A stretch of 38,995 nt of DNA from assembly GCA_017475765.1 (NCBI GenBank), contig JAFVEY010000034.1:1-38995 (forward strand). The letters run 5' to 3'. Each line of letters starts with the position of its first letter. The stretch's first letter is position 1. Below, one piece after another: positions 1 through 38,995 of the stretch. A program made the position numbers and the translations under genes. The notes below the pieces were generated by a model. It saw nothing but the letters and a program-made list of their open reading frames with translations. It searched no databases and had not been told where the DNA came from. This DNA comes from Clostridia bacterium. Lineage in GTDB: Bacteria > Bacillota > Clostridia > Oscillospirales > Acutalibacteraceae.

Positions 1-38
1 ACGGCTATTACCATTTGAAAAAATGCTTCATACGTCAT
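1..38 (-). CDS. Holin-like type I toxin, N-terminus only (partial)
   Basis: Reading leftwards from an ATG at 38-36, a frame encodes MTYEAFFQMVIA and runs off the window edge. A near-perfect Shine-Dalgarno (AAGGGGGTGA) lies just upstream. The short MTxYE start followed by a hydrophobic run resembles the very small Firmicute proteins annotated as putative holin-like toxins (TxpA/BhlA-type membrane peptides of type I toxin-antitoxin loci). Only 12 residues are visible, so the family call rests on that start plus the strong promoter and structured leader upstream. It could instead be another small membrane protein. Confidence 0.4.
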   Translation of the reverse strand, partial: MTYEAFFQMVIA

Positions 39-157
39 AAATAACTCACCCCCTTTTGGTTATTGGGGGCGCAAATTGAAATTTTACAGCCCCCGGATAA
101 AAGAAATTTGCTAAAGGGGGCAACCGCCTACCGCTGTGACAATCACCTTGCATGACT
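39..157 (-). promoter_or_regulatory. Structured leader of the holin-like toxin mRNA
   Basis: Between the minus-strand promoter and the ATG at 38, four G/C blocks (49-53, 65-70, 89-94, 116-121) alternate in polarity, so neighbouring blocks can pair in mutually exclusive ways. A second pair, GCAAATT (71-77) with AATTTGC (105-111), can also form. Block 49-53 is the core of the Shine-Dalgarno, and pairing it with 65-69 would hide the ribosome site. Leaders that sequester the SD are typical of type I toxin mRNAs. The pairing is read from the sequence; the regulatory role is inferred. Confidence 0.45.
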
Positions 158-186
158 ATTCTACAATATTTTACATATATTGTCAA
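158..186 (-). promoter_or_regulatory. Sigma-A-type promoter for the holin-like toxin
   Basis: On the minus strand TTGACA (186-181) is followed after 17 bases by TAGAAT (163-158). Transcription would run leftwards and leave a leader of about 110 nt before the ATG at 38. Confidence 0.6.
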
Positions 187-189
187 TAA

Positions 190-239
190 GCCGCAGGCCG
201 GAAAGAATGTCTATTCTGTTTCCGGCTTGCGGCTTTCTA
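190..239 (+). terminator. Terminator-like hairpin
   Basis: A 15-bp inverted repeat with one G-U wobble pairs 190-204 with 219-233 and is followed by a short T-rich tail. It faces right on the + strand. It could end a + strand RNA antisense to the toxin leader, or a transcript entering from the left. The T run is weak and interrupted. Confidence 0.4.
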
Positions 240-400
240 TATAAACTTTCGACAAAAAAATCACCCCTCTTCAATATCCGGATTTGTATTATATTGTATA
301 ATAATGTTAATGTTTATGATCTTATGCCTGCCGGAGAATAAGGTTTTTCGCAGGCAATCTGCGGAAAATGACAAACATCAGGATTTAATCGGTTTTTTTG

Positions 401-429
401 TTGACTTATTACTGAAAAACCTTTAAAAT
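401..429 (+). promoter_or_regulatory. Promoter of the vWA/tubulin-like operon
   Basis: TTGACT (401-406) and TAAAAT (424-429) are separated by 17 bases. This is the best promoter upstream of the operon. The leader to the ATG at 522 would be about 85 nt. I see nothing distinctive in 240-400 beyond AT-rich DNA. Confidence 0.55.
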
Positions 430-521
430 AAAAATGAATTCGTTATTATATTTTTTGGGAATTGTGTACAACAATGTTGTTTTTTGAGTGTGTGATATTG
501 AAATGTGAAAGGAGATTGAAA

Positions 522-2732
522 ATGAAAAAAGGATATGCAAAAGTGTTCAGTCTGATTTTGTGCCTTGTGTGCCTGTTTTCATTCCTGCCGCAGACCGCCG
601 GAGCCGCTTCGGGAGATGAGATCCGTGCGGCTAAGAAGATCATCTCGGTTGTCTATGATGATTCCGGAAGTATGCAGGGTGACAGATGGGTGTATACAAG
701 CTATGCCATGCAGGCGCTGACCGCTCAGCTTAATGAGCAGGATGAGCTGTATATTACCTATATGAGTTCTCCGGGGGTGTCATCGGCTGTCGATCTCAGC
801 TCCGGAAAAATCAAGGATTCTGTCAAAAAAATCAGAGAATGGAATAAAGCAGCAGGTACTCCCGAACAGGCAGTAATAACGGCAAGACAAAAGCTGGATG
901 CGCTGGGAGATAAAAACGACACTTCGGCACAGTACTGGCTTGTGATCCTGACAGACGGCGAGTTTCTTGACGAAACCCAGCCGATACAGCAAAGACTGGA
1001 TTTTTATAAGCAGTCTGAAATGCCTAACGGTTCGGGTCTGAATGTTGCCTATCTTTCCATGGGCAAGGAGGCAAAGCCGATTACCGATGACAGGGCAAAC
1101 GGACTGTACGGATTCAGGACATTGAATGATGCCGATATATTCGATACGATGAGCGAAATGTCGAATATCGTTTCGGGAAGGATTGCTGTTGACAGGAATG
1201 ATATCACCCTGGTTGATAATAAGACGGTCAGCTTCAGCTCAAAACTGCCGCTGTACAGTATATCCGTTCTGTCACAGAATTCAAAGGCAGAGGTGACAGG
1301 AGCAAACACAACAGAGGATAAAAATCTGAATCTGAAAAATGTTGACCTTGCCGCCTATTATCCGTTCAAAGACGGTGCGAGCAGTCTGAAGCTGTATGGA
1401 AATGCGGCAGTCATCAGTAAGTCCGAGGGCGGAATCAACAAAATTATACCGGCAGGGACTTATACCATTACCTTTTCTGAGGAGATCAAAGCCGATAATC
1501 TTGTGATCCAGTATGAGCCGGCAATAGCGCTTAAGCAGACGATAACAAAGGACGGCATTGAGATAAGCGATATGAAATCTCTGGAAAAGGGAGATAAGGT
1601 GAGCATATCCATTAAGCCTGTCATTCCGGGAACGGATACGGTGATAGACCCGTCCGATCTGCCGAAGGGACTGACATGGAAGATTGAGTATATTGCGGAT
1701 GACAATACCGTTGCACAGGCGGACGGAACAGATCTCAACGATGTCGAGCTTGTCAACGGCAGGGGCGTGATCAAGGGAACAATGATGATACCGGGCTATG
1801 CACCGTCGGAATATCAGATTGACCTGGATATACCGGAATATGTTTATGATCTGTCGATTGATGTGGAACAGCCCGATAAGCTCTCCTATTTCAGAAATGC
1901 GCTTGAAAGCGGCAGCGAAAACGGAGAGCAGGTCAGATTCTGGCTGAAAAACGAGGGCAAAAGACTGAACAGGGAGGAGCAGGAAAAGCTGGATGTTCAT
2001 CTCGGCATCAGCGACATTGTCTGCGATGCTGGCAATGTCAGCGGCTTTTTTGATACACTCGGAAATGTGCAGGCGGACTGCACACTTGTTTTGAATGATG
2101 ACGGCAGTTACAGCCTTGTTCCAAAGGGGAAGATCGCTTTCACATCGTTTATGATTAAAGCAGGAGATTATGATGTCAAGGTGGTCACATCCAGAGATGC
2201 AGCAATAAGTGCACACGGCAGATTCAGCATTGTTCCGAGACTTGCGGACTGGATCGACCTGATCATACTGCTGCTGATCATCGTTTTTCTGATCTACCTG
2301 ATATTCATCATATTTATTAAATACAAATTCAAGGGTCAGATCGTTCATTATCAGGTGTATAAGCTCCTGAGCGACGGAAGCGGCGTGCTGGACAGATCCA
2401 CCGAATCATCAGAGGAGCTGAAACCGCTCAGCGGACATCTGCTGCTGCCGACAAGGGCATCGTTTATGAATTACAGAGATCTGAAGCTCATTGCAGGCCC
2501 CGACGGTCTTGTTACGGTAACGGGCAAATCCATTGCAAAGATAGCCTATGGCTACAACAATACATCAACAGATCCGAAAAGAGGTCTGGGAAGTATATGC
2601 GACTGTATGACCAAGTGTCAGAATAATGATAAGGATTTTGAAGTGGAGGATCTGGAGCTGTCATCCACACCGATCTATTTCCGACCTGCCAAAACCGGCA
2701 ACAGAATCTGGTGTGTATGGCTTGAAGAGTAA
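522..2732 (+). CDS. Exported, membrane-anchored vWA-domain protein
   Basis: A 736-aa protein. The start at 522 is chosen because AAAGGAG lies 8 bases upstream and the product begins with a good signal peptide (MKK..., hydrophobic core, AGAA-type cleavage region near residue 28). A von Willebrand A domain follows, with a MIDAS metal site DDSGS at 46-50, a candidate Thr at 113 and the TDGEF motif with Asp145. After a long beta-rich middle there is one strong TM helix at about 579-600, then a tail of about 135 residues. The expected topology is vWA outside and tail in the cytosol. vWA domains bind protein ligands through a divalent cation. As first gene of a five-gene operon, 62 bp before the tubulin-like gene, it is a plausible surface sensor or adhesin whose tail contacts the cytosolic partners. 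Function is inferred; the domain is clear. Confidence 0.85.
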   Translation: MKKGYAKVFSLILCLVCLFSFLPQTAGAASGDEIRAAKKIISVVYDDSGSMQGDRWVYTSYAMQALTAQLNEQDELYITYMSSPGVSSAVDLSSGKIKDSVKKIREWNKAAGTPEQAVITARQKLDALGDKNDTSAQYWLVILTDGEFLDETQPIQQRLDFYKQSEMPNGSGLNVAYLSMGKEAKPITDDRANGLYGFRTLNDADIFDTMSEMSNIVSGRIAVDRNDITLVDNKTVSFSSKLPLYSISVLSQNSKAEVTGANTTEDKNLNLKNVDLAAYYPFKDGASSLKLYGNAAVISKSEGGINKIIPAGTYTITFSEEIKADNLVIQYEPAIALKQTITKDGIEISDMKSLEKGDKVSISIKPVIPGTDTVIDPSDLPKGLTWKIEYIADDNTVAQADGTDLNDVELVNGRGVIKGTMMIPGYAPSEYQIDLDIPEYVYDLSIDVEQPDKLSYFRNALESGSENGEQVRFWLKNEGKRLNREEQEKLDVHLGISDIVCDAGNVSGFFDTLGNVQADCTLVLNDDGSYSLVPKGKIAFTSFMIKAGDYDVKVVTSRDAAISAHGRFSIVPRLADWIDLIILLLIIVFLIYLIFIIFIKYKFKGQIVHYQVYKLLSDGSGVLDRSTESSEELKPLSGHLLLPTRASFMNYRDLKLIAGPDGLVTVTGKSIAKIAYGYNNTSTDPKRGLGSICDCMTKCQNNDKDFEVEDLELSSTPIYFRPAKTGNRIWCVWLEE

Positions 2733-2794
2733 ATGATACAGTTGTTTTACGGATATTATACAAATTTATTCTATTTCAGAAAGGGTTGATTTTG

Positions 2795-5700
2795 ATGGGA
2801 ATGAACAGAGTTCCGTCTTTGGTTGTTGGTGTGGGAGGCATAGGCTGCAGAATTGCGGCTGCCATCAGCGATCTTATCAGCGATGAGGACAGGGATTATG
2901 TCGGCTTTGTGGGGCTGGATACCAATGTGGAAGATCTCAAGCCGCTGAAAGCGCACAAAATAAAGACCATACAGACAAGTGATGAACGCAAGGTCAGGGA
3001 TTTTCTGAAGCTTCATCCGGAATATACAAAATGGTTCCCTGTCAACCGCTTTACCGTTGACAGAGGAATGCTCTATGGTGCAGGTCAGATACGCTCCATT
3101 TCAAGACTGGCAGGACTGGCAGCAGAGGAAAGCGGCAATTTTATTCCGATCGAGGAAGAGATCAAAAGGATCCGTGCGAATAAGGGTGACGGCGGAAATG
3201 GCAATCTGACGGTAATGATCGTGGGTTCGATCACAGGCGGTACGGGTGCGGGATTGTTTTTGCAGCTCCCGTATTACATAAGAAAGCTGATGAAAAACAC
3301 AGACGGTCTGGATGCTATTGTTATCAGAGGTATGTTTGTGGGTCCGGATCTGACTGCCAATGTGCAGCCCTCGAAGATCAATAAGGATGCTGTCAGGGTG
3401 AATGCCTATGCCTGCCTGAAGGAGCTTAATGCGCTTTATATGACGCAGAAAATGTCGGAAGATGAGAATTTTATTGAACTCGATTACTATGAAAAGAGTA
3501 CAAGCGAGGAAATGAATGATTCGACCAAGGATTTAAGAGAGGATATCCTTGCTGCCGGGTTGGATGAGTTTGCAGGCGATGACGCTGCAGCAGGCTACGG
3601 CATTGTGGATAAGGATGCAAAAACCCTTGCCGGCAACGGCTCCAGTATACCGTATGACTATATCTATCTGATCGAGGGCAGCTCTTCGGAGGGAAGTGTG
3701 GGCAATGTTTCCTTGTCGAATATTGAAAGACTGGTTGCACAGATGGTGTTCACGCTTATGTTTACGCCTGTGAAGCAGAATGCGCTTTCTGTCGAGGACA
3801 ACATGGTGCTTCAGGATATGGAAAAGGGCGGAATGGGAAGATATTCCGGAGCAGGTCTTTGCAAGCTGGTATTCCCGGCAGATCTGGCGAAGGAATATGT
3901 CACGCTGAGAGTGGTTCGTGATCTTGTGCAGGAAGAATGGATGTATATTGATAAAAGCTATAACGACCAGCTTCTGGATGCACGTGACCGTCAGAAAACA
4001 CAAGGATCGCTGGAGCTGCCGACCCTGAGAACGGCTTATCTGAGCATTTTTGAAAAGGCTGTCAAAGGCGGCGAGGGAAAGCTCGGAAAGCTCTATAATG
4101 AAGCCTATATCGAATCCGAGGATAAACGGATCATCACCAAGTCGGACAAGCTGTTCGGTCTTATCAGGGATCAGATCAGGCAGATAACGGACGGAGAGCA
4201 GATAACGGCTGCCGCTGAGGAGTGTAAGCTCAGCGCTTCCAAAATGAATAACTTCCGTGACGCACAGTCCGAGATAGCAAGAGTGTATGATGCGCTGGAG
4301 GATTACCGCAAGCTGGCAGGCATTGTCATTAATGATAAGAAGTTCGAGATCGCCAATGATGTGTTCCCGCCGAGCTGGAACTCCATGAGAAGCCGTGTTG
4401 ACAGCGAGCTGTGCATATACAGTATGCTGGCAAATGTTCACCCCATCACAGCAAGATTTTTCTGTTATTCGCTTATCAAAGAGCTGGAAAAGAGGATCGG
4501 CGATCTGGAGAAATCGCTTGAAAGCCTGAACCTCGACGAATATCTTGAAAAAGATTTTGACCCGAAGGAAAGCGGTATTCAGCAGCCTGATGCTGTCGTG
4601 GAAAAGCTGGCGGCAAATAAGAACTGGGTCACCAAGCTGCTGGTCAGTGAACAGAAGCAGCTTGTCAAGCTCAAAAGCAAGCTCAATGCGCTGACAAGGG
4701 ATCAGTCTGCAAAAATCACGAAGTTTATTACTGAAAGCCTTGAGCTTTATACCTATAAAACGCTGCTTGACCGCATGGAGCAACTTGCCGAGAATTACAG
4801 ACTGTTTTTCCAGACGATCAGCACCATGATCGAGGAAAATAACGGTCAGATACATAACCTCGAAAATATCCGTATGCCGCTCGGTCAGAAGGGCGTTTAC
4901 TGCTCCAAGGAAGCGTTCTCCGCCATGGCAGCCGAATATAAGGATAATATCGACCTGCCCGATGAAACAAAGAAGGCTATTTTTGAACAGATCTATCATG
5001 TCCTGACAGATGACCTCAGCAGCAGGGGCAAGGAATGGAGCGAAGCTGTCAAGGAAAGAAGAGCATGGGAAAAGAAAAAGACGCTGGAGGGTATTTTCAG
5101 GACAGCGGTGATCGACACCATCAGGACGGATGTCGCAAAGCACGGCATCGGAATTGTGGATATCAATATCCATGAAGCTATGCTCAAGCAGCTGGAGCTT
5201 GAAACGGGAAAAACAGAGGATAACTGTGCCACCTTCAAGGCGGATTCTGTGGAATACATCCGTGGTCTTGTGGAATCCACCATGAAAATGGCAGCGCCGA
5301 TGCTGGCTGTTTCACGCTCGGCAATGGCTGAAAATACGGAAACCGTCTATATGGCGCTGCATCCTGACTGTGCCGAATCACAGATGGGCAAGCCGAGTGC
5401 GGCGGCAACCAAGGAGCTGTATCTTTCCGAAGCAACGGATGCAACGGACGGTGTCAGCGCTGAGGTTCTGATGGATGAGAGCTTCTCACCGTATGAAATT
5501 GTCTGCTACAAGGCAAGACATAAGTTCGTGATCGAACAGCTTATCAAATACCGACCCGATTCCGAAAATGCCAAAGCCTATGAATCAAGGATCAGGGGAC
5601 TGGGCAGACTGCCTGTCAACACAGCGGATCCCGACTCGTTCAAGGTCATCGTCAATCCGCACCTGAACAGATTCTGGCATGAGGAAGGCTATATACCGTC

Positions 5701-6370
5701 AATGTATGAGTCACAGAGAAAAAAGAACAAGTCCGACACGCTGAAAGCGTTTATCTATGCAATGGGACTTGACTGTGCAAAGAGGATCGAGCACCCTGAG
5801 ATCATTGATACAAACGGAAAGGGCAGACTGACATGGTATACCTATACAGCAGGCGGCGCAGCACCTGTCACCAGAGGGGGCAAGCTGATCGGCGATACCT
5901 ATGTTGATTTTTATGAGGCTATCCCGTTCAACAGAGTCATCAAACGATATATCCTTTCAGAAGCCGCCAAAATGCTGGAAACAATGAAGGGCTTTTCACA
6001 GGCGGAAGAGCTCAGCCGCACGATCCTCAGCAACTGGTTTATCGAGGATCTGATACAGTCTCAGCCCGATAGGGACAATGAGTATGATCAGAATATCTTT
6101 GATATATTCCTCGAAATGAGAGATCAGATGAAGATGGAAAAGTGGGCGGAGCTTTTCGACGGTCTGATCGAAACTATATGGGAAATCTGTGCCTATCTGT
6201 TCGACAGCAATGAGATCATGGTCAATAAAGCCGCCGCTGATATCATTGCCCGTATTTATGAGTTCAGCAAAGCCGGTATTCGTGAAAAGGAAGGCACAGA
6301 GCTCAATTACAGCGAGAATTGCATCAAGGAACAGAAAAAACGGCTCCTCGCCAAAAGATACCGCAAATAA
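2795..6370 (+). CDS. Tubulin/FtsZ-like GTPase (Tubulin_2-type), 1191 aa
   Basis: The start is placed at ATG 2795, nine bases after AAAGGG; in-frame TTG codons at 2786 and 2792 are less likely. The first 165 residues carry a tubulin/FtsZ nucleotide-binding layout: a glycine-rich loop GVGGIG (12-17), LDTN (41-44), GAGQIR (95-100) and the tubulin signature GGTGAG (148-153). The remaining ~1000 residues are mostly helical with charged stretches, far larger than FtsZ (about 350-400 aa). I recognise this as the Tubulin_2 type from memory; no search was run. No signal peptide or TM segment is visible, so it is probably cytosolic. It may form a GTP-dependent polymer or scaffold for the membrane proteins encoded on either side. 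It is the second gene of the operon. Confidence 0.8.
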   Translation: MGMNRVPSLVVGVGGIGCRIAAAISDLISDEDRDYVGFVGLDTNVEDLKPLKAHKIKTIQTSDERKVRDFLKLHPEYTKWFPVNRFTVDRGMLYGAGQIRSISRLAGLAAEESGNFIPIEEEIKRIRANKGDGGNGNLTVMIVGSITGGTGAGLFLQLPYYIRKLMKNTDGLDAIVIRGMFVGPDLTANVQPSKINKDAVRVNAYACLKELNALYMTQKMSEDENFIELDYYEKSTSEEMNDSTKDLREDILAAGLDEFAGDDAAAGYGIVDKDAKTLAGNGSSIPYDYIYLIEGSSSEGSVGNVSLSNIERLVAQMVFTLMFTPVKQNALSVEDNMVLQDMEKGGMGRYSGAGLCKLVFPADLAKEYVTLRVVRDLVQEEWMYIDKSYNDQLLDARDRQKTQGSLELPTLRTAYLSIFEKAVKGGEGKLGKLYNEAYIESEDKRIITKSDKLFGLIRDQIRQITDGEQITAAAEECKLSASKMNNFRDAQSEIARVYDALEDYRKLAGIVINDKKFEIANDVFPPSWNSMRSRVDSELCIYSMLANVHPITARFFCYSLIKELEKRIGDLEKSLESLNLDEYLEKDFDPKESGIQQPDAVVEKLAANKNWVTKLLVSEQKQLVKLKSKLNALTRDQSAKITKFITESLELYTYKTLLDRMEQLAENYRLFFQTISTMIEENNGQIHNLENIRMPLGQKGVYCSKEAFSAMAAEYKDNIDLPDETKKAIFEQIYHVLTDDLSSRGKEWSEAVKERRAWEKKKTLEGIFRTAVIDTIRTDVAKHGIGIVDINIHEAMLKQLELETGKTEDNCATFKADSVEYIRGLVESTMKMAAPMLAVSRSAMAENTETVYMALHPDCAESQMGKPSAAATKELYLSEATDATDGVSAEVLMDESFSPYEIVCYKARHKFVIEQLIKYRPDSENAKAYESRIRGLGRLPVNTADPDSFKVIVNPHLNRFWHEEGYIPSMYESQRKKNKSDTLKAFIYAMGLDCAKRIEHPEIIDTNGKGRLTWYTYTAGGAAPVTRGGKLIGDTYVDFYEAIPFNRVIKRYILSEAAKMLETMKGFSQAEELSRTILSNWFIEDLIQSQPDRDNEYDQNIFDIFLEMRDQMKMEKWAELFDGLIETIWEICAYLFDSNEIMVNKAAADIIARIYEFSKAGIREKEGTELNYSENCIKEQKKRLLAKRYRK

Positions 6371-6397
6371 TAAAATAATGAAGGAAGGAACGCTCCG

Positions 6398-8458
6398 ATG
6401 AATGATTGCTTTAGGTTTTTGATAAATGTGGATCAGTGCCTGAATAAGTCGAATTTTGATATATTTTTCTATCAGCTGGAAAGCCGGAAAAAATTTCATC
6501 TGAATGAAGTCAGGCTGTTCGGGGATTCGGGCGGCTCCTCCCTGAAGGCTGCCATTGAGGATATCAGGATGTATCTGAACAAATATTCGTATTTCCTCAG
6601 AAGCTACCGCATTATTGTGACGATGAGAAAGCAGTATGAAAGCAAGCCGAAGGACTGGAGCAGCACATTGCTTTATCGGCTGATACAGCTCAATTATGAG
6701 CTGGAAAATGCAAGGATATTTATTTCATCAAAGGAGAATAATGAAAAGGCGCTGAATCTTGTCATGCTGTATGAAGCCGATATGTCGCTGGAGCTTCCGA
6801 ATATGAGCGAAGCCTATATCAACAGCCAAAGATTTGTTGATGACTGCTGTATGCTTTTTTCCGAGATCGGCATTGACATTTCCAAAAAGGTGACAAGAAA
6901 GTCGATCTCCGAAGCGCTCGATCAATATGAATCAAGGAACGAATATGATGCGGCTTTGTATGAGTTTGTCAGACGTTTTTTACTGCACGGCGGCAGCACG
7001 ATCGATGAGTTCAATATGGACGGCAGCTTTTCAGTCGGCGGGTATGTGATAGAACAGGCAGCGCCTGCCGTTAAAGGAGAGGATACGGCATTCAAGATGC
7101 AGTTTATCGCCTATCTGAAGGAAAGACTGCAGAATTATCAGGTTTATGAAATGCAGATCGATAAAAACGACCGCCGTTCCAATATCCTCTCTCTTCTGAG
7201 GGTGGTCGAATTTATTGAAAGAAGCACGGATATATCCGAATATGACAAGAATGACGGCAGGGTCCTGCCGCTCAGTCAGAGGTGCGTCAATAACTGGAAC
7301 GACATACAAAGTGACGATGGTCTGGAGCAGTATTATTCCTCTATGCTGTATCGGTACAGACAGGGACTTCTGCAGGCAGAAATGGATCTGGAAAATCCGG
7401 AGATCAGCGCTCCCGGCGCAAAGGCGATACCGACTGTGAATATACCGGATGATAACGAAATTGATTCCGGCGAAGGTCCCTTCAGCAGCGATTCGCCCGA
7501 TAAACAGGGTTATGATTATAAGGCTATATTGGAAAAATTCATCTCCAATAAATTCAACACGGCACACCTCGCCGACGATTGGGACAGCGTCTATCAGAGA
7601 CTGAAAAAAAGTCTCGGCAAGATGGACAGGGATCTTCGGGAGTATGCCAAAAAGCTCAGCAGCATCTATTCCTCGGCGCTGGAAAAAAGAAAAAAAGAAA
7701 CTGCCTACTGGAAAAGCAATCATTATATTGCAGACGAAAATTGCGAAAAGCTCCTGTCGGATATAGAGAACAAGCGCACCAAAAGACTTCGTGAGATGCA
7801 GAATCCGCATATTTCTCCGTCACTTAAATTTCAGGATCAGCTGAATATGGAGAATGCTCTTGAACAGGCAAATCTCGACATACATTTCTATATCAGCTCC
7901 ATGAGATCCGTTACCTTTATCAATCTGATCATTCTGATCGCTGTTGTCGCAGTTATCAGCATGGCACATTATACCTTTCTGCAGCCCTATGTGTTTGAGG
8001 AAACGGCTTCTCTCGGAGAGTATCTTGTCTATTTTGCCGCCCTCATTGTGTTCATGCTCTTTACATGGGGAATGCCCCACCGATATTTCCGCAGCAGACT
8101 CAAAAAATGCGTCAGCGGACTGATGGACAGCATGGATGTCTATATCAAGGGTTATTTTGACAAGGCAGAGAATTTTAAAAGATATATCAATCTTCTTAAT
8201 CAGCTCGATTATATCAACCGATACGACGACCTCCTGAACGATGCCAAGCAGCTCAAAAGCAAGCTCGATAAGGAATATCTGTGGCACCGCTATCAGGTCA
8301 AGAGTCATCTGACAAAGCTGAAGTTTTTTCAGGGACTGATTGATATATGCGAGGAAAGACCGGACCGCAGGGAATCTTTGCAGAAAACGCTGCCGGCGGT
8401 GGTGGATGATGAGGTGGCGTCTGTCAGGGACTGTCCGATCTACTGGCCGCAGCATTAG
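6398..8458 (+). CDS. Two-TM, coiled-coil-rich protein of unknown function
   Basis: A 686-aa protein starting 27 bp after the tubulin-like gene, with a purine-rich AAGGAAGGA site upstream. I do not recognise a family. It is strongly helical and charged, with an acidic, Ser/Asp-rich linker around residues 345-375 and a long Lys/Glu coiled-coil-like region at about 380-490. Two hydrophobic segments follow at about 507-525 and 540-558, probably a membrane hairpin. About 125 more helical residues end in an IYWPQH tail. Both large soluble parts would lie on the same side, probably cytosolic because no signal peptide is present. Position and shape suggest a membrane anchor or adaptor for the tubulin-like polymer; this is inference. 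Confidence 0.7.
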   Translation: MNDCFRFLINVDQCLNKSNFDIFFYQLESRKKFHLNEVRLFGDSGGSSLKAAIEDIRMYLNKYSYFLRSYRIIVTMRKQYESKPKDWSSTLLYRLIQLNYELENARIFISSKENNEKALNLVMLYEADMSLELPNMSEAYINSQRFVDDCCMLFSEIGIDISKKVTRKSISEALDQYESRNEYDAALYEFVRRFLLHGGSTIDEFNMDGSFSVGGYVIEQAAPAVKGEDTAFKMQFIAYLKERLQNYQVYEMQIDKNDRRSNILSLLRVVEFIERSTDISEYDKNDGRVLPLSQRCVNNWNDIQSDDGLEQYYSSMLYRYRQGLLQAEMDLENPEISAPGAKAIPTVNIPDDNEIDSGEGPFSSDSPDKQGYDYKAILEKFISNKFNTAHLADDWDSVYQRLKKSLGKMDRDLREYAKKLSSIYSSALEKRKKETAYWKSNHYIADENCEKLLSDIENKRTKRLREMQNPHISPSLKFQDQLNMENALEQANLDIHFYISSMRSVTFINLIILIAVVAVISMAHYTFLQPYVFEETASLGEYLVYFAALIVFMLFTWGMPHRYFRSRLKKCVSGLMDSMDVYIKGYFDKAENFKRYINLLNQLDYINRYDDLLNDAKQLKSKLDKEYLWHRYQVKSHLTKLKFFQGLIDICEERPDRRESLQKTLPAVVDDEVASVRDCPIYWPQH

Positions 8459-8500
8459 CGGAGTATCCGTTTGACAGGTATTGGTTGAGGAGATAAGATC

Positions 8501-11500
8501 ATGAAAATTTTATATTTTATACTGTTTCTTCTTGCTGTTTTCGGGGTGCTTTTCGGTCTGAACAAGCTGATCGTCAAAGCGGCTTACGAGAAAAAGAAGA
8601 GATATCTTCACTGCAGGCTGATCGTGGCAGTTGCTCTGATGGAATTTGTGCTGGTGAATGTTTTTACTTTCACCAATCTGCTCACGCTGATCAACAATAT
8701 CATCAATTCGCAGATCGTATCGGGTATTCTGGATATGATCCTTCCGAACAGGGTATTTTATCTTGTTTATATGCTGCTGGTGCTGCTTATCATCAATCTT
8801 GCGGTAACGATTGCGGTGCTGCTGACGGTGTGGATCACAAAACTGATATTCAAAAGAAAAAGAAAATTTATTGATATTGACGATTATTACGGCTTTTCCC
8901 GTCTGCTGCATTTTCCGTGGATCGCAGCGAATCATTTCTATCAGTATGAGGATGATGAAATTACCCTTACCAACAAGGGTGTTGTCATGGGGATATGGGC
9001 AAAGGGACTGAAGAGAGCATTTCTGCTGCTTTGGGCTGTCGAAGTCATTGTGATGGCATATTCGATACTGTGGGGCGGAGAGGACTGGAACCGCTTTGTC
9101 TATTCTGTGTCCAATTCATGGTATTTTCTGCCGATGGCAGCCTTTCTGCTGACAGAACAGATACAGCTTTTTCTGGAGGCGGATATCTCCCATGAGGCAG
9201 GAACTCTCAGCTCCTGTGATGTTAATATCACCCTTTGCAGAAATGATAACCTCGTCAGGCTGTATGAGGAGATCTTTGTCAATTCGGGCGTTCTTCTGTA
9301 CAGCGAGGACGGAAAGGATCAGCACGGCGAAAGCGACAGCATCTATAATAACGACCTCGGCAATAATCAGCTGGAGGACTGCCGCTATCCCGAAATTCTG
9401 AGCGTGATCTCCAACAGGCTCAGGGAAAGCGGCATCCGCCAGTGCAACAGCTATCAGAATGCGCTTGTCGCTTTGCTCAACGGTCATTCCATCAATATCA
9501 GGGATAACACAACAGGCGAAGCGCTGATCTATATTGCCGCCTATCTGAATTATTATGTTTCTCAGGGCAAGACGGCGCTGGTGCTTTGCAATGACGAAAG
9601 CGAGGCTGTCCATGTCAGGGAAGCTATGATAAAAAAACTGGAGCTGCTGAATAACCTTTGCAGCGTGTGGGATCTCAGCACCATAGAGGATGCCGACAAC
9701 AATCGCCCGATCAATGTGCTTGTCTGCTCATACAGCGATTTTATCACACGCAATATCTTCAATAAAAGAAAGGATTTTATCAACGATCTTTTCTGCACCG
9801 TCATTACGGACGGTCTCGGACTGTTTTCTCAGGACAGCGTTCAGATCGAGCTGCTGTTCAATACGCTCAAATCCGTCAAAATGATGAAACAGTATATTAT
9901 GATCTCGGACGAAAACAATGACGACCTCCGCACAGCACTTGAAAACTGTATTAACCATGAGGTTCAGCCGTTCGCCAATAATATCCGCCATCCGCATACA
10001 GGCATTATGATCTGGAAGGAAGAAAGCTACTATAAGCTGCAGCGTCTGATCGGCATTGGCAGCTCAAAGACCTATTATATCGGTACGGCACTTCCGCTGG
10101 CGCTGGTGGCTGTCAAATATGACGTTCCGTTTGTCAATATCATTCCCAGTCCTGACAGGGGCGACAGCTCCTACTGCGACATTCAGACAGAAAACGGCAA
10201 TGAGATATATAATTTTGTCGGCAGAAAAAACGACCTCAAAGCCCTGATAAGATATAACGAGGACGAGGTCATCAGCCGTGGGGATCAGTCCGTTATCATC
10301 ATTTATGATGAAAATTATAATTTCTTTCAGGCTCTGTGGAAATGGATGAAATACGGCAACGAAAACGGCACGCTGTTTCATGTCATTTCTCCGGCTTATA
10401 TGCTGCGTGAATATTTTGCGGCTAATTTTACCAAAAAACAGTTTATCCTCAAAAACAGCGAATTCAACGCATTCGTTCCGAACAGCACAGCGCTGAAGAT
10501 CAGCCGGATGGCGGTAATGCTCGTTTCATTGTGTGAGAAAGGCCTCACAGAAGAGGAGCTGATGGAAAAATCCGCCGAATACAGATGGAATTACGGCAAT
10601 ATTGAAGAGCTGCTGACCGATTGTCTGAAAATCGTTTTTAAGGATAACGAAATACATAATATTTATGAACGCTTTCATTTTGAAGAGAAAAAGCCCTATA
10701 AGAACGAGATAGACGGATATGTTCCCGTTACCTGCGTCAAAACAACGGATGAGGTGATCAAGAAGCGTATCATGGACAGTATATCGTGCGCCAATCTGAT
10801 CTATAATGACGGTCAGTCAATGAAGCTTTCGATCCTGCGATCCAATGTGTATAATTATTATCTGCCCGGACAGTTCGCTGTGTTTGACGGATATCGTTAC
10901 AGGATTGATTCTATCAGCGATGACGGCAATATCCATGCCGCTCAGATGAATTCCCAGTATCTGCCGCAGTATTATCCGATCTCCGAATTTACCTTTGAGA
11001 ATTACGGCGTGACACAGTCCTGTATTGATACGGGAGAGATCAGTATGAATCTCGCCTGCGCCACCGTGACAAGGCATATATACGGCTATCTGTCCTGCAA
11101 TAACGGCAATAACTTTGCAGATACCGATAATTTCACAATCAACAGTCTCCGTGATATGGACGGAAATGAACTTGTCACAACGCTGAAAAGCGTGAACATC
11201 CTTGAGATCAATATCAATAAGACGATCCTGAAAGGGAAGGCAGAGCAGGCGGCAGCACTTCTTGCCTATATGCTGGGAGAGGTATTCAAGACGCTGTTCC
11301 CGAATAATTTCCAGAATATTTATGCCGTTGTATCGGAAAAATGGGAGGAAGGATTTATCCCCTCGCTGATCAAAAACGGAACGGCAAGTCCGGCAGAGAA
11401 TATTATCAGAAGCGTGATTCCGTGCTGTAATATCGGCAGCAGGGACAGCAATACGGAAAGTATTTATATTATTGAATACAGCGGTGTGGAATTCGGTTTC

Positions 11501-12391
11501 ATCAGAACCATATATCAGAAATATATTGATGTGTTTACCATTCTTCAGGATTACCTGAGCTGGTATCTCGGAAAGGAAGAGGATGCTGCCGACGGCACCG
11601 CACCGGGAAAATATCTGAACTTCGGTTCAGATGAGATCAGCTCCCTGTTCGCTCCAAACGAGCTTCTGGAGCTGCTGACAAAGATCATCCCCAATTATGA
11701 AAAGGCAGCGCCCGGAGAAGTGGAGGATATCACGAAATTTGCCAAGATATGCAGCTTCTGCAAGAAACCGACCCTCAATCCGTTCCAGCTCAGCGACGGC
11801 AGACTGATGTGCGGCTACTGTCATAATCATCAGATCAGCCAAAGGGATGAGATACGGACGCTGTTTACGGATATGGTCAGATTGATGGAAGAGAGCTACA
11901 ACATCAAATTCAGAAAGAATATCCATGTCCGCTTCAAGACCGCCAGCGAGATCAAGGCGGCAGCCTCCGATGAAGGCGGCAGAGTGCTGGGATTTTATGA
12001 ACATTCCAAAAAGGAACTGTGGCTGGAAGCAAGAGGACCGAGAACAGCGATGGAAAGCACCCTTGCACATGAGCTTACCCATTCGTGGCAGTTTGATGAG
12101 CTTGACATTGCTATGCTGAAAAAGCGTATCGGCAATGATAAAATGATAAAGCTGCTGGAGGGTCATGCGAAATTTGTGGAGATAGATGTCATGCGCCGCA
12201 AGAACGAGATCGAATCCGCCGACAATATGCACAGGCTGCTGCTGACGGATAAAAGCATTTACGGAGAGGGCTATCGGTTTGTGATATCCCAGCTTCCGGG
12301 AATGATCGCAGAGGGCAGTCATGTTACCCCGTTTGAGGCAATGAAGAGATTGACACAGCAGCTTCTTGAGGGAAAGGCGGTTATGAAGTGA
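8501..12391 (+). CDS. Membrane protein: decayed helicase, LIM-like zinc ribbon, DA1-like peptidase
   Basis: A 1296-aa chimera. Five hydrophobic segments lie near residues 4-21, 35-60, 85-115, 174-192 and 207-225. A region that reads like an SF2 helicase core follows, but its key motifs are lost: the P-loop position reads NTTGEA (336-341, no GKT/S) and the DEAH position reads VITDGL (434-439). Residues ~745-1026 resemble the C-terminal part of MrfA/YprA helicases, for example an FAVFDGYRYRIDSI segment and a later IYIIEYSGVEFGF segment. Next is a C-x2-C-x16-C-x2-C zinc ribbon (Cys1084, 1087, 1104, 1107) like a LIM module. Then comes a metallopeptidase with HELTH (His1190, Glu1191, His1194) and a likely third ligand Glu1220 in LLEGH. 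LIM plus HExxH is the layout of plant DA1 peptidases. GGAG precedes the ATG. Zinc ribbon and HExxH are certain; the helicase ancestry is pattern-based. Confidence 0.75.
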   Translation: MKILYFILFLLAVFGVLFGLNKLIVKAAYEKKKRYLHCRLIVAVALMEFVLVNVFTFTNLLTLINNIINSQIVSGILDMILPNRVFYLVYMLLVLLIINLAVTIAVLLTVWITKLIFKRKRKFIDIDDYYGFSRLLHFPWIAANHFYQYEDDEITLTNKGVVMGIWAKGLKRAFLLLWAVEVIVMAYSILWGGEDWNRFVYSVSNSWYFLPMAAFLLTEQIQLFLEADISHEAGTLSSCDVNITLCRNDNLVRLYEEIFVNSGVLLYSEDGKDQHGESDSIYNNDLGNNQLEDCRYPEILSVISNRLRESGIRQCNSYQNALVALLNGHSINIRDNTTGEALIYIAAYLNYYVSQGKTALVLCNDESEAVHVREAMIKKLELLNNLCSVWDLSTIEDADNNRPINVLVCSYSDFITRNIFNKRKDFINDLFCTVITDGLGLFSQDSVQIELLFNTLKSVKMMKQYIMISDENNDDLRTALENCINHEVQPFANNIRHPHTGIMIWKEESYYKLQRLIGIGSSKTYYIGTALPLALVAVKYDVPFVNIIPSPDRGDSSYCDIQTENGNEIYNFVGRKNDLKALIRYNEDEVISRGDQSVIIIYDENYNFFQALWKWMKYGNENGTLFHVISPAYMLREYFAANFTKKQFILKNSEFNAFVPNSTALKISRMAVMLVSLCEKGLTEEELMEKSAEYRWNYGNIEELLTDCLKIVFKDNEIHNIYERFHFEEKKPYKNEIDGYVPVTCVKTTDEVIKKRIMDSISCANLIYNDGQSMKLSILRSNVYNYYLPGQFAVFDGYRYRIDSISDDGNIHAAQMNSQYLPQYYPISEFTFENYGVTQSCIDTGEISMNLACATVTRHIYGYLSCNNGNNFADTDNFTINSLRDMDGNELVTTLKSVNILEININKTILKGKAEQAAALLAYMLGEVFKTLFPNNFQNIYAVVSEKWEEGFIPSLIKNGTASPAENIIRSVIPCCNIGSRDSNTESIYIIEYSGVEFGFIRTIYQKYIDVFTILQDYLSWYLGKEEDAADGTAPGKYLNFGSDEISSLFAPNELLELLTKIIPNYEKAAPGEVEDITKFAKICSFCKKPTLNPFQLSDGRLMCGYCHNHQISQRDEIRTLFTDMVRLMEESYNIKFRKNIHVRFKTASEIKAAASDEGGRVLGFYEHSKKELWLEARGPRTAMESTLAHELTHSWQFDELDIAMLKKRIGNDKMIKLLEGHAKFVEIDVMRRKNEIESADNMHRLLLTDKSIYGEGYRFVISQLPGMIAEGSHVTPFEAMKRLTQQLLEGKAVMK

Positions 12392-13428
12392 AACACATTG
12401 TGAACAGGGTATTTTGTCTGATACTGGCGATTTCAGGTGCGCTTGTATTTTCCTCCTGCGGCAATGGCGAAAAGATGAATTCTCTTTTTGAGGACGGCTG
12501 GACACAGTATGCGTCCGGAAAGCAGGAAGAGGATTTCTCTGTCAAAAATACCGGAGAGCGCCTGAAAAAGCTGCTTGATTCCTATTCCGGTTCTTATGAG
12601 ATTCCTTCCGCCAATATGATTGACGATGATGATATTCCCTATTATGAGGATCAGCGCAGAAAAGCCATGGACGGCGATAACGACCAAAGCAGCAGTCCGT
12701 CTGATGACGGAGATATCAGAACCGTGAACAGCGATACGGAACTGATACGGCTGTTCCATGATGCTTATGATAATACGGATGAGTATGTTTCCTTTAAGCT
12801 GGGAAAAAATATGAGCTTTGATGTCAATGAACTGAATTCGATGTACCAGACGCTTGTGAGAGAGGATCCGATTGATGTCAGGGGAGTTGCGTCATGGAAT
12901 TACTGGGTAGCCAATGATGTCTATACCATCAATATCATATATGCGATCGACATTGATGAGTTGAAAAGAATCAAAAAGGAAACTGTACAGCTCGTGGATG
13001 AGGCGGCAAAGGAATTTGACACAGCAGGAAAATCCGAATATGAGATCGTGAAAGAAGTCAATGATTATCTTTGTGACAGAGTGGAATATCCTGATGCAGA
13101 GCCGTATGAAGAGATAACACATACAGCCTATGGAGCGCTCCGCAACGGAAGTGCCGTATGTGACGGTTATTCGTGCGCTGCAAAGCTGATACTGAACAAG
13201 CTTTCCGTAAAGTGCGATATTGTGATAGGCGTATGCACCAACGGCGGAGGCCATGCGTGGAATCTGGTGCAGGTTGACGGAAACTGGTATCAGCTCGACA
13301 TTACATGGAATGACGGCTCTTACAGCCGCAGCGACTACTTCCTCGTGACAGACGACTATATGAAAGCAAGCAGAACATGGGATGAGTCGGAATACCCTGC
13401 CACTCCCACAACCCCTTACGGCCCGTAA
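12388..13428 (+). CDS. Transglutaminase-like lipoprotein
   Basis: A 346-aa protein starting with GTG at 12388, overlapping the previous stop by four bases (GTGA), which indicates translational coupling. The N-terminus is a lipoprotein signal ending at a lipobox-like FSSC near residue 24, so it should be lipid-anchored outside the membrane. An acidic linker follows. The C-terminal half is a transglutaminase-like cysteine peptidase fold with Cys258 (AVCDGY), His289 (GGHAWN) and Asp304 (YQLDITWND) as the catalytic triad. Bacterial members cleave or cross-link proteins or peptidoglycan-associated peptides at the surface. It is the last gene of the operon before a strong terminator and may process or attach a partner of the exported vWA protein. 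The substrate is unknown. Confidence 0.85.
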   Translation: MKHIVNRVFCLILAISGALVFSSCGNGEKMNSLFEDGWTQYASGKQEEDFSVKNTGERLKKLLDSYSGSYEIPSANMIDDDDIPYYEDQRRKAMDGDNDQSSSPSDDGDIRTVNSDTELIRLFHDAYDNTDEYVSFKLGKNMSFDVNELNSMYQTLVREDPIDVRGVASWNYWVANDVYTINIIYAIDIDELKRIKKETVQLVDEAAKEFDTAGKSEYEIVKEVNDYLCDRVEYPDAEPYEEITHTAYGALRNGSAVCDGYSCAAKLILNKLSVKCDIVIGVCTNGGGHAWNLVQVDGNWYQLDITWNDGSYSRSDYFLVTDDYMKASRTWDESEYPATPTTPYGP

Positions 13429-13432
13429 AAAT

Positions 13433-13470
13433 ATCCTGCCGGCGTAGTGTCATTTGCCGGCAGGATTTTT
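13433..13470 (+). terminator. Rho-independent terminator of the five-gene operon
   Basis: A perfect 11-bp stem (13433-13443 with 13456-13466), 12-base loop and T-rich tail, starting five bases after the lipoprotein stop. The 13470-13560 interval after it is very AT-rich with several TATAAT-like boxes, but I could not settle on one promoter for the next gene. Confidence 0.9.
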
Positions 13471-13567
13471 TATTATAAATTTACACTAATTTTATAATTT
13501 GTATCTATAAATTTACTGTATAATTTGTTATAATTAGGATATCAAATCGAAAAGGAGGGCTGCGCTT

Positions 13568-13999
13568 ATGAATCTGTTTTATCTGCTTAAGCCGAAATCG
13601 ACCGTATCCTATCTTTACAAAACAAATACAATACGTCAGGGACTGGAAAAAATGAGGGCGCACGGCTATACCGCCATTCCTGTCTTAGATGATAACGGAG
13701 AATATATCGGAACGGTCAGCGAGGGAGATTTCCTTTGGCATATCCTTCGTTTTAAAAATGACAGCATTAAATTTCAGGAGGATTTCTATATTATAGACAT
13801 CGTGAACGAGGACAGGAATCTGCCTGTGAAAACCGATGTTACCATGGATGAGCTTCTTCTGAGGGTGATGGATCAGAATTTTGTCCCTGTTATTGACGAC
13901 AGAAATATTTTCATAGGAATCGTTACACGAAAGGATGTTATCAAATATTTTTATGACAAGGAGCAAAGCATGATATCCGGATCCGTTATGTCTGTTTGA
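13568..13999 (+). CDS. CBS-pair domain protein
   Basis: A 143-aa protein preceded by AAAGGAGG. It consists almost only of two CBS motifs, at about residues 10-60 (with the GYTAIPVLDDNGEYIGTVS pattern) and 75-135 (NFVPVIDDRNIFIGIVTRKD pattern). Stand-alone CBS pairs bind adenosyl nucleotides (ATP, AMP, SAM or c-di-AMP) and act as energy or second-messenger sensors. No attached catalytic domain is present. It is monocistronic in appearance: a terminator lies upstream and a fresh promoter overlaps its stop codon. The ligand cannot be read from the sequence. Confidence 0.85.
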   Translation: MNLFYLLKPKSTVSYLYKTNTIRQGLEKMRAHGYTAIPVLDDNGEYIGTVSEGDFLWHILRFKNDSIKFQEDFYIIDIVNEDRNLPVKTDVTMDELLLRVMDQNFVPVIDDRNIFIGIVTRKDVIKYFYDKEQSMISGSVMSV

Positions 14000-14024
14000 C
14001 AATACTGATGCAATGGATTATAAT
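13996..14024 (+). promoter_or_regulatory. Promoter of tatD
   Basis: TTGACA (13996-14001) and TATAAT (14019-14024) with a 17-base spacer. The -35 overlaps the stop codon of the CBS gene. The interval also holds an imperfect inverted repeat (AATACT at 14001 with AGTATT at 14032, GCAAT with ATTGC inside) that could be an operator or leader hairpin. Confidence 0.7.
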
Positions 14025-14056
14025 GGATTGCAGTATTATATATAAGGAAAGAAATT

Positions 14057-14815
14057 ATGAATATGATATTTGATACACACGCACACTATGACGACGCCGC
14101 CTTTGATGCCGACAGGGATGAGCTGATTGCGCATATCCTCGGCAGCGGAGTATGCACCATTGTCAATCAGGGGACGGATGTCCGTACTTCACGCTTCGGA
14201 CTGCAGCTTGCAGAGCAATATGACGGTGTTTTCGCCGCTGTCGGACTGCACCCAGAATGTCTGGACGAAAACAGCCTGAACGACATTGAGGAGATACGGC
14301 GGCTTGCCAAAAATCCGAAGGCTGTGGCAATCGGCGAGATCGGACTGGATTATCATTATGATATCCCCCGTGAGCTTCAGAAGGAGGTTTTCGTCCGTTT
14401 GCTGGCGCTTGCGGAAGAGCTGGATATGCCTGTCAATATCCATGACAGGGAAGCACACGGCGACACGCTCGATATTCTCAGAAAATACCGTCCGAAGGGT
14501 ATCCTTCACTGCTTTTCGGGAAGTGTTGAAATGGCAAGGGAAATTGTCGGGCTGGGAATGTATATCGGGATAGGCGGAGTCGTTACATTTAAAAATGCAA
14601 GAAAAACGGTTGAGGTCGTCCGTGAGATACCGCTGGAAAGGATCGTGCTGGAAACGGACTGCCCCTATCTTGCGCCTGTTCCGTTCAGGGGAAAACGCAA
14701 TGATTCCTCTATGATTAGTTATACAGCACAGCGTATTGCCGAAATAAAGGGTATTACCGCAGAAGAGGTTTTAAATACGACAAAAACCAATGCGGAAAGA
14801 GTATATAATTTATAG
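14057..14815 (+). CDS. tatD: TatD-family metal-dependent deoxyribonuclease
   Basis: A 252-aa protein of the length usual for TatD/YcfH. Metal ligands of the TIM-barrel amidohydrolase fold are all visible: DTHAH at the N-terminus, GEIGLDYH in the middle, then NIHDREAH, LHCFSGS and ETDCPYL. TatD enzymes are 3'-5' exonucleases linked to DNA repair and turnover of damaged DNA. AAGGAAAG lies six bases before the ATG at 14057; an ATG two codons later is an alternative. The stop codon touches the first repeat copy. Its own promoter overlaps the end of the CBS gene. Confidence 0.93.
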   Translation: MNMIFDTHAHYDDAAFDADRDELIAHILGSGVCTIVNQGTDVRTSRFGLQLAEQYDGVFAAVGLHPECLDENSLNDIEEIRRLAKNPKAVAIGEIGLDYHYDIPRELQKEVFVRLLALAEELDMPVNIHDREAHGDTLDILRKYRPKGILHCFSGSVEMAREIVGLGMYIGIGGVVTFKNARKTVEVVREIPLERIVLETDCPYLAPVPFRGKRNDSSMISYTAQRIAEIKGITAEEVLNTTKTNAERVYNL

Positions 14816-14985
14816 TAAACCAAATTAAAAATTCCTATTAAAACACACGGGTGCAGGGGCTTCAGCTCCTGCCGGGGTCCAGGGAGAGCAGTCCTGGTGG
14901 GGTTTGGGGGTGCGGGTGTCCAGTGGACACCTCTGCGAAGCAGAAGCACCGACCGAGCCGGCAGGTGAGACTCAACGCCCCAATT
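14815..14985 (+). repeat. Interspersed structured repeat, long form (copy 1)
   Basis: This copy runs from GTAAAC to CCCCAATT (171 bp) and matches copy 3 (37797-37968) almost base for base over its 3' ~130 bases. It contains a strong hairpin (GCAGGGGCT with AGCTCCTGC), a CCAGG/CCTGG stem, and an internal module that folds as a three-way junction: GGTGC (14909-14913) with GCACC (14946-14950), enclosing GGTGTCC/GGACACC and CTGC/GCAG. CCTGCCGG (14868-14875) is also perfectly complementary to CCGGCAGG (14958-14965), an alternative pairing. It lies between tatD and the SDR gene and would form part of the leader of the latter. Confidence 0.85.
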
Positions 14986-15007
14986 ATCGGAACGGGAGGA
15001 AAACAAA

Positions 15008-15757
15008 ATGAAAGCATTGGTGACGGGTGCAAGCTCAGGGATAGGAAGAGATATTGCCCGTGCGCTTGTATGCAGGGGATGGGATGTCATCCTTGTCGCA
15101 AGACGTGCCGAGAGACTGATGGATCTGAAAAAAGAACTGGGAAAACACGCAAGGTGCGTCCGGTGTGATGTTTCTCATGCCGATGAATGTCTGAAGCTGC
15201 ATGAGGTGTTGCAGGGAGAGGATATCGAAATGCTTGTCAATTGTGCAGGCTTCGGGCTTTGCGGCTTCTTTACGGAAACCTCTCTGGAAAAAGAGCTTGA
15301 AATGATCGATACGAATGTTAGGGCTGTACATATTCTGACCAAACTCTTTCTGCAGGATTTTATGCTCAAAAACAAGGGGTATATCCTGAATGTCGCTTCT
15401 ATTGCAGGATTTTTTTCGGGACCGCTGATGGCAACTTATTATGCGACAAAGAATTATGTTGTCAGCATGACGGGTGCGATCTATGAGGAGCTGAAAAGAA
15501 GGGGCAGCAATGTCAGAATAAGCGCCCTTTGTCCGGGACCGGTAGATACTGAATTCAATAAAGTCGCTCATGTGAAGTTCTCTTCGGCGCCCATTGACAG
15601 CAAAACAGCGGCTTCTCAGGCGCTGGACGGTCTTATGGCAGGAAAGCTGTATATCATACCGACCTTCAAAATGAAATGTCTTAAATTTGTCAAAAGGCTT
15701 CTGCCCGACAAGACGATAACGCATTTCTGCTATTCATTTCAAAAGAAAAAAAGATAA
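15008..15757 (+). CDS. Short-chain dehydrogenase/reductase (SDR)
   Basis: A 249-aa classical SDR. The NAD(P)-binding TGASSGIG motif is at residues 6-13, NCAG follows strand 4, and the catalytic YxxxK is present as YYATK after a serine in NVASIAG. The LVARR after beta-2 suggests NADP(H) preference. The sequence is closest in feel to DltE/YqjQ-type SDRs that act on lipid or sterol-like carbonyls, but the substrate cannot be told. A good GGGAGG site precedes the ATG at 15008. Its leader contains the long structured repeat (copy 1). Confidence 0.9.
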   Translation: MKALVTGASSGIGRDIARALVCRGWDVILVARRAERLMDLKKELGKHARCVRCDVSHADECLKLHEVLQGEDIEMLVNCAGFGLCGFFTETSLEKELEMIDTNVRAVHILTKLFLQDFMLKNKGYILNVASIAGFFSGPLMATYYATKNYVVSMTGAIYEELKRRGSNVRISALCPGPVDTEFNKVAHVKFSSAPIDSKTAASQALDGLMAGKLYIIPTFKMKCLKFVKRLLPDKTITHFCYSFQKKKR

Positions 15758-15777
15758 AGAAAAACAGGGGAATCAAT

Positions 15778-16410
15778 ATGCTTACAGTCAATAATACAGA
15801 GGTAATGAATCTTCATAATGCAATGAGAGGAGCGAGGAATCCGCTTAACAGCTGGGCAAGATCGGACAGCTATTTTGATGAAAACGGAAAATATGTCCTC
15901 GGCGAAAACGATCTTTCTCTGGCGGTGCGCCTTCGCAGAGCAGGAGGAGATCACCGCAAATTTCTGCGTCAGGTATTTGTCACGGCGGATATCACCGCAC
16001 CGATGTACTGGTGGAAGGAATATGATACTTATAAGGTAGGAACAGTTGCCAATTCAACCAGCACCATGCACAAGATCACCTCTGTGCCGTTTGATATCTC
16101 TCATTTCAGCTGTGATAAGATGGATGAGGAAACGCTGGCAAAAATGCAGGGTGTCATAGATTATCTGGAATCGCTCCGTGTGAGGTTTCTGGAAACAAAG
16201 GATAAGCAGTACTGGTATGATATCATACAGTTTCTGCCGTCGAGCTACAATCAGATGAGAACCTGCACCATGAATTACGAAAACCTTATCAGTATGTATC
16301 ACGCAAGGAAAAATCACAAACTGGAGGAATGGCACCGCTTCTGCGATTTTGTCAGGGGCTTGCCCTATGCCGAAGAGCTGATTATATGCGAAAACAAGCA
16401 GGAAAATTAA
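15778..16410 (+). CDS. Uncharacterised 210-aa protein with WWKEYDTYKVGT motif
   Basis: The gene starts 20 bp after the SDR stop and ends just before a terminator, so it is probably co-transcribed. The most striking block is around residues 60-100: an LRRAGGDHRKFLRQ segment, then APMYWWKEYDTYKVGT and NSTSTMHKI. I recall similar blocks in unannotated proteins of Firmicutes and their phages. The Arg/His-rich then Ser/Thr-rich arrangement is loosely like flavin-dependent thymidylate synthase (ThyX), but the ThyX RHRxxS motif is not present, so I do not assign that function. No TM segment or signal peptide. The protein is soluble and likely globular. Confidence 0.65.
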   Translation: MLTVNNTEVMNLHNAMRGARNPLNSWARSDSYFDENGKYVLGENDLSLAVRLRRAGGDHRKFLRQVFVTADITAPMYWWKEYDTYKVGTVANSTSTMHKITSVPFDISHFSCDKMDEETLAKMQGVIDYLESLRVRFLETKDKQYWYDIIQFLPSSYNQMRTCTMNYENLISMYHARKNHKLEEWHRFCDFVRGLPYAEELIICENKQEN

Positions 16411-16422
16411 GAGCCTGCACCG

Positions 16423-16460
16423 ACTGCCGCAAAGCAAATGTGCTGCGGCAGTTATTTTTT
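16423..16460 (+). terminator. Rho-independent terminator
   Basis: Stem ACTGCCGCA (16423-16431) with TGCGGCAGT (16444-16452), then TATTTTTT. It closes the SDR plus unknown-protein unit. Confidence 0.88.
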
Positions 16461-16992
16461 GGGTCAAATTCTTTCAAGTTTGTAATTATTGTTAATTTTA
16501 AGAATTAATTTAATGAACAGGTCTGCAAAAGCACCGGACGGATAAAAAAAGCGGAAAGGGGGGTTATTGGTGGTTTTTTTTGCGGGAAAATGCGCTTTTA
16601 AAGGCGTTTTGAATATGAAAGGGAGGTAAAAAACCATTAAATGGAGGAAATGGATCCGTTGACGGGATCAGGATTTTCTGTAACAAATTGAACGGGGAAA
16701 TATGTAAATTATGGAATCGGAATCAAAATAATTCACTAATTTAAAAGCAACAAAAACCGCATGATAATCAGGAAAAAACGGGTATAATCACATATTAAAT
16801 AAAATGTAATCAACAGATAACACGGTTTTTAAAAGAATTACATTTTTGTAACAGGTGATTTCTTGCAATTTGCACATAAATTACAAATTGTTAATTTCTG
16901 ATAAGGAAAAAAGAGGGGGTTAAGCGGTCGAAAAATGAATTGATTGAGTGTCGAATTGGGTAATATGCACAAATACAGAGGCTTGGTTTTAT
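16461..16992 (+). other. Long AT-rich non-coding region
   Basis: About 530 bases without a convincing gene on either strand. It is very AT-rich with purine-rich patches (for example 16544-16565 and 16904-16920). A 7-bp inverted repeat CAATTTG/CAAATTG lies at 16866-16890, and a TATAAT box near 16782 lacks a good -35. I looked for a c-di-AMP (ydaO-type) riboswitch, which often precedes wall-hydrolase genes, and did not find its conserved core. A regulatory role for the downstream wall gene is possible but not shown. Confidence 0.5.
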
Positions 16993-17021
16993 TTGACAAT
17001 ACTGAATTTTCAGCTTATAAT
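16993..17021 (+). promoter_or_regulatory. Promoter of the G5/3D wall-protein gene
   Basis: TTGACA (16993-16998), 17-base spacer, TATAAT (17016-17021): consensus in both boxes. The leader to the ATG at 17085 is about 57 nt and holds a small hairpin (CCAC/GTGG region near 17043-17053). Confidence 0.8.
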
Positions 17022-17084
17022 AACATCATCAAATGAAAACGCCCACCGTGGTGATGCGGACGGCGATAATTAAGGAGATATAAC

Positions 17085-18311
17085 ATGAACAGTCATAAGC
17101 AGAAAAAACATTCAGCCCTGAAGAAAACAGTATCCGTCGCAGTTATGGGTTCCGTTTGTCTGACAGCTGCATTCTCTGTTGCGGCGTTTACAAGAACAGT
17201 TACTGTTACAGACGGTGACAAAACGGTAACAATTAATACAATGAATACCGATACAAGCGATATCCTCGTTAAATCAGAGGTTTCTCTCGGTGATGACGAT
17301 AAGATCATCCGTACAGACAACGATAACGAAGATGTAAGCATTTCTGTATTGAGAGCTTTCAGCGTTGCCGAAGCTGCCGAGGAAGCAGCCTCTGAAAACA
17401 GCATCAATCTTATTGTCAAGGAAAATGATACGGTCGCTCTCGGTGAGGATAAAAATGAAAGCTCCGATATCGAAGTGCAGATCGAAAACTGGGTTTCCAT
17501 AAAGCTTGACCTCAGAGGCAAGGCTCTTGATAAGGACGTTCCTGCCGGAACGGTTGCCGATGCACTTGCTTACCTTAATATTGAGCTTTCAAAGGATGAT
17601 AAGCTCAATGTCAAGGCGGATCAGGAGCTTAAGGACGGCATGGAGCTTAAGATCACAAGAACTGAATATAAAAATGTAACCAAAACGGAAAAGATCGACT
17701 ATAAGACGATCGAAAAGGATACAGATGAGCTTTATGTCGGAGAATCCAAGGTTGCTTCCGAAGGCGCTGAGGGTGAGCGTAAGATCACTATTAAGGAAAC
17801 ATACGTCAACGGCGAAAAGACAGCTGAAGAGGTAACAGGCAACGAAGTGACAAAGGAAGCCGAGGACAGAGTGGTACTCAACGGCACAGCCGAAAAAGTC
17901 AGCAGAATTGATACGGCATCCGGAGCAATTACTGTCAACGAGTCTGCCAATACCATCACAGACAAGTATGGCAATACACTTAATTACACAAGAGTTATCA
18001 CAGGTTCCAGCACAGCTTACACAGCCGATCCGGGCGCTATATGCTCAACAGGTCGTCTTGCACGTTACGGCGTGGTAGCGGTTGACCCCGACATCATTCC
18101 TTACGGCTCTATCCTTTACATCGTATCTGATGACGGTATCGTATACGGCTATGCGGTAGCAGGTGATACAGGCGGATTTATCTACAACGGAACCGGCACA
18201 ATCGTTGACCTTTATTATCCTGATCTTCAGGACTGCTACAACTACGGCAGAAGAGGTGTGCAGGTATATGTTCTCTCAGGAGTATCTGAGGACGCAACAT
18301 ACAACAACTGA
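17085..18311 (+). CDS. Exported G5 and 3D domain cell-wall protein (YabE-like)
   Basis: A 408-aa protein starting after AAGGAG. An N-terminal membrane/signal segment (about 13-35) precedes a region like DUF348 repeats (VTDGDKTVTINT..., IKLDLRGKALDKDV...). A G5-type region follows around 190-275 (KTEKIDYKT, VNGEKTAEEV, NGT). The C-terminal ~100 residues form a 3D domain: GSSTAYTADPG from 307, VDPDIIPYGS, and the catalytic DTGG at 361-363. 3D domains are double-psi barrels related to MltA lytic transglycosylases; proteins of this layout (YabE, Rpf2/Sps types) remodel peptidoglycan. The TM stretch lacks a clear cleavage site, so the protein may remain anchored. It is monocistronic with its own promoter and terminator. 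Confidence 0.88.
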   Translation: MNSHKQKKHSALKKTVSVAVMGSVCLTAAFSVAAFTRTVTVTDGDKTVTINTMNTDTSDILVKSEVSLGDDDKIIRTDNDNEDVSISVLRAFSVAEAAEEAASENSINLIVKENDTVALGEDKNESSDIEVQIENWVSIKLDLRGKALDKDVPAGTVADALAYLNIELSKDDKLNVKADQELKDGMELKITRTEYKNVTKTEKIDYKTIEKDTDELYVGESKVASEGAEGERKITIKETYVNGEKTAEEVTGNEVTKEAEDRVVLNGTAEKVSRIDTASGAITVNESANTITDKYGNTLNYTRVITGSSTAYTADPGAICSTGRLARYGVVAVDPDIIPYGSILYIVSDDGIVYGYAVAGDTGGFIYNGTGTIVDLYYPDLQDCYNYGRRGVQVYVLSGVSEDATYNN

Positions 18312-18322
18312 TTATTATTTTC

Positions 18323-18349
18323 AAGGACGCTTCCGGGCGTCCTTTTTTT
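18323..18349 (+). terminator. Rho-independent terminator of the G5/3D gene
   Basis: AAGGACGC (18323-18330) pairs with GCGTCCTT (18337-18344) across a 6-base loop, followed by a T run. Confidence 0.88.
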
Positions 18350-18377
18350 GGCTTTTAAAAAGACAATGAATAAACAC

Positions 18378-18406
18378 TTGAAAAATTATTTATCATAGTA
18401 TATAAT
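18378..18406 (+). promoter_or_regulatory. vapBC promoter
   Basis: TTGAAA (18378-18383) and TATAAT (18401-18406), 17-base spacer, just upstream of a palindrome that would cover the transcription start. Confidence 0.65.
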
Positions 18407-18414
18407 GAGAAAAA

Positions 18415-18432
18415 TATATATCGTGATATATA
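18415..18432. promoter_or_regulatory. Palindromic operator of the vapBC operon
   Basis: TATATATC and GATATATA arms flank a central GT, giving an 18-bp palindrome eight bases after the -10 box and 16 bases before the vapB ATG. Type II antitoxins autorepress by binding such sites, with the VapBC complex as co-repressor. The palindrome is seen; binding is inferred. Confidence 0.6.
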
Positions 18433-18448
18433 CAAAGGAGCTGATTTT

Positions 18449-18679
18449 ATGGAAATTGCAAAAGTATTTGAGAACGGAAGAAGTCAGGCGGTCAGATTAC
18501 CGAAAAAATTCAGATTTGATGTCGATGAGGTGATTGTTCAGAGATTAGGAAATGCCATTATACTTGTGCCGGATAATATGATATGGGAAACTTTTCTGAA
18601 TGGTATTAACAGTTTTTCAGAGGATATTTTTGAAAATGGGAGAGATTCGGAAATTCCGAATGAAAGGGAAAGTATATGA
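18449..18679 (+). CDS. vapB: VapB-type antitoxin (AbrB/MazE-like DNA binding)
   Basis: A 76-aa protein preceded by AAAGGAG. Its first 45 residues follow the swapped-hairpin AbrB fold of VapB/MazE antitoxins: a FENGRSQAVRLPKKFRF segment, then a DEVIVQRLGNAIILVP segment. The acidic tail (residues 46-76) would wrap the toxin. It overlaps the toxin gene by four bases (ATGA), the usual antitoxin-first order that keeps antitoxin in excess. Codon choice here is more AT-rich than in neighbouring operons, consistent with horizontal acquisition. Confidence 0.9.
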   Translation: MEIAKVFENGRSQAVRLPKKFRFDVDEVIVQRLGNAIILVPDNMIWETFLNGINSFSEDIFENGRDSEIPNERESI

Positions 18680-19074
18680 AGTATATGCTAGATACAAATA
18701 TTTGCATTTATGCGATAAAAAAGAAACCACAGAGTGTTTTTGAAAGAATGCGTGCTGAACTTCCAAATGGATTGTGTATCTCTTCAATTACTTTAGCTGA
18801 ATTACAGCATGGTGTCGCAAAAAGCCAATTCCCTGAAAGAAATGCAGCTGCATTAGTACAGTTTCTTACTGTTTTTAACATACTGCCGTTTGATGATTTG
18901 GCAGCTGTGGAATATGGGAAAATTTGTGCATATTTGCAAAAAAAAGGAACTCCTATCGGAACAATGGATATGCTTATCGCTGCCCATGCTAAAACCGCAA
19001 AGATGATTCTGGTAACGAATAATACGAGAGAATTTGAACGGGTGCCCGAATTGGAATTAGAAAACTGGGTATGA
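18676..19074 (+). CDS. vapC: VapC-type PIN-domain ribonuclease toxin
   Basis: A 132-aa PIN domain of normal VapC length. Acidic active-site residues are in the expected places: Asp6 in MLDTNIC, Glu in ITLAELQHG, and Asp in the later TMDMLIAAHA; the NNTREF segment near the end completes the family pattern. VapC toxins are Mg-dependent endoribonucleases that commonly cut tRNA anticodon loops or rRNA. Here it pairs with the VapB encoded four bases earlier. All key residues are intact, so the toxin is probably active. Confidence 0.93.
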   Translation: MKYMLDTNICIYAIKKKPQSVFERMRAELPNGLCISSITLAELQHGVAKSQFPERNAAALVQFLTVFNILPFDDLAAVEYGKICAYLQKKGTPIGTMDMLIAAHAKTAKMILVTNNTREFERVPELELENWV

Positions 19075-19094
19075 ATGTTTATTCATTATAATCT

Positions 19095-19127
19095 AAGCTC
19101 TGGCTGTTTTAATGACCGGAGCTTTTT
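19095..19127 (+). terminator. Rho-independent terminator of vapBC
   Basis: AAGCTCTGG and CCGGAGCTT arms (one G-U pair) around a 12-base loop, then a T6 run. Confidence 0.82.
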
Positions 19128-19249
19128 TCTTATTTTGAAATTTGTTCATTTATCATTATTTATTTTTTGAATGGTATATCATTTGAGGGATTTATGTGCT
19201 ATAATGACTGTGTATCATTATAATATTGAACAAAACAGTAGGTGAAAGT

Positions 19250-21061
19250 ATGGCTTTTGACAGAGATAAAATAAGAAACTTCAGTATTATTGCACATATT
19301 GATCACGGTAAATCTACACTTGCCGACAGAATACTTGAACAGACAAAATCTGTCGCTGTCCGTGATATGGAAAATCAGCTTCTTGATAATATGGATCTGG
19401 AGCGTGAAAGGGGTATTACCATAAAGGCTCATGCCGTGACACTTCTTTATCATGCCGATGACGGAGAGGAATATATTTTTAATCTGATCGATACACCCGG
19501 TCATGTCGATTTTAACTATGAGGTCTCACGCTCGCTGGCCGCCTGTGAGGGCGCTGTCCTTGTTGTGGATGCTTCCCAGGGCATAGAGGCTCAGACCCTT
19601 GCCAATACCTATCTTGCGCTGGATGCCGGTCTGGAGATCGTTCCGGTGATCAACAAGATAGATCTGCCGAGTGCCGACCCCGAAAGAGTGAAAAAAGAGA
19701 TCGAGGACGTGATCGGTCTGCCTGCCGAGGACGCACCGTGCGTATCGGCAAAGGCAGGACTGAATATACATGACGTTATGGAGCAGATCGTGAACCTGAT
19801 TCCGCCGCCGGAAGGCGACAGCGAAAAGCCGCTTCAGGCGCTGATCTTCGATTCGTATTATGACAGCTATAAGGGTGTTATCATCTATGTACGGCTGAAG
19901 GAAGGTCAGCTTCATGTCGGAGATACGATCAGACTGATGGCGACAGGTTCGGAATTTAATGTCGTGGAGCTGGGCTTTATGAGGGCGACAAGCCTTGAGC
20001 CGACACAGGCGCTTTATGCAGGCGAAGTCGGCTATATAGCCGCTTCTATCAAGACCGTCAGCGATGCAAGGGTGGGCGATACGGTGACATTGGCGCAAAA
20101 GCCTGCCGCTGAGCCGCTTCCCGGTTACAGAGCCGTTCAGCCGATGGTTTTCTGCGGCATTTATCCTGCCGACGGCGCTAAATACGGCGATCTCCGTGAC
20201 GCTCTTGAAAAGCTGGAGCTGAATGATGCTTCTCTTTCGTTTGAGCCTGAAACCTCGATCGCCCTCGGATTCGGCTTCCGCTGTGGATTCCTCGGTCTTC
20301 TGCATATGGAGATCATACAGGAACGGCTGGAAAGAGAATATAATCTTGACCTTATCACGACCGCTCCCAGCGTTATTTACAGAATCACCAAAACAGACGG
20401 AACGGTTGAAATGATAGACAATCCGACCAATTATCCCGACCCCGGTCAGATACAAACGGCAGAGGAGCCGATGACAGAAGCGCATATCTATGCACCGTCA
20501 GAATATGTCGGCAATATCATGGAGCTTTGTCAGGACAGACGGGGCGTGTTCAGGGATATGAAATATATTGATGCCGACCGTGTCGATATTCATTACGATC
20601 TGCCGCTTGCCGAGATCATCTATGACTTTTTCGATACGCTCAAATCACGCACAAGAGGATATGCTTCTTTCGACTATGAGCTTTCGGGATATACGCCGTC
20701 AAAACTCGTCAAGCTCGATATTATGCTCAACGGAGAGGTAGTGGACGCTCTTTCGTTCATTATCCATGCGGATAAGGCTTATGGCAGGGCAAGGAAAATG
20801 GCGGAAAAGCTGAAGGAGAAAATTCCGAGACAGCTTTTTGAGGTGCCGATACAGGCGTGTATCGGAGGAAAAATTATTGCAAGAGAAACCGTCAAGGCGA
20901 TGCGCAAGGATGTGCTGGCAAAGTGCTACGGCGGCGATATCACAAGAAAGAAAAAACTGCTTGAAAAGCAGAAGGAAGGCAAGAAGAGAATGAGACAGCT
21001 CGGTTCGGTGGAGGTTCCTCAGGAAGCGTTTATGGCTGTACTCAAGCTGGATACGGAGTAA
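19250..21061 (+). CDS. lepA: Elongation factor 4 (LepA), translational GTPase
   Basis: A 603-aa protein of standard LepA length. The start is set at ATG 19250 ([20 protein letters not shown]), with an AGGTGA site upstream; a TTG eight codons earlier is unlikely. G1 is [10 protein letters not shown]2 lies in [11 protein letters not shown]3 is DTPGH and G4 is NKID. Domain II, the EF-G-like domains and the Lys/Arg-rich LepA C-terminal domain ([16 protein letters not shown]) all follow. LepA acts on the ribosome in initiation and back-translocation. It leads a tightly packed operon with four downstream genes. Several -10-like boxes lie within 19195-19225, but no clean -35. Confidence 0.97.
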
Positions 21062-21442
21062 ATGATGAAAAAGACAGTATTGCTATATCATTTTGACGAA
21101 ACGGAGCTGCCGAAGGTCAGAAGAGCGCTTCTGCCGCTGAAATTCCGCATAAGGGCAGTCGGAAAAGAGGAGTATTCCTATCCGATAGGAGTGCTGGCAG
21201 GAGCTGACGAGGCGGACGAAAACGGATATCCTGCCTGCACAGAGGAGTTCGGAAGGCTTGTTGTTATGGGCGGACTGCTGAGTGCGGAAATCGACAAGGT
21301 GATTCTCGGACTGAGAAAGGCAGGCTTCGGCAGAGAGGTCCTGAAAGCGGTGATTACCCCGACCAACAGAGGATGGAATGCCTTTGAGCTGTACAGGGAA
21401 ATACACCGTGAGCATGAACAGCTCAGCGGCGGAGCAAAATAA
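21062..21442 (+). CDS. DUF3783-like small protein
   Basis: A 126-aa protein whose ATG follows directly after the lepA stop codon; an ATG one codon later is equally possible. It begins with an LLYHF-type strand, and a later block (VVMGGLLSAEIDKVILGLRK, then VLKAVITPTNRGW) matches the pattern I associate with the DUF3783 family in Clostridia. The family's role is not known. No membrane or secretion signals are seen. Expression is probably coupled to lepA. Confidence 0.6.
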   Translation: MMKKTVLLYHFDETELPKVRRALLPLKFRIRAVGKEEYSYPIGVLAGADEADENGYPACTEEFGRLVVMGGLLSAEIDKVILGLRKAGFGREVLKAVITPTNRGWNAFELYREIHREHEQLSGGAK

Positions 21443-21777
21443 TGTATTATACCTACATACTGCGCTGCTGTGACGATAGTCTTTACACGGGGATAGCCTC
21501 GGATATCGACAGGCGGATGGGCGAGCATTTCGGCAGAGGAAAAATGTGCGCCCGATATACCCGTTCCAGAAAAGCCAAGCGGTTGGAAGCCGTCTGGAAA
21601 AGCGGCACACGGTCAGAGGCTTCAAAGCTGGAATACCGGATAAAGCAATTGGACAGAGATAAAAAGCTGATTCTGATCGGGGAAAATACCATGCAGCTTT
21701 TCGGCGATAAGATCAATGCGGAAAACTACGAAAGGATGGATGATCCGGAGCTGTTCGGACGTTGGAACAAAGAGTGA
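21442..21777 (+). CDS. GIY-YIG nuclease-superfamily protein (UPF0213/YhbQ-type)
   Basis: A 111-aa single-domain GIY-YIG protein. The YTYILRC strand and the LYTGIASDIDRRMGEH segment give the two-part signature, with the conserved Arg in the helix and a downstream Glu in KLEYRIKQL. Stand-alone members (YhbQ, YazA) are implicated in nucleic-acid cleavage or repair and are widespread in Firmicutes. Family members are usually 80-100 aa; this one has a C-terminal extension of about 20 residues. It overlaps the previous stop by one base. Confidence 0.88.
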   Translation: MYYTYILRCCDDSLYTGIASDIDRRMGEHFGRGKMCARYTRSRKAKRLEAVWKSGTRSEASKLEYRIKQLDRDKKLILIGENTMQLFGDKINAENYERMDDPELFGRWNKE

Positions 21778-23279
21778 AAAATATATATGATTTGCTGAAA
21801 AAATACTACGGATATGATTCGTTCAGAAAAAATCAGGAGGATATCATTAACCATATTCTCAGCGGCAGAGATGCTGCGGCAATTATGCCGACAGGCGCCG
21901 GAAAATCCATTTGCTATCAGATCCCGGCGCTGGCGATGGACGGGATAACGCTGGTGATCTCTCCGCTGATATCGCTGATGCAGGATCAGGTCAGGGCGCT
22001 TATCTCAAACGGCGTCCGTGCCGCTTACCTTAACAGCTCACTTTCCCCCGGACAGATGGAGCTGGCAATAAGAAATGCGGCGGCAGGGGTATATAAGATC
22101 ATTTATGTCGCTCCCGAAAGGCTGGAAGCGCCGAGCTTTATGCGTTTTGCCTGTCAGGCGGATATTTCGCTGATTGCGGTTGACGAAGCGCATTGTGTTT
22201 CACAATGGGGACAGGATTTCCGTCCGAGCTATCTCAGGATAGCGGATTTTATCGGGAGACTGCCGAACAGACCGCCCGTTGCCGCTCTGACGGCAACCGC
22301 AACCGAAAGAGTCAAAAAGGATATACTGGAAAAGCTGGGACTGAGAAATCCCTTTACCGTTACGGCAAGTTTTGACAGACCAAACCTGTATTTCGGGATT
22401 CATACGCCGATCGACAATATTCAGTTTATCAGCGACTATATTGCCCGCCGTCCCGATGATTCGGGAATTATCTACTGCTCCACAAGGAAGGAAACCGAAA
22501 AGGTGGTGCAGGAGCTACGGGCGAACGGTTTTTCCGCTTTGCCCTATCATGCAGGAATGAGCGATTCCGACAGAAAATATGCACAGGAGGAATTCACCTA
22601 CGACCGCACAAAGATCATCGTTGCGACCAATGCGTTCGGCATGGGAATTGACAAGCCTAATGTGCGCTTTGTGATACATAACAATATGCCGTCCTGCATT
22701 GAGGACTATTACCAGCAGGCAGGAAGAGCAGGGCGTGACGGCGACCCGGCAGATTGTATTCTGCTTTACAGCGGCAGGGATGTCCGTCTGCAAAGCTATA
22801 TGATACATCAGGTGCCGGAAAATGATTCGATGACTGCCGAACAAAGACGGGAGTTTATCGAAGCAGAAGAGGAAAAGCTGAAGCTGATGACCTTTTATGC
22901 CACTTCAAAATCCGTATGTCTGAGAAAAAGGCTGCTGCAGTATTTCGGGGAATATACCAAAAGCCAATGCAGCAACTGCAGCGTGTGCAATGAAGATATT
23001 CAGGAAAGAAGTGTCGGTTTTGCAGAGGGCGGCAGTATGATCATAGACGAAGCGCTGCTGGCAAGGCTCAGGGCAAAGACAAGGCTGATATCCATGCAGC
23101 AGAGTGTCCCGATTTATTCTGTGGCGGGAGATGCCATGCTGCGTGAGCTTGCGGTCAAAAAGCCCCGTGAACTGGATGGTCTGAGAAAAATCAGCGGCTT
23201 CGGCGAGGAAAAGATCAGACGTTTCGGAAAGATATTTGTTGATGTGATCAATCAATATGAGGAGGAAGCGGATTTCTGA
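21774..23279 (+). CDS. recQ: RecQ-family ATP-dependent DNA helicase (short form)
   Basis: I place the start at GTG 21774, which overlaps the previous stop (GTGA) and has GGA seven bases upstream; TTG 21762 is the alternative. The product is 501 aa versus about 600 for typical RecQ. Helicase motifs are complete: MPTGAGKS (I), VDEAH (II), LTATAT (III), and GRAGRDG (VI). The zinc-binding module with four Cys (CLRKR...CSNCSVC) is present, then sequence passes almost directly to an HRDC-like end (ending ISGFGEEKIRRFG). The winged-helix part of the RQC region therefore seems missing. It unwinds DNA during recombination and fork repair and sits in an operon with nuclease-like and alkylation-repair genes. 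Confidence 0.93.
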   Translation: MKNIYDLLKKYYGYDSFRKNQEDIINHILSGRDAAAIMPTGAGKSICYQIPALAMDGITLVISPLISLMQDQVRALISNGVRAAYLNSSLSPGQMELAIRNAAAGVYKIIYVAPERLEAPSFMRFACQADISLIAVDEAHCVSQWGQDFRPSYLRIADFIGRLPNRPPVAALTATATERVKKDILEKLGLRNPFTVTASFDRPNLYFGIHTPIDNIQFISDYIARRPDDSGIIYCSTRKETEKVVQELRANGFSALPYHAGMSDSDRKYAQEEFTYDRTKIIVATNAFGMGIDKPNVRFVIHNNMPSCIEDYYQQAGRAGRDGDPADCILLYSGRDVRLQSYMIHQVPENDSMTAEQRREFIEAEEEKLKLMTFYATSKSVCLRKRLLQYFGEYTKSQCSNCSVCNEDIQERSVGFAEGGSMIIDEALLARLRAKTRLISMQQSVPIYSVAGDAMLRELAVKKPRELDGLRKISGFGEEKIRRFGKIFVDVINQYEEEADF

Positions 23280-23296
23280 CCGCTCCGGAGGGTGAC

Positions 23297-23983
23297 ATGA
23301 ATAACGAAATAAGACAGACACTTCTGAAAATGGGAGAGGATAAGCTCAAGGATTTTTCGGTTTCGCTGATTCCGGGAGCAAAGGGTATCATAGGAATACG
23401 GCTGCCAAAGCTCAGGGAGTATGCAAAGGTGCTTGCGAAAACTCAGGGTGAAGCCGCTCTGGAGGGCGATGACAGATATTATGAGGAAACAATGCTGAGA
23501 GGAATGATCATCGGTTATCTGAAAACGGATGATGACAGAAAATTCGGACTCATACAAGCATTTATTCCGCTGATTGATAACTGGGGTGTGTGCGACAGCT
23601 TTTGCTCCACGCTTAAATTTACCCGAAAATGTCTTGGCAGAATGTGGGATTTTCTGCATCCTTATATTCACTCCGACAAAGAATTTGAACAGCGTTTCGC
23701 TGCCGTTATGCTGCTTGATTATTTTGTCAGCGAGGTATATATTGATCAAACCCTCACAGCGCTGTCGGAGATCAATACAGCGGCATATTATTCGTCTATG
23801 GCGGCTGCGTGGGCGCTGGCGGAATGTTATATCAAATTTCCCGGCAAGGCAGAGGTATATATAACAGAAAAACGCTTTGATAAGGATACACATAATCGGG
23901 CAATACGGAAAATCTGCGATTCTTACAGAGTAGAGCAGGATAAAAAGTCCCGGCTTAAGGAGCTTGTGATAAAAAGCAAGTAA
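23297..23983 (+). CDS. DNA alkylation repair protein (AlkD-like HEAT fold)
   Basis: A 228-aa all-helical protein with an excellent GGAGGGTGAC site 17 bp after recQ. The GIRLPKLREYAK start and the FIPLIDNWGVCDSFCS segment are typical of AlkD-family DNA glycosylases, in which HEAT-like repeats cradle alkylated DNA; the catalytic Asp in AlkD lies in the WD/NWxxCD region, matched here by DNWGVCDS. Length is normal. It likely removes bulky or cationic alkyl bases. Fifth gene of the lepA operon. Some members (AlkD2) lack activity, so activity is not certain. Confidence 0.85.
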   Translation: MNNEIRQTLLKMGEDKLKDFSVSLIPGAKGIIGIRLPKLREYAKVLAKTQGEAALEGDDRYYEETMLRGMIIGYLKTDDDRKFGLIQAFIPLIDNWGVCDSFCSTLKFTRKCLGRMWDFLHPYIHSDKEFEQRFAAVMLLDYFVSEVYIDQTLTALSEINTAAYYSSMAAAWALAECYIKFPGKAEVYITEKRFDKDTHNRAIRKICDSYRVEQDKKSRLKELVIKSK

Positions 23984-24038
23984 TTGATTTATGGAGGGGA
24001 AAGCGGCGGCTTTGCTTTCTTGGTCTGGGGTATTTATG

Positions 24039-24148
24039 GTAAACGACATTTAAATTATCCCATTAAAATTATGCGGGTGCAGGGGCTTCAGCTCCTGCCG
24101 GGGTCCAGGGCGAGCAGTCCTGGTGGGGTTTGGGGCGACGCCCCAATT
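24039..24148 (+). repeat. Interspersed structured repeat, short form (copy 2)
   Basis: Same family as 14815-14985 and 37797-37968, with conserved ends GTAAAC and CCCCAATT, but only 110 bp. The 3' end is a compact TGGGGCG/CGCCCCA hairpin; in the long copies about 60 bases with a three-way junction sit at exactly this point. The GCAGG/CCTGC and CCAGG/CCTGG hairpins are retained. It lies in the leader of the gene at 24175. Confidence 0.85.
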
Positions 24149-24174
24149 GTAATAGAAATACAGGAGAATCTGAA

Positions 24175-24489
24175 ATGACAAGGGAAACAGCAAAAAGAAT
24201 GATAAAGGGACATCCGTTTTCAAGGCAGGAACAGGCAAGAGAGGATATTGACGAAAAAGATTATGTGTCGGTTGAGATGGTTCCTGTTTTTGAGCTTGAC
24301 GGGAATAATTTTCAGTTTACGGCAATGTATAAGATCCGGCTGGAGGACGGCGGTTATATCTACGGAAGAGCAATGACGATAGACGAGCTGTGCAGGCTTC
24401 AGCAGTCGGCGGCAAGGGGAGAGGTATTCCGCATTATGTACCTCAGAAAATCAAGGATCATTATTGAAATTGAAGAAAAGAATGTGTGA
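24175..24489 (+). CDS. Small protein of unknown function
   Basis: A 104-aa soluble protein. The start at 24175 is chosen for its CAGGAG site eight bases upstream; upstream codons in the same frame fall in the repeat. It starts MTRETAKRMIKGHPF, has an acidic turn, and a beta-rich core (QFTAMYKIRLEDGGYIYGRA; FRIMYLRKSRIIIEI). I do not recognise the family. Its leader carries repeat copy 2, and it precedes the ABC transporter by 57 bp. Confidence 0.6.
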   Translation: MTRETAKRMIKGHPFSRQEQAREDIDEKDYVSVEMVPVFELDGNNFQFTAMYKIRLEDGGYIYGRAMTIDELCRLQQSAARGEVFRIMYLRKSRIIIEIEEKNV

Positions 24490-24546
24490 ATATACAAAAT
24501 GTTGATATATTATTGATTATACTATGTGTATAGGGAGCGTGAATGT

Positions 24547-25446
24547 ATGGAATATGTTTTGCAATCGGACAAGCTGACAAAGATCTATTCTCAGAGAGCG
24601 GCTGTGGATGAAGTCAGCATTACAGTCAGAAAAGGCGATATATACGGCTTTGTCGGCAAAAACGGTGCAGGAAAAACAACCTTTATACGAATGATACTGG
24701 GTCTTGCGGCACCGACATCGGGAAGTTTTTCTCTTATGGACGGAGAGAATATCGCAAGGGCAAGAAAAAAGATCGGAAGTCTTGTTGAAAGTCCGGCATT
24801 ATACGGCAATATGACCGCCGAGGAAAACATCAGGCTGTTATGTACGATTCTCGGAGAGGACAAAAAATGCGTTCACGATATTCTGAAAAAAGTCGGTCTT
24901 GCCGATACGGGCAGAAAAAAGGCAAGGGATTTTTCTCTCGGCATGAAGCAAAGACTGGGAATCGCCATTGCCCTTGTCGGAGATCCCGAATTTCTGATTC
25001 TGGACGAGCCTATCAACGGTCTTGACCCGACAGGTATCGTCGAGATCAGGGAGCTGTTGCTGGATCTGAAAAATAAGCACGGGAAAACCGTCTTTATTTC
25101 CAGCCATCTGATCGGAGAGCTGGAAAAGGTGGCGACACGATATGGTATCATCTCCAACGGAAAGCTGGTCGAGGAGCTGACCGCCGAGCAGCTTGAACAG
25201 AAATGCGGCAGCCGTACCGTGCTGAAAACGGATGCGCCCGAAAAAGCGGCAGAGATCGTCAAAAAGCTGCTTAAGACAGATAGGGTGGAGCTTGGGGACG
25301 GCGGAACCGTCTATATTTCCGAGGCTGTCGGAAATATCGGAGAATTGACTAACGAGCTGTTCAGGAATGATATTGTCGTTTCGGGAATATCAACAGACGA
25401 GGGCAGCGCCGAAAGCTACTTTATCAGGAAAATGGAGGAGGGTTGA
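24547..25446 (+). CDS. ABC transporter ATP-binding protein (BcrA-like)
   Basis: A 299-aa ATPase. The ATG at 24547 follows GGGAG; a GTG at 24526 is in frame but poorly placed. Walker A GKNGAGKTT, the signature LGMKQR, Walker B FLILDEP with a D-loop INGLD, and the switch His in ISSHL are all intact. The C-terminal ~80 residues form the extension common in bacitracin/lantibiotic-type exporters (BcrA, NatA). It pairs with the permease gene two bases downstream. Likely substrates are peptides or antibiotics, but this cannot be deduced from sequence. Confidence 0.93.
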   Translation: MEYVLQSDKLTKIYSQRAAVDEVSITVRKGDIYGFVGKNGAGKTTFIRMILGLAAPTSGSFSLMDGENIARARKKIGSLVESPALYGNMTAEENIRLLCTILGEDKKCVHDILKKVGLADTGRKKARDFSLGMKQRLGIAIALVGDPEFLILDEPINGLDPTGIVEIRELLLDLKNKHGKTVFISSHLIGELEKVATRYGIISNGKLVEELTAEQLEQKCGSRTVLKTDAPEKAAEIVKKLLKTDRVELGDGGTVYISEAVGNIGELTNELFRNDIVVSGISTDEGSAESYFIRKMEEG

Positions 25447-25448
25447 CG

Positions 25449-26270
25449 ATGATAGGACTTATAAAAGCTGATTTCAGGAAAATGAGCAAAAGCCGAAGTC
25501 TGATAATATGTATGATTATAGCGGCAGCTCTGGGAATCGGCATGGCGCTGCTTTATAATTACTTCTGGCAGGAAAAAGGAACAAGTATCGCCTTTACATA
25601 CAATCTCATGGAGCTGTACGGAATTGATACGGCAATGCTGGATGACGCATTTTCAACCATTCCCAAACAAAACCTCTGGGCATTTGTCAACAGCTTTTTT
25701 TCCGATGAGATAAAATGGATCCTTTCGGCAATTTGTATCAGCTCCTTTATGGCATCGGAATATTCGATGGGGACTTTCAAAAATACCGTGTCGAGGGGAT
25801 TTTCAAAGGAAAAGATCTATTTCTCGAAGATGGTCGTATGCGCTGCCGAAGCATTTCTGGTGACGGCTGCTTATGTCGGTGCAGGAGCAGTAACGTCTTT
25901 GTTTTTTGTTGAAACAGAGACAGACGCTTCCTTGCAGGAGATCGCTCTCACAATGATCACATACATTCTTCTGCTGATCGCAATGGCTGCTCTGTTTGAA
26001 ATGCTCGGCGTTCTGTTCAGAAGCACGGGTATTGCCGTTGCCGTTGCAATTGCAGGACCGCTGCTGATCGTGTCGATTTTTAATCTTCTGATGAGTGCAG
26101 ACCCATCGGTTTCGGCTTATCTTCGCTATTTTCTGATGCAGACCTTTATAACGGTGAACGATTCTGTAAAAGACGGAGAAGGCTTTGCTGCTTTGCTGAC
26201 CGCTCTGGCATATTTTGCGGTTTCAACCGTGACAGGATGTGTTGTGTTCAAAAAAAGCGAAATTAAATAG
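25449..26270 (+). CDS. ABC-2-type transporter permease
   Basis: A 273-aa protein with ATG at 25449 and GGAGGGTTGAC just upstream. About six hydrophobic segments are visible (residues ~15-35, 90-110 at the MASEYSMGTFK motif, 130-150, 170-195, 200-220, 245-265). The segment after the second TM reads NTVSRGFSKEKIYFSK, a typical ABC-2 pattern for permeases paired with BcrA/NatA ATPases. It forms an exporter with the preceding gene. A response regulator/kinase/protease unit lies directly downstream but has its own promoter. Confidence 0.9.
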   Translation: MIGLIKADFRKMSKSRSLIICMIIAAALGIGMALLYNYFWQEKGTSIAFTYNLMELYGIDTAMLDDAFSTIPKQNLWAFVNSFFSDEIKWILSAICISSFMASEYSMGTFKNTVSRGFSKEKIYFSKMVVCAAEAFLVTAAYVGAGAVTSLFFVETETDASLQEIALTMITYILLLIAMAALFEMLGVLFRSTGIAVAVAIAGPLLIVSIFNLLMSADPSVSAYLRYFLMQTFITVNDSVKDGEGFAALLTALAYFAVSTVTGCVVFKKSEIK

Positions 26271-26281
26271 GAGACGGATTG

Positions 26282-26310
26282 TTGAGGTTGGACGTTTTTT
26301 ATGATATAAT
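26282..26310 (+). promoter_or_regulatory. Promoter of the two-component/HtrA operon
   Basis: TTGAGG (26282-26287) and TATAAT (26305-26310), 17-base spacer, in the gap between the permease and the response regulator. The leader is about 73 nt. Confidence 0.65.
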
Positions 26311-26389
26311 TATCTGTAAAATCCAATCATTCGTTTTTATTACAATAAAATATAACGGAAAACAGTAGAAAGAAAGGTGTGCTGCAAAA

Positions 26390-27094
26390 ATGAGTATGGG
26401 AAAAATACTTGTTGTTGACGATGATATCAATATCTGTGAGCTTCTCAGGCTTTATATAGAAAAGGAAGGCTATGAGGTGATTATAGCCAATGACGGAGGT
26501 CAGGCGGTTACAAAGTTCAAAACCGAGCATCCCGACCTGATCATGCTGGATATCATGCTGCCTGTCCTTGACGGCTGGCAGGTATACAGAGAGGTCAGAA
26601 AAACCTCTCAGTGTCCGATCATCATGCTGACGGCAAAGGGAGAAGTGTTCGACAAGGTGCTTGGTCTGGAGCTTGGTGCGGATGACTATGTCGTGAAGCC
26701 GTTTGAAACAAAGGAAATTGTTGCGAGAATCAAGGCTGTCCTCAGAAGAGTCAACGACAGCGCTCCTTCCGCCGAGGTTCAGACTTCCAAAAAAGAGGTT
26801 ATTTTCGATAAGCTCGTTATCAACCTTACCAACTATGAGCTGAGAGTCAACGGTGAACAGATCGACACTCCCCCGAAGGAAATGGAACTGATTTACCATC
26901 TGGCAAGCAATCCGAACAGGGTCTTCACAAGAGATCAGCTTCTTGATGAGGTGTGGGGCTTTGATTACTACGGCGATTCAAGAACCGTTGACGTTCATGT
27001 GAAAAGGCTGCGTGAAAAGCTGGAAGGCGTTTCGGATAAATGGGCGCTTAAGACCGTATGGGGAGTAGGTTATAAATTTGAGGTTAAAGAATAA
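26390..27094 (+). CDS. OmpR/PhoB-family response regulator
   Basis: A 234-aa two-domain regulator. The receiver domain has the acidic pocket VVDDD near residue 9, phosphoacceptor Asp54 in MLDIMLP, Thr in MLTAKG and Lys in VVKPF. A winged-helix DNA-binding domain follows (about 130-232) ending in KTVWGVGYKF. It is encoded with a sensor kinase that overlaps it by 17 bases and with an HtrA protease, so I expect it to control envelope or protein-quality genes. An in-frame ATG two codons in is a possible alternative start. Confidence 0.95.
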   Translation: MSMGKILVVDDDINICELLRLYIEKEGYEVIIANDGGQAVTKFKTEHPDLIMLDIMLPVLDGWQVYREVRKTSQCPIIMLTAKGEVFDKVLGLELGADDYVVKPFETKEIVARIKAVLRRVNDSAPSAEVQTSKKEVIFDKLVINLTNYELRVNGEQIDTPPKEMELIYHLASNPNRVFTRDQLLDEVWGFDYYGDSRTVDVHVKRLREKLEGVSDKWALKTVWGVGYKFEVKE

Positions 27095-28577
27095 ATTTTA
27101 TGCCAAAAGATCGCTTTTCCGCAAATATATGAACGTGAGTGTACTGATCGTTTTTTTCAGTTTCTTTGTGCTGGGAACTATTTTGACAATAGCCATCAGC
27201 AGCTATTGGTCAAACGAAAAACTCACCGTTCTGGACAACAGGGCGGAAAATATTGCGGAATTTATCAAATCAAAAAGCTCAATCAACGAACCGATGAGCG
27301 GTGAATCCGCTTCTATCAATATCAATGACGCATTCTATCTGCAGGAGGTGCTCAAGCTATTTGCGGATGATGCTGGAATAGATATCATCATTACCAACAG
27401 AACCGGCAGGTCTGTGCTTGTGGTCAGCGACACGATCAATAACAATACGTTTATCCAGTCTGATGCCGTTGCGGCTGCCATGAGCGGAAAAAGCTATTTT
27501 TCTCAGGGAACGCTCGGCAATCTGTATAAAAACGAAAGATATATTGCTGCAAGACCGATACTGTATAATAACGGGCAGAGTATCATGGGCGTTGTGATCG
27601 TCACCTCGGACAGAACAGATATCAATAATTTTACGGATATGGTGCTGAAAATTTTTATCCTTTCAGCAATAGCTGCACTTGCTGTGTCCTTTTTTGCGAT
27701 AGGACTGTTTTCGTATAATCTTGTCAAACCCCTCCGTCAGATGGCACAGGCTGCAAAGCAGTTCGGAAAGGGCGAATTCAGCGTGAGGGTAAGCGAAACA
27801 AGCAATGATGAGATCGGAGAGCTTGCTGTCGCCTTCAATAATATGGCGGATTCCCTTGCTTCCTCCGAGGCAACGAGAAGGAGCTTTGTCGCCAATGTTT
27901 CCCATGAGCTGAAAACACCGATGACAACGATCGCAGGCTTTATCGACGGTATTCTTGACGGCACGGTGCCGCCCGAAAAGCATACCTATTATCTTCATAT
28001 CGTGTCCGATGAGGTCAAAAGGCTTTCAAGACTGGTTCGGTCAATGCTTGACCTTTCAAGAATCGACAGCGGAGAGCTGAAGATCAATTATCAGAGCTTC
28101 GATCTTCTCACCACGCTTGTCACGATACTCATTACCTTTGAACAGCAGATCAATAAAAGAAATATCGAGATAAGAGGTCTTGATCTTATCAGTCCGAAAA
28201 TGGTGTATGGAGATAAGGATCTTCTGCATCAGGTTGTGTATAATCTTGTCGAAAATGCTGTCAAATTTACAGACGACGGCGGTTATATTGATTTTATTAT
28301 CACCGAGAGCCTTGAAAGAACCGATTTTATTATCAAAAACAGCGGCACAGGCATCAAGAAATCCGAGCTGGCTCTCGTTTTTGACAGATTCTACAAGACA
28401 GACAAATCCCGCAGCAAGGATAAAAAGGGACTGGGACTCGGTCTGTATCTTGTCAGGAGCATTATAAGACTTCATGGCGGAGAGATTATGGCGGACAGCG
28501 TTTACGGCGAATATACCGAATTTAACTTCTATATCCCCAAGAAAATCGTCAACGGCAAGAAGCAGGATAAGAAATAG
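27078..28577 (+). CDS. Sensor histidine kinase
   Basis: A 499-aa kinase. TTG at 27078, inside the end of the regulator gene, has an AGG eight bases upstream; ATG 27129 is an alternative that still keeps TM1. TM segments lie near 18-40 and 188-209 and enclose an extracellular sensing domain of about 145 residues. HAMP (about 210-262) is followed by the phosphoacceptor His276 in SHELKTP, the N box NLVENAVKF and G boxes (GTGI, GLGLGLYL). The PAS domain seen in some relatives is absent. It is a CssS/CiaH-like arrangement with HtrA downstream. The stimulus is unknown. Confidence 0.93.
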   Translation: MRLKNKFYAKRSLFRKYMNVSVLIVFFSFFVLGTILTIAISSYWSNEKLTVLDNRAENIAEFIKSKSSINEPMSGESASININDAFYLQEVLKLFADDAGIDIIITNRTGRSVLVVSDTINNNTFIQSDAVAAAMSGKSYFSQGTLGNLYKNERYIAARPILYNNGQSIMGVVIVTSDRTDINNFTDMVLKIFILSAIAALAVSFFAIGLFSYNLVKPLRQMAQAAKQFGKGEFSVRVSETSNDEIGELAVAFNNMADSLASSEATRRSFVANVSHELKTPMTTIAGFIDGILDGTVPPEKHTYYLHIVSDEVKRLSRLVRSMLDLSRIDSGELKINYQSFDLLTTLVTILITFEQQINKRNIEIRGLDLISPKMVYGDKDLLHQVVYNLVENAVKFTDDGGYIDFIITESLERTDFIIKNSGTGIKKSELALVFDRFYKTDKSRSKDKKGLGLGLYLVRSIIRLHGGEIMADSVYGEYTEFNFYIPKKIVNGKKQDKK

Positions 28578-28610
28578 TAATCGCACAATATCACCGAAGG
28601 AGGAAGAATT

Positions 28611-30116
28611 ATGCCGAATGAATTTGATGAAAACTTTGATTCACAGCCTTCAGAACCCGTTAACGGGTCTGAAAGCGGCGAATATACGCAGCCCGTACAG
28701 CCGCAGTATACCGGGCAGACATATCCTCAGCAGCAGACACCCTATCCCCGTCCGCAGCAGTATGATGTTTATCCTCCCTATGGAGCAGGCGGTCAGGGGT
28801 ATCATCCCTACAACTCATCGGCACCTTATCAGCCGCAGCCGCCCTATGGAGGATATGGGAACGGCTATCCGCCGCCCTATGGGTACGGTATGCCGAATTT
28901 TCAGCCGCCGAAAAATCCACAGGAAAAGAGCAGGGGGCGCAGAGTGGCTCTCTGGTGTACAGCAAGCGCATTGATTGTGGTGGCGTTGGCGATCGCTTTG
29001 TTTGTTTTTACACAGGGAGTCCCCGACAAAAATGATATTGTAAACGAGCCTTCGGGAAGCAGCAAGGTGGAACCCTCCTACGATATGCCCAGCGATATCG
29101 CTCAGGCACCGCAGGCAAGCGCCAATGAGGACGGACCGCAGATCCATGCCGCCGAAACACCGGCACTTGATTCTGAGGAAACAAAAACGGCAAGCGCTGT
29201 CTATAATAAGGCATCAAAATCTATTGTCTGCATCACCTCCTATTCCGCAGGCGGCGACTATACGCTGGACGCATCGGGAGAGGGTTCGGGAATTATTCTG
29301 ACATCGGACGGATATATCGCAACCAACAGCCATGTGGTCGATGATTCAAAGCAAACGGGAACACTTATCACGCTGTATGACAATACACAGTATCTCGGCA
29401 CGATTATCGGAATAGATGTAAAAACCGACCTGGCTGTGATAAAGATTGATGCCGAGGGACTTCAGCCGGCAGAATTTGCCGATTCCGACAAGCTGCAGGT
29501 GGGTCAGGAGGTGTTTGCGATAGGCAATCCCGGCGGCTCTTCCTTCTCCAATTCTCTGACAAAGGGTGCGCTTTCGGCACTTGACAGGATTCTCAGCGGC
29601 AGCGGCTATGTTAAATATATTCAGACCGATGCAGCCATCAACCCCGGCAATTCGGGCGGTGCGCTGATCAATGAACACGGTCAGGTTATCGGTATCAATA
29701 CGGCAAAGCTGGTCGCAACCGATTATGAGGCAATGGGATTTGCCATTCCGAGCAATACGGTTCTTGAGATCATCAACAAGCTGATCAGATATGGCTATGT
29801 CAACGACAGGGGAACACTCAGCATTGAGGGCAAAACCTGTACGCTTTATATGTCCAAGGCAAATCAGGTTCCGCAGGGAATGATGATAACAAAGATCAAT
29901 TCTGACAGCCCGATGAAGAATACACAGGCACAGAAGGACGATATTATTACCGAGGTGAACGGAAAAACGATCACCTCTTCGGTTGAATTCATAGATGAGC
30001 TTAAAAATTACAAGCCGGGCGACAGCGTGGAGCTTACCCTTTACCGCTCTGCCAAATCCGGAGGTTACAGCTTCAAGGTGACAGTCGTTCTGAAGCCTGA
30101 TACCGGATCCAATTGA
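28611..30116 (+). CDS. htrA: HtrA/DegP-family membrane-anchored serine protease
   Basis: A 501-aa protein with GAAGGAGG upstream, 33 bp after the kinase. Residues 1-105 are a cytosolic tail rich in Pro, Tyr, Gln and Gly (repeated QPQY, YPPYG, PPYGGYG). One TM helix follows at about 112-132. The trypsin-like domain has the full triad His241 (NSHVV), Asp273 (KTDLAV) and Ser348 (GNSGGA). A PDZ domain occupies about 400-495. HtrA proteases degrade or refold misfolded exported proteins. Linkage to a two-component system as in cssRS/htrA or ciaRH/htrA of other Firmicutes supports an envelope-stress regulon. The long low-complexity tail is notable and may mediate assembly. Confidence 0.95.
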   Translation: MPNEFDENFDSQPSEPVNGSESGEYTQPVQPQYTGQTYPQQQTPYPRPQQYDVYPPYGAGGQGYHPYNSSAPYQPQPPYGGYGNGYPPPYGYGMPNFQPPKNPQEKSRGRRVALWCTASALIVVALAIALFVFTQGVPDKNDIVNEPSGSSKVEPSYDMPSDIAQAPQASANEDGPQIHAAETPALDSEETKTASAVYNKASKSIVCITSYSAGGDYTLDASGEGSGIILTSDGYIATNSHVVDDSKQTGTLITLYDNTQYLGTIIGIDVKTDLAVIKIDAEGLQPAEFADSDKLQVGQEVFAIGNPGGSSFSNSLTKGALSALDRILSGSGYVKYIQTDAAINPGNSGGALINEHGQVIGINTAKLVATDYEAMGFAIPSNTVLEIINKLIRYGYVNDRGTLSIEGKTCTLYMSKANQVPQGMMITKINSDSPMKNTQAQKDDIITEVNGKTITSSVEFIDELKNYKPGDSVELTLYRSAKSGGYSFKVTVVLKPDTGSN

Positions 30117-30171
30117 TTGTTATGCTTATCGGAGCGGTATACAAAAAATTAAAAAAAATTTCTGAAAACTA

Positions 30172-30200
30172 TTGAAATATATAGATTTACATGATATAAT
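30172..30200 (+). promoter_or_regulatory. Promoter in the htrA-spmB gap
   Basis: TTGAAA (30172-30177), 17-base spacer, TATAAT (30195-30200). No open reading frame starts between it and the hairpin at 30267. Confidence 0.55.
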
Positions 30201-30206
30201 AAGAGC

Positions 30207-30307
30207 ATAAAATATTTGTTTGATTAATCAACCCCTTTGTTGTTTTTTTCATTATCCCTTCCTTTTACGCAAAATGCAGTCGAGAAATCGGCTGCATTTT
30301 GCGTTTT
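30207..30307 (+). ncRNA. Putative small RNA, about 100 nt
   Basis: The stretch lies between a consensus-like promoter and a 13-bp stem with a U-rich tail, with no start codon plus ribosome site inside. The predicted RNA has an unpaired pyrimidine-rich segment (CCCCUUUG near 30232; CCCUUCC near 30256) that is anti-Shine-Dalgarno in character, as in many trans-acting sRNAs. The palindrome TTGATTAATCAA (30220-30231) sits near its 5' end. It could alternatively be only the htrA 3' region. Confidence 0.35.
30267..30307 (+). terminator. Strong hairpin terminator between htrA and spmB
   Basis: A perfect 13-bp inverted repeat (30267-30279 with 30292-30304) with a 12-base loop and a TTTT tail on the + strand. 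It would end htrA read-through and the putative small RNA. On the minus strand the stem lacks a U tail, so its role for spmB is weaker. Confidence 0.75.
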
Positions 30308-30308
30308 G

Positions 30309-30827
30309 TCAGGAAAACAGTCTGACCGTCCAGACGGCAAAAAGCATCCCCGTCAGGTCGGCGGCAAGAGCACAGGGGATCGTCCAGCGGGTCTTTCTGA
30401 TTCCGACAGAACCGTAGTAGACGGCAACGGCATAGAAGGTGGTTTCGGTGGAGCCTGCCATGACAGAGGCGGTTTTTCCGATGATACTGTCGGGACCGTA
30501 TTTTTCAAGAACGGACGACAGCACAGCAAAGGAACCGCTTCCCGAAACGGGACGTATCAGACCCAGGGGCAGAAGCTCTGCCGGAAAGCCGATGGCATTG
30601 CAGACAGGAGATAGCAGTGCGGCGGCGATGTCAAAAAATCCTGAAGCGCTCAGCATATTGACGGCAATGACCAGTCCGATCAGCGAAGGTGCAATGGATA
30701 TGAGAGAGGAAATGCCCTCTTTTGCGCCTTCACGGAATGCTTCAAAAAGATCAATGCGCTTTACCGCACCGAAAACAACAATGGCGGCTATGATGGCTGG
30801 GACAGCATAAATACCGAGTTTATCCAA
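30309..30827 (-). CDS. spmB: Spore maturation protein B (SpmB)
   Basis: A 172-aa membrane protein. The start is TTG at 30827, because GGAGG lies seven bases upstream and the product then begins LDKLGIYAVPAII as in the family; a longer reading from 30878 has no such site. It shows the nucleoside-recognition (Gate) domain pattern: PSLIGLVIAVNML, then a conserved RPVSGSGSF block and STETTFYAVAVYYGSVG. SpmA and SpmB act together in spore-core dehydration and heat resistance. It overlaps spmA by eight bases. Confidence 0.92.
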   Translation of the reverse strand: MDKLGIYAVPAIIAAIVVFGAVKRIDLFEAFREGAKEGISSLISIAPSLIGLVIAVNMLSASGFFDIAAALLSPVCNAIGFPAELLPLGLIRPVSGSGSFAVLSSVLEKYGPDSIIGKTASVMAGSTETTFYAVAVYYGSVGIRKTRWTIPCALAADLTGMLFAVWTVRLFS

Positions 30828-31410
30828 TTTTATACCTCCGTGCTGACGAACAAAGCTTCGTAAGAATGATTCCGACAATCAAAGCGGCGGCAGAGGTCAT
30901 CCATACAAACGGAAGAATCGAATAGGGGTCGGAACTGCCGGCGGCCTGTCTCAGAGCGGCGGCGGTTGCCGGTATAAGCTGCACAGATGCGGTGTTGATG
31001 ACAACAAACATGATCATACTCGGATCTGGACGGTCTTTCAGTCTGCTGCTTCGCTGCATTTCCTGCATGGCTTTGATTCCGAGCGGTGTTGCGGCATTGC
31101 CCAGACCGAGGATATTAGCCGTTATATTGGCGCTGACCGCCTGCATGGCAGGACTTTCCGGCTGCAGATCGGGCATAAGAAACCGCAGAATCGGTGAAAG
31201 CATTTTTGATATGATTTTGGTTGCGCCGCTTTTATCGGCTATTTTCATCATTCCTGTCCAAAGACACATGACACCTGCCATGGAGATAAGAAGCCTGACC
31301 GCTTTGTCAGCTCCTTCTGTTACGGACGAAGTGAGAGTGTCTGTTCTGCCTGTCACAACGGAGCATACGATGCTGACGATAATCATAAAAAACCATATAT
31401 ATCCGAGCAT
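30820..31410 (-). CDS. spmA: Spore maturation protein A (SpmA)
   Basis: A 196-aa membrane protein with several hydrophobic segments and a GGGAGG site before the ATG at 31410. Diagnostic blocks are LWTGMMKIADKSG, ISANITANILGLGNAATPLG-like text (here preceded by AVSAN) and NTASVQLIP, all conserved in SpmA. With SpmB it is required for normal spore-core dehydration in Bacillus. The pair runs opposite to nearly all neighbours. A sporulation-sigma promoter would be expected upstream, but I could not define one with confidence. Confidence 0.93.
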   Translation of the reverse strand: MLGYIWFFMIIVSIVCSVVTGRTDTLTSSVTEGADKAVRLLISMAGVMCLWTGMMKIADKSGATKIISKMLSPILRFLMPDLQPESPAMQAVSANITANILGLGNAATPLGIKAMQEMQRSSRLKDRPDPSMIMFVVINTASVQLIPATAAALRQAAGSSDPYSILPFVWMTSAAALIVGIILTKLCSSARRYKIG

Positions 31411-31570
31411 GATTCCGCCCTCCCGATGGAATTTTTCTTTTTTGGAAACAAGTTATTTTTGTACAAATGACCGTATCTGACGATAAAGGCAATATCATTG
31501 ATAAATGCCGTAAAATTCGACTTTTTTCGATTTGACAAAATTACCAAAAAATGGCTACAAAATTATTATA

Positions 31571-31602
31571 AATACCAAAATTAGAAAAAATTGGTATTTT
31601 TT
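31571..31602 (+). promoter_or_regulatory. Hairpin upstream of the AbrB-type gene
   Basis: AATACCAA (31571-31578) pairs with TTGGTATT (31591-31598) and is followed by a T run. TTGGTAT occurs again at 31645, just after the -10 box. The repeated half-sites suggest an operator; a terminator function is also possible. Confidence 0.4.
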
Positions 31603-31614
31603 CGGGAATCCCTA

Positions 31615-31643
31615 TTGACAAAATACACCGTAAATAGTAAAAT
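31615..31643 (+). promoter_or_regulatory. Promoter of the AbrB-type regulator
   Basis: TTGACA (31615-31620) and TAAAAT (31638-31643), 17-base spacer, giving a leader of about 40 nt. Confidence 0.7.
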
Positions 31644-31689
31644 ATTGGTATAAATTAAACTAATTAAATTTTTGAAGGAGGCAACTGCT

Positions 31690-31941
31690 ATGAGAGCAAT
31701 CGGCTGCGTAAGACAAATTGATAAACTGGGAAGACTGGTTCTTCCGTCAGACATCAGGAAATCTCTCGGTATCGTCAGCGGAATTGATTCTGTGGAATTT
31801 TTTGCTGATGGGGATGCTGTGGTGATTAAGAAGTATCGTCCGGCTTGTGTATTCTGCGGTTCGGGCGAGGATATTGTCAGCTATAAAAGTCAGACTGTCT
31901 GCGAGTCTTGCCTTGATGAACTGAAAAATGGCATTAATTGA
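31690..31941 (+). CDS. AbrB/SpoVT-family transcriptional regulator with Cys-pair tail
   Basis: An 83-aa protein. The start is ATG 31690 behind GAAGGAGG; a TTG six codons earlier would place the SD inside the gene. The N-terminal half is a swapped-hairpin AbrB DNA-binding domain (RQIDKLGRLVLPSDIRKSLGI). The C-terminal half has two Cys pairs (CVFCGSG, then CESCL), probably a zinc ribbon, as in many clostridial AbrB proteins. These act as transition-state regulators. The half-sites around its own promoter are compatible with autoregulation. A terminator follows. Confidence 0.9.
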   Translation: MRAIGCVRQIDKLGRLVLPSDIRKSLGIVSGIDSVEFFADGDAVVIKKYRPACVFCGSGEDIVSYKSQTVCESCLDELKNGIN

Positions 31942-32027
31942 AAACTGAAAATGACATGATGATCAGAAATTATCAACAAATGACTATTTTTTACTTTACG
32001 GCAGAATCACAGGACTAACTGACTTTG

Positions 32028-32064
32028 CGGAGGATAGGCCGAGGGCTTGTCCTCCGGATTTTTT
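32028..32064 (+). terminator. Rho-independent terminator
   Basis: An extended hairpin pairs CGGAGGA (32028-32034) with TCCTCCG (32050-32056), continues through AGGCC/GGCTT around a GAG loop, and is followed by a T6 run. It separates the AbrB-type gene from the methyltransferase gene. No clear promoter lies between it and the next ATG 27 bases on. Confidence 0.85.
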
Positions 32065-32090
32065 CATACGGATTCAGAAAAGAGGAAGAA

Positions 32091-33887
32091 ATGAAACTAA
32101 AAGAGCTTTTTAAAGATAATAAAATCATTCTTACGGACGGTGCAATGGGAACCTATTTTACCGAGCTGACAGGGGAAAGCGCCGAGCTTTGCGAAAGGGG
32201 CAATATTGACTGTCCGGAAATTATCAGACAGATACATACGGAATATATGGCGGCAGGCTCAAGACTGCTGCGCACCAATACCTTTTCCGCTAACAGCGCC
32301 CTTCTGGGAACAGATCACGCTGAGCTGAAGGAAATTCTGATGTCGGGCTACCGATTGGCTAAGGAAGCGGCAGGAGATAATGCCGTTGTCTGCGCTGATG
32401 TCAGCGCTATCTATGAAAATCCCGAAATGGAGATGGATATAGAGAGCGAATACCGGTTTATTGTTGACTGCTTTATCGAGGCAGGGGCAGAGGTTTTTAT
32501 TTTTGAGACTTTGTCGGAGATCGAAGCTGTCATGCCGGCGGTGAGATATATCAAAGAAAAAATGCCGGACGCCGAGATCATAACCTCCTTTACGGTGCTG
32601 CCGGACGGAAGAACACGTTCGGGTCTGTCTGTCAGACGACTTCTCAAGTCCATTACAGAGAATATGGCCCTGCTGACAGCAGTAGGTCTGAACTGCGGAA
32701 GCGGTGCGGCACAGCTTTATCAGCACGCTGCCTCCTTTTTCTCATATATTCGTGAAAACACGGATTTATTCACGATTATTATGCCGAATGCCGGATATCC
32801 GTCGATTGTCAACAGAAGAACGGTCTACAATTCCGCACCCAAATATTTTGCCGAGCAGACTGCAAGGCTCAAAGAACTGGGTGTGTCGGCTGTCGGCGGC
32901 TGCTGCGGAACCACACCGGAATATATCAGGCTGCTGGCTGTTCTTGTCGGCGGAAGCGAAGCGGCTTCTCCAAAGGCGGCAGGATTTAGTGATGTCAGCA
33001 AAAAAGTACAGCCGATGTTTTCCTCAAAGCTTGTCAGCGACAAATTCATCATTGCGGCGGAGCTGGATCCGCCCAATAATTCGGATTTTACAAAGCTGCT
33101 TTCGGCTGCGGCAGTACTGAAACAAAGCGGAGTCGATATCATCACCGTTTCGGATTCTCCGCTGGGTCATGCAAAGGCGGATTCTGTGATATGCTCCGCA
33201 AGGATCAAGCGTGAGCTTGGGATCGAAACGCTGCCGCATATATGCTGCCGTGACAAGAATATCAATGCGCTGCGCTCTATTCTTCTCGGTGCGCACAGCG
33301 AGGGGATCAGAGCGGTTTTAGCCGTTACGGGAGACCATATCGCCGAAACGGACAGAGGTATTATCAAGCCGGTGTTCAATCTTGATTCAACCAAGCTGAT
33401 GTCGCTGATCGGTGAGATGAACGGCGATATCTTTGCCGATGAACCGCTGGTGATAGGAGGAGCGTTTGACCCGGCATCGCCGAGAGCTGAATTTGCGCTG
33501 AAAAGGCTTGACAAGAAAATCGGCTGCGGAGCGAAATTCGTTCTGACACAGCCTGTATTTACCGATAAAGCGATCGACTGTCTGAGGGCGGCAAAAGAAA
33601 AGAATGTCAAGGTGCTTGCCGGAATCATGCCGATGGTAAGCTACCGGAATGCCTGCTTCCTGAAAAATGAGGTGCCGGGAATGACGATCCCGGATGAGAT
33701 GGCAGAAAGATTTTCGCCGGATATGAGCCGGGAGGAAGCGGCAAAGGTAGGAATTGAAATTGCAGCAGAAATTGCAAAGAAAGTAATGCCTTATGCGGAC
33801 GGACTGTATTTTGTGGTACCATTTAACAGAGCCGAAATGGTAAAGAGCGTTATTGAGAGACTTTCCATTCCAAAAAACAGAGGGTGA
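32091..33887 (+). CDS. yitJ: Bifunctional homocysteine S-methyltransferase / methylenetetrahydrofolate reductase
   Basis: A 598-aa fusion enzyme like B. subtilis YitJ. The start is ATG 32091 after AGAGGAAG. The N-terminal Hcy-methyltransferase domain (about 1-300) begins LTDGAMGTYF and has the zinc ligands Cys202 (GLNCGSG) and Cys271/Cys272 (GGCCGT). A linker leads to the C-terminal MTHFR domain (about 315-590), starting IIAAELDPP, with AVTGDH and FVLTQPVF motifs. It would reduce methylene-THF and pass the methyl group to homocysteine to make methionine. No SAM riboswitch or T-box is visible upstream; only a terminator hairpin lies there. The next gene starts five bases after its stop. Confidence 0.93.
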   Translation: MKLKELFKDNKIILTDGAMGTYFTELTGESAELCERGNIDCPEIIRQIHTEYMAAGSRLLRTNTFSANSALLGTDHAELKEILMSGYRLAKEAAGDNAVVCADVSAIYENPEMEMDIESEYRFIVDCFIEAGAEVFIFETLSEIEAVMPAVRYIKEKMPDAEIITSFTVLPDGRTRSGLSVRRLLKSITENMALLTAVGLNCGSGAAQLYQHAASFFSYIRENTDLFTIIMPNAGYPSIVNRRTVYNSAPKYFAEQTARLKELGVSAVGGCCGTTPEYIRLLAVLVGGSEAASPKAAGFSDVSKKVQPMFSSKLVSDKFIIAAELDPPNNSDFTKLLSAAAVLKQSGVDIITVSDSPLGHAKADSVICSARIKRELGIETLPHICCRDKNINALRSILLGAHSEGIRAVLAVTGDHIAETDRGIIKPVFNLDSTKLMSLIGEMNGDIFADEPLVIGGAFDPASPRAEFALKRLDKKIGCGAKFVLTQPVFTDKAIDCLRAAKEKNVKVLAGIMPMVSYRNACFLKNEVPGMTIPDEMAERFSPDMSREEAAKVGIEIAAEIAKKVMPYADGLYFVVPFNRAEMVKSVIERLSIPKNRG

Positions 33888-33891
33888 TATT

Positions 33892-34467
33892 TTGTTGACG
33901 GAAAAAGAAAAAACGCTGAGGGCAAAAATGTATCTGCTGAAGCTGGCGGATGGGATCAATCCGCTGGACGACAGACCTGTCGGAACAGATGAGGTGCTGA
34001 ATAACGAAAGAATCAGAAAATGTCTTGCTTATGCCGCTGAAGTGCTGGATAAAAGTGCAGGCGGAGAAAACTCTCAGCCGACAGTCAGAAAAAGCAGGTC
34101 AAAGCAGGAGTTTTCTGTCAGTCGGGAGGATGCTGCCAAAATACCTGTTTCTTCCGCTCCGATGAGAATTTCTCAGTTGACGGCTGTTATTAATGATGCC
34201 GTCTGCGGAAACGGCATGAAAAAGCTCCAGTCCAGAATGATCAATGCCTGGCTGGTGGAAAAAGGCTTTTTAAAGAATAGTGAGGGATTTCCGGGGAAGC
34301 ATCATCGTGAAGTGACGGAGCGCTCGCAGGAAATAGGAATAGAAGCCAGACAGGAAATGGGAGTGAACGGTTCTTATACGGCTATCGTCTATCATGAAAA
34401 GGCTCAAAGATTTATTATAGATCACCTGTCAGAGATTGTGGAATTCAGTGCGAAAGAGGAAGTTTGA
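33892..34467 (+). CDS. Unknown 191-aa protein
   Basis: I place the start at TTG 33892, with AGGGTGA seven bases upstream and five bases after the previous stop; a second TTG follows directly. The N-terminal part (KMYLLKLADGINPL, then a LNNERIRKCLAYAAEVLDK helix) resembles short N-terminal modules I have seen on uncharacterised bacterial proteins. A basic linker leads to a C-terminal helical region (QLTAVINDAV...SRMINAWLVEKGFL) ending in beta strands (AIVYHEKAQRFIIDHL). No signal or TM segment. Function unknown. Probably co-transcribed with the methyltransferase gene. Confidence 0.65.
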   Translation: MLTEKEKTLRAKMYLLKLADGINPLDDRPVGTDEVLNNERIRKCLAYAAEVLDKSAGGENSQPTVRKSRSKQEFSVSREDAAKIPVSSAPMRISQLTAVINDAVCGNGMKKLQSRMINAWLVEKGFLKNSEGFPGKHHREVTERSQEIGIEARQEMGVNGSYTAIVYHEKAQRFIIDHLSEIVEFSAKEEV

Positions 34468-34532
34468 CAGCTGGTCGGTGTATATTTTGAATTTTGTTTA
34501 TTTTCATTTATTGTATATAATGATAAAAACTG

Positions 34533-34561
34533 TTGACCCTCGAAAAAGAATATGTTACAAT
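34533..34561 (+). promoter_or_regulatory. Promoter of the second vWA gene
   Basis: TTGACC (34533-34538), 17-base spacer, TACAAT (34556-34561). A weaker alternative lies upstream: TTGTTT at 34494 with TATAAT at 34516. Two start sites are possible. Confidence 0.55.
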
Positions 34562-34585
34562 GATACAAAATATGATTTTTGTATC
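34562..34585. promoter_or_regulatory. Palindrome over the vWA gene start of transcription
   Basis: GATACAAAA (34562-34570) and TTTTGTATC (34577-34585) form a 9-bp inverted repeat directly after the -10 box and five bases before the GGGAGG ribosome site. It could be a repressor operator or an mRNA hairpin that touches ribosome access. Confidence 0.5.
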
Positions 34586-34598
34586 GGGAGGGGTCGGC

Positions 34599-36320
34599 AT
34601 GGCTTTGTTTAAGCGTGAAGAGAAGATCAGAATGTCGGAGGAGCAGTTTGAGGAACTGATTCAATTTTATAAAAAACTGGGGTTTTCTTCGTCACAGTCA
34701 AAAAAACTGGCAGGAAGCTGCTTCGGCGCAAAGGTGACAGCTGATAAGAATGTTTCCTATAAGGCAGATTGGCAGTTCCGGCGTGAGGCAAAGGAAATGC
34801 CCCTTGGAATGGGTGCTGCTTTGGGATCGGGTTTCAGAAGCTTCAAGGCGACAGCTCCGATGGCGATCTGTCCGGAGCCTTTGGAGGATTGCTGTGCAGC
34901 TCCGGTCGAAGCGCCGATGCCGTCTGCTGCGGAAGAATTCAATGCGGCTGAAACACATGACGCACCCGAAATAGAAAATGCCAGTCCTCTTGACTCACCG
35001 CAGATCATTTTTTCGGCAAATGTCAATACGGCTTCATGGTCGTATTTAAGGAATAACATTAAAACGGGAAGGCGTATCGACAAGAGCTTTGTGCGGATCG
35101 AGGAGATCATCAATTCTTATCCGTATAAGCTGAAAAAGCCAAAGGGTGAGGATCTTTTTTCTGTGAATATCGAAAGGGGAGACTGCCCGTGGAACAGGGA
35201 AGCCGAGCTGCTATTTGTCGGTCTGAAAGGAAAAAAGGCAGATAAGGATATCAGACAGAATATCGCCTTTCTGGTGGATGTTTCGGGAAGCATGACCGAC
35301 AGATGGGTGCTGGTGCAGATGTCAATGATGGCGATTATCAGCAAGCTCAAAAAGGGCGATGTCATGTCGATCATTGCCTATTCTGATGATACGGTGACGG
35401 TTGCCGAAAAGATGGAATGCGGCAATATGGATAAGTGTATCAAGGCTGTTCTGTCGATCGACGGTATCGGAGGATGCACCAACGGCAGCGAGGGTCTTGA
35501 AAATGCTTACTCCTATCTTGCGGACAATTTTGACGAGAACGGCAATAATCGTATCTTTATCTTTACGGACGGAGATTTTAATTTCGGTGTTACCTCTGAG
35601 GGAGGTCTTGCGGAATATATCCGCCAAAAGAGAGAAACGGGAATCTATTTGTCGATTGTCGGATATGGAAGAGAAAACTTCAAGGACAATAAAATGGAGG
35701 CTCTTGCCAGAAACGGAAACGGCAATTATACGTTTATTGCCAATCCGAGCGATATTCTGGAAACGCTTTGGGAAAAGCTGGTGTCGAATCTTGTGACCGT
35801 TGCAAAGGATGTCAAGATATCGGTAGAGCTGAATCCGCATTTTGTAAAGGAATACCGCCTGATAGGATATGATGCAAGGGTTCTGACACAGAAGGAATTT
35901 TATGACACGGAAAAGGCTGTTGACGGAATAGGTTCGGAGCATAATGTTGCGGCGCTGATAGAAATAAAGCGTGGAGAGGCGGTCAGAAGCTATTCTTCAA
36001 GATATGTAAGTACGAATGCGGTTTCTAACGATCAGGAATTCGCATTTATCGAGATACATTACAAAACCCCCGATGACGAAAACAAGGTCTTTACCCGTGC
36101 CGTTACCATTGGAGAGCTGGACGGTGCAGGAGATAAAAATATGGCTGTTGCATCGCTTCTTGCCGCTTTCGGGCTTTATCTGAGAGAGTCGGCATATAAG
36201 GGTGAACTTGACAAAGCGATGCTGAATTCGATGCTGTCCGCTCTTGACAAGAATGAGCAGATCAATACCAAAGAAAAGGACAGTCATTTCGATATTATCA
36301 GGAAATATCTGAAATCATAA
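34599..36320 (+). CDS. vWA-domain protein, YfbK-like, apparently cytosolic
   Basis: A 573-aa protein. The start is ATG 34599, eight bases after GGGAGGGG; in-frame TTG 34533 falls in the promoter. A helical N-terminus (MSEEQFEELIQFYKKLGF) and an Ala/Pro/Glu-rich linker lead to the YfbK-type N-terminal motif (VNTASWSYLRNNI, VRIEEIINSYPY). The vWA domain has MIDAS DVSGSM, a Thr in IGGCTNGSEG and the FTDGDF motif. A C-terminal beta-rich domain follows (about 400-570). YfbK of E. coli is an exported lipoprotein, but no signal peptide or lipobox is visible here, which is unusual. The protein probably binds a partner through its metal site. Relation to the vWA protein at 522 is only domain-level. 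Confidence 0.85.
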   Translation: MALFKREEKIRMSEEQFEELIQFYKKLGFSSSQSKKLAGSCFGAKVTADKNVSYKADWQFRREAKEMPLGMGAALGSGFRSFKATAPMAICPEPLEDCCAAPVEAPMPSAAEEFNAAETHDAPEIENASPLDSPQIIFSANVNTASWSYLRNNIKTGRRIDKSFVRIEEIINSYPYKLKKPKGEDLFSVNIERGDCPWNREAELLFVGLKGKKADKDIRQNIAFLVDVSGSMTDRWVLVQMSMMAIISKLKKGDVMSIIAYSDDTVTVAEKMECGNMDKCIKAVLSIDGIGGCTNGSEGLENAYSYLADNFDENGNNRIFIFTDGDFNFGVTSEGGLAEYIRQKRETGIYLSIVGYGRENFKDNKMEALARNGNGNYTFIANPSDILETLWEKLVSNLVTVAKDVKISVELNPHFVKEYRLIGYDARVLTQKEFYDTEKAVDGIGSEHNVAALIEIKRGEAVRSYSSRYVSTNAVSNDQEFAFIEIHYKTPDDENKVFTRAVTIGELDGAGDKNMAVASLLAAFGLYLRESAYKGELDKAMLNSMLSALDKNEQINTKEKDSHFDIIRKYLKS

Positions 36321-36391
36321 AGATGACTCATGCCGATCCTGCGTTTTTAAAACTGTGGGGTCGGCAGAGTATATTCGGGAGGGAAAATGTG

Positions 36392-36895
36392 ATGAAAACA
36401 GTTTTGTATGCGGAAAAGGAAGATATTCAGAAAATGATTTCTTCTGTTAACTGGCATGAGTATGAAACTGCTTACGGCAATGCCGGCGAAAATATTCCGT
36501 ACTTTGTTCCCACAGGAGATGACCGTGGATATACTCCTAAGGTCGAAATCTCTCTGACCGATTTATTTTCGGATGACAAGGAAACCGCATTAAAAGCAGC
36601 GCATGATTTATGGTGTGGCTTGTGTCATCAGTATGCGTTTGTATCCTCGGCGGCTCTGCCGTCTTTTGATATTTTATGTTGTGCTCTTCAGAATCCGAGC
36701 GATGAAATAAAAATTGAAATTCTGGATATCTTTAACGGATTTGCCTGCTGTACTTCCGGGTACAGACCGGATACATGGCAGGGAATGTTAAGAAACAAAT
36801 TAGAGAACCTTATACCCTATCTTCAGACGCTCATAGGACATCCGAACGAGGACATAGCCTATTTTGCAGAAGAGATCATCAAAGAACTGGAATGA
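36392..36895 (+). CDS. HEAT-repeat-like protein, possible immunity-type
   Basis: A 167-aa protein. ATG 36392 is preceded by GGGAGGG; a GTG one codon earlier is also possible. The central segment (ALKAAHDLWCGLCHQYAFVSSAALPSFDILC) followed by a helix (DEIKIEILDIFNGFA) matches the pattern of short HEAT-repeat proteins common near polymorphic toxins and other mobile modules, whose family consensus has LW..LYHQG.VY.A..PALP. The C-terminus holds two more helices. No toxin gene is adjacent, so an immunity role is a guess. Cys-rich for its size (six Cys). Confidence 0.6.
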   Translation: MKTVLYAEKEDIQKMISSVNWHEYETAYGNAGENIPYFVPTGDDRGYTPKVEISLTDLFSDDKETALKAAHDLWCGLCHQYAFVSSAALPSFDILCCALQNPSDEIKIEILDIFNGFACCTSGYRPDTWQGMLRNKLENLIPYLQTLIGHPNEDIAYFAEEIIKELE

Positions 36896-37041
36896 AATAT
36901 TGAGAATAGCTGATAATTTCTGTTTTTGTCAGTAAGAAATTATAATGTGAATATTGGTGTAAAAGCTCTGTTGAAAAACAATAAATGAAAATAGATGTAA
37001 TCAGTCAGTCTGATAAACAGGCTGTCGGAAAGGAAATTGCT

Positions 37042-37518
37042 ATGATAAAAGTAATGTTTGTATGTCTTGGGAATATATGCCGCAGTCCGATGGCAGAAAT
37101 GATTTTCAGGGAAATGGTCAGAAAAACAGGCGCAGAGAAGGATTTTTATATCGCATCCTCCGCAACAAGTACAGAAGAACTTGGACATCCGATCTATTCG
37201 CCTGCCCGCAGAGAGCTGGAAAGTCATGGAATACCGTGCGGAGAAAAAAGAGCTGTTCAGCTGAAAAAAGAGGACTATGACCGATATGATTTTCTGCTCG
37301 GAATGGACAGCGCTAATCTTTCCAATATGGAAAGAATCACTAAGCATACAAGGAGTGAAAAAATGCGCCTGCTCCTGTCATTTACAAAGGAGGGCGGCAG
37401 TATTGCCGACCCGTGGTATTACGGGAACTTCGACAGAACCTACTCGGATATCGTGAAGGGGTGCAGGGCATTTCTCGAATATTTGGGATATGACATTTCG
37501 CAGTTGAAAATGGAATAA
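37042..37518 (+). CDS. Low-molecular-weight protein-tyrosine phosphatase
   Basis: A 158-aa enzyme starting at ATG 37042 after GGAAAGGA; upstream in-frame codons lack a ribosome site. The P-loop is VCLGNICRS with nucleophile Cys8 and Arg14, and the general acid is in DPWYYG. Length is right for the family. Such enzymes dephosphorylate tyrosine (or arginine, as in YwlE) residues. The residue following the first P-loop Gly-Asn is Ile, as in many tyrosine-specific and some arginine-specific members (YwlE has Thr), so tyrosine specificity is favoured. No adjacent kinase. Confidence 0.93.
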   Translation: MIKVMFVCLGNICRSPMAEMIFREMVRKTGAEKDFYIASSATSTEELGHPIYSPARRELESHGIPCGEKRAVQLKKEDYDRYDFLLGMDSANLSNMERITKHTRSEKMRLLLSFTKEGGSIADPWYYGNFDRTYSDIVKGCRAFLEYLGYDISQLKME

Positions 37519-37543
37519 AACAGGAATGTGAGGGGGAGCTGTT

Positions 37544-37747
37544 ATGTATAAGGTGATGGAAATTATAGAGCCTGATTTCGGCTGTGAAGGTCTGCCGGAC
37601 GGCACGGAGCCGATGTGTGAGGTGATATTGGAGGAGGAAAGCGGCACGAAAGTGACTGTAAAAGTGCCTGACAGGGAGCTTTATCAGAAAAGAATCAATG
37701 AAGGGGATATGATTGATTATACGAATGGTATAATATTAAAGCTATAA
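37544..37747 (+). CDS. Small unknown protein, 67 aa
   Basis: A short gene with a strong GAGGGGGAG site upstream and 25 bp after the phosphatase, likely co-transcribed. The product is acidic and mostly beta: a first block (MYKVMEIIEPDFGCEGLPDG), then a strand pair (VTVKVPDRELY), ending DYTNGIILKL. Family not recognised. The strong ribosome site and regular composition argue for a real gene. Confidence 0.6.
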   Translation: MYKVMEIIEPDFGCEGLPDGTEPMCEVILEEESGTKVTVKVPDRELYQKRINEGDMIDYTNGIILKL

Positions 37748-37796
37748 ATACGTATTGTATATCCAGCGATGCTGTCAGCAGTAATATCATTTTACA

Positions 37797-37968
37797 GTAA
37801 ACGAAATGAAAAAATTCCTAATAAAATATGCGGGTGCAGGGGCTTCAGCTCCTGCCGGGGTCCAGGGCGAGCAGTCCTGGTGGGGTTTGGGGGTGCGGGT
37901 GTCCAGTGGACACCTCTGCGAAGCAGAAGCACCGACCGAGCCGGCAGGTGAGACTCAACGCCCCAATT
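37797..37968 (+). repeat. Interspersed structured repeat, long form (copy 3)
   Basis: It runs from GTAAAC to CCCCAATT and is nearly identical to copy 1 from the GGGTGCAGGGG block to the end, including the three-way-junction module and the CCTGCCGG/CCGGCAGG long-range complement. One visible difference is GGGCGAGC here versus GGGAGAGC in copy 1. It ends 14 bases before the ylmH start codon, so it forms that gene's leader. Confidence 0.85.
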
Positions 37969-37981
37969 GAAGAGGTACAGA

Positions 37982-38491
37982 ATGGATTTTACAAATAAAT
38001 ATACCAATAACGATGAAGAAAAAATACTTTTGCGAAAAATAGATGATCTTATGCGCAGAAGCAGAAAAACATATTCGGCTTTGTATTCGCACTTTCTGAC
38101 ACCGGCAGAGCAGGCACTTATTATGAAAGCGGATGAATTTTACGGGGCGGTTTCTCTGTGCGGCGGCTATGATGAAGCCGAACGCAGGCTGTGCAGGGTG
38201 CAGACAGAGGAATATGCCGAGGACAGCGGCGCACCGATCAGGCTGTATCATATCAAAGCAACGGCGGCTGATGCAGAATTTTCTCACAGGGATATTCTCG
38301 GTTCGCTGATGGGTCTTGGAATCAAGCGTGAAATGGTGGGAGATATTATTACGGATGGCAGCAGCGCACAGTTTTTCTGCCACAGCAGCGTGAGCGAATT
38401 TATTGAACTGAATCTGCAGAAGGTGGGTCGGTACCGGATCAAAATCAGCGTCGGTACGCTCAATGAGCCGCCTGTTTTGCAGACGGAATAG
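37982..38491 (+). CDS. ylmH: YlmH-like protein, N-terminal part (gene split by in-frame TAG)
   Basis: A 169-aa piece. ATG 37982 is chosen for its GAAGAGG site; TTG 37967 overlaps the repeat. It matches the N-terminal two thirds of YlmH: FLTPAEQALI, GGYDEAERRLC, FSHRDILGSLMGLGIKREMVGDI, FFCHSSVSEFIELNLQKVGR. The frame ends at TAG 38489-38491, and the next codons in the same frame continue straight into the S4 domain typical of the C-terminus. An intact YlmH is about 255 aa, which equals the two pieces together. It is therefore either a nonsense mutant, a gene split by stop/restart, or an error. YlmH is a ribosome-associated quality-control and division-linked factor in Firmicutes. Confidence 0.8.
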   Translation: MDFTNKYTNNDEEKILLRKIDDLMRRSRKTYSALYSHFLTPAEQALIMKADEFYGAVSLCGGYDEAERRLCRVQTEEYAEDSGAPIRLYHIKATAADAEFSHRDILGSLMGLGIKREMVGDIITDGSSAQFFCHSSVSEFIELNLQKVGRYRIKISVGTLNEPPVLQTE

Positions 38492-38746
38492 GTGATGATA
38501 AATGTAAGCTCCATGCGCCTTGACAGTATTTGTGCGGAAAGCTTCGGCGTGTCACGCACAAAAGCGGCGGAATTGATAAAGAAAGGCTTTGTTTCTGTGA
38601 ATTGGCTGGTTTGCGAAAATATATCAAAAGAAGTTTCGGACGGAGATAAAATATCCATGCGCAGCAAGGGAAAGGTCAGAATAGGCGGAATTACAGGCAC
38701 AAGCAAAAAAGGGCGGCTGTTTGTTGACATCTTTAAATATATATAA
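38492..38746 (+). CDS. ylmH: YlmH-like protein, C-terminal S4 RNA-binding part
   Basis: An 84-aa piece that starts immediately after the TAG (GTG 38492 or ATG 38495) in the same frame as the N-terminal part. SSMRLDSICAESFGVSRTKA then AAELIKKGFVSVNW is a complete S4 RNA-binding motif, and the SKEVSDGDKISMRSKG end is as in YlmH. No good independent ribosome site is visible beyond a weak AGGTG, so it would depend on re-initiation or stop read-through. The S4 fold itself looks intact. Confidence 0.75.
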   Translation: MMINVSSMRLDSICAESFGVSRTKAAELIKKGFVSVNWLVCENISKEVSDGDKISMRSKGKVRIGGITGTSKKGRLFVDIFKYI

Positions 38747-38749
38747 GAA

Positions 38750-38774
38750 GGGAAGTCGGTTCGGCTTCCTTTTT
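38750..38774 (+). terminator. Rho-independent terminator after ylmH
   Basis: GGAAGTCG (38750-38757) pairs with CGGCTTCC (38761-38768) around a GTT loop, with a T6 run. 38775-38950 holds no gene that I can see; it is purine-rich. Confidence 0.88.
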
Positions 38775-38952
38775 TGCCTAAAGCTGCCCAAAGGGAAAGT
38801 GCTGAATGTTGAATTTAAAAAAACAGGGCGGCAGAATCCGCCGGAAAAATCAACAGACAGTAATTTTTTTTAGAGTGATAAAGTGCAAATGGGAAAAAGG
38901 AGGGGTAAAAAAATACAATTTGTAGAAAGGCAAAAAAATTTAAAAAAAGGTG

Positions 38953-38982
38953 TTGACAAAAGGGTGGGAGGTGTGGTATTAT
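38953..38982 (+). promoter_or_regulatory. Strong promoter at the right edge
   Basis: TTGACA (38953-38958) and TATTAT (38977-38982), 18-base spacer, preceded by an A-rich tract that could act as an UP element (38927-38948). The transcript would begin within the last ten bases. The style (A-rich upstream, GC-rich spacer) is reminiscent of stable-RNA promoters, but the gene it serves lies outside the window. Confidence 0.55.
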
Positions 38983-38995
38983 AACAAAGCTGTCG

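Follow-up and report, generated by a model that had tools for sequence, protein, structure and literature searches.

Does an operon that joins an exported vWA protein, a tubulin-like GTPase, two membrane proteins and a transglutaminase-like lipoprotein encode a new kind of system, and what might such a system do? The question arises from 38,995 nucleotides of a Clostridia bacterium (contig JAFVEY010000034.1; hereafter the window), where a sequence-only reading had proposed a trans-envelope system of five genes without characterised counterpart. The operon itself is as claimed, with five same-strand open reading frames separated by 62, 27, 42 and -4 bp (Table 1). The first of these gaps presumes the ATG at position 2795 as the start of gene 2; the ribosome-binding-site-like AGAAAGGG lies upstream of it. 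The single terminator of that reading corresponds to an intrinsic terminator 3' of gene 5 (-24.1 kcal/mol, z -5.66, none of 200 shuffles equally good); a simple scan did not list it. One promoter for all five genes is plausible and not firmer than that, because the promoter scan yielded 42 sites where 25 were expected.

Table 1. Features of the operon and of the protein encoded by gene 4, in window coordinates.
Feature	Position	Strand	Evidence
Promoter-like site TTGACT-17-TAAAAT	401..429	+	consensus match 10/12
Gene 1: exported vWA protein, signal peptide, one late TM, ~130-aa tail	522..2732	+	sequence prediction; MIDAS; relatives
Gene 2: Tubulin_2 (FtsZ-like 1) GTPase, long C-terminal region	2795..6370	+	PF13809 E 1.3e-48
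Gene 3: N-terminal alpha/beta domain, long helices, two TM segments	6398..8458	+	AlphaFold2 pLDDT 84.5
Gene 4: membrane pseudo-helicase joined to zinc module and metallopeptidase	8501..12391	+	fold, profiles, motifs, topology
Gene 4, TM region, about 5 TM, predicted N-out/C-in	8501..9175	+	loop charges; hydrophobic segments
Gene 4, MrfA/YprA-like (DUF1998) helicase fold	9233..11689	+	Foldseek E 2e-20; profile comparison E 5e-7
Gene 4, site of lost Walker A	9506..9532	+	G[KR][ST] in 0/68 homologues
Gene 4, site of lost DExH	9803..9826	+	DEx[HD] in 0/68 homologues
Gene 4, CxxC..CxxC module	11750..11821	+	two CxxC in 59/61 rows that align over the peptidase site
Gene 4, HELTH metallopeptidase motif	12068..12082	+	PF20573; HExxH in 55/61 alignable homologues
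Gene 5: transglutaminase-like lipoprotein (accessory)	12388..13428	+	PF01841 E 2.7e-10; lipobox-like N-terminus
Intrinsic terminator	13433..13475 (about)	+	downstream of gene 5; folding energy vs shuffles

Genes 1 to 4 form a conserved block that occurs in several bacterial groups; culturable bacteria that carry it include Sutcliffiella horikoshii and Neobacillus niacini. Among 86 related tubulin loci, collected via the tubulin alone, the vWA gene lies directly upstream of the tubulin in 66 of the 72 loci with enough sequence, and gene 4 is found at most three genes downstream in 66/70. Eight far tubulins were excluded from these counts; L028 and L034, duplicates of L123 and L054, were excluded from both the counts and the tree. 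A further set of 80 loci used in the analysis comprises the best 80 of 295. Across loci, the median gaps within the block are 27, 22 and -4. At the level of whole genomes, five of six gene 4 carriers also have Tubulin_2, compared with 0.2 expected from its presence in 14 of 391 genomes. The co-occurrence across genomes that had been put forward as a check is thus borne out, and a chance neighbourhood is untenable because the genes are co-conserved. The core is made of four genes, and the transglutaminase-like gene 5 is an optional accessory.

The absence of a characterised system with this set, as stated in the sequence-only reading, does not hold for the general kind. Operons with vWA and FtsZ-like-1 genes were described in 2010 (Makarova and Koonin, PMC2875224), vWA proteins and tubulins occur inside the DO-GTPase/GAP1-N2 conflict systems (Kaur 2020, PMC7159879), and PMC9871819 states that Tubulin_2 is one family with these FtsZ-like proteins. 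According to the text of PMC2875224, the FtsZl1 operons have in common with the window an FtsZ-like protein whose GTPase domain at the N-terminus is joined to a coiled coil and a helical C-terminus, an adjoining vWA gene and lineage-specific membrane proteins. Genes for a P-loop GTPase, a protein kinase and OmpA are frequent but not universal there, and none of the three has a Pfam match in genes 1 to 6 of the window. The pseudo-helicase and peptidase of gene 4 (see below) were not found in the parts of PMC2875224 that the analysis covered. The tubulin theme of PMC7159879, as its text presents it, resembles the window in having a tubulin with C-terminal coiled coil, in occurring in firmicutes and in its vWA proteins, one of which has the vWA domain outside the membrane. 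The window operon differs in lacking a DO-GTPase and GAP1 (no Pfam match for either) and a second tubulin. The same genome does encode a DO-GTPase and GAP1 on another contig (C20). Two relatives of the class, L042 with a DO-GTPase and L040 with GAP1, resemble the systems of Kaur 2020, and their tubulins lie across a long branch from that of the window (SH-aLRT 99). Hence, the general kind is already described, and the window belongs to a branch that lacks DO-GTPase and GAP1 in its operon and carries gene 4.

The products of genes 1, 2, 3 and 5 largely correspond to what had been read from the sequence. The tubulin-like GTPase has the glycine-rich GTP loop intact, and GG[TS]G[SAT]G is kept in all 76 family members of at least 800 aa; it has no clear TM segment and is predicted to be cytoplasmic. 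We found no experiments on the function of the Tubulin_2 (FtsZ-like 1) family in the literature searched. The Pfam VWA match of gene 1 is weak (E 0.056, below the cut-off), and the assignment is instead borne out by the family profile and by MIDAS residues that never vary across 13 aligned rows including relatives. The DxSxS motif is present in 61/65 vWA sequences, one of the four exceptions being an unrelated YfbK-type gene of the window. An N-terminal segment and a late TM occur in 53 of 62 family members, and computation supports a vWA domain outside and a tail inside. Both TM segments of gene 3 were recovered (two in 39/40 aligned members), and the protein matched no family. Gene 5 combines a Transglut_core domain with a lipobox-like N-terminus. 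The predicted topology, with genes 1 and 5 exported, gene 2 cytoplasmic and genes 3 and 4 in the membrane, supports a trans-envelope system.

Such an arrangement could also remodel membranes, with a tubulin-like polymer on the inner face that shapes or buds the membrane together with genes 1, 3 and 4. This was proposed for the FtsZ-like-1 operons, which have the same tubulin family with a vWA partner and membrane proteins, and was doubted by a reviewer of the same paper (PMC2875224). Gene 3 consists mainly of long helices and two TM segments, and its structure, predicted as a single chain, has weak matches that include bacterial dynamins; these matches are no better than those to unrelated helical bundles. 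Remodelling would moreover leave the conservation of both a peptidase and a dead helicase unexplained, and we consider it unlikely.

These last two features belong to gene 4, which had been read as a membrane chimera of a zinc ribbon and a LIM/DA1-type HExxH peptidase. The TM segments, the CxxC..CxxC module and HELTH stand, but the largest domain had been overlooked. About 800 residues that follow the membrane helices and precede the zinc/HExxH end have the fold of MrfA/YprA, comprising two RecA-like domains and an OB-CON-DUF1998 canopy. Structural alignment over RecA1-RecA2-OB-CON-DUF1998 covers 580-604 residues, and the profile comparison 656 columns with clean controls; the DUF1998 and MZB sequence profiles themselves gave no match to gene 4. 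The Walker A and DExH motifs of an active ATPase are missing from every one of the 68 homologues (67 distinct sequences, L028 and L123 being the same record). Gene 4 is a membrane-anchored pseudo-helicase, for which no earlier description was found in the literature searched. Five hydrophobic segments were counted in 40 of 67 homologues (L105 excluded), and loops 1 and 3 are positive over the 68. The stretch right after the fifth TM is negative (mean -3.0), and the inside placement therefore depends on the loops before it. On this topology, the metallopeptidase is probably cytoplasmic.

In plant DA1 peptidases, LIM zinc domains precede the peptidase. No DA1 model was present among the Pfam matches of gene 4 at E up to 1, a search limited by HMMER filters that discard most matches above 0.1. 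DUF6782 (PF20573), a family of putative metallopeptidases, gave the single model above its cut-off in this comparison, with 28.8 bits for gene 4 where 27 are required, and both have an HExxH with a downstream EG motif; all seven relatives scanned fell under the cut-off or had no match. The HExxH count leaves out 7 of the 68 rows, which have no alignable region. The HExxH module sits in the next ORF in L092, L105, L117 and L110, the last of which is counted among the six without HExxH, and L043, L055, L114 and L121 have none in their ORFs (L121 stops at the contig end).

Compared with the YprA/MrfA (DUF1998) helicases and DISARM, Dpd, Druantia and ARMADA (preprint PMC12458937), gene 4 has the same fold but has lost the ATPase motifs in 68/68 homologues, is anchored by about 5 TM and is fused to a peptidase and not to a nuclease. 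In the window's protein, cysteines do not cluster where the aligned fold ends, and the CxxC..CxxC module lies just past this point; according to PMC12458937, the four-cysteine zinc cluster of DUF1998 has been lost in Dpd. The words "tubulin", "vWA", "transmembrane" and "metallopeptidase" are absent from the main text of that paper. The likeness raises an anti-phage or anti-DNA role, in which the membrane-bound fold would sense or grip incoming DNA and free the peptidase. The patchy distribution, with Tubulin_2 in 13 of 99 near genomes, would fit. Against it, the helicase-like region is acidic in 68/68 homologues (mean -3.5 charges per 100 residues, -5.7 to -1.5), compared with -0.4 (-1.5 to 2.4) in ten whole MrfA-like proteins. 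PADLOC gave no match for genes 1 to 6 of the window, nor for the seven core proteins among eight proteins of relatives that were scanned; the remaining one, an FtsK-type ATPase from L081, matches SspH, mad8 and mad3. Relatives of gene 4 were found neither in a pattern scan of viral contigs nor in plasmids (query, the L072 protein), which also leads us to reject phage or plasmid cargo. For the tubulin, the matches were to a single viral contig and to 4 plasmid records, all of them distant. At three close loci there is no defence gene among ten flanking genes, and a defence island beside them was rejected. Five Neobacillus/Bacillus loci have flanking gene families in common, which suggests one stable chromosomal place. 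The genomic context thus gives no support to an immune role, and the capture of DNA seems quite improbable.

The four-gene set seems to represent a form, so far undescribed, of a membrane machine whose general kind is known. Our preferred reading, at a probability of about 0.4, is that genes 1 to 4 form one membrane complex that converts an outside signal into proteolysis inside, probably in stress or conflict signalling. We infer the following mechanism. The MIDAS of gene 1 would bind a ligand outside, whereupon the tubulin-like protein would change its GTP-dependent assembly at the inner face. Through the dead helicase fold, which keeps two RecA-like lobes and a canopy that may open and close, this change would reach the HExxH peptidase and expose it for the cleavage of a cytoplasmic substrate. 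An outside transglutaminase-like enzyme, or in one Treponema contig a subtilase-like domain, would process an outside partner. The purpose would probably be stress or conflict (immune-like) signalling, after the proposal for tubulin/DO-GTPase/GAP1 systems. This signalling reading is consistent with the order, spacing and genome co-occurrence of the genes, the kept HExxH, MIDAS and GTP loop, the topology, the fold of gene 4 and the prediction of related systems as conflict systems; against it stand the peptidase motif missing in some lineages, a genomic context that lends no support to an immune role, the inside prediction for the fused transglutaminase and the negative stretch after the fifth TM of gene 4. 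A bolder version, which we hold tentatively and find doubtful, is that a YprA/MrfA fold, stripped of its ATPase and probably of DNA binding, moved to the membrane as a mechanical relay from a tubulin-like GTPase to a metallopeptidase, which would make a class of GTP-controlled outside-in proteolytic signalling not described so far. For work on the function of the Tubulin_2 family, the fixed set of four partners with its recognisable peptidase offers a concrete entry point: a single catalytic residue can be changed and the substrate looked for. The pseudo-helicase would also be an example of the YprA fold, known from DNA repair and phage defence, serving as a membrane scaffold.

The genes that follow the core bear on another possibility, that the complex exports or assembles surface proteins, driven by an FtsK/EssC-type ATPase where present. 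A gene for a coiled-coil protein of one family comes after gene 4 in 11 loci. Seven long copies have an intact Walker A, and the three scanned match the FtsK domains of EssC/EccC of type VII secretion (E about 1e-20, far under curated cut-offs). The vWA and free transglutaminase-like parts are also located outside, as such a role would have it. Yet the ATPase is missing from four of the 11, which are short copies of 195-221 aa. The window operon has no such gene, and most loci do not show it, with the caveat that many contigs break off shortly after gene 4. No family of small proteins encoded on the same strand turns up in as many as three loci. Of the accounts considered here, secretion is the least probable.

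Two enzymes at opposite ends of the series, as first read, are real in the window, but HExxH is usually absent where a transglutaminase is fused to gene 4 (4/5). Loss of HExxH whenever the fusion occurs was rejected as a rule: it is a trend, and the cases all belong to one tubulin subclade. Of those without HExxH, L029, L033 and L037 retain the CxxC pairs and L115 has no recognisable module. The transglutaminase is predicted inside when fused to gene 4 and outside when free, which a simple two-sided scheme leaves unexplained. The transglutaminase triad, written as a strict regular expression, matched in 12/22; by eye, most of the others retain a cysteine motif and HAWN, the exceptions being L058 and L115.

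The five genes run in one direction with gaps of 62, 27, 42 and -4 bp, as the sequence-only reading had claimed, and a strong terminator stands directly 3' of gene 5. The proposed operon is real. The domain identities are supported by computation. In Pfam, gene 2 matches Tubulin_2 (E 1.3e-48) and gene 5 matches Transglut_core (E 2.7e-10), while the DUF6782 match of gene 4 is only slightly over its cut-off. Gene 1 falls below the cut-off of the Pfam vWA models; we call it a vWA protein because its family keeps the MIDAS residues, which are invariant in a 13-row alignment, with DxSxS present in 61 of 65 members.

To study the conservation of this organization, we collected loci using the tubulin as the only bait and read the neighbours afterwards. 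Tubulin_2 occurs in 13 of 99 near genomes (own genome counted) and in 14 of 391 class genomes at E <= 0.001, 11 of these being over the cut-off. A scan of species genomes with the tubulin alignment gave 295 relatives, of which the best 80 were kept and read with the earlier loci. A quick tubulin tree of 94 rows puts the window in a set of 86 and separates this set from the other 8 rows, which are of the window's class, along a branch of length 2.56 (SH-aLRT 99), a split at which the tree program warns that long branches meet. Within this set, a vWA gene lies directly upstream of the tubulin in 66 of the 72 loci with at least 2.5 kb upstream, and gene 4 lies at most three genes downstream in 66 of the 70 loci with at least 5 kb downstream; the four lacking it are three Bacteroidota and one Ectobacillus. 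A gene of the size of gene 3 separates tubulin and gene 4 in 63 loci, and the median gaps across the set are 27, 22 and -4 bp. The gene 4 profile matches 6 of the 391 class genomes (own counted), five of which also have Tubulin_2, against a chance expectation of around 0.2; the remaining match is partial and lies in a genome where Tubulin_2 was not matched. Carriers, as labelled, are chiefly Clostridia and Bacillaceae, with two Erysipelotrichaceae, two Coriobacteriia and one gene 4 locus each from Treponema, Rhodothermia, Myxococcales and a rumen 'Proteobacteria' bin, many of these names being those of metagenome bins. One contig labelled 'Methanobrevibacter' (L056) sits among Lachnospiraceae in the tubulin tree and is probably misbinned.

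Coordinates of features in the window and in related loci
Feature	Locus	Position	Remark
Promoter-like site	window	401-429	upstream of gene 1; sequence scan
Five-gene operon	window	522-13428	
Two-CBS-domain protein	window	13568-13999	right after operon terminator
Second vWA gene, YfbK-type	window	34533-36320	outside operon; YfbK_C E 7.8e-31
Coiled-coil gene after gene 4 (one of 11 loci)	L081	19794-22799	
Gene 4 with subtilase-like domain	L105 (Treponema contig)	15716-20800	
DO-GTPase/GAP1 cluster	own genome (G000), contig C20	~12.5-27 kb	
Transglutaminase-like domain fused to gene 4 C-terminus	L029, L033, L037, L089, L115		

The co-occurrence of neighbours that the sequence-only reading proposed to test stood for genes 1-4, gene 5 being accessory. 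Among 66 gene 4 loci, 17 encode the transglutaminase-like domain separately and 5 as a C-terminal fusion to gene 4; in 44 it was not seen, and many contigs stop shortly after gene 4. Hence, the core of the operon is four genes, with gene 5 outside it. Most of the separate copies carry either a lipobox-like motif or a hydrophobic segment at the N-terminus. Four of the five fusions lack HExxH at the position where it aligns, vs 2 of 56 unfused alignable gene 4 rows; in one of these two (L110), the motif is found in the next ORF. The operon is both more conserved and odder than the sequence-only reading had seen.

Computation supports the conservation of the four-gene block, a mostly intact peptidase motif and the loss of the helicase motifs in gene 4; DNA-sensing defence, which this helicase-like part might evoke, seems improbable to us. 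Across 68 homologues of gene 4, the charge is positive in loops 1 and 3, slightly negative in loops 2 and 4, and negative in the stretch past the fifth TM; five hydrophobic segments are commonest (40 of 67, range 3-7). These charges and segments make it likely that the N-terminus faces outwards and that the long C-terminal part lies inside the cell. In L105, a subtilase-like domain, judged by eye, precedes the TM region of gene 4, in keeping with an N-terminus on the outside; the zinc/HExxH module of L105 is in the next ORF. An N-terminal hydrophobic segment combined with a late TM occurs in 53 of 62 members of the gene 1 family (median tail 129 residues), and 39 of 40 gene 3 proteins carry two TM segments. 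In the AlphaFold2 model of gene 3 (pLDDT 84.5), residues 1-306 form an alpha/beta domain, accompanied by long helices; structural search gave no confident relative. We tentatively favour a system signalling to proteolysis (probability about 0.42): the vWA domain would sense something outside, the products of genes 1-4 would form one complex, and GTP-dependent assembly would control the peptidase, possibly in stress or conflict signalling.

The sequence-only reading knew of no characterised system with such a set, and the set does have precedents: the operon is a branch of a kind already described. Makarova and Koonin (2010, PMC2875224) described the tubulin family of gene 2, the vWA genes that accompany it and lineage-specific membrane proteins, and suggested a role in membrane remodelling, which we consider unlikely here, if the least unlikely of the alternatives. 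In Kaur et al. (2020, PMC7159879), tubulin and vWA genes belong to DO-GTPase/GAP1-N2 conflict systems, found in firmicutes and actinobacteria. The class relatives L042 (DO-GTPase) and L040 (GAP1) resemble these systems, whereas the window operon does not. Its genome carries a separate cluster with three DO-GTPase2 matches (one below cut-off) and one GAP1-M, and the only Tubulin_2 match is that of the window. Tubulin_2 proteins are regarded as an outlying group in a 2023 paper (PMC9871819). YprA helicases were surveyed in a preprint (Bell et al. 2025, PMC12458937), whose main text lacks the words 'tubulin', 'vWA', 'transmembrane' and 'metallopeptidase'. Literature searches over article listings and passages of the papers above found no account of the gene 4 architecture and no experiment on the operon.

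Some related loci have additional genes. A recurrent membrane protein (532-775 residues) follows gene 4 or 5 in L057, L080, L088, L102, L106 and L128; the L057 copy has no NCBIfam match and the L128 copy no Pfam match. In 11 loci, the gene after gene 4 encodes a member of one coiled-coil protein family. Seven copies exceed 500 residues, all with an intact Walker A, and the other four are short at 195-221 residues; the three long copies scanned match EssC/EccC-like FtsK domains. Such domains may bring secretion to mind, which we hold to be the least probable of the explanations. In the window itself, there is a second vWA gene, and the top NCBIfam match of the small two-CBS-domain protein is the c-di-AMP-binding CbpB, below its cut-off.
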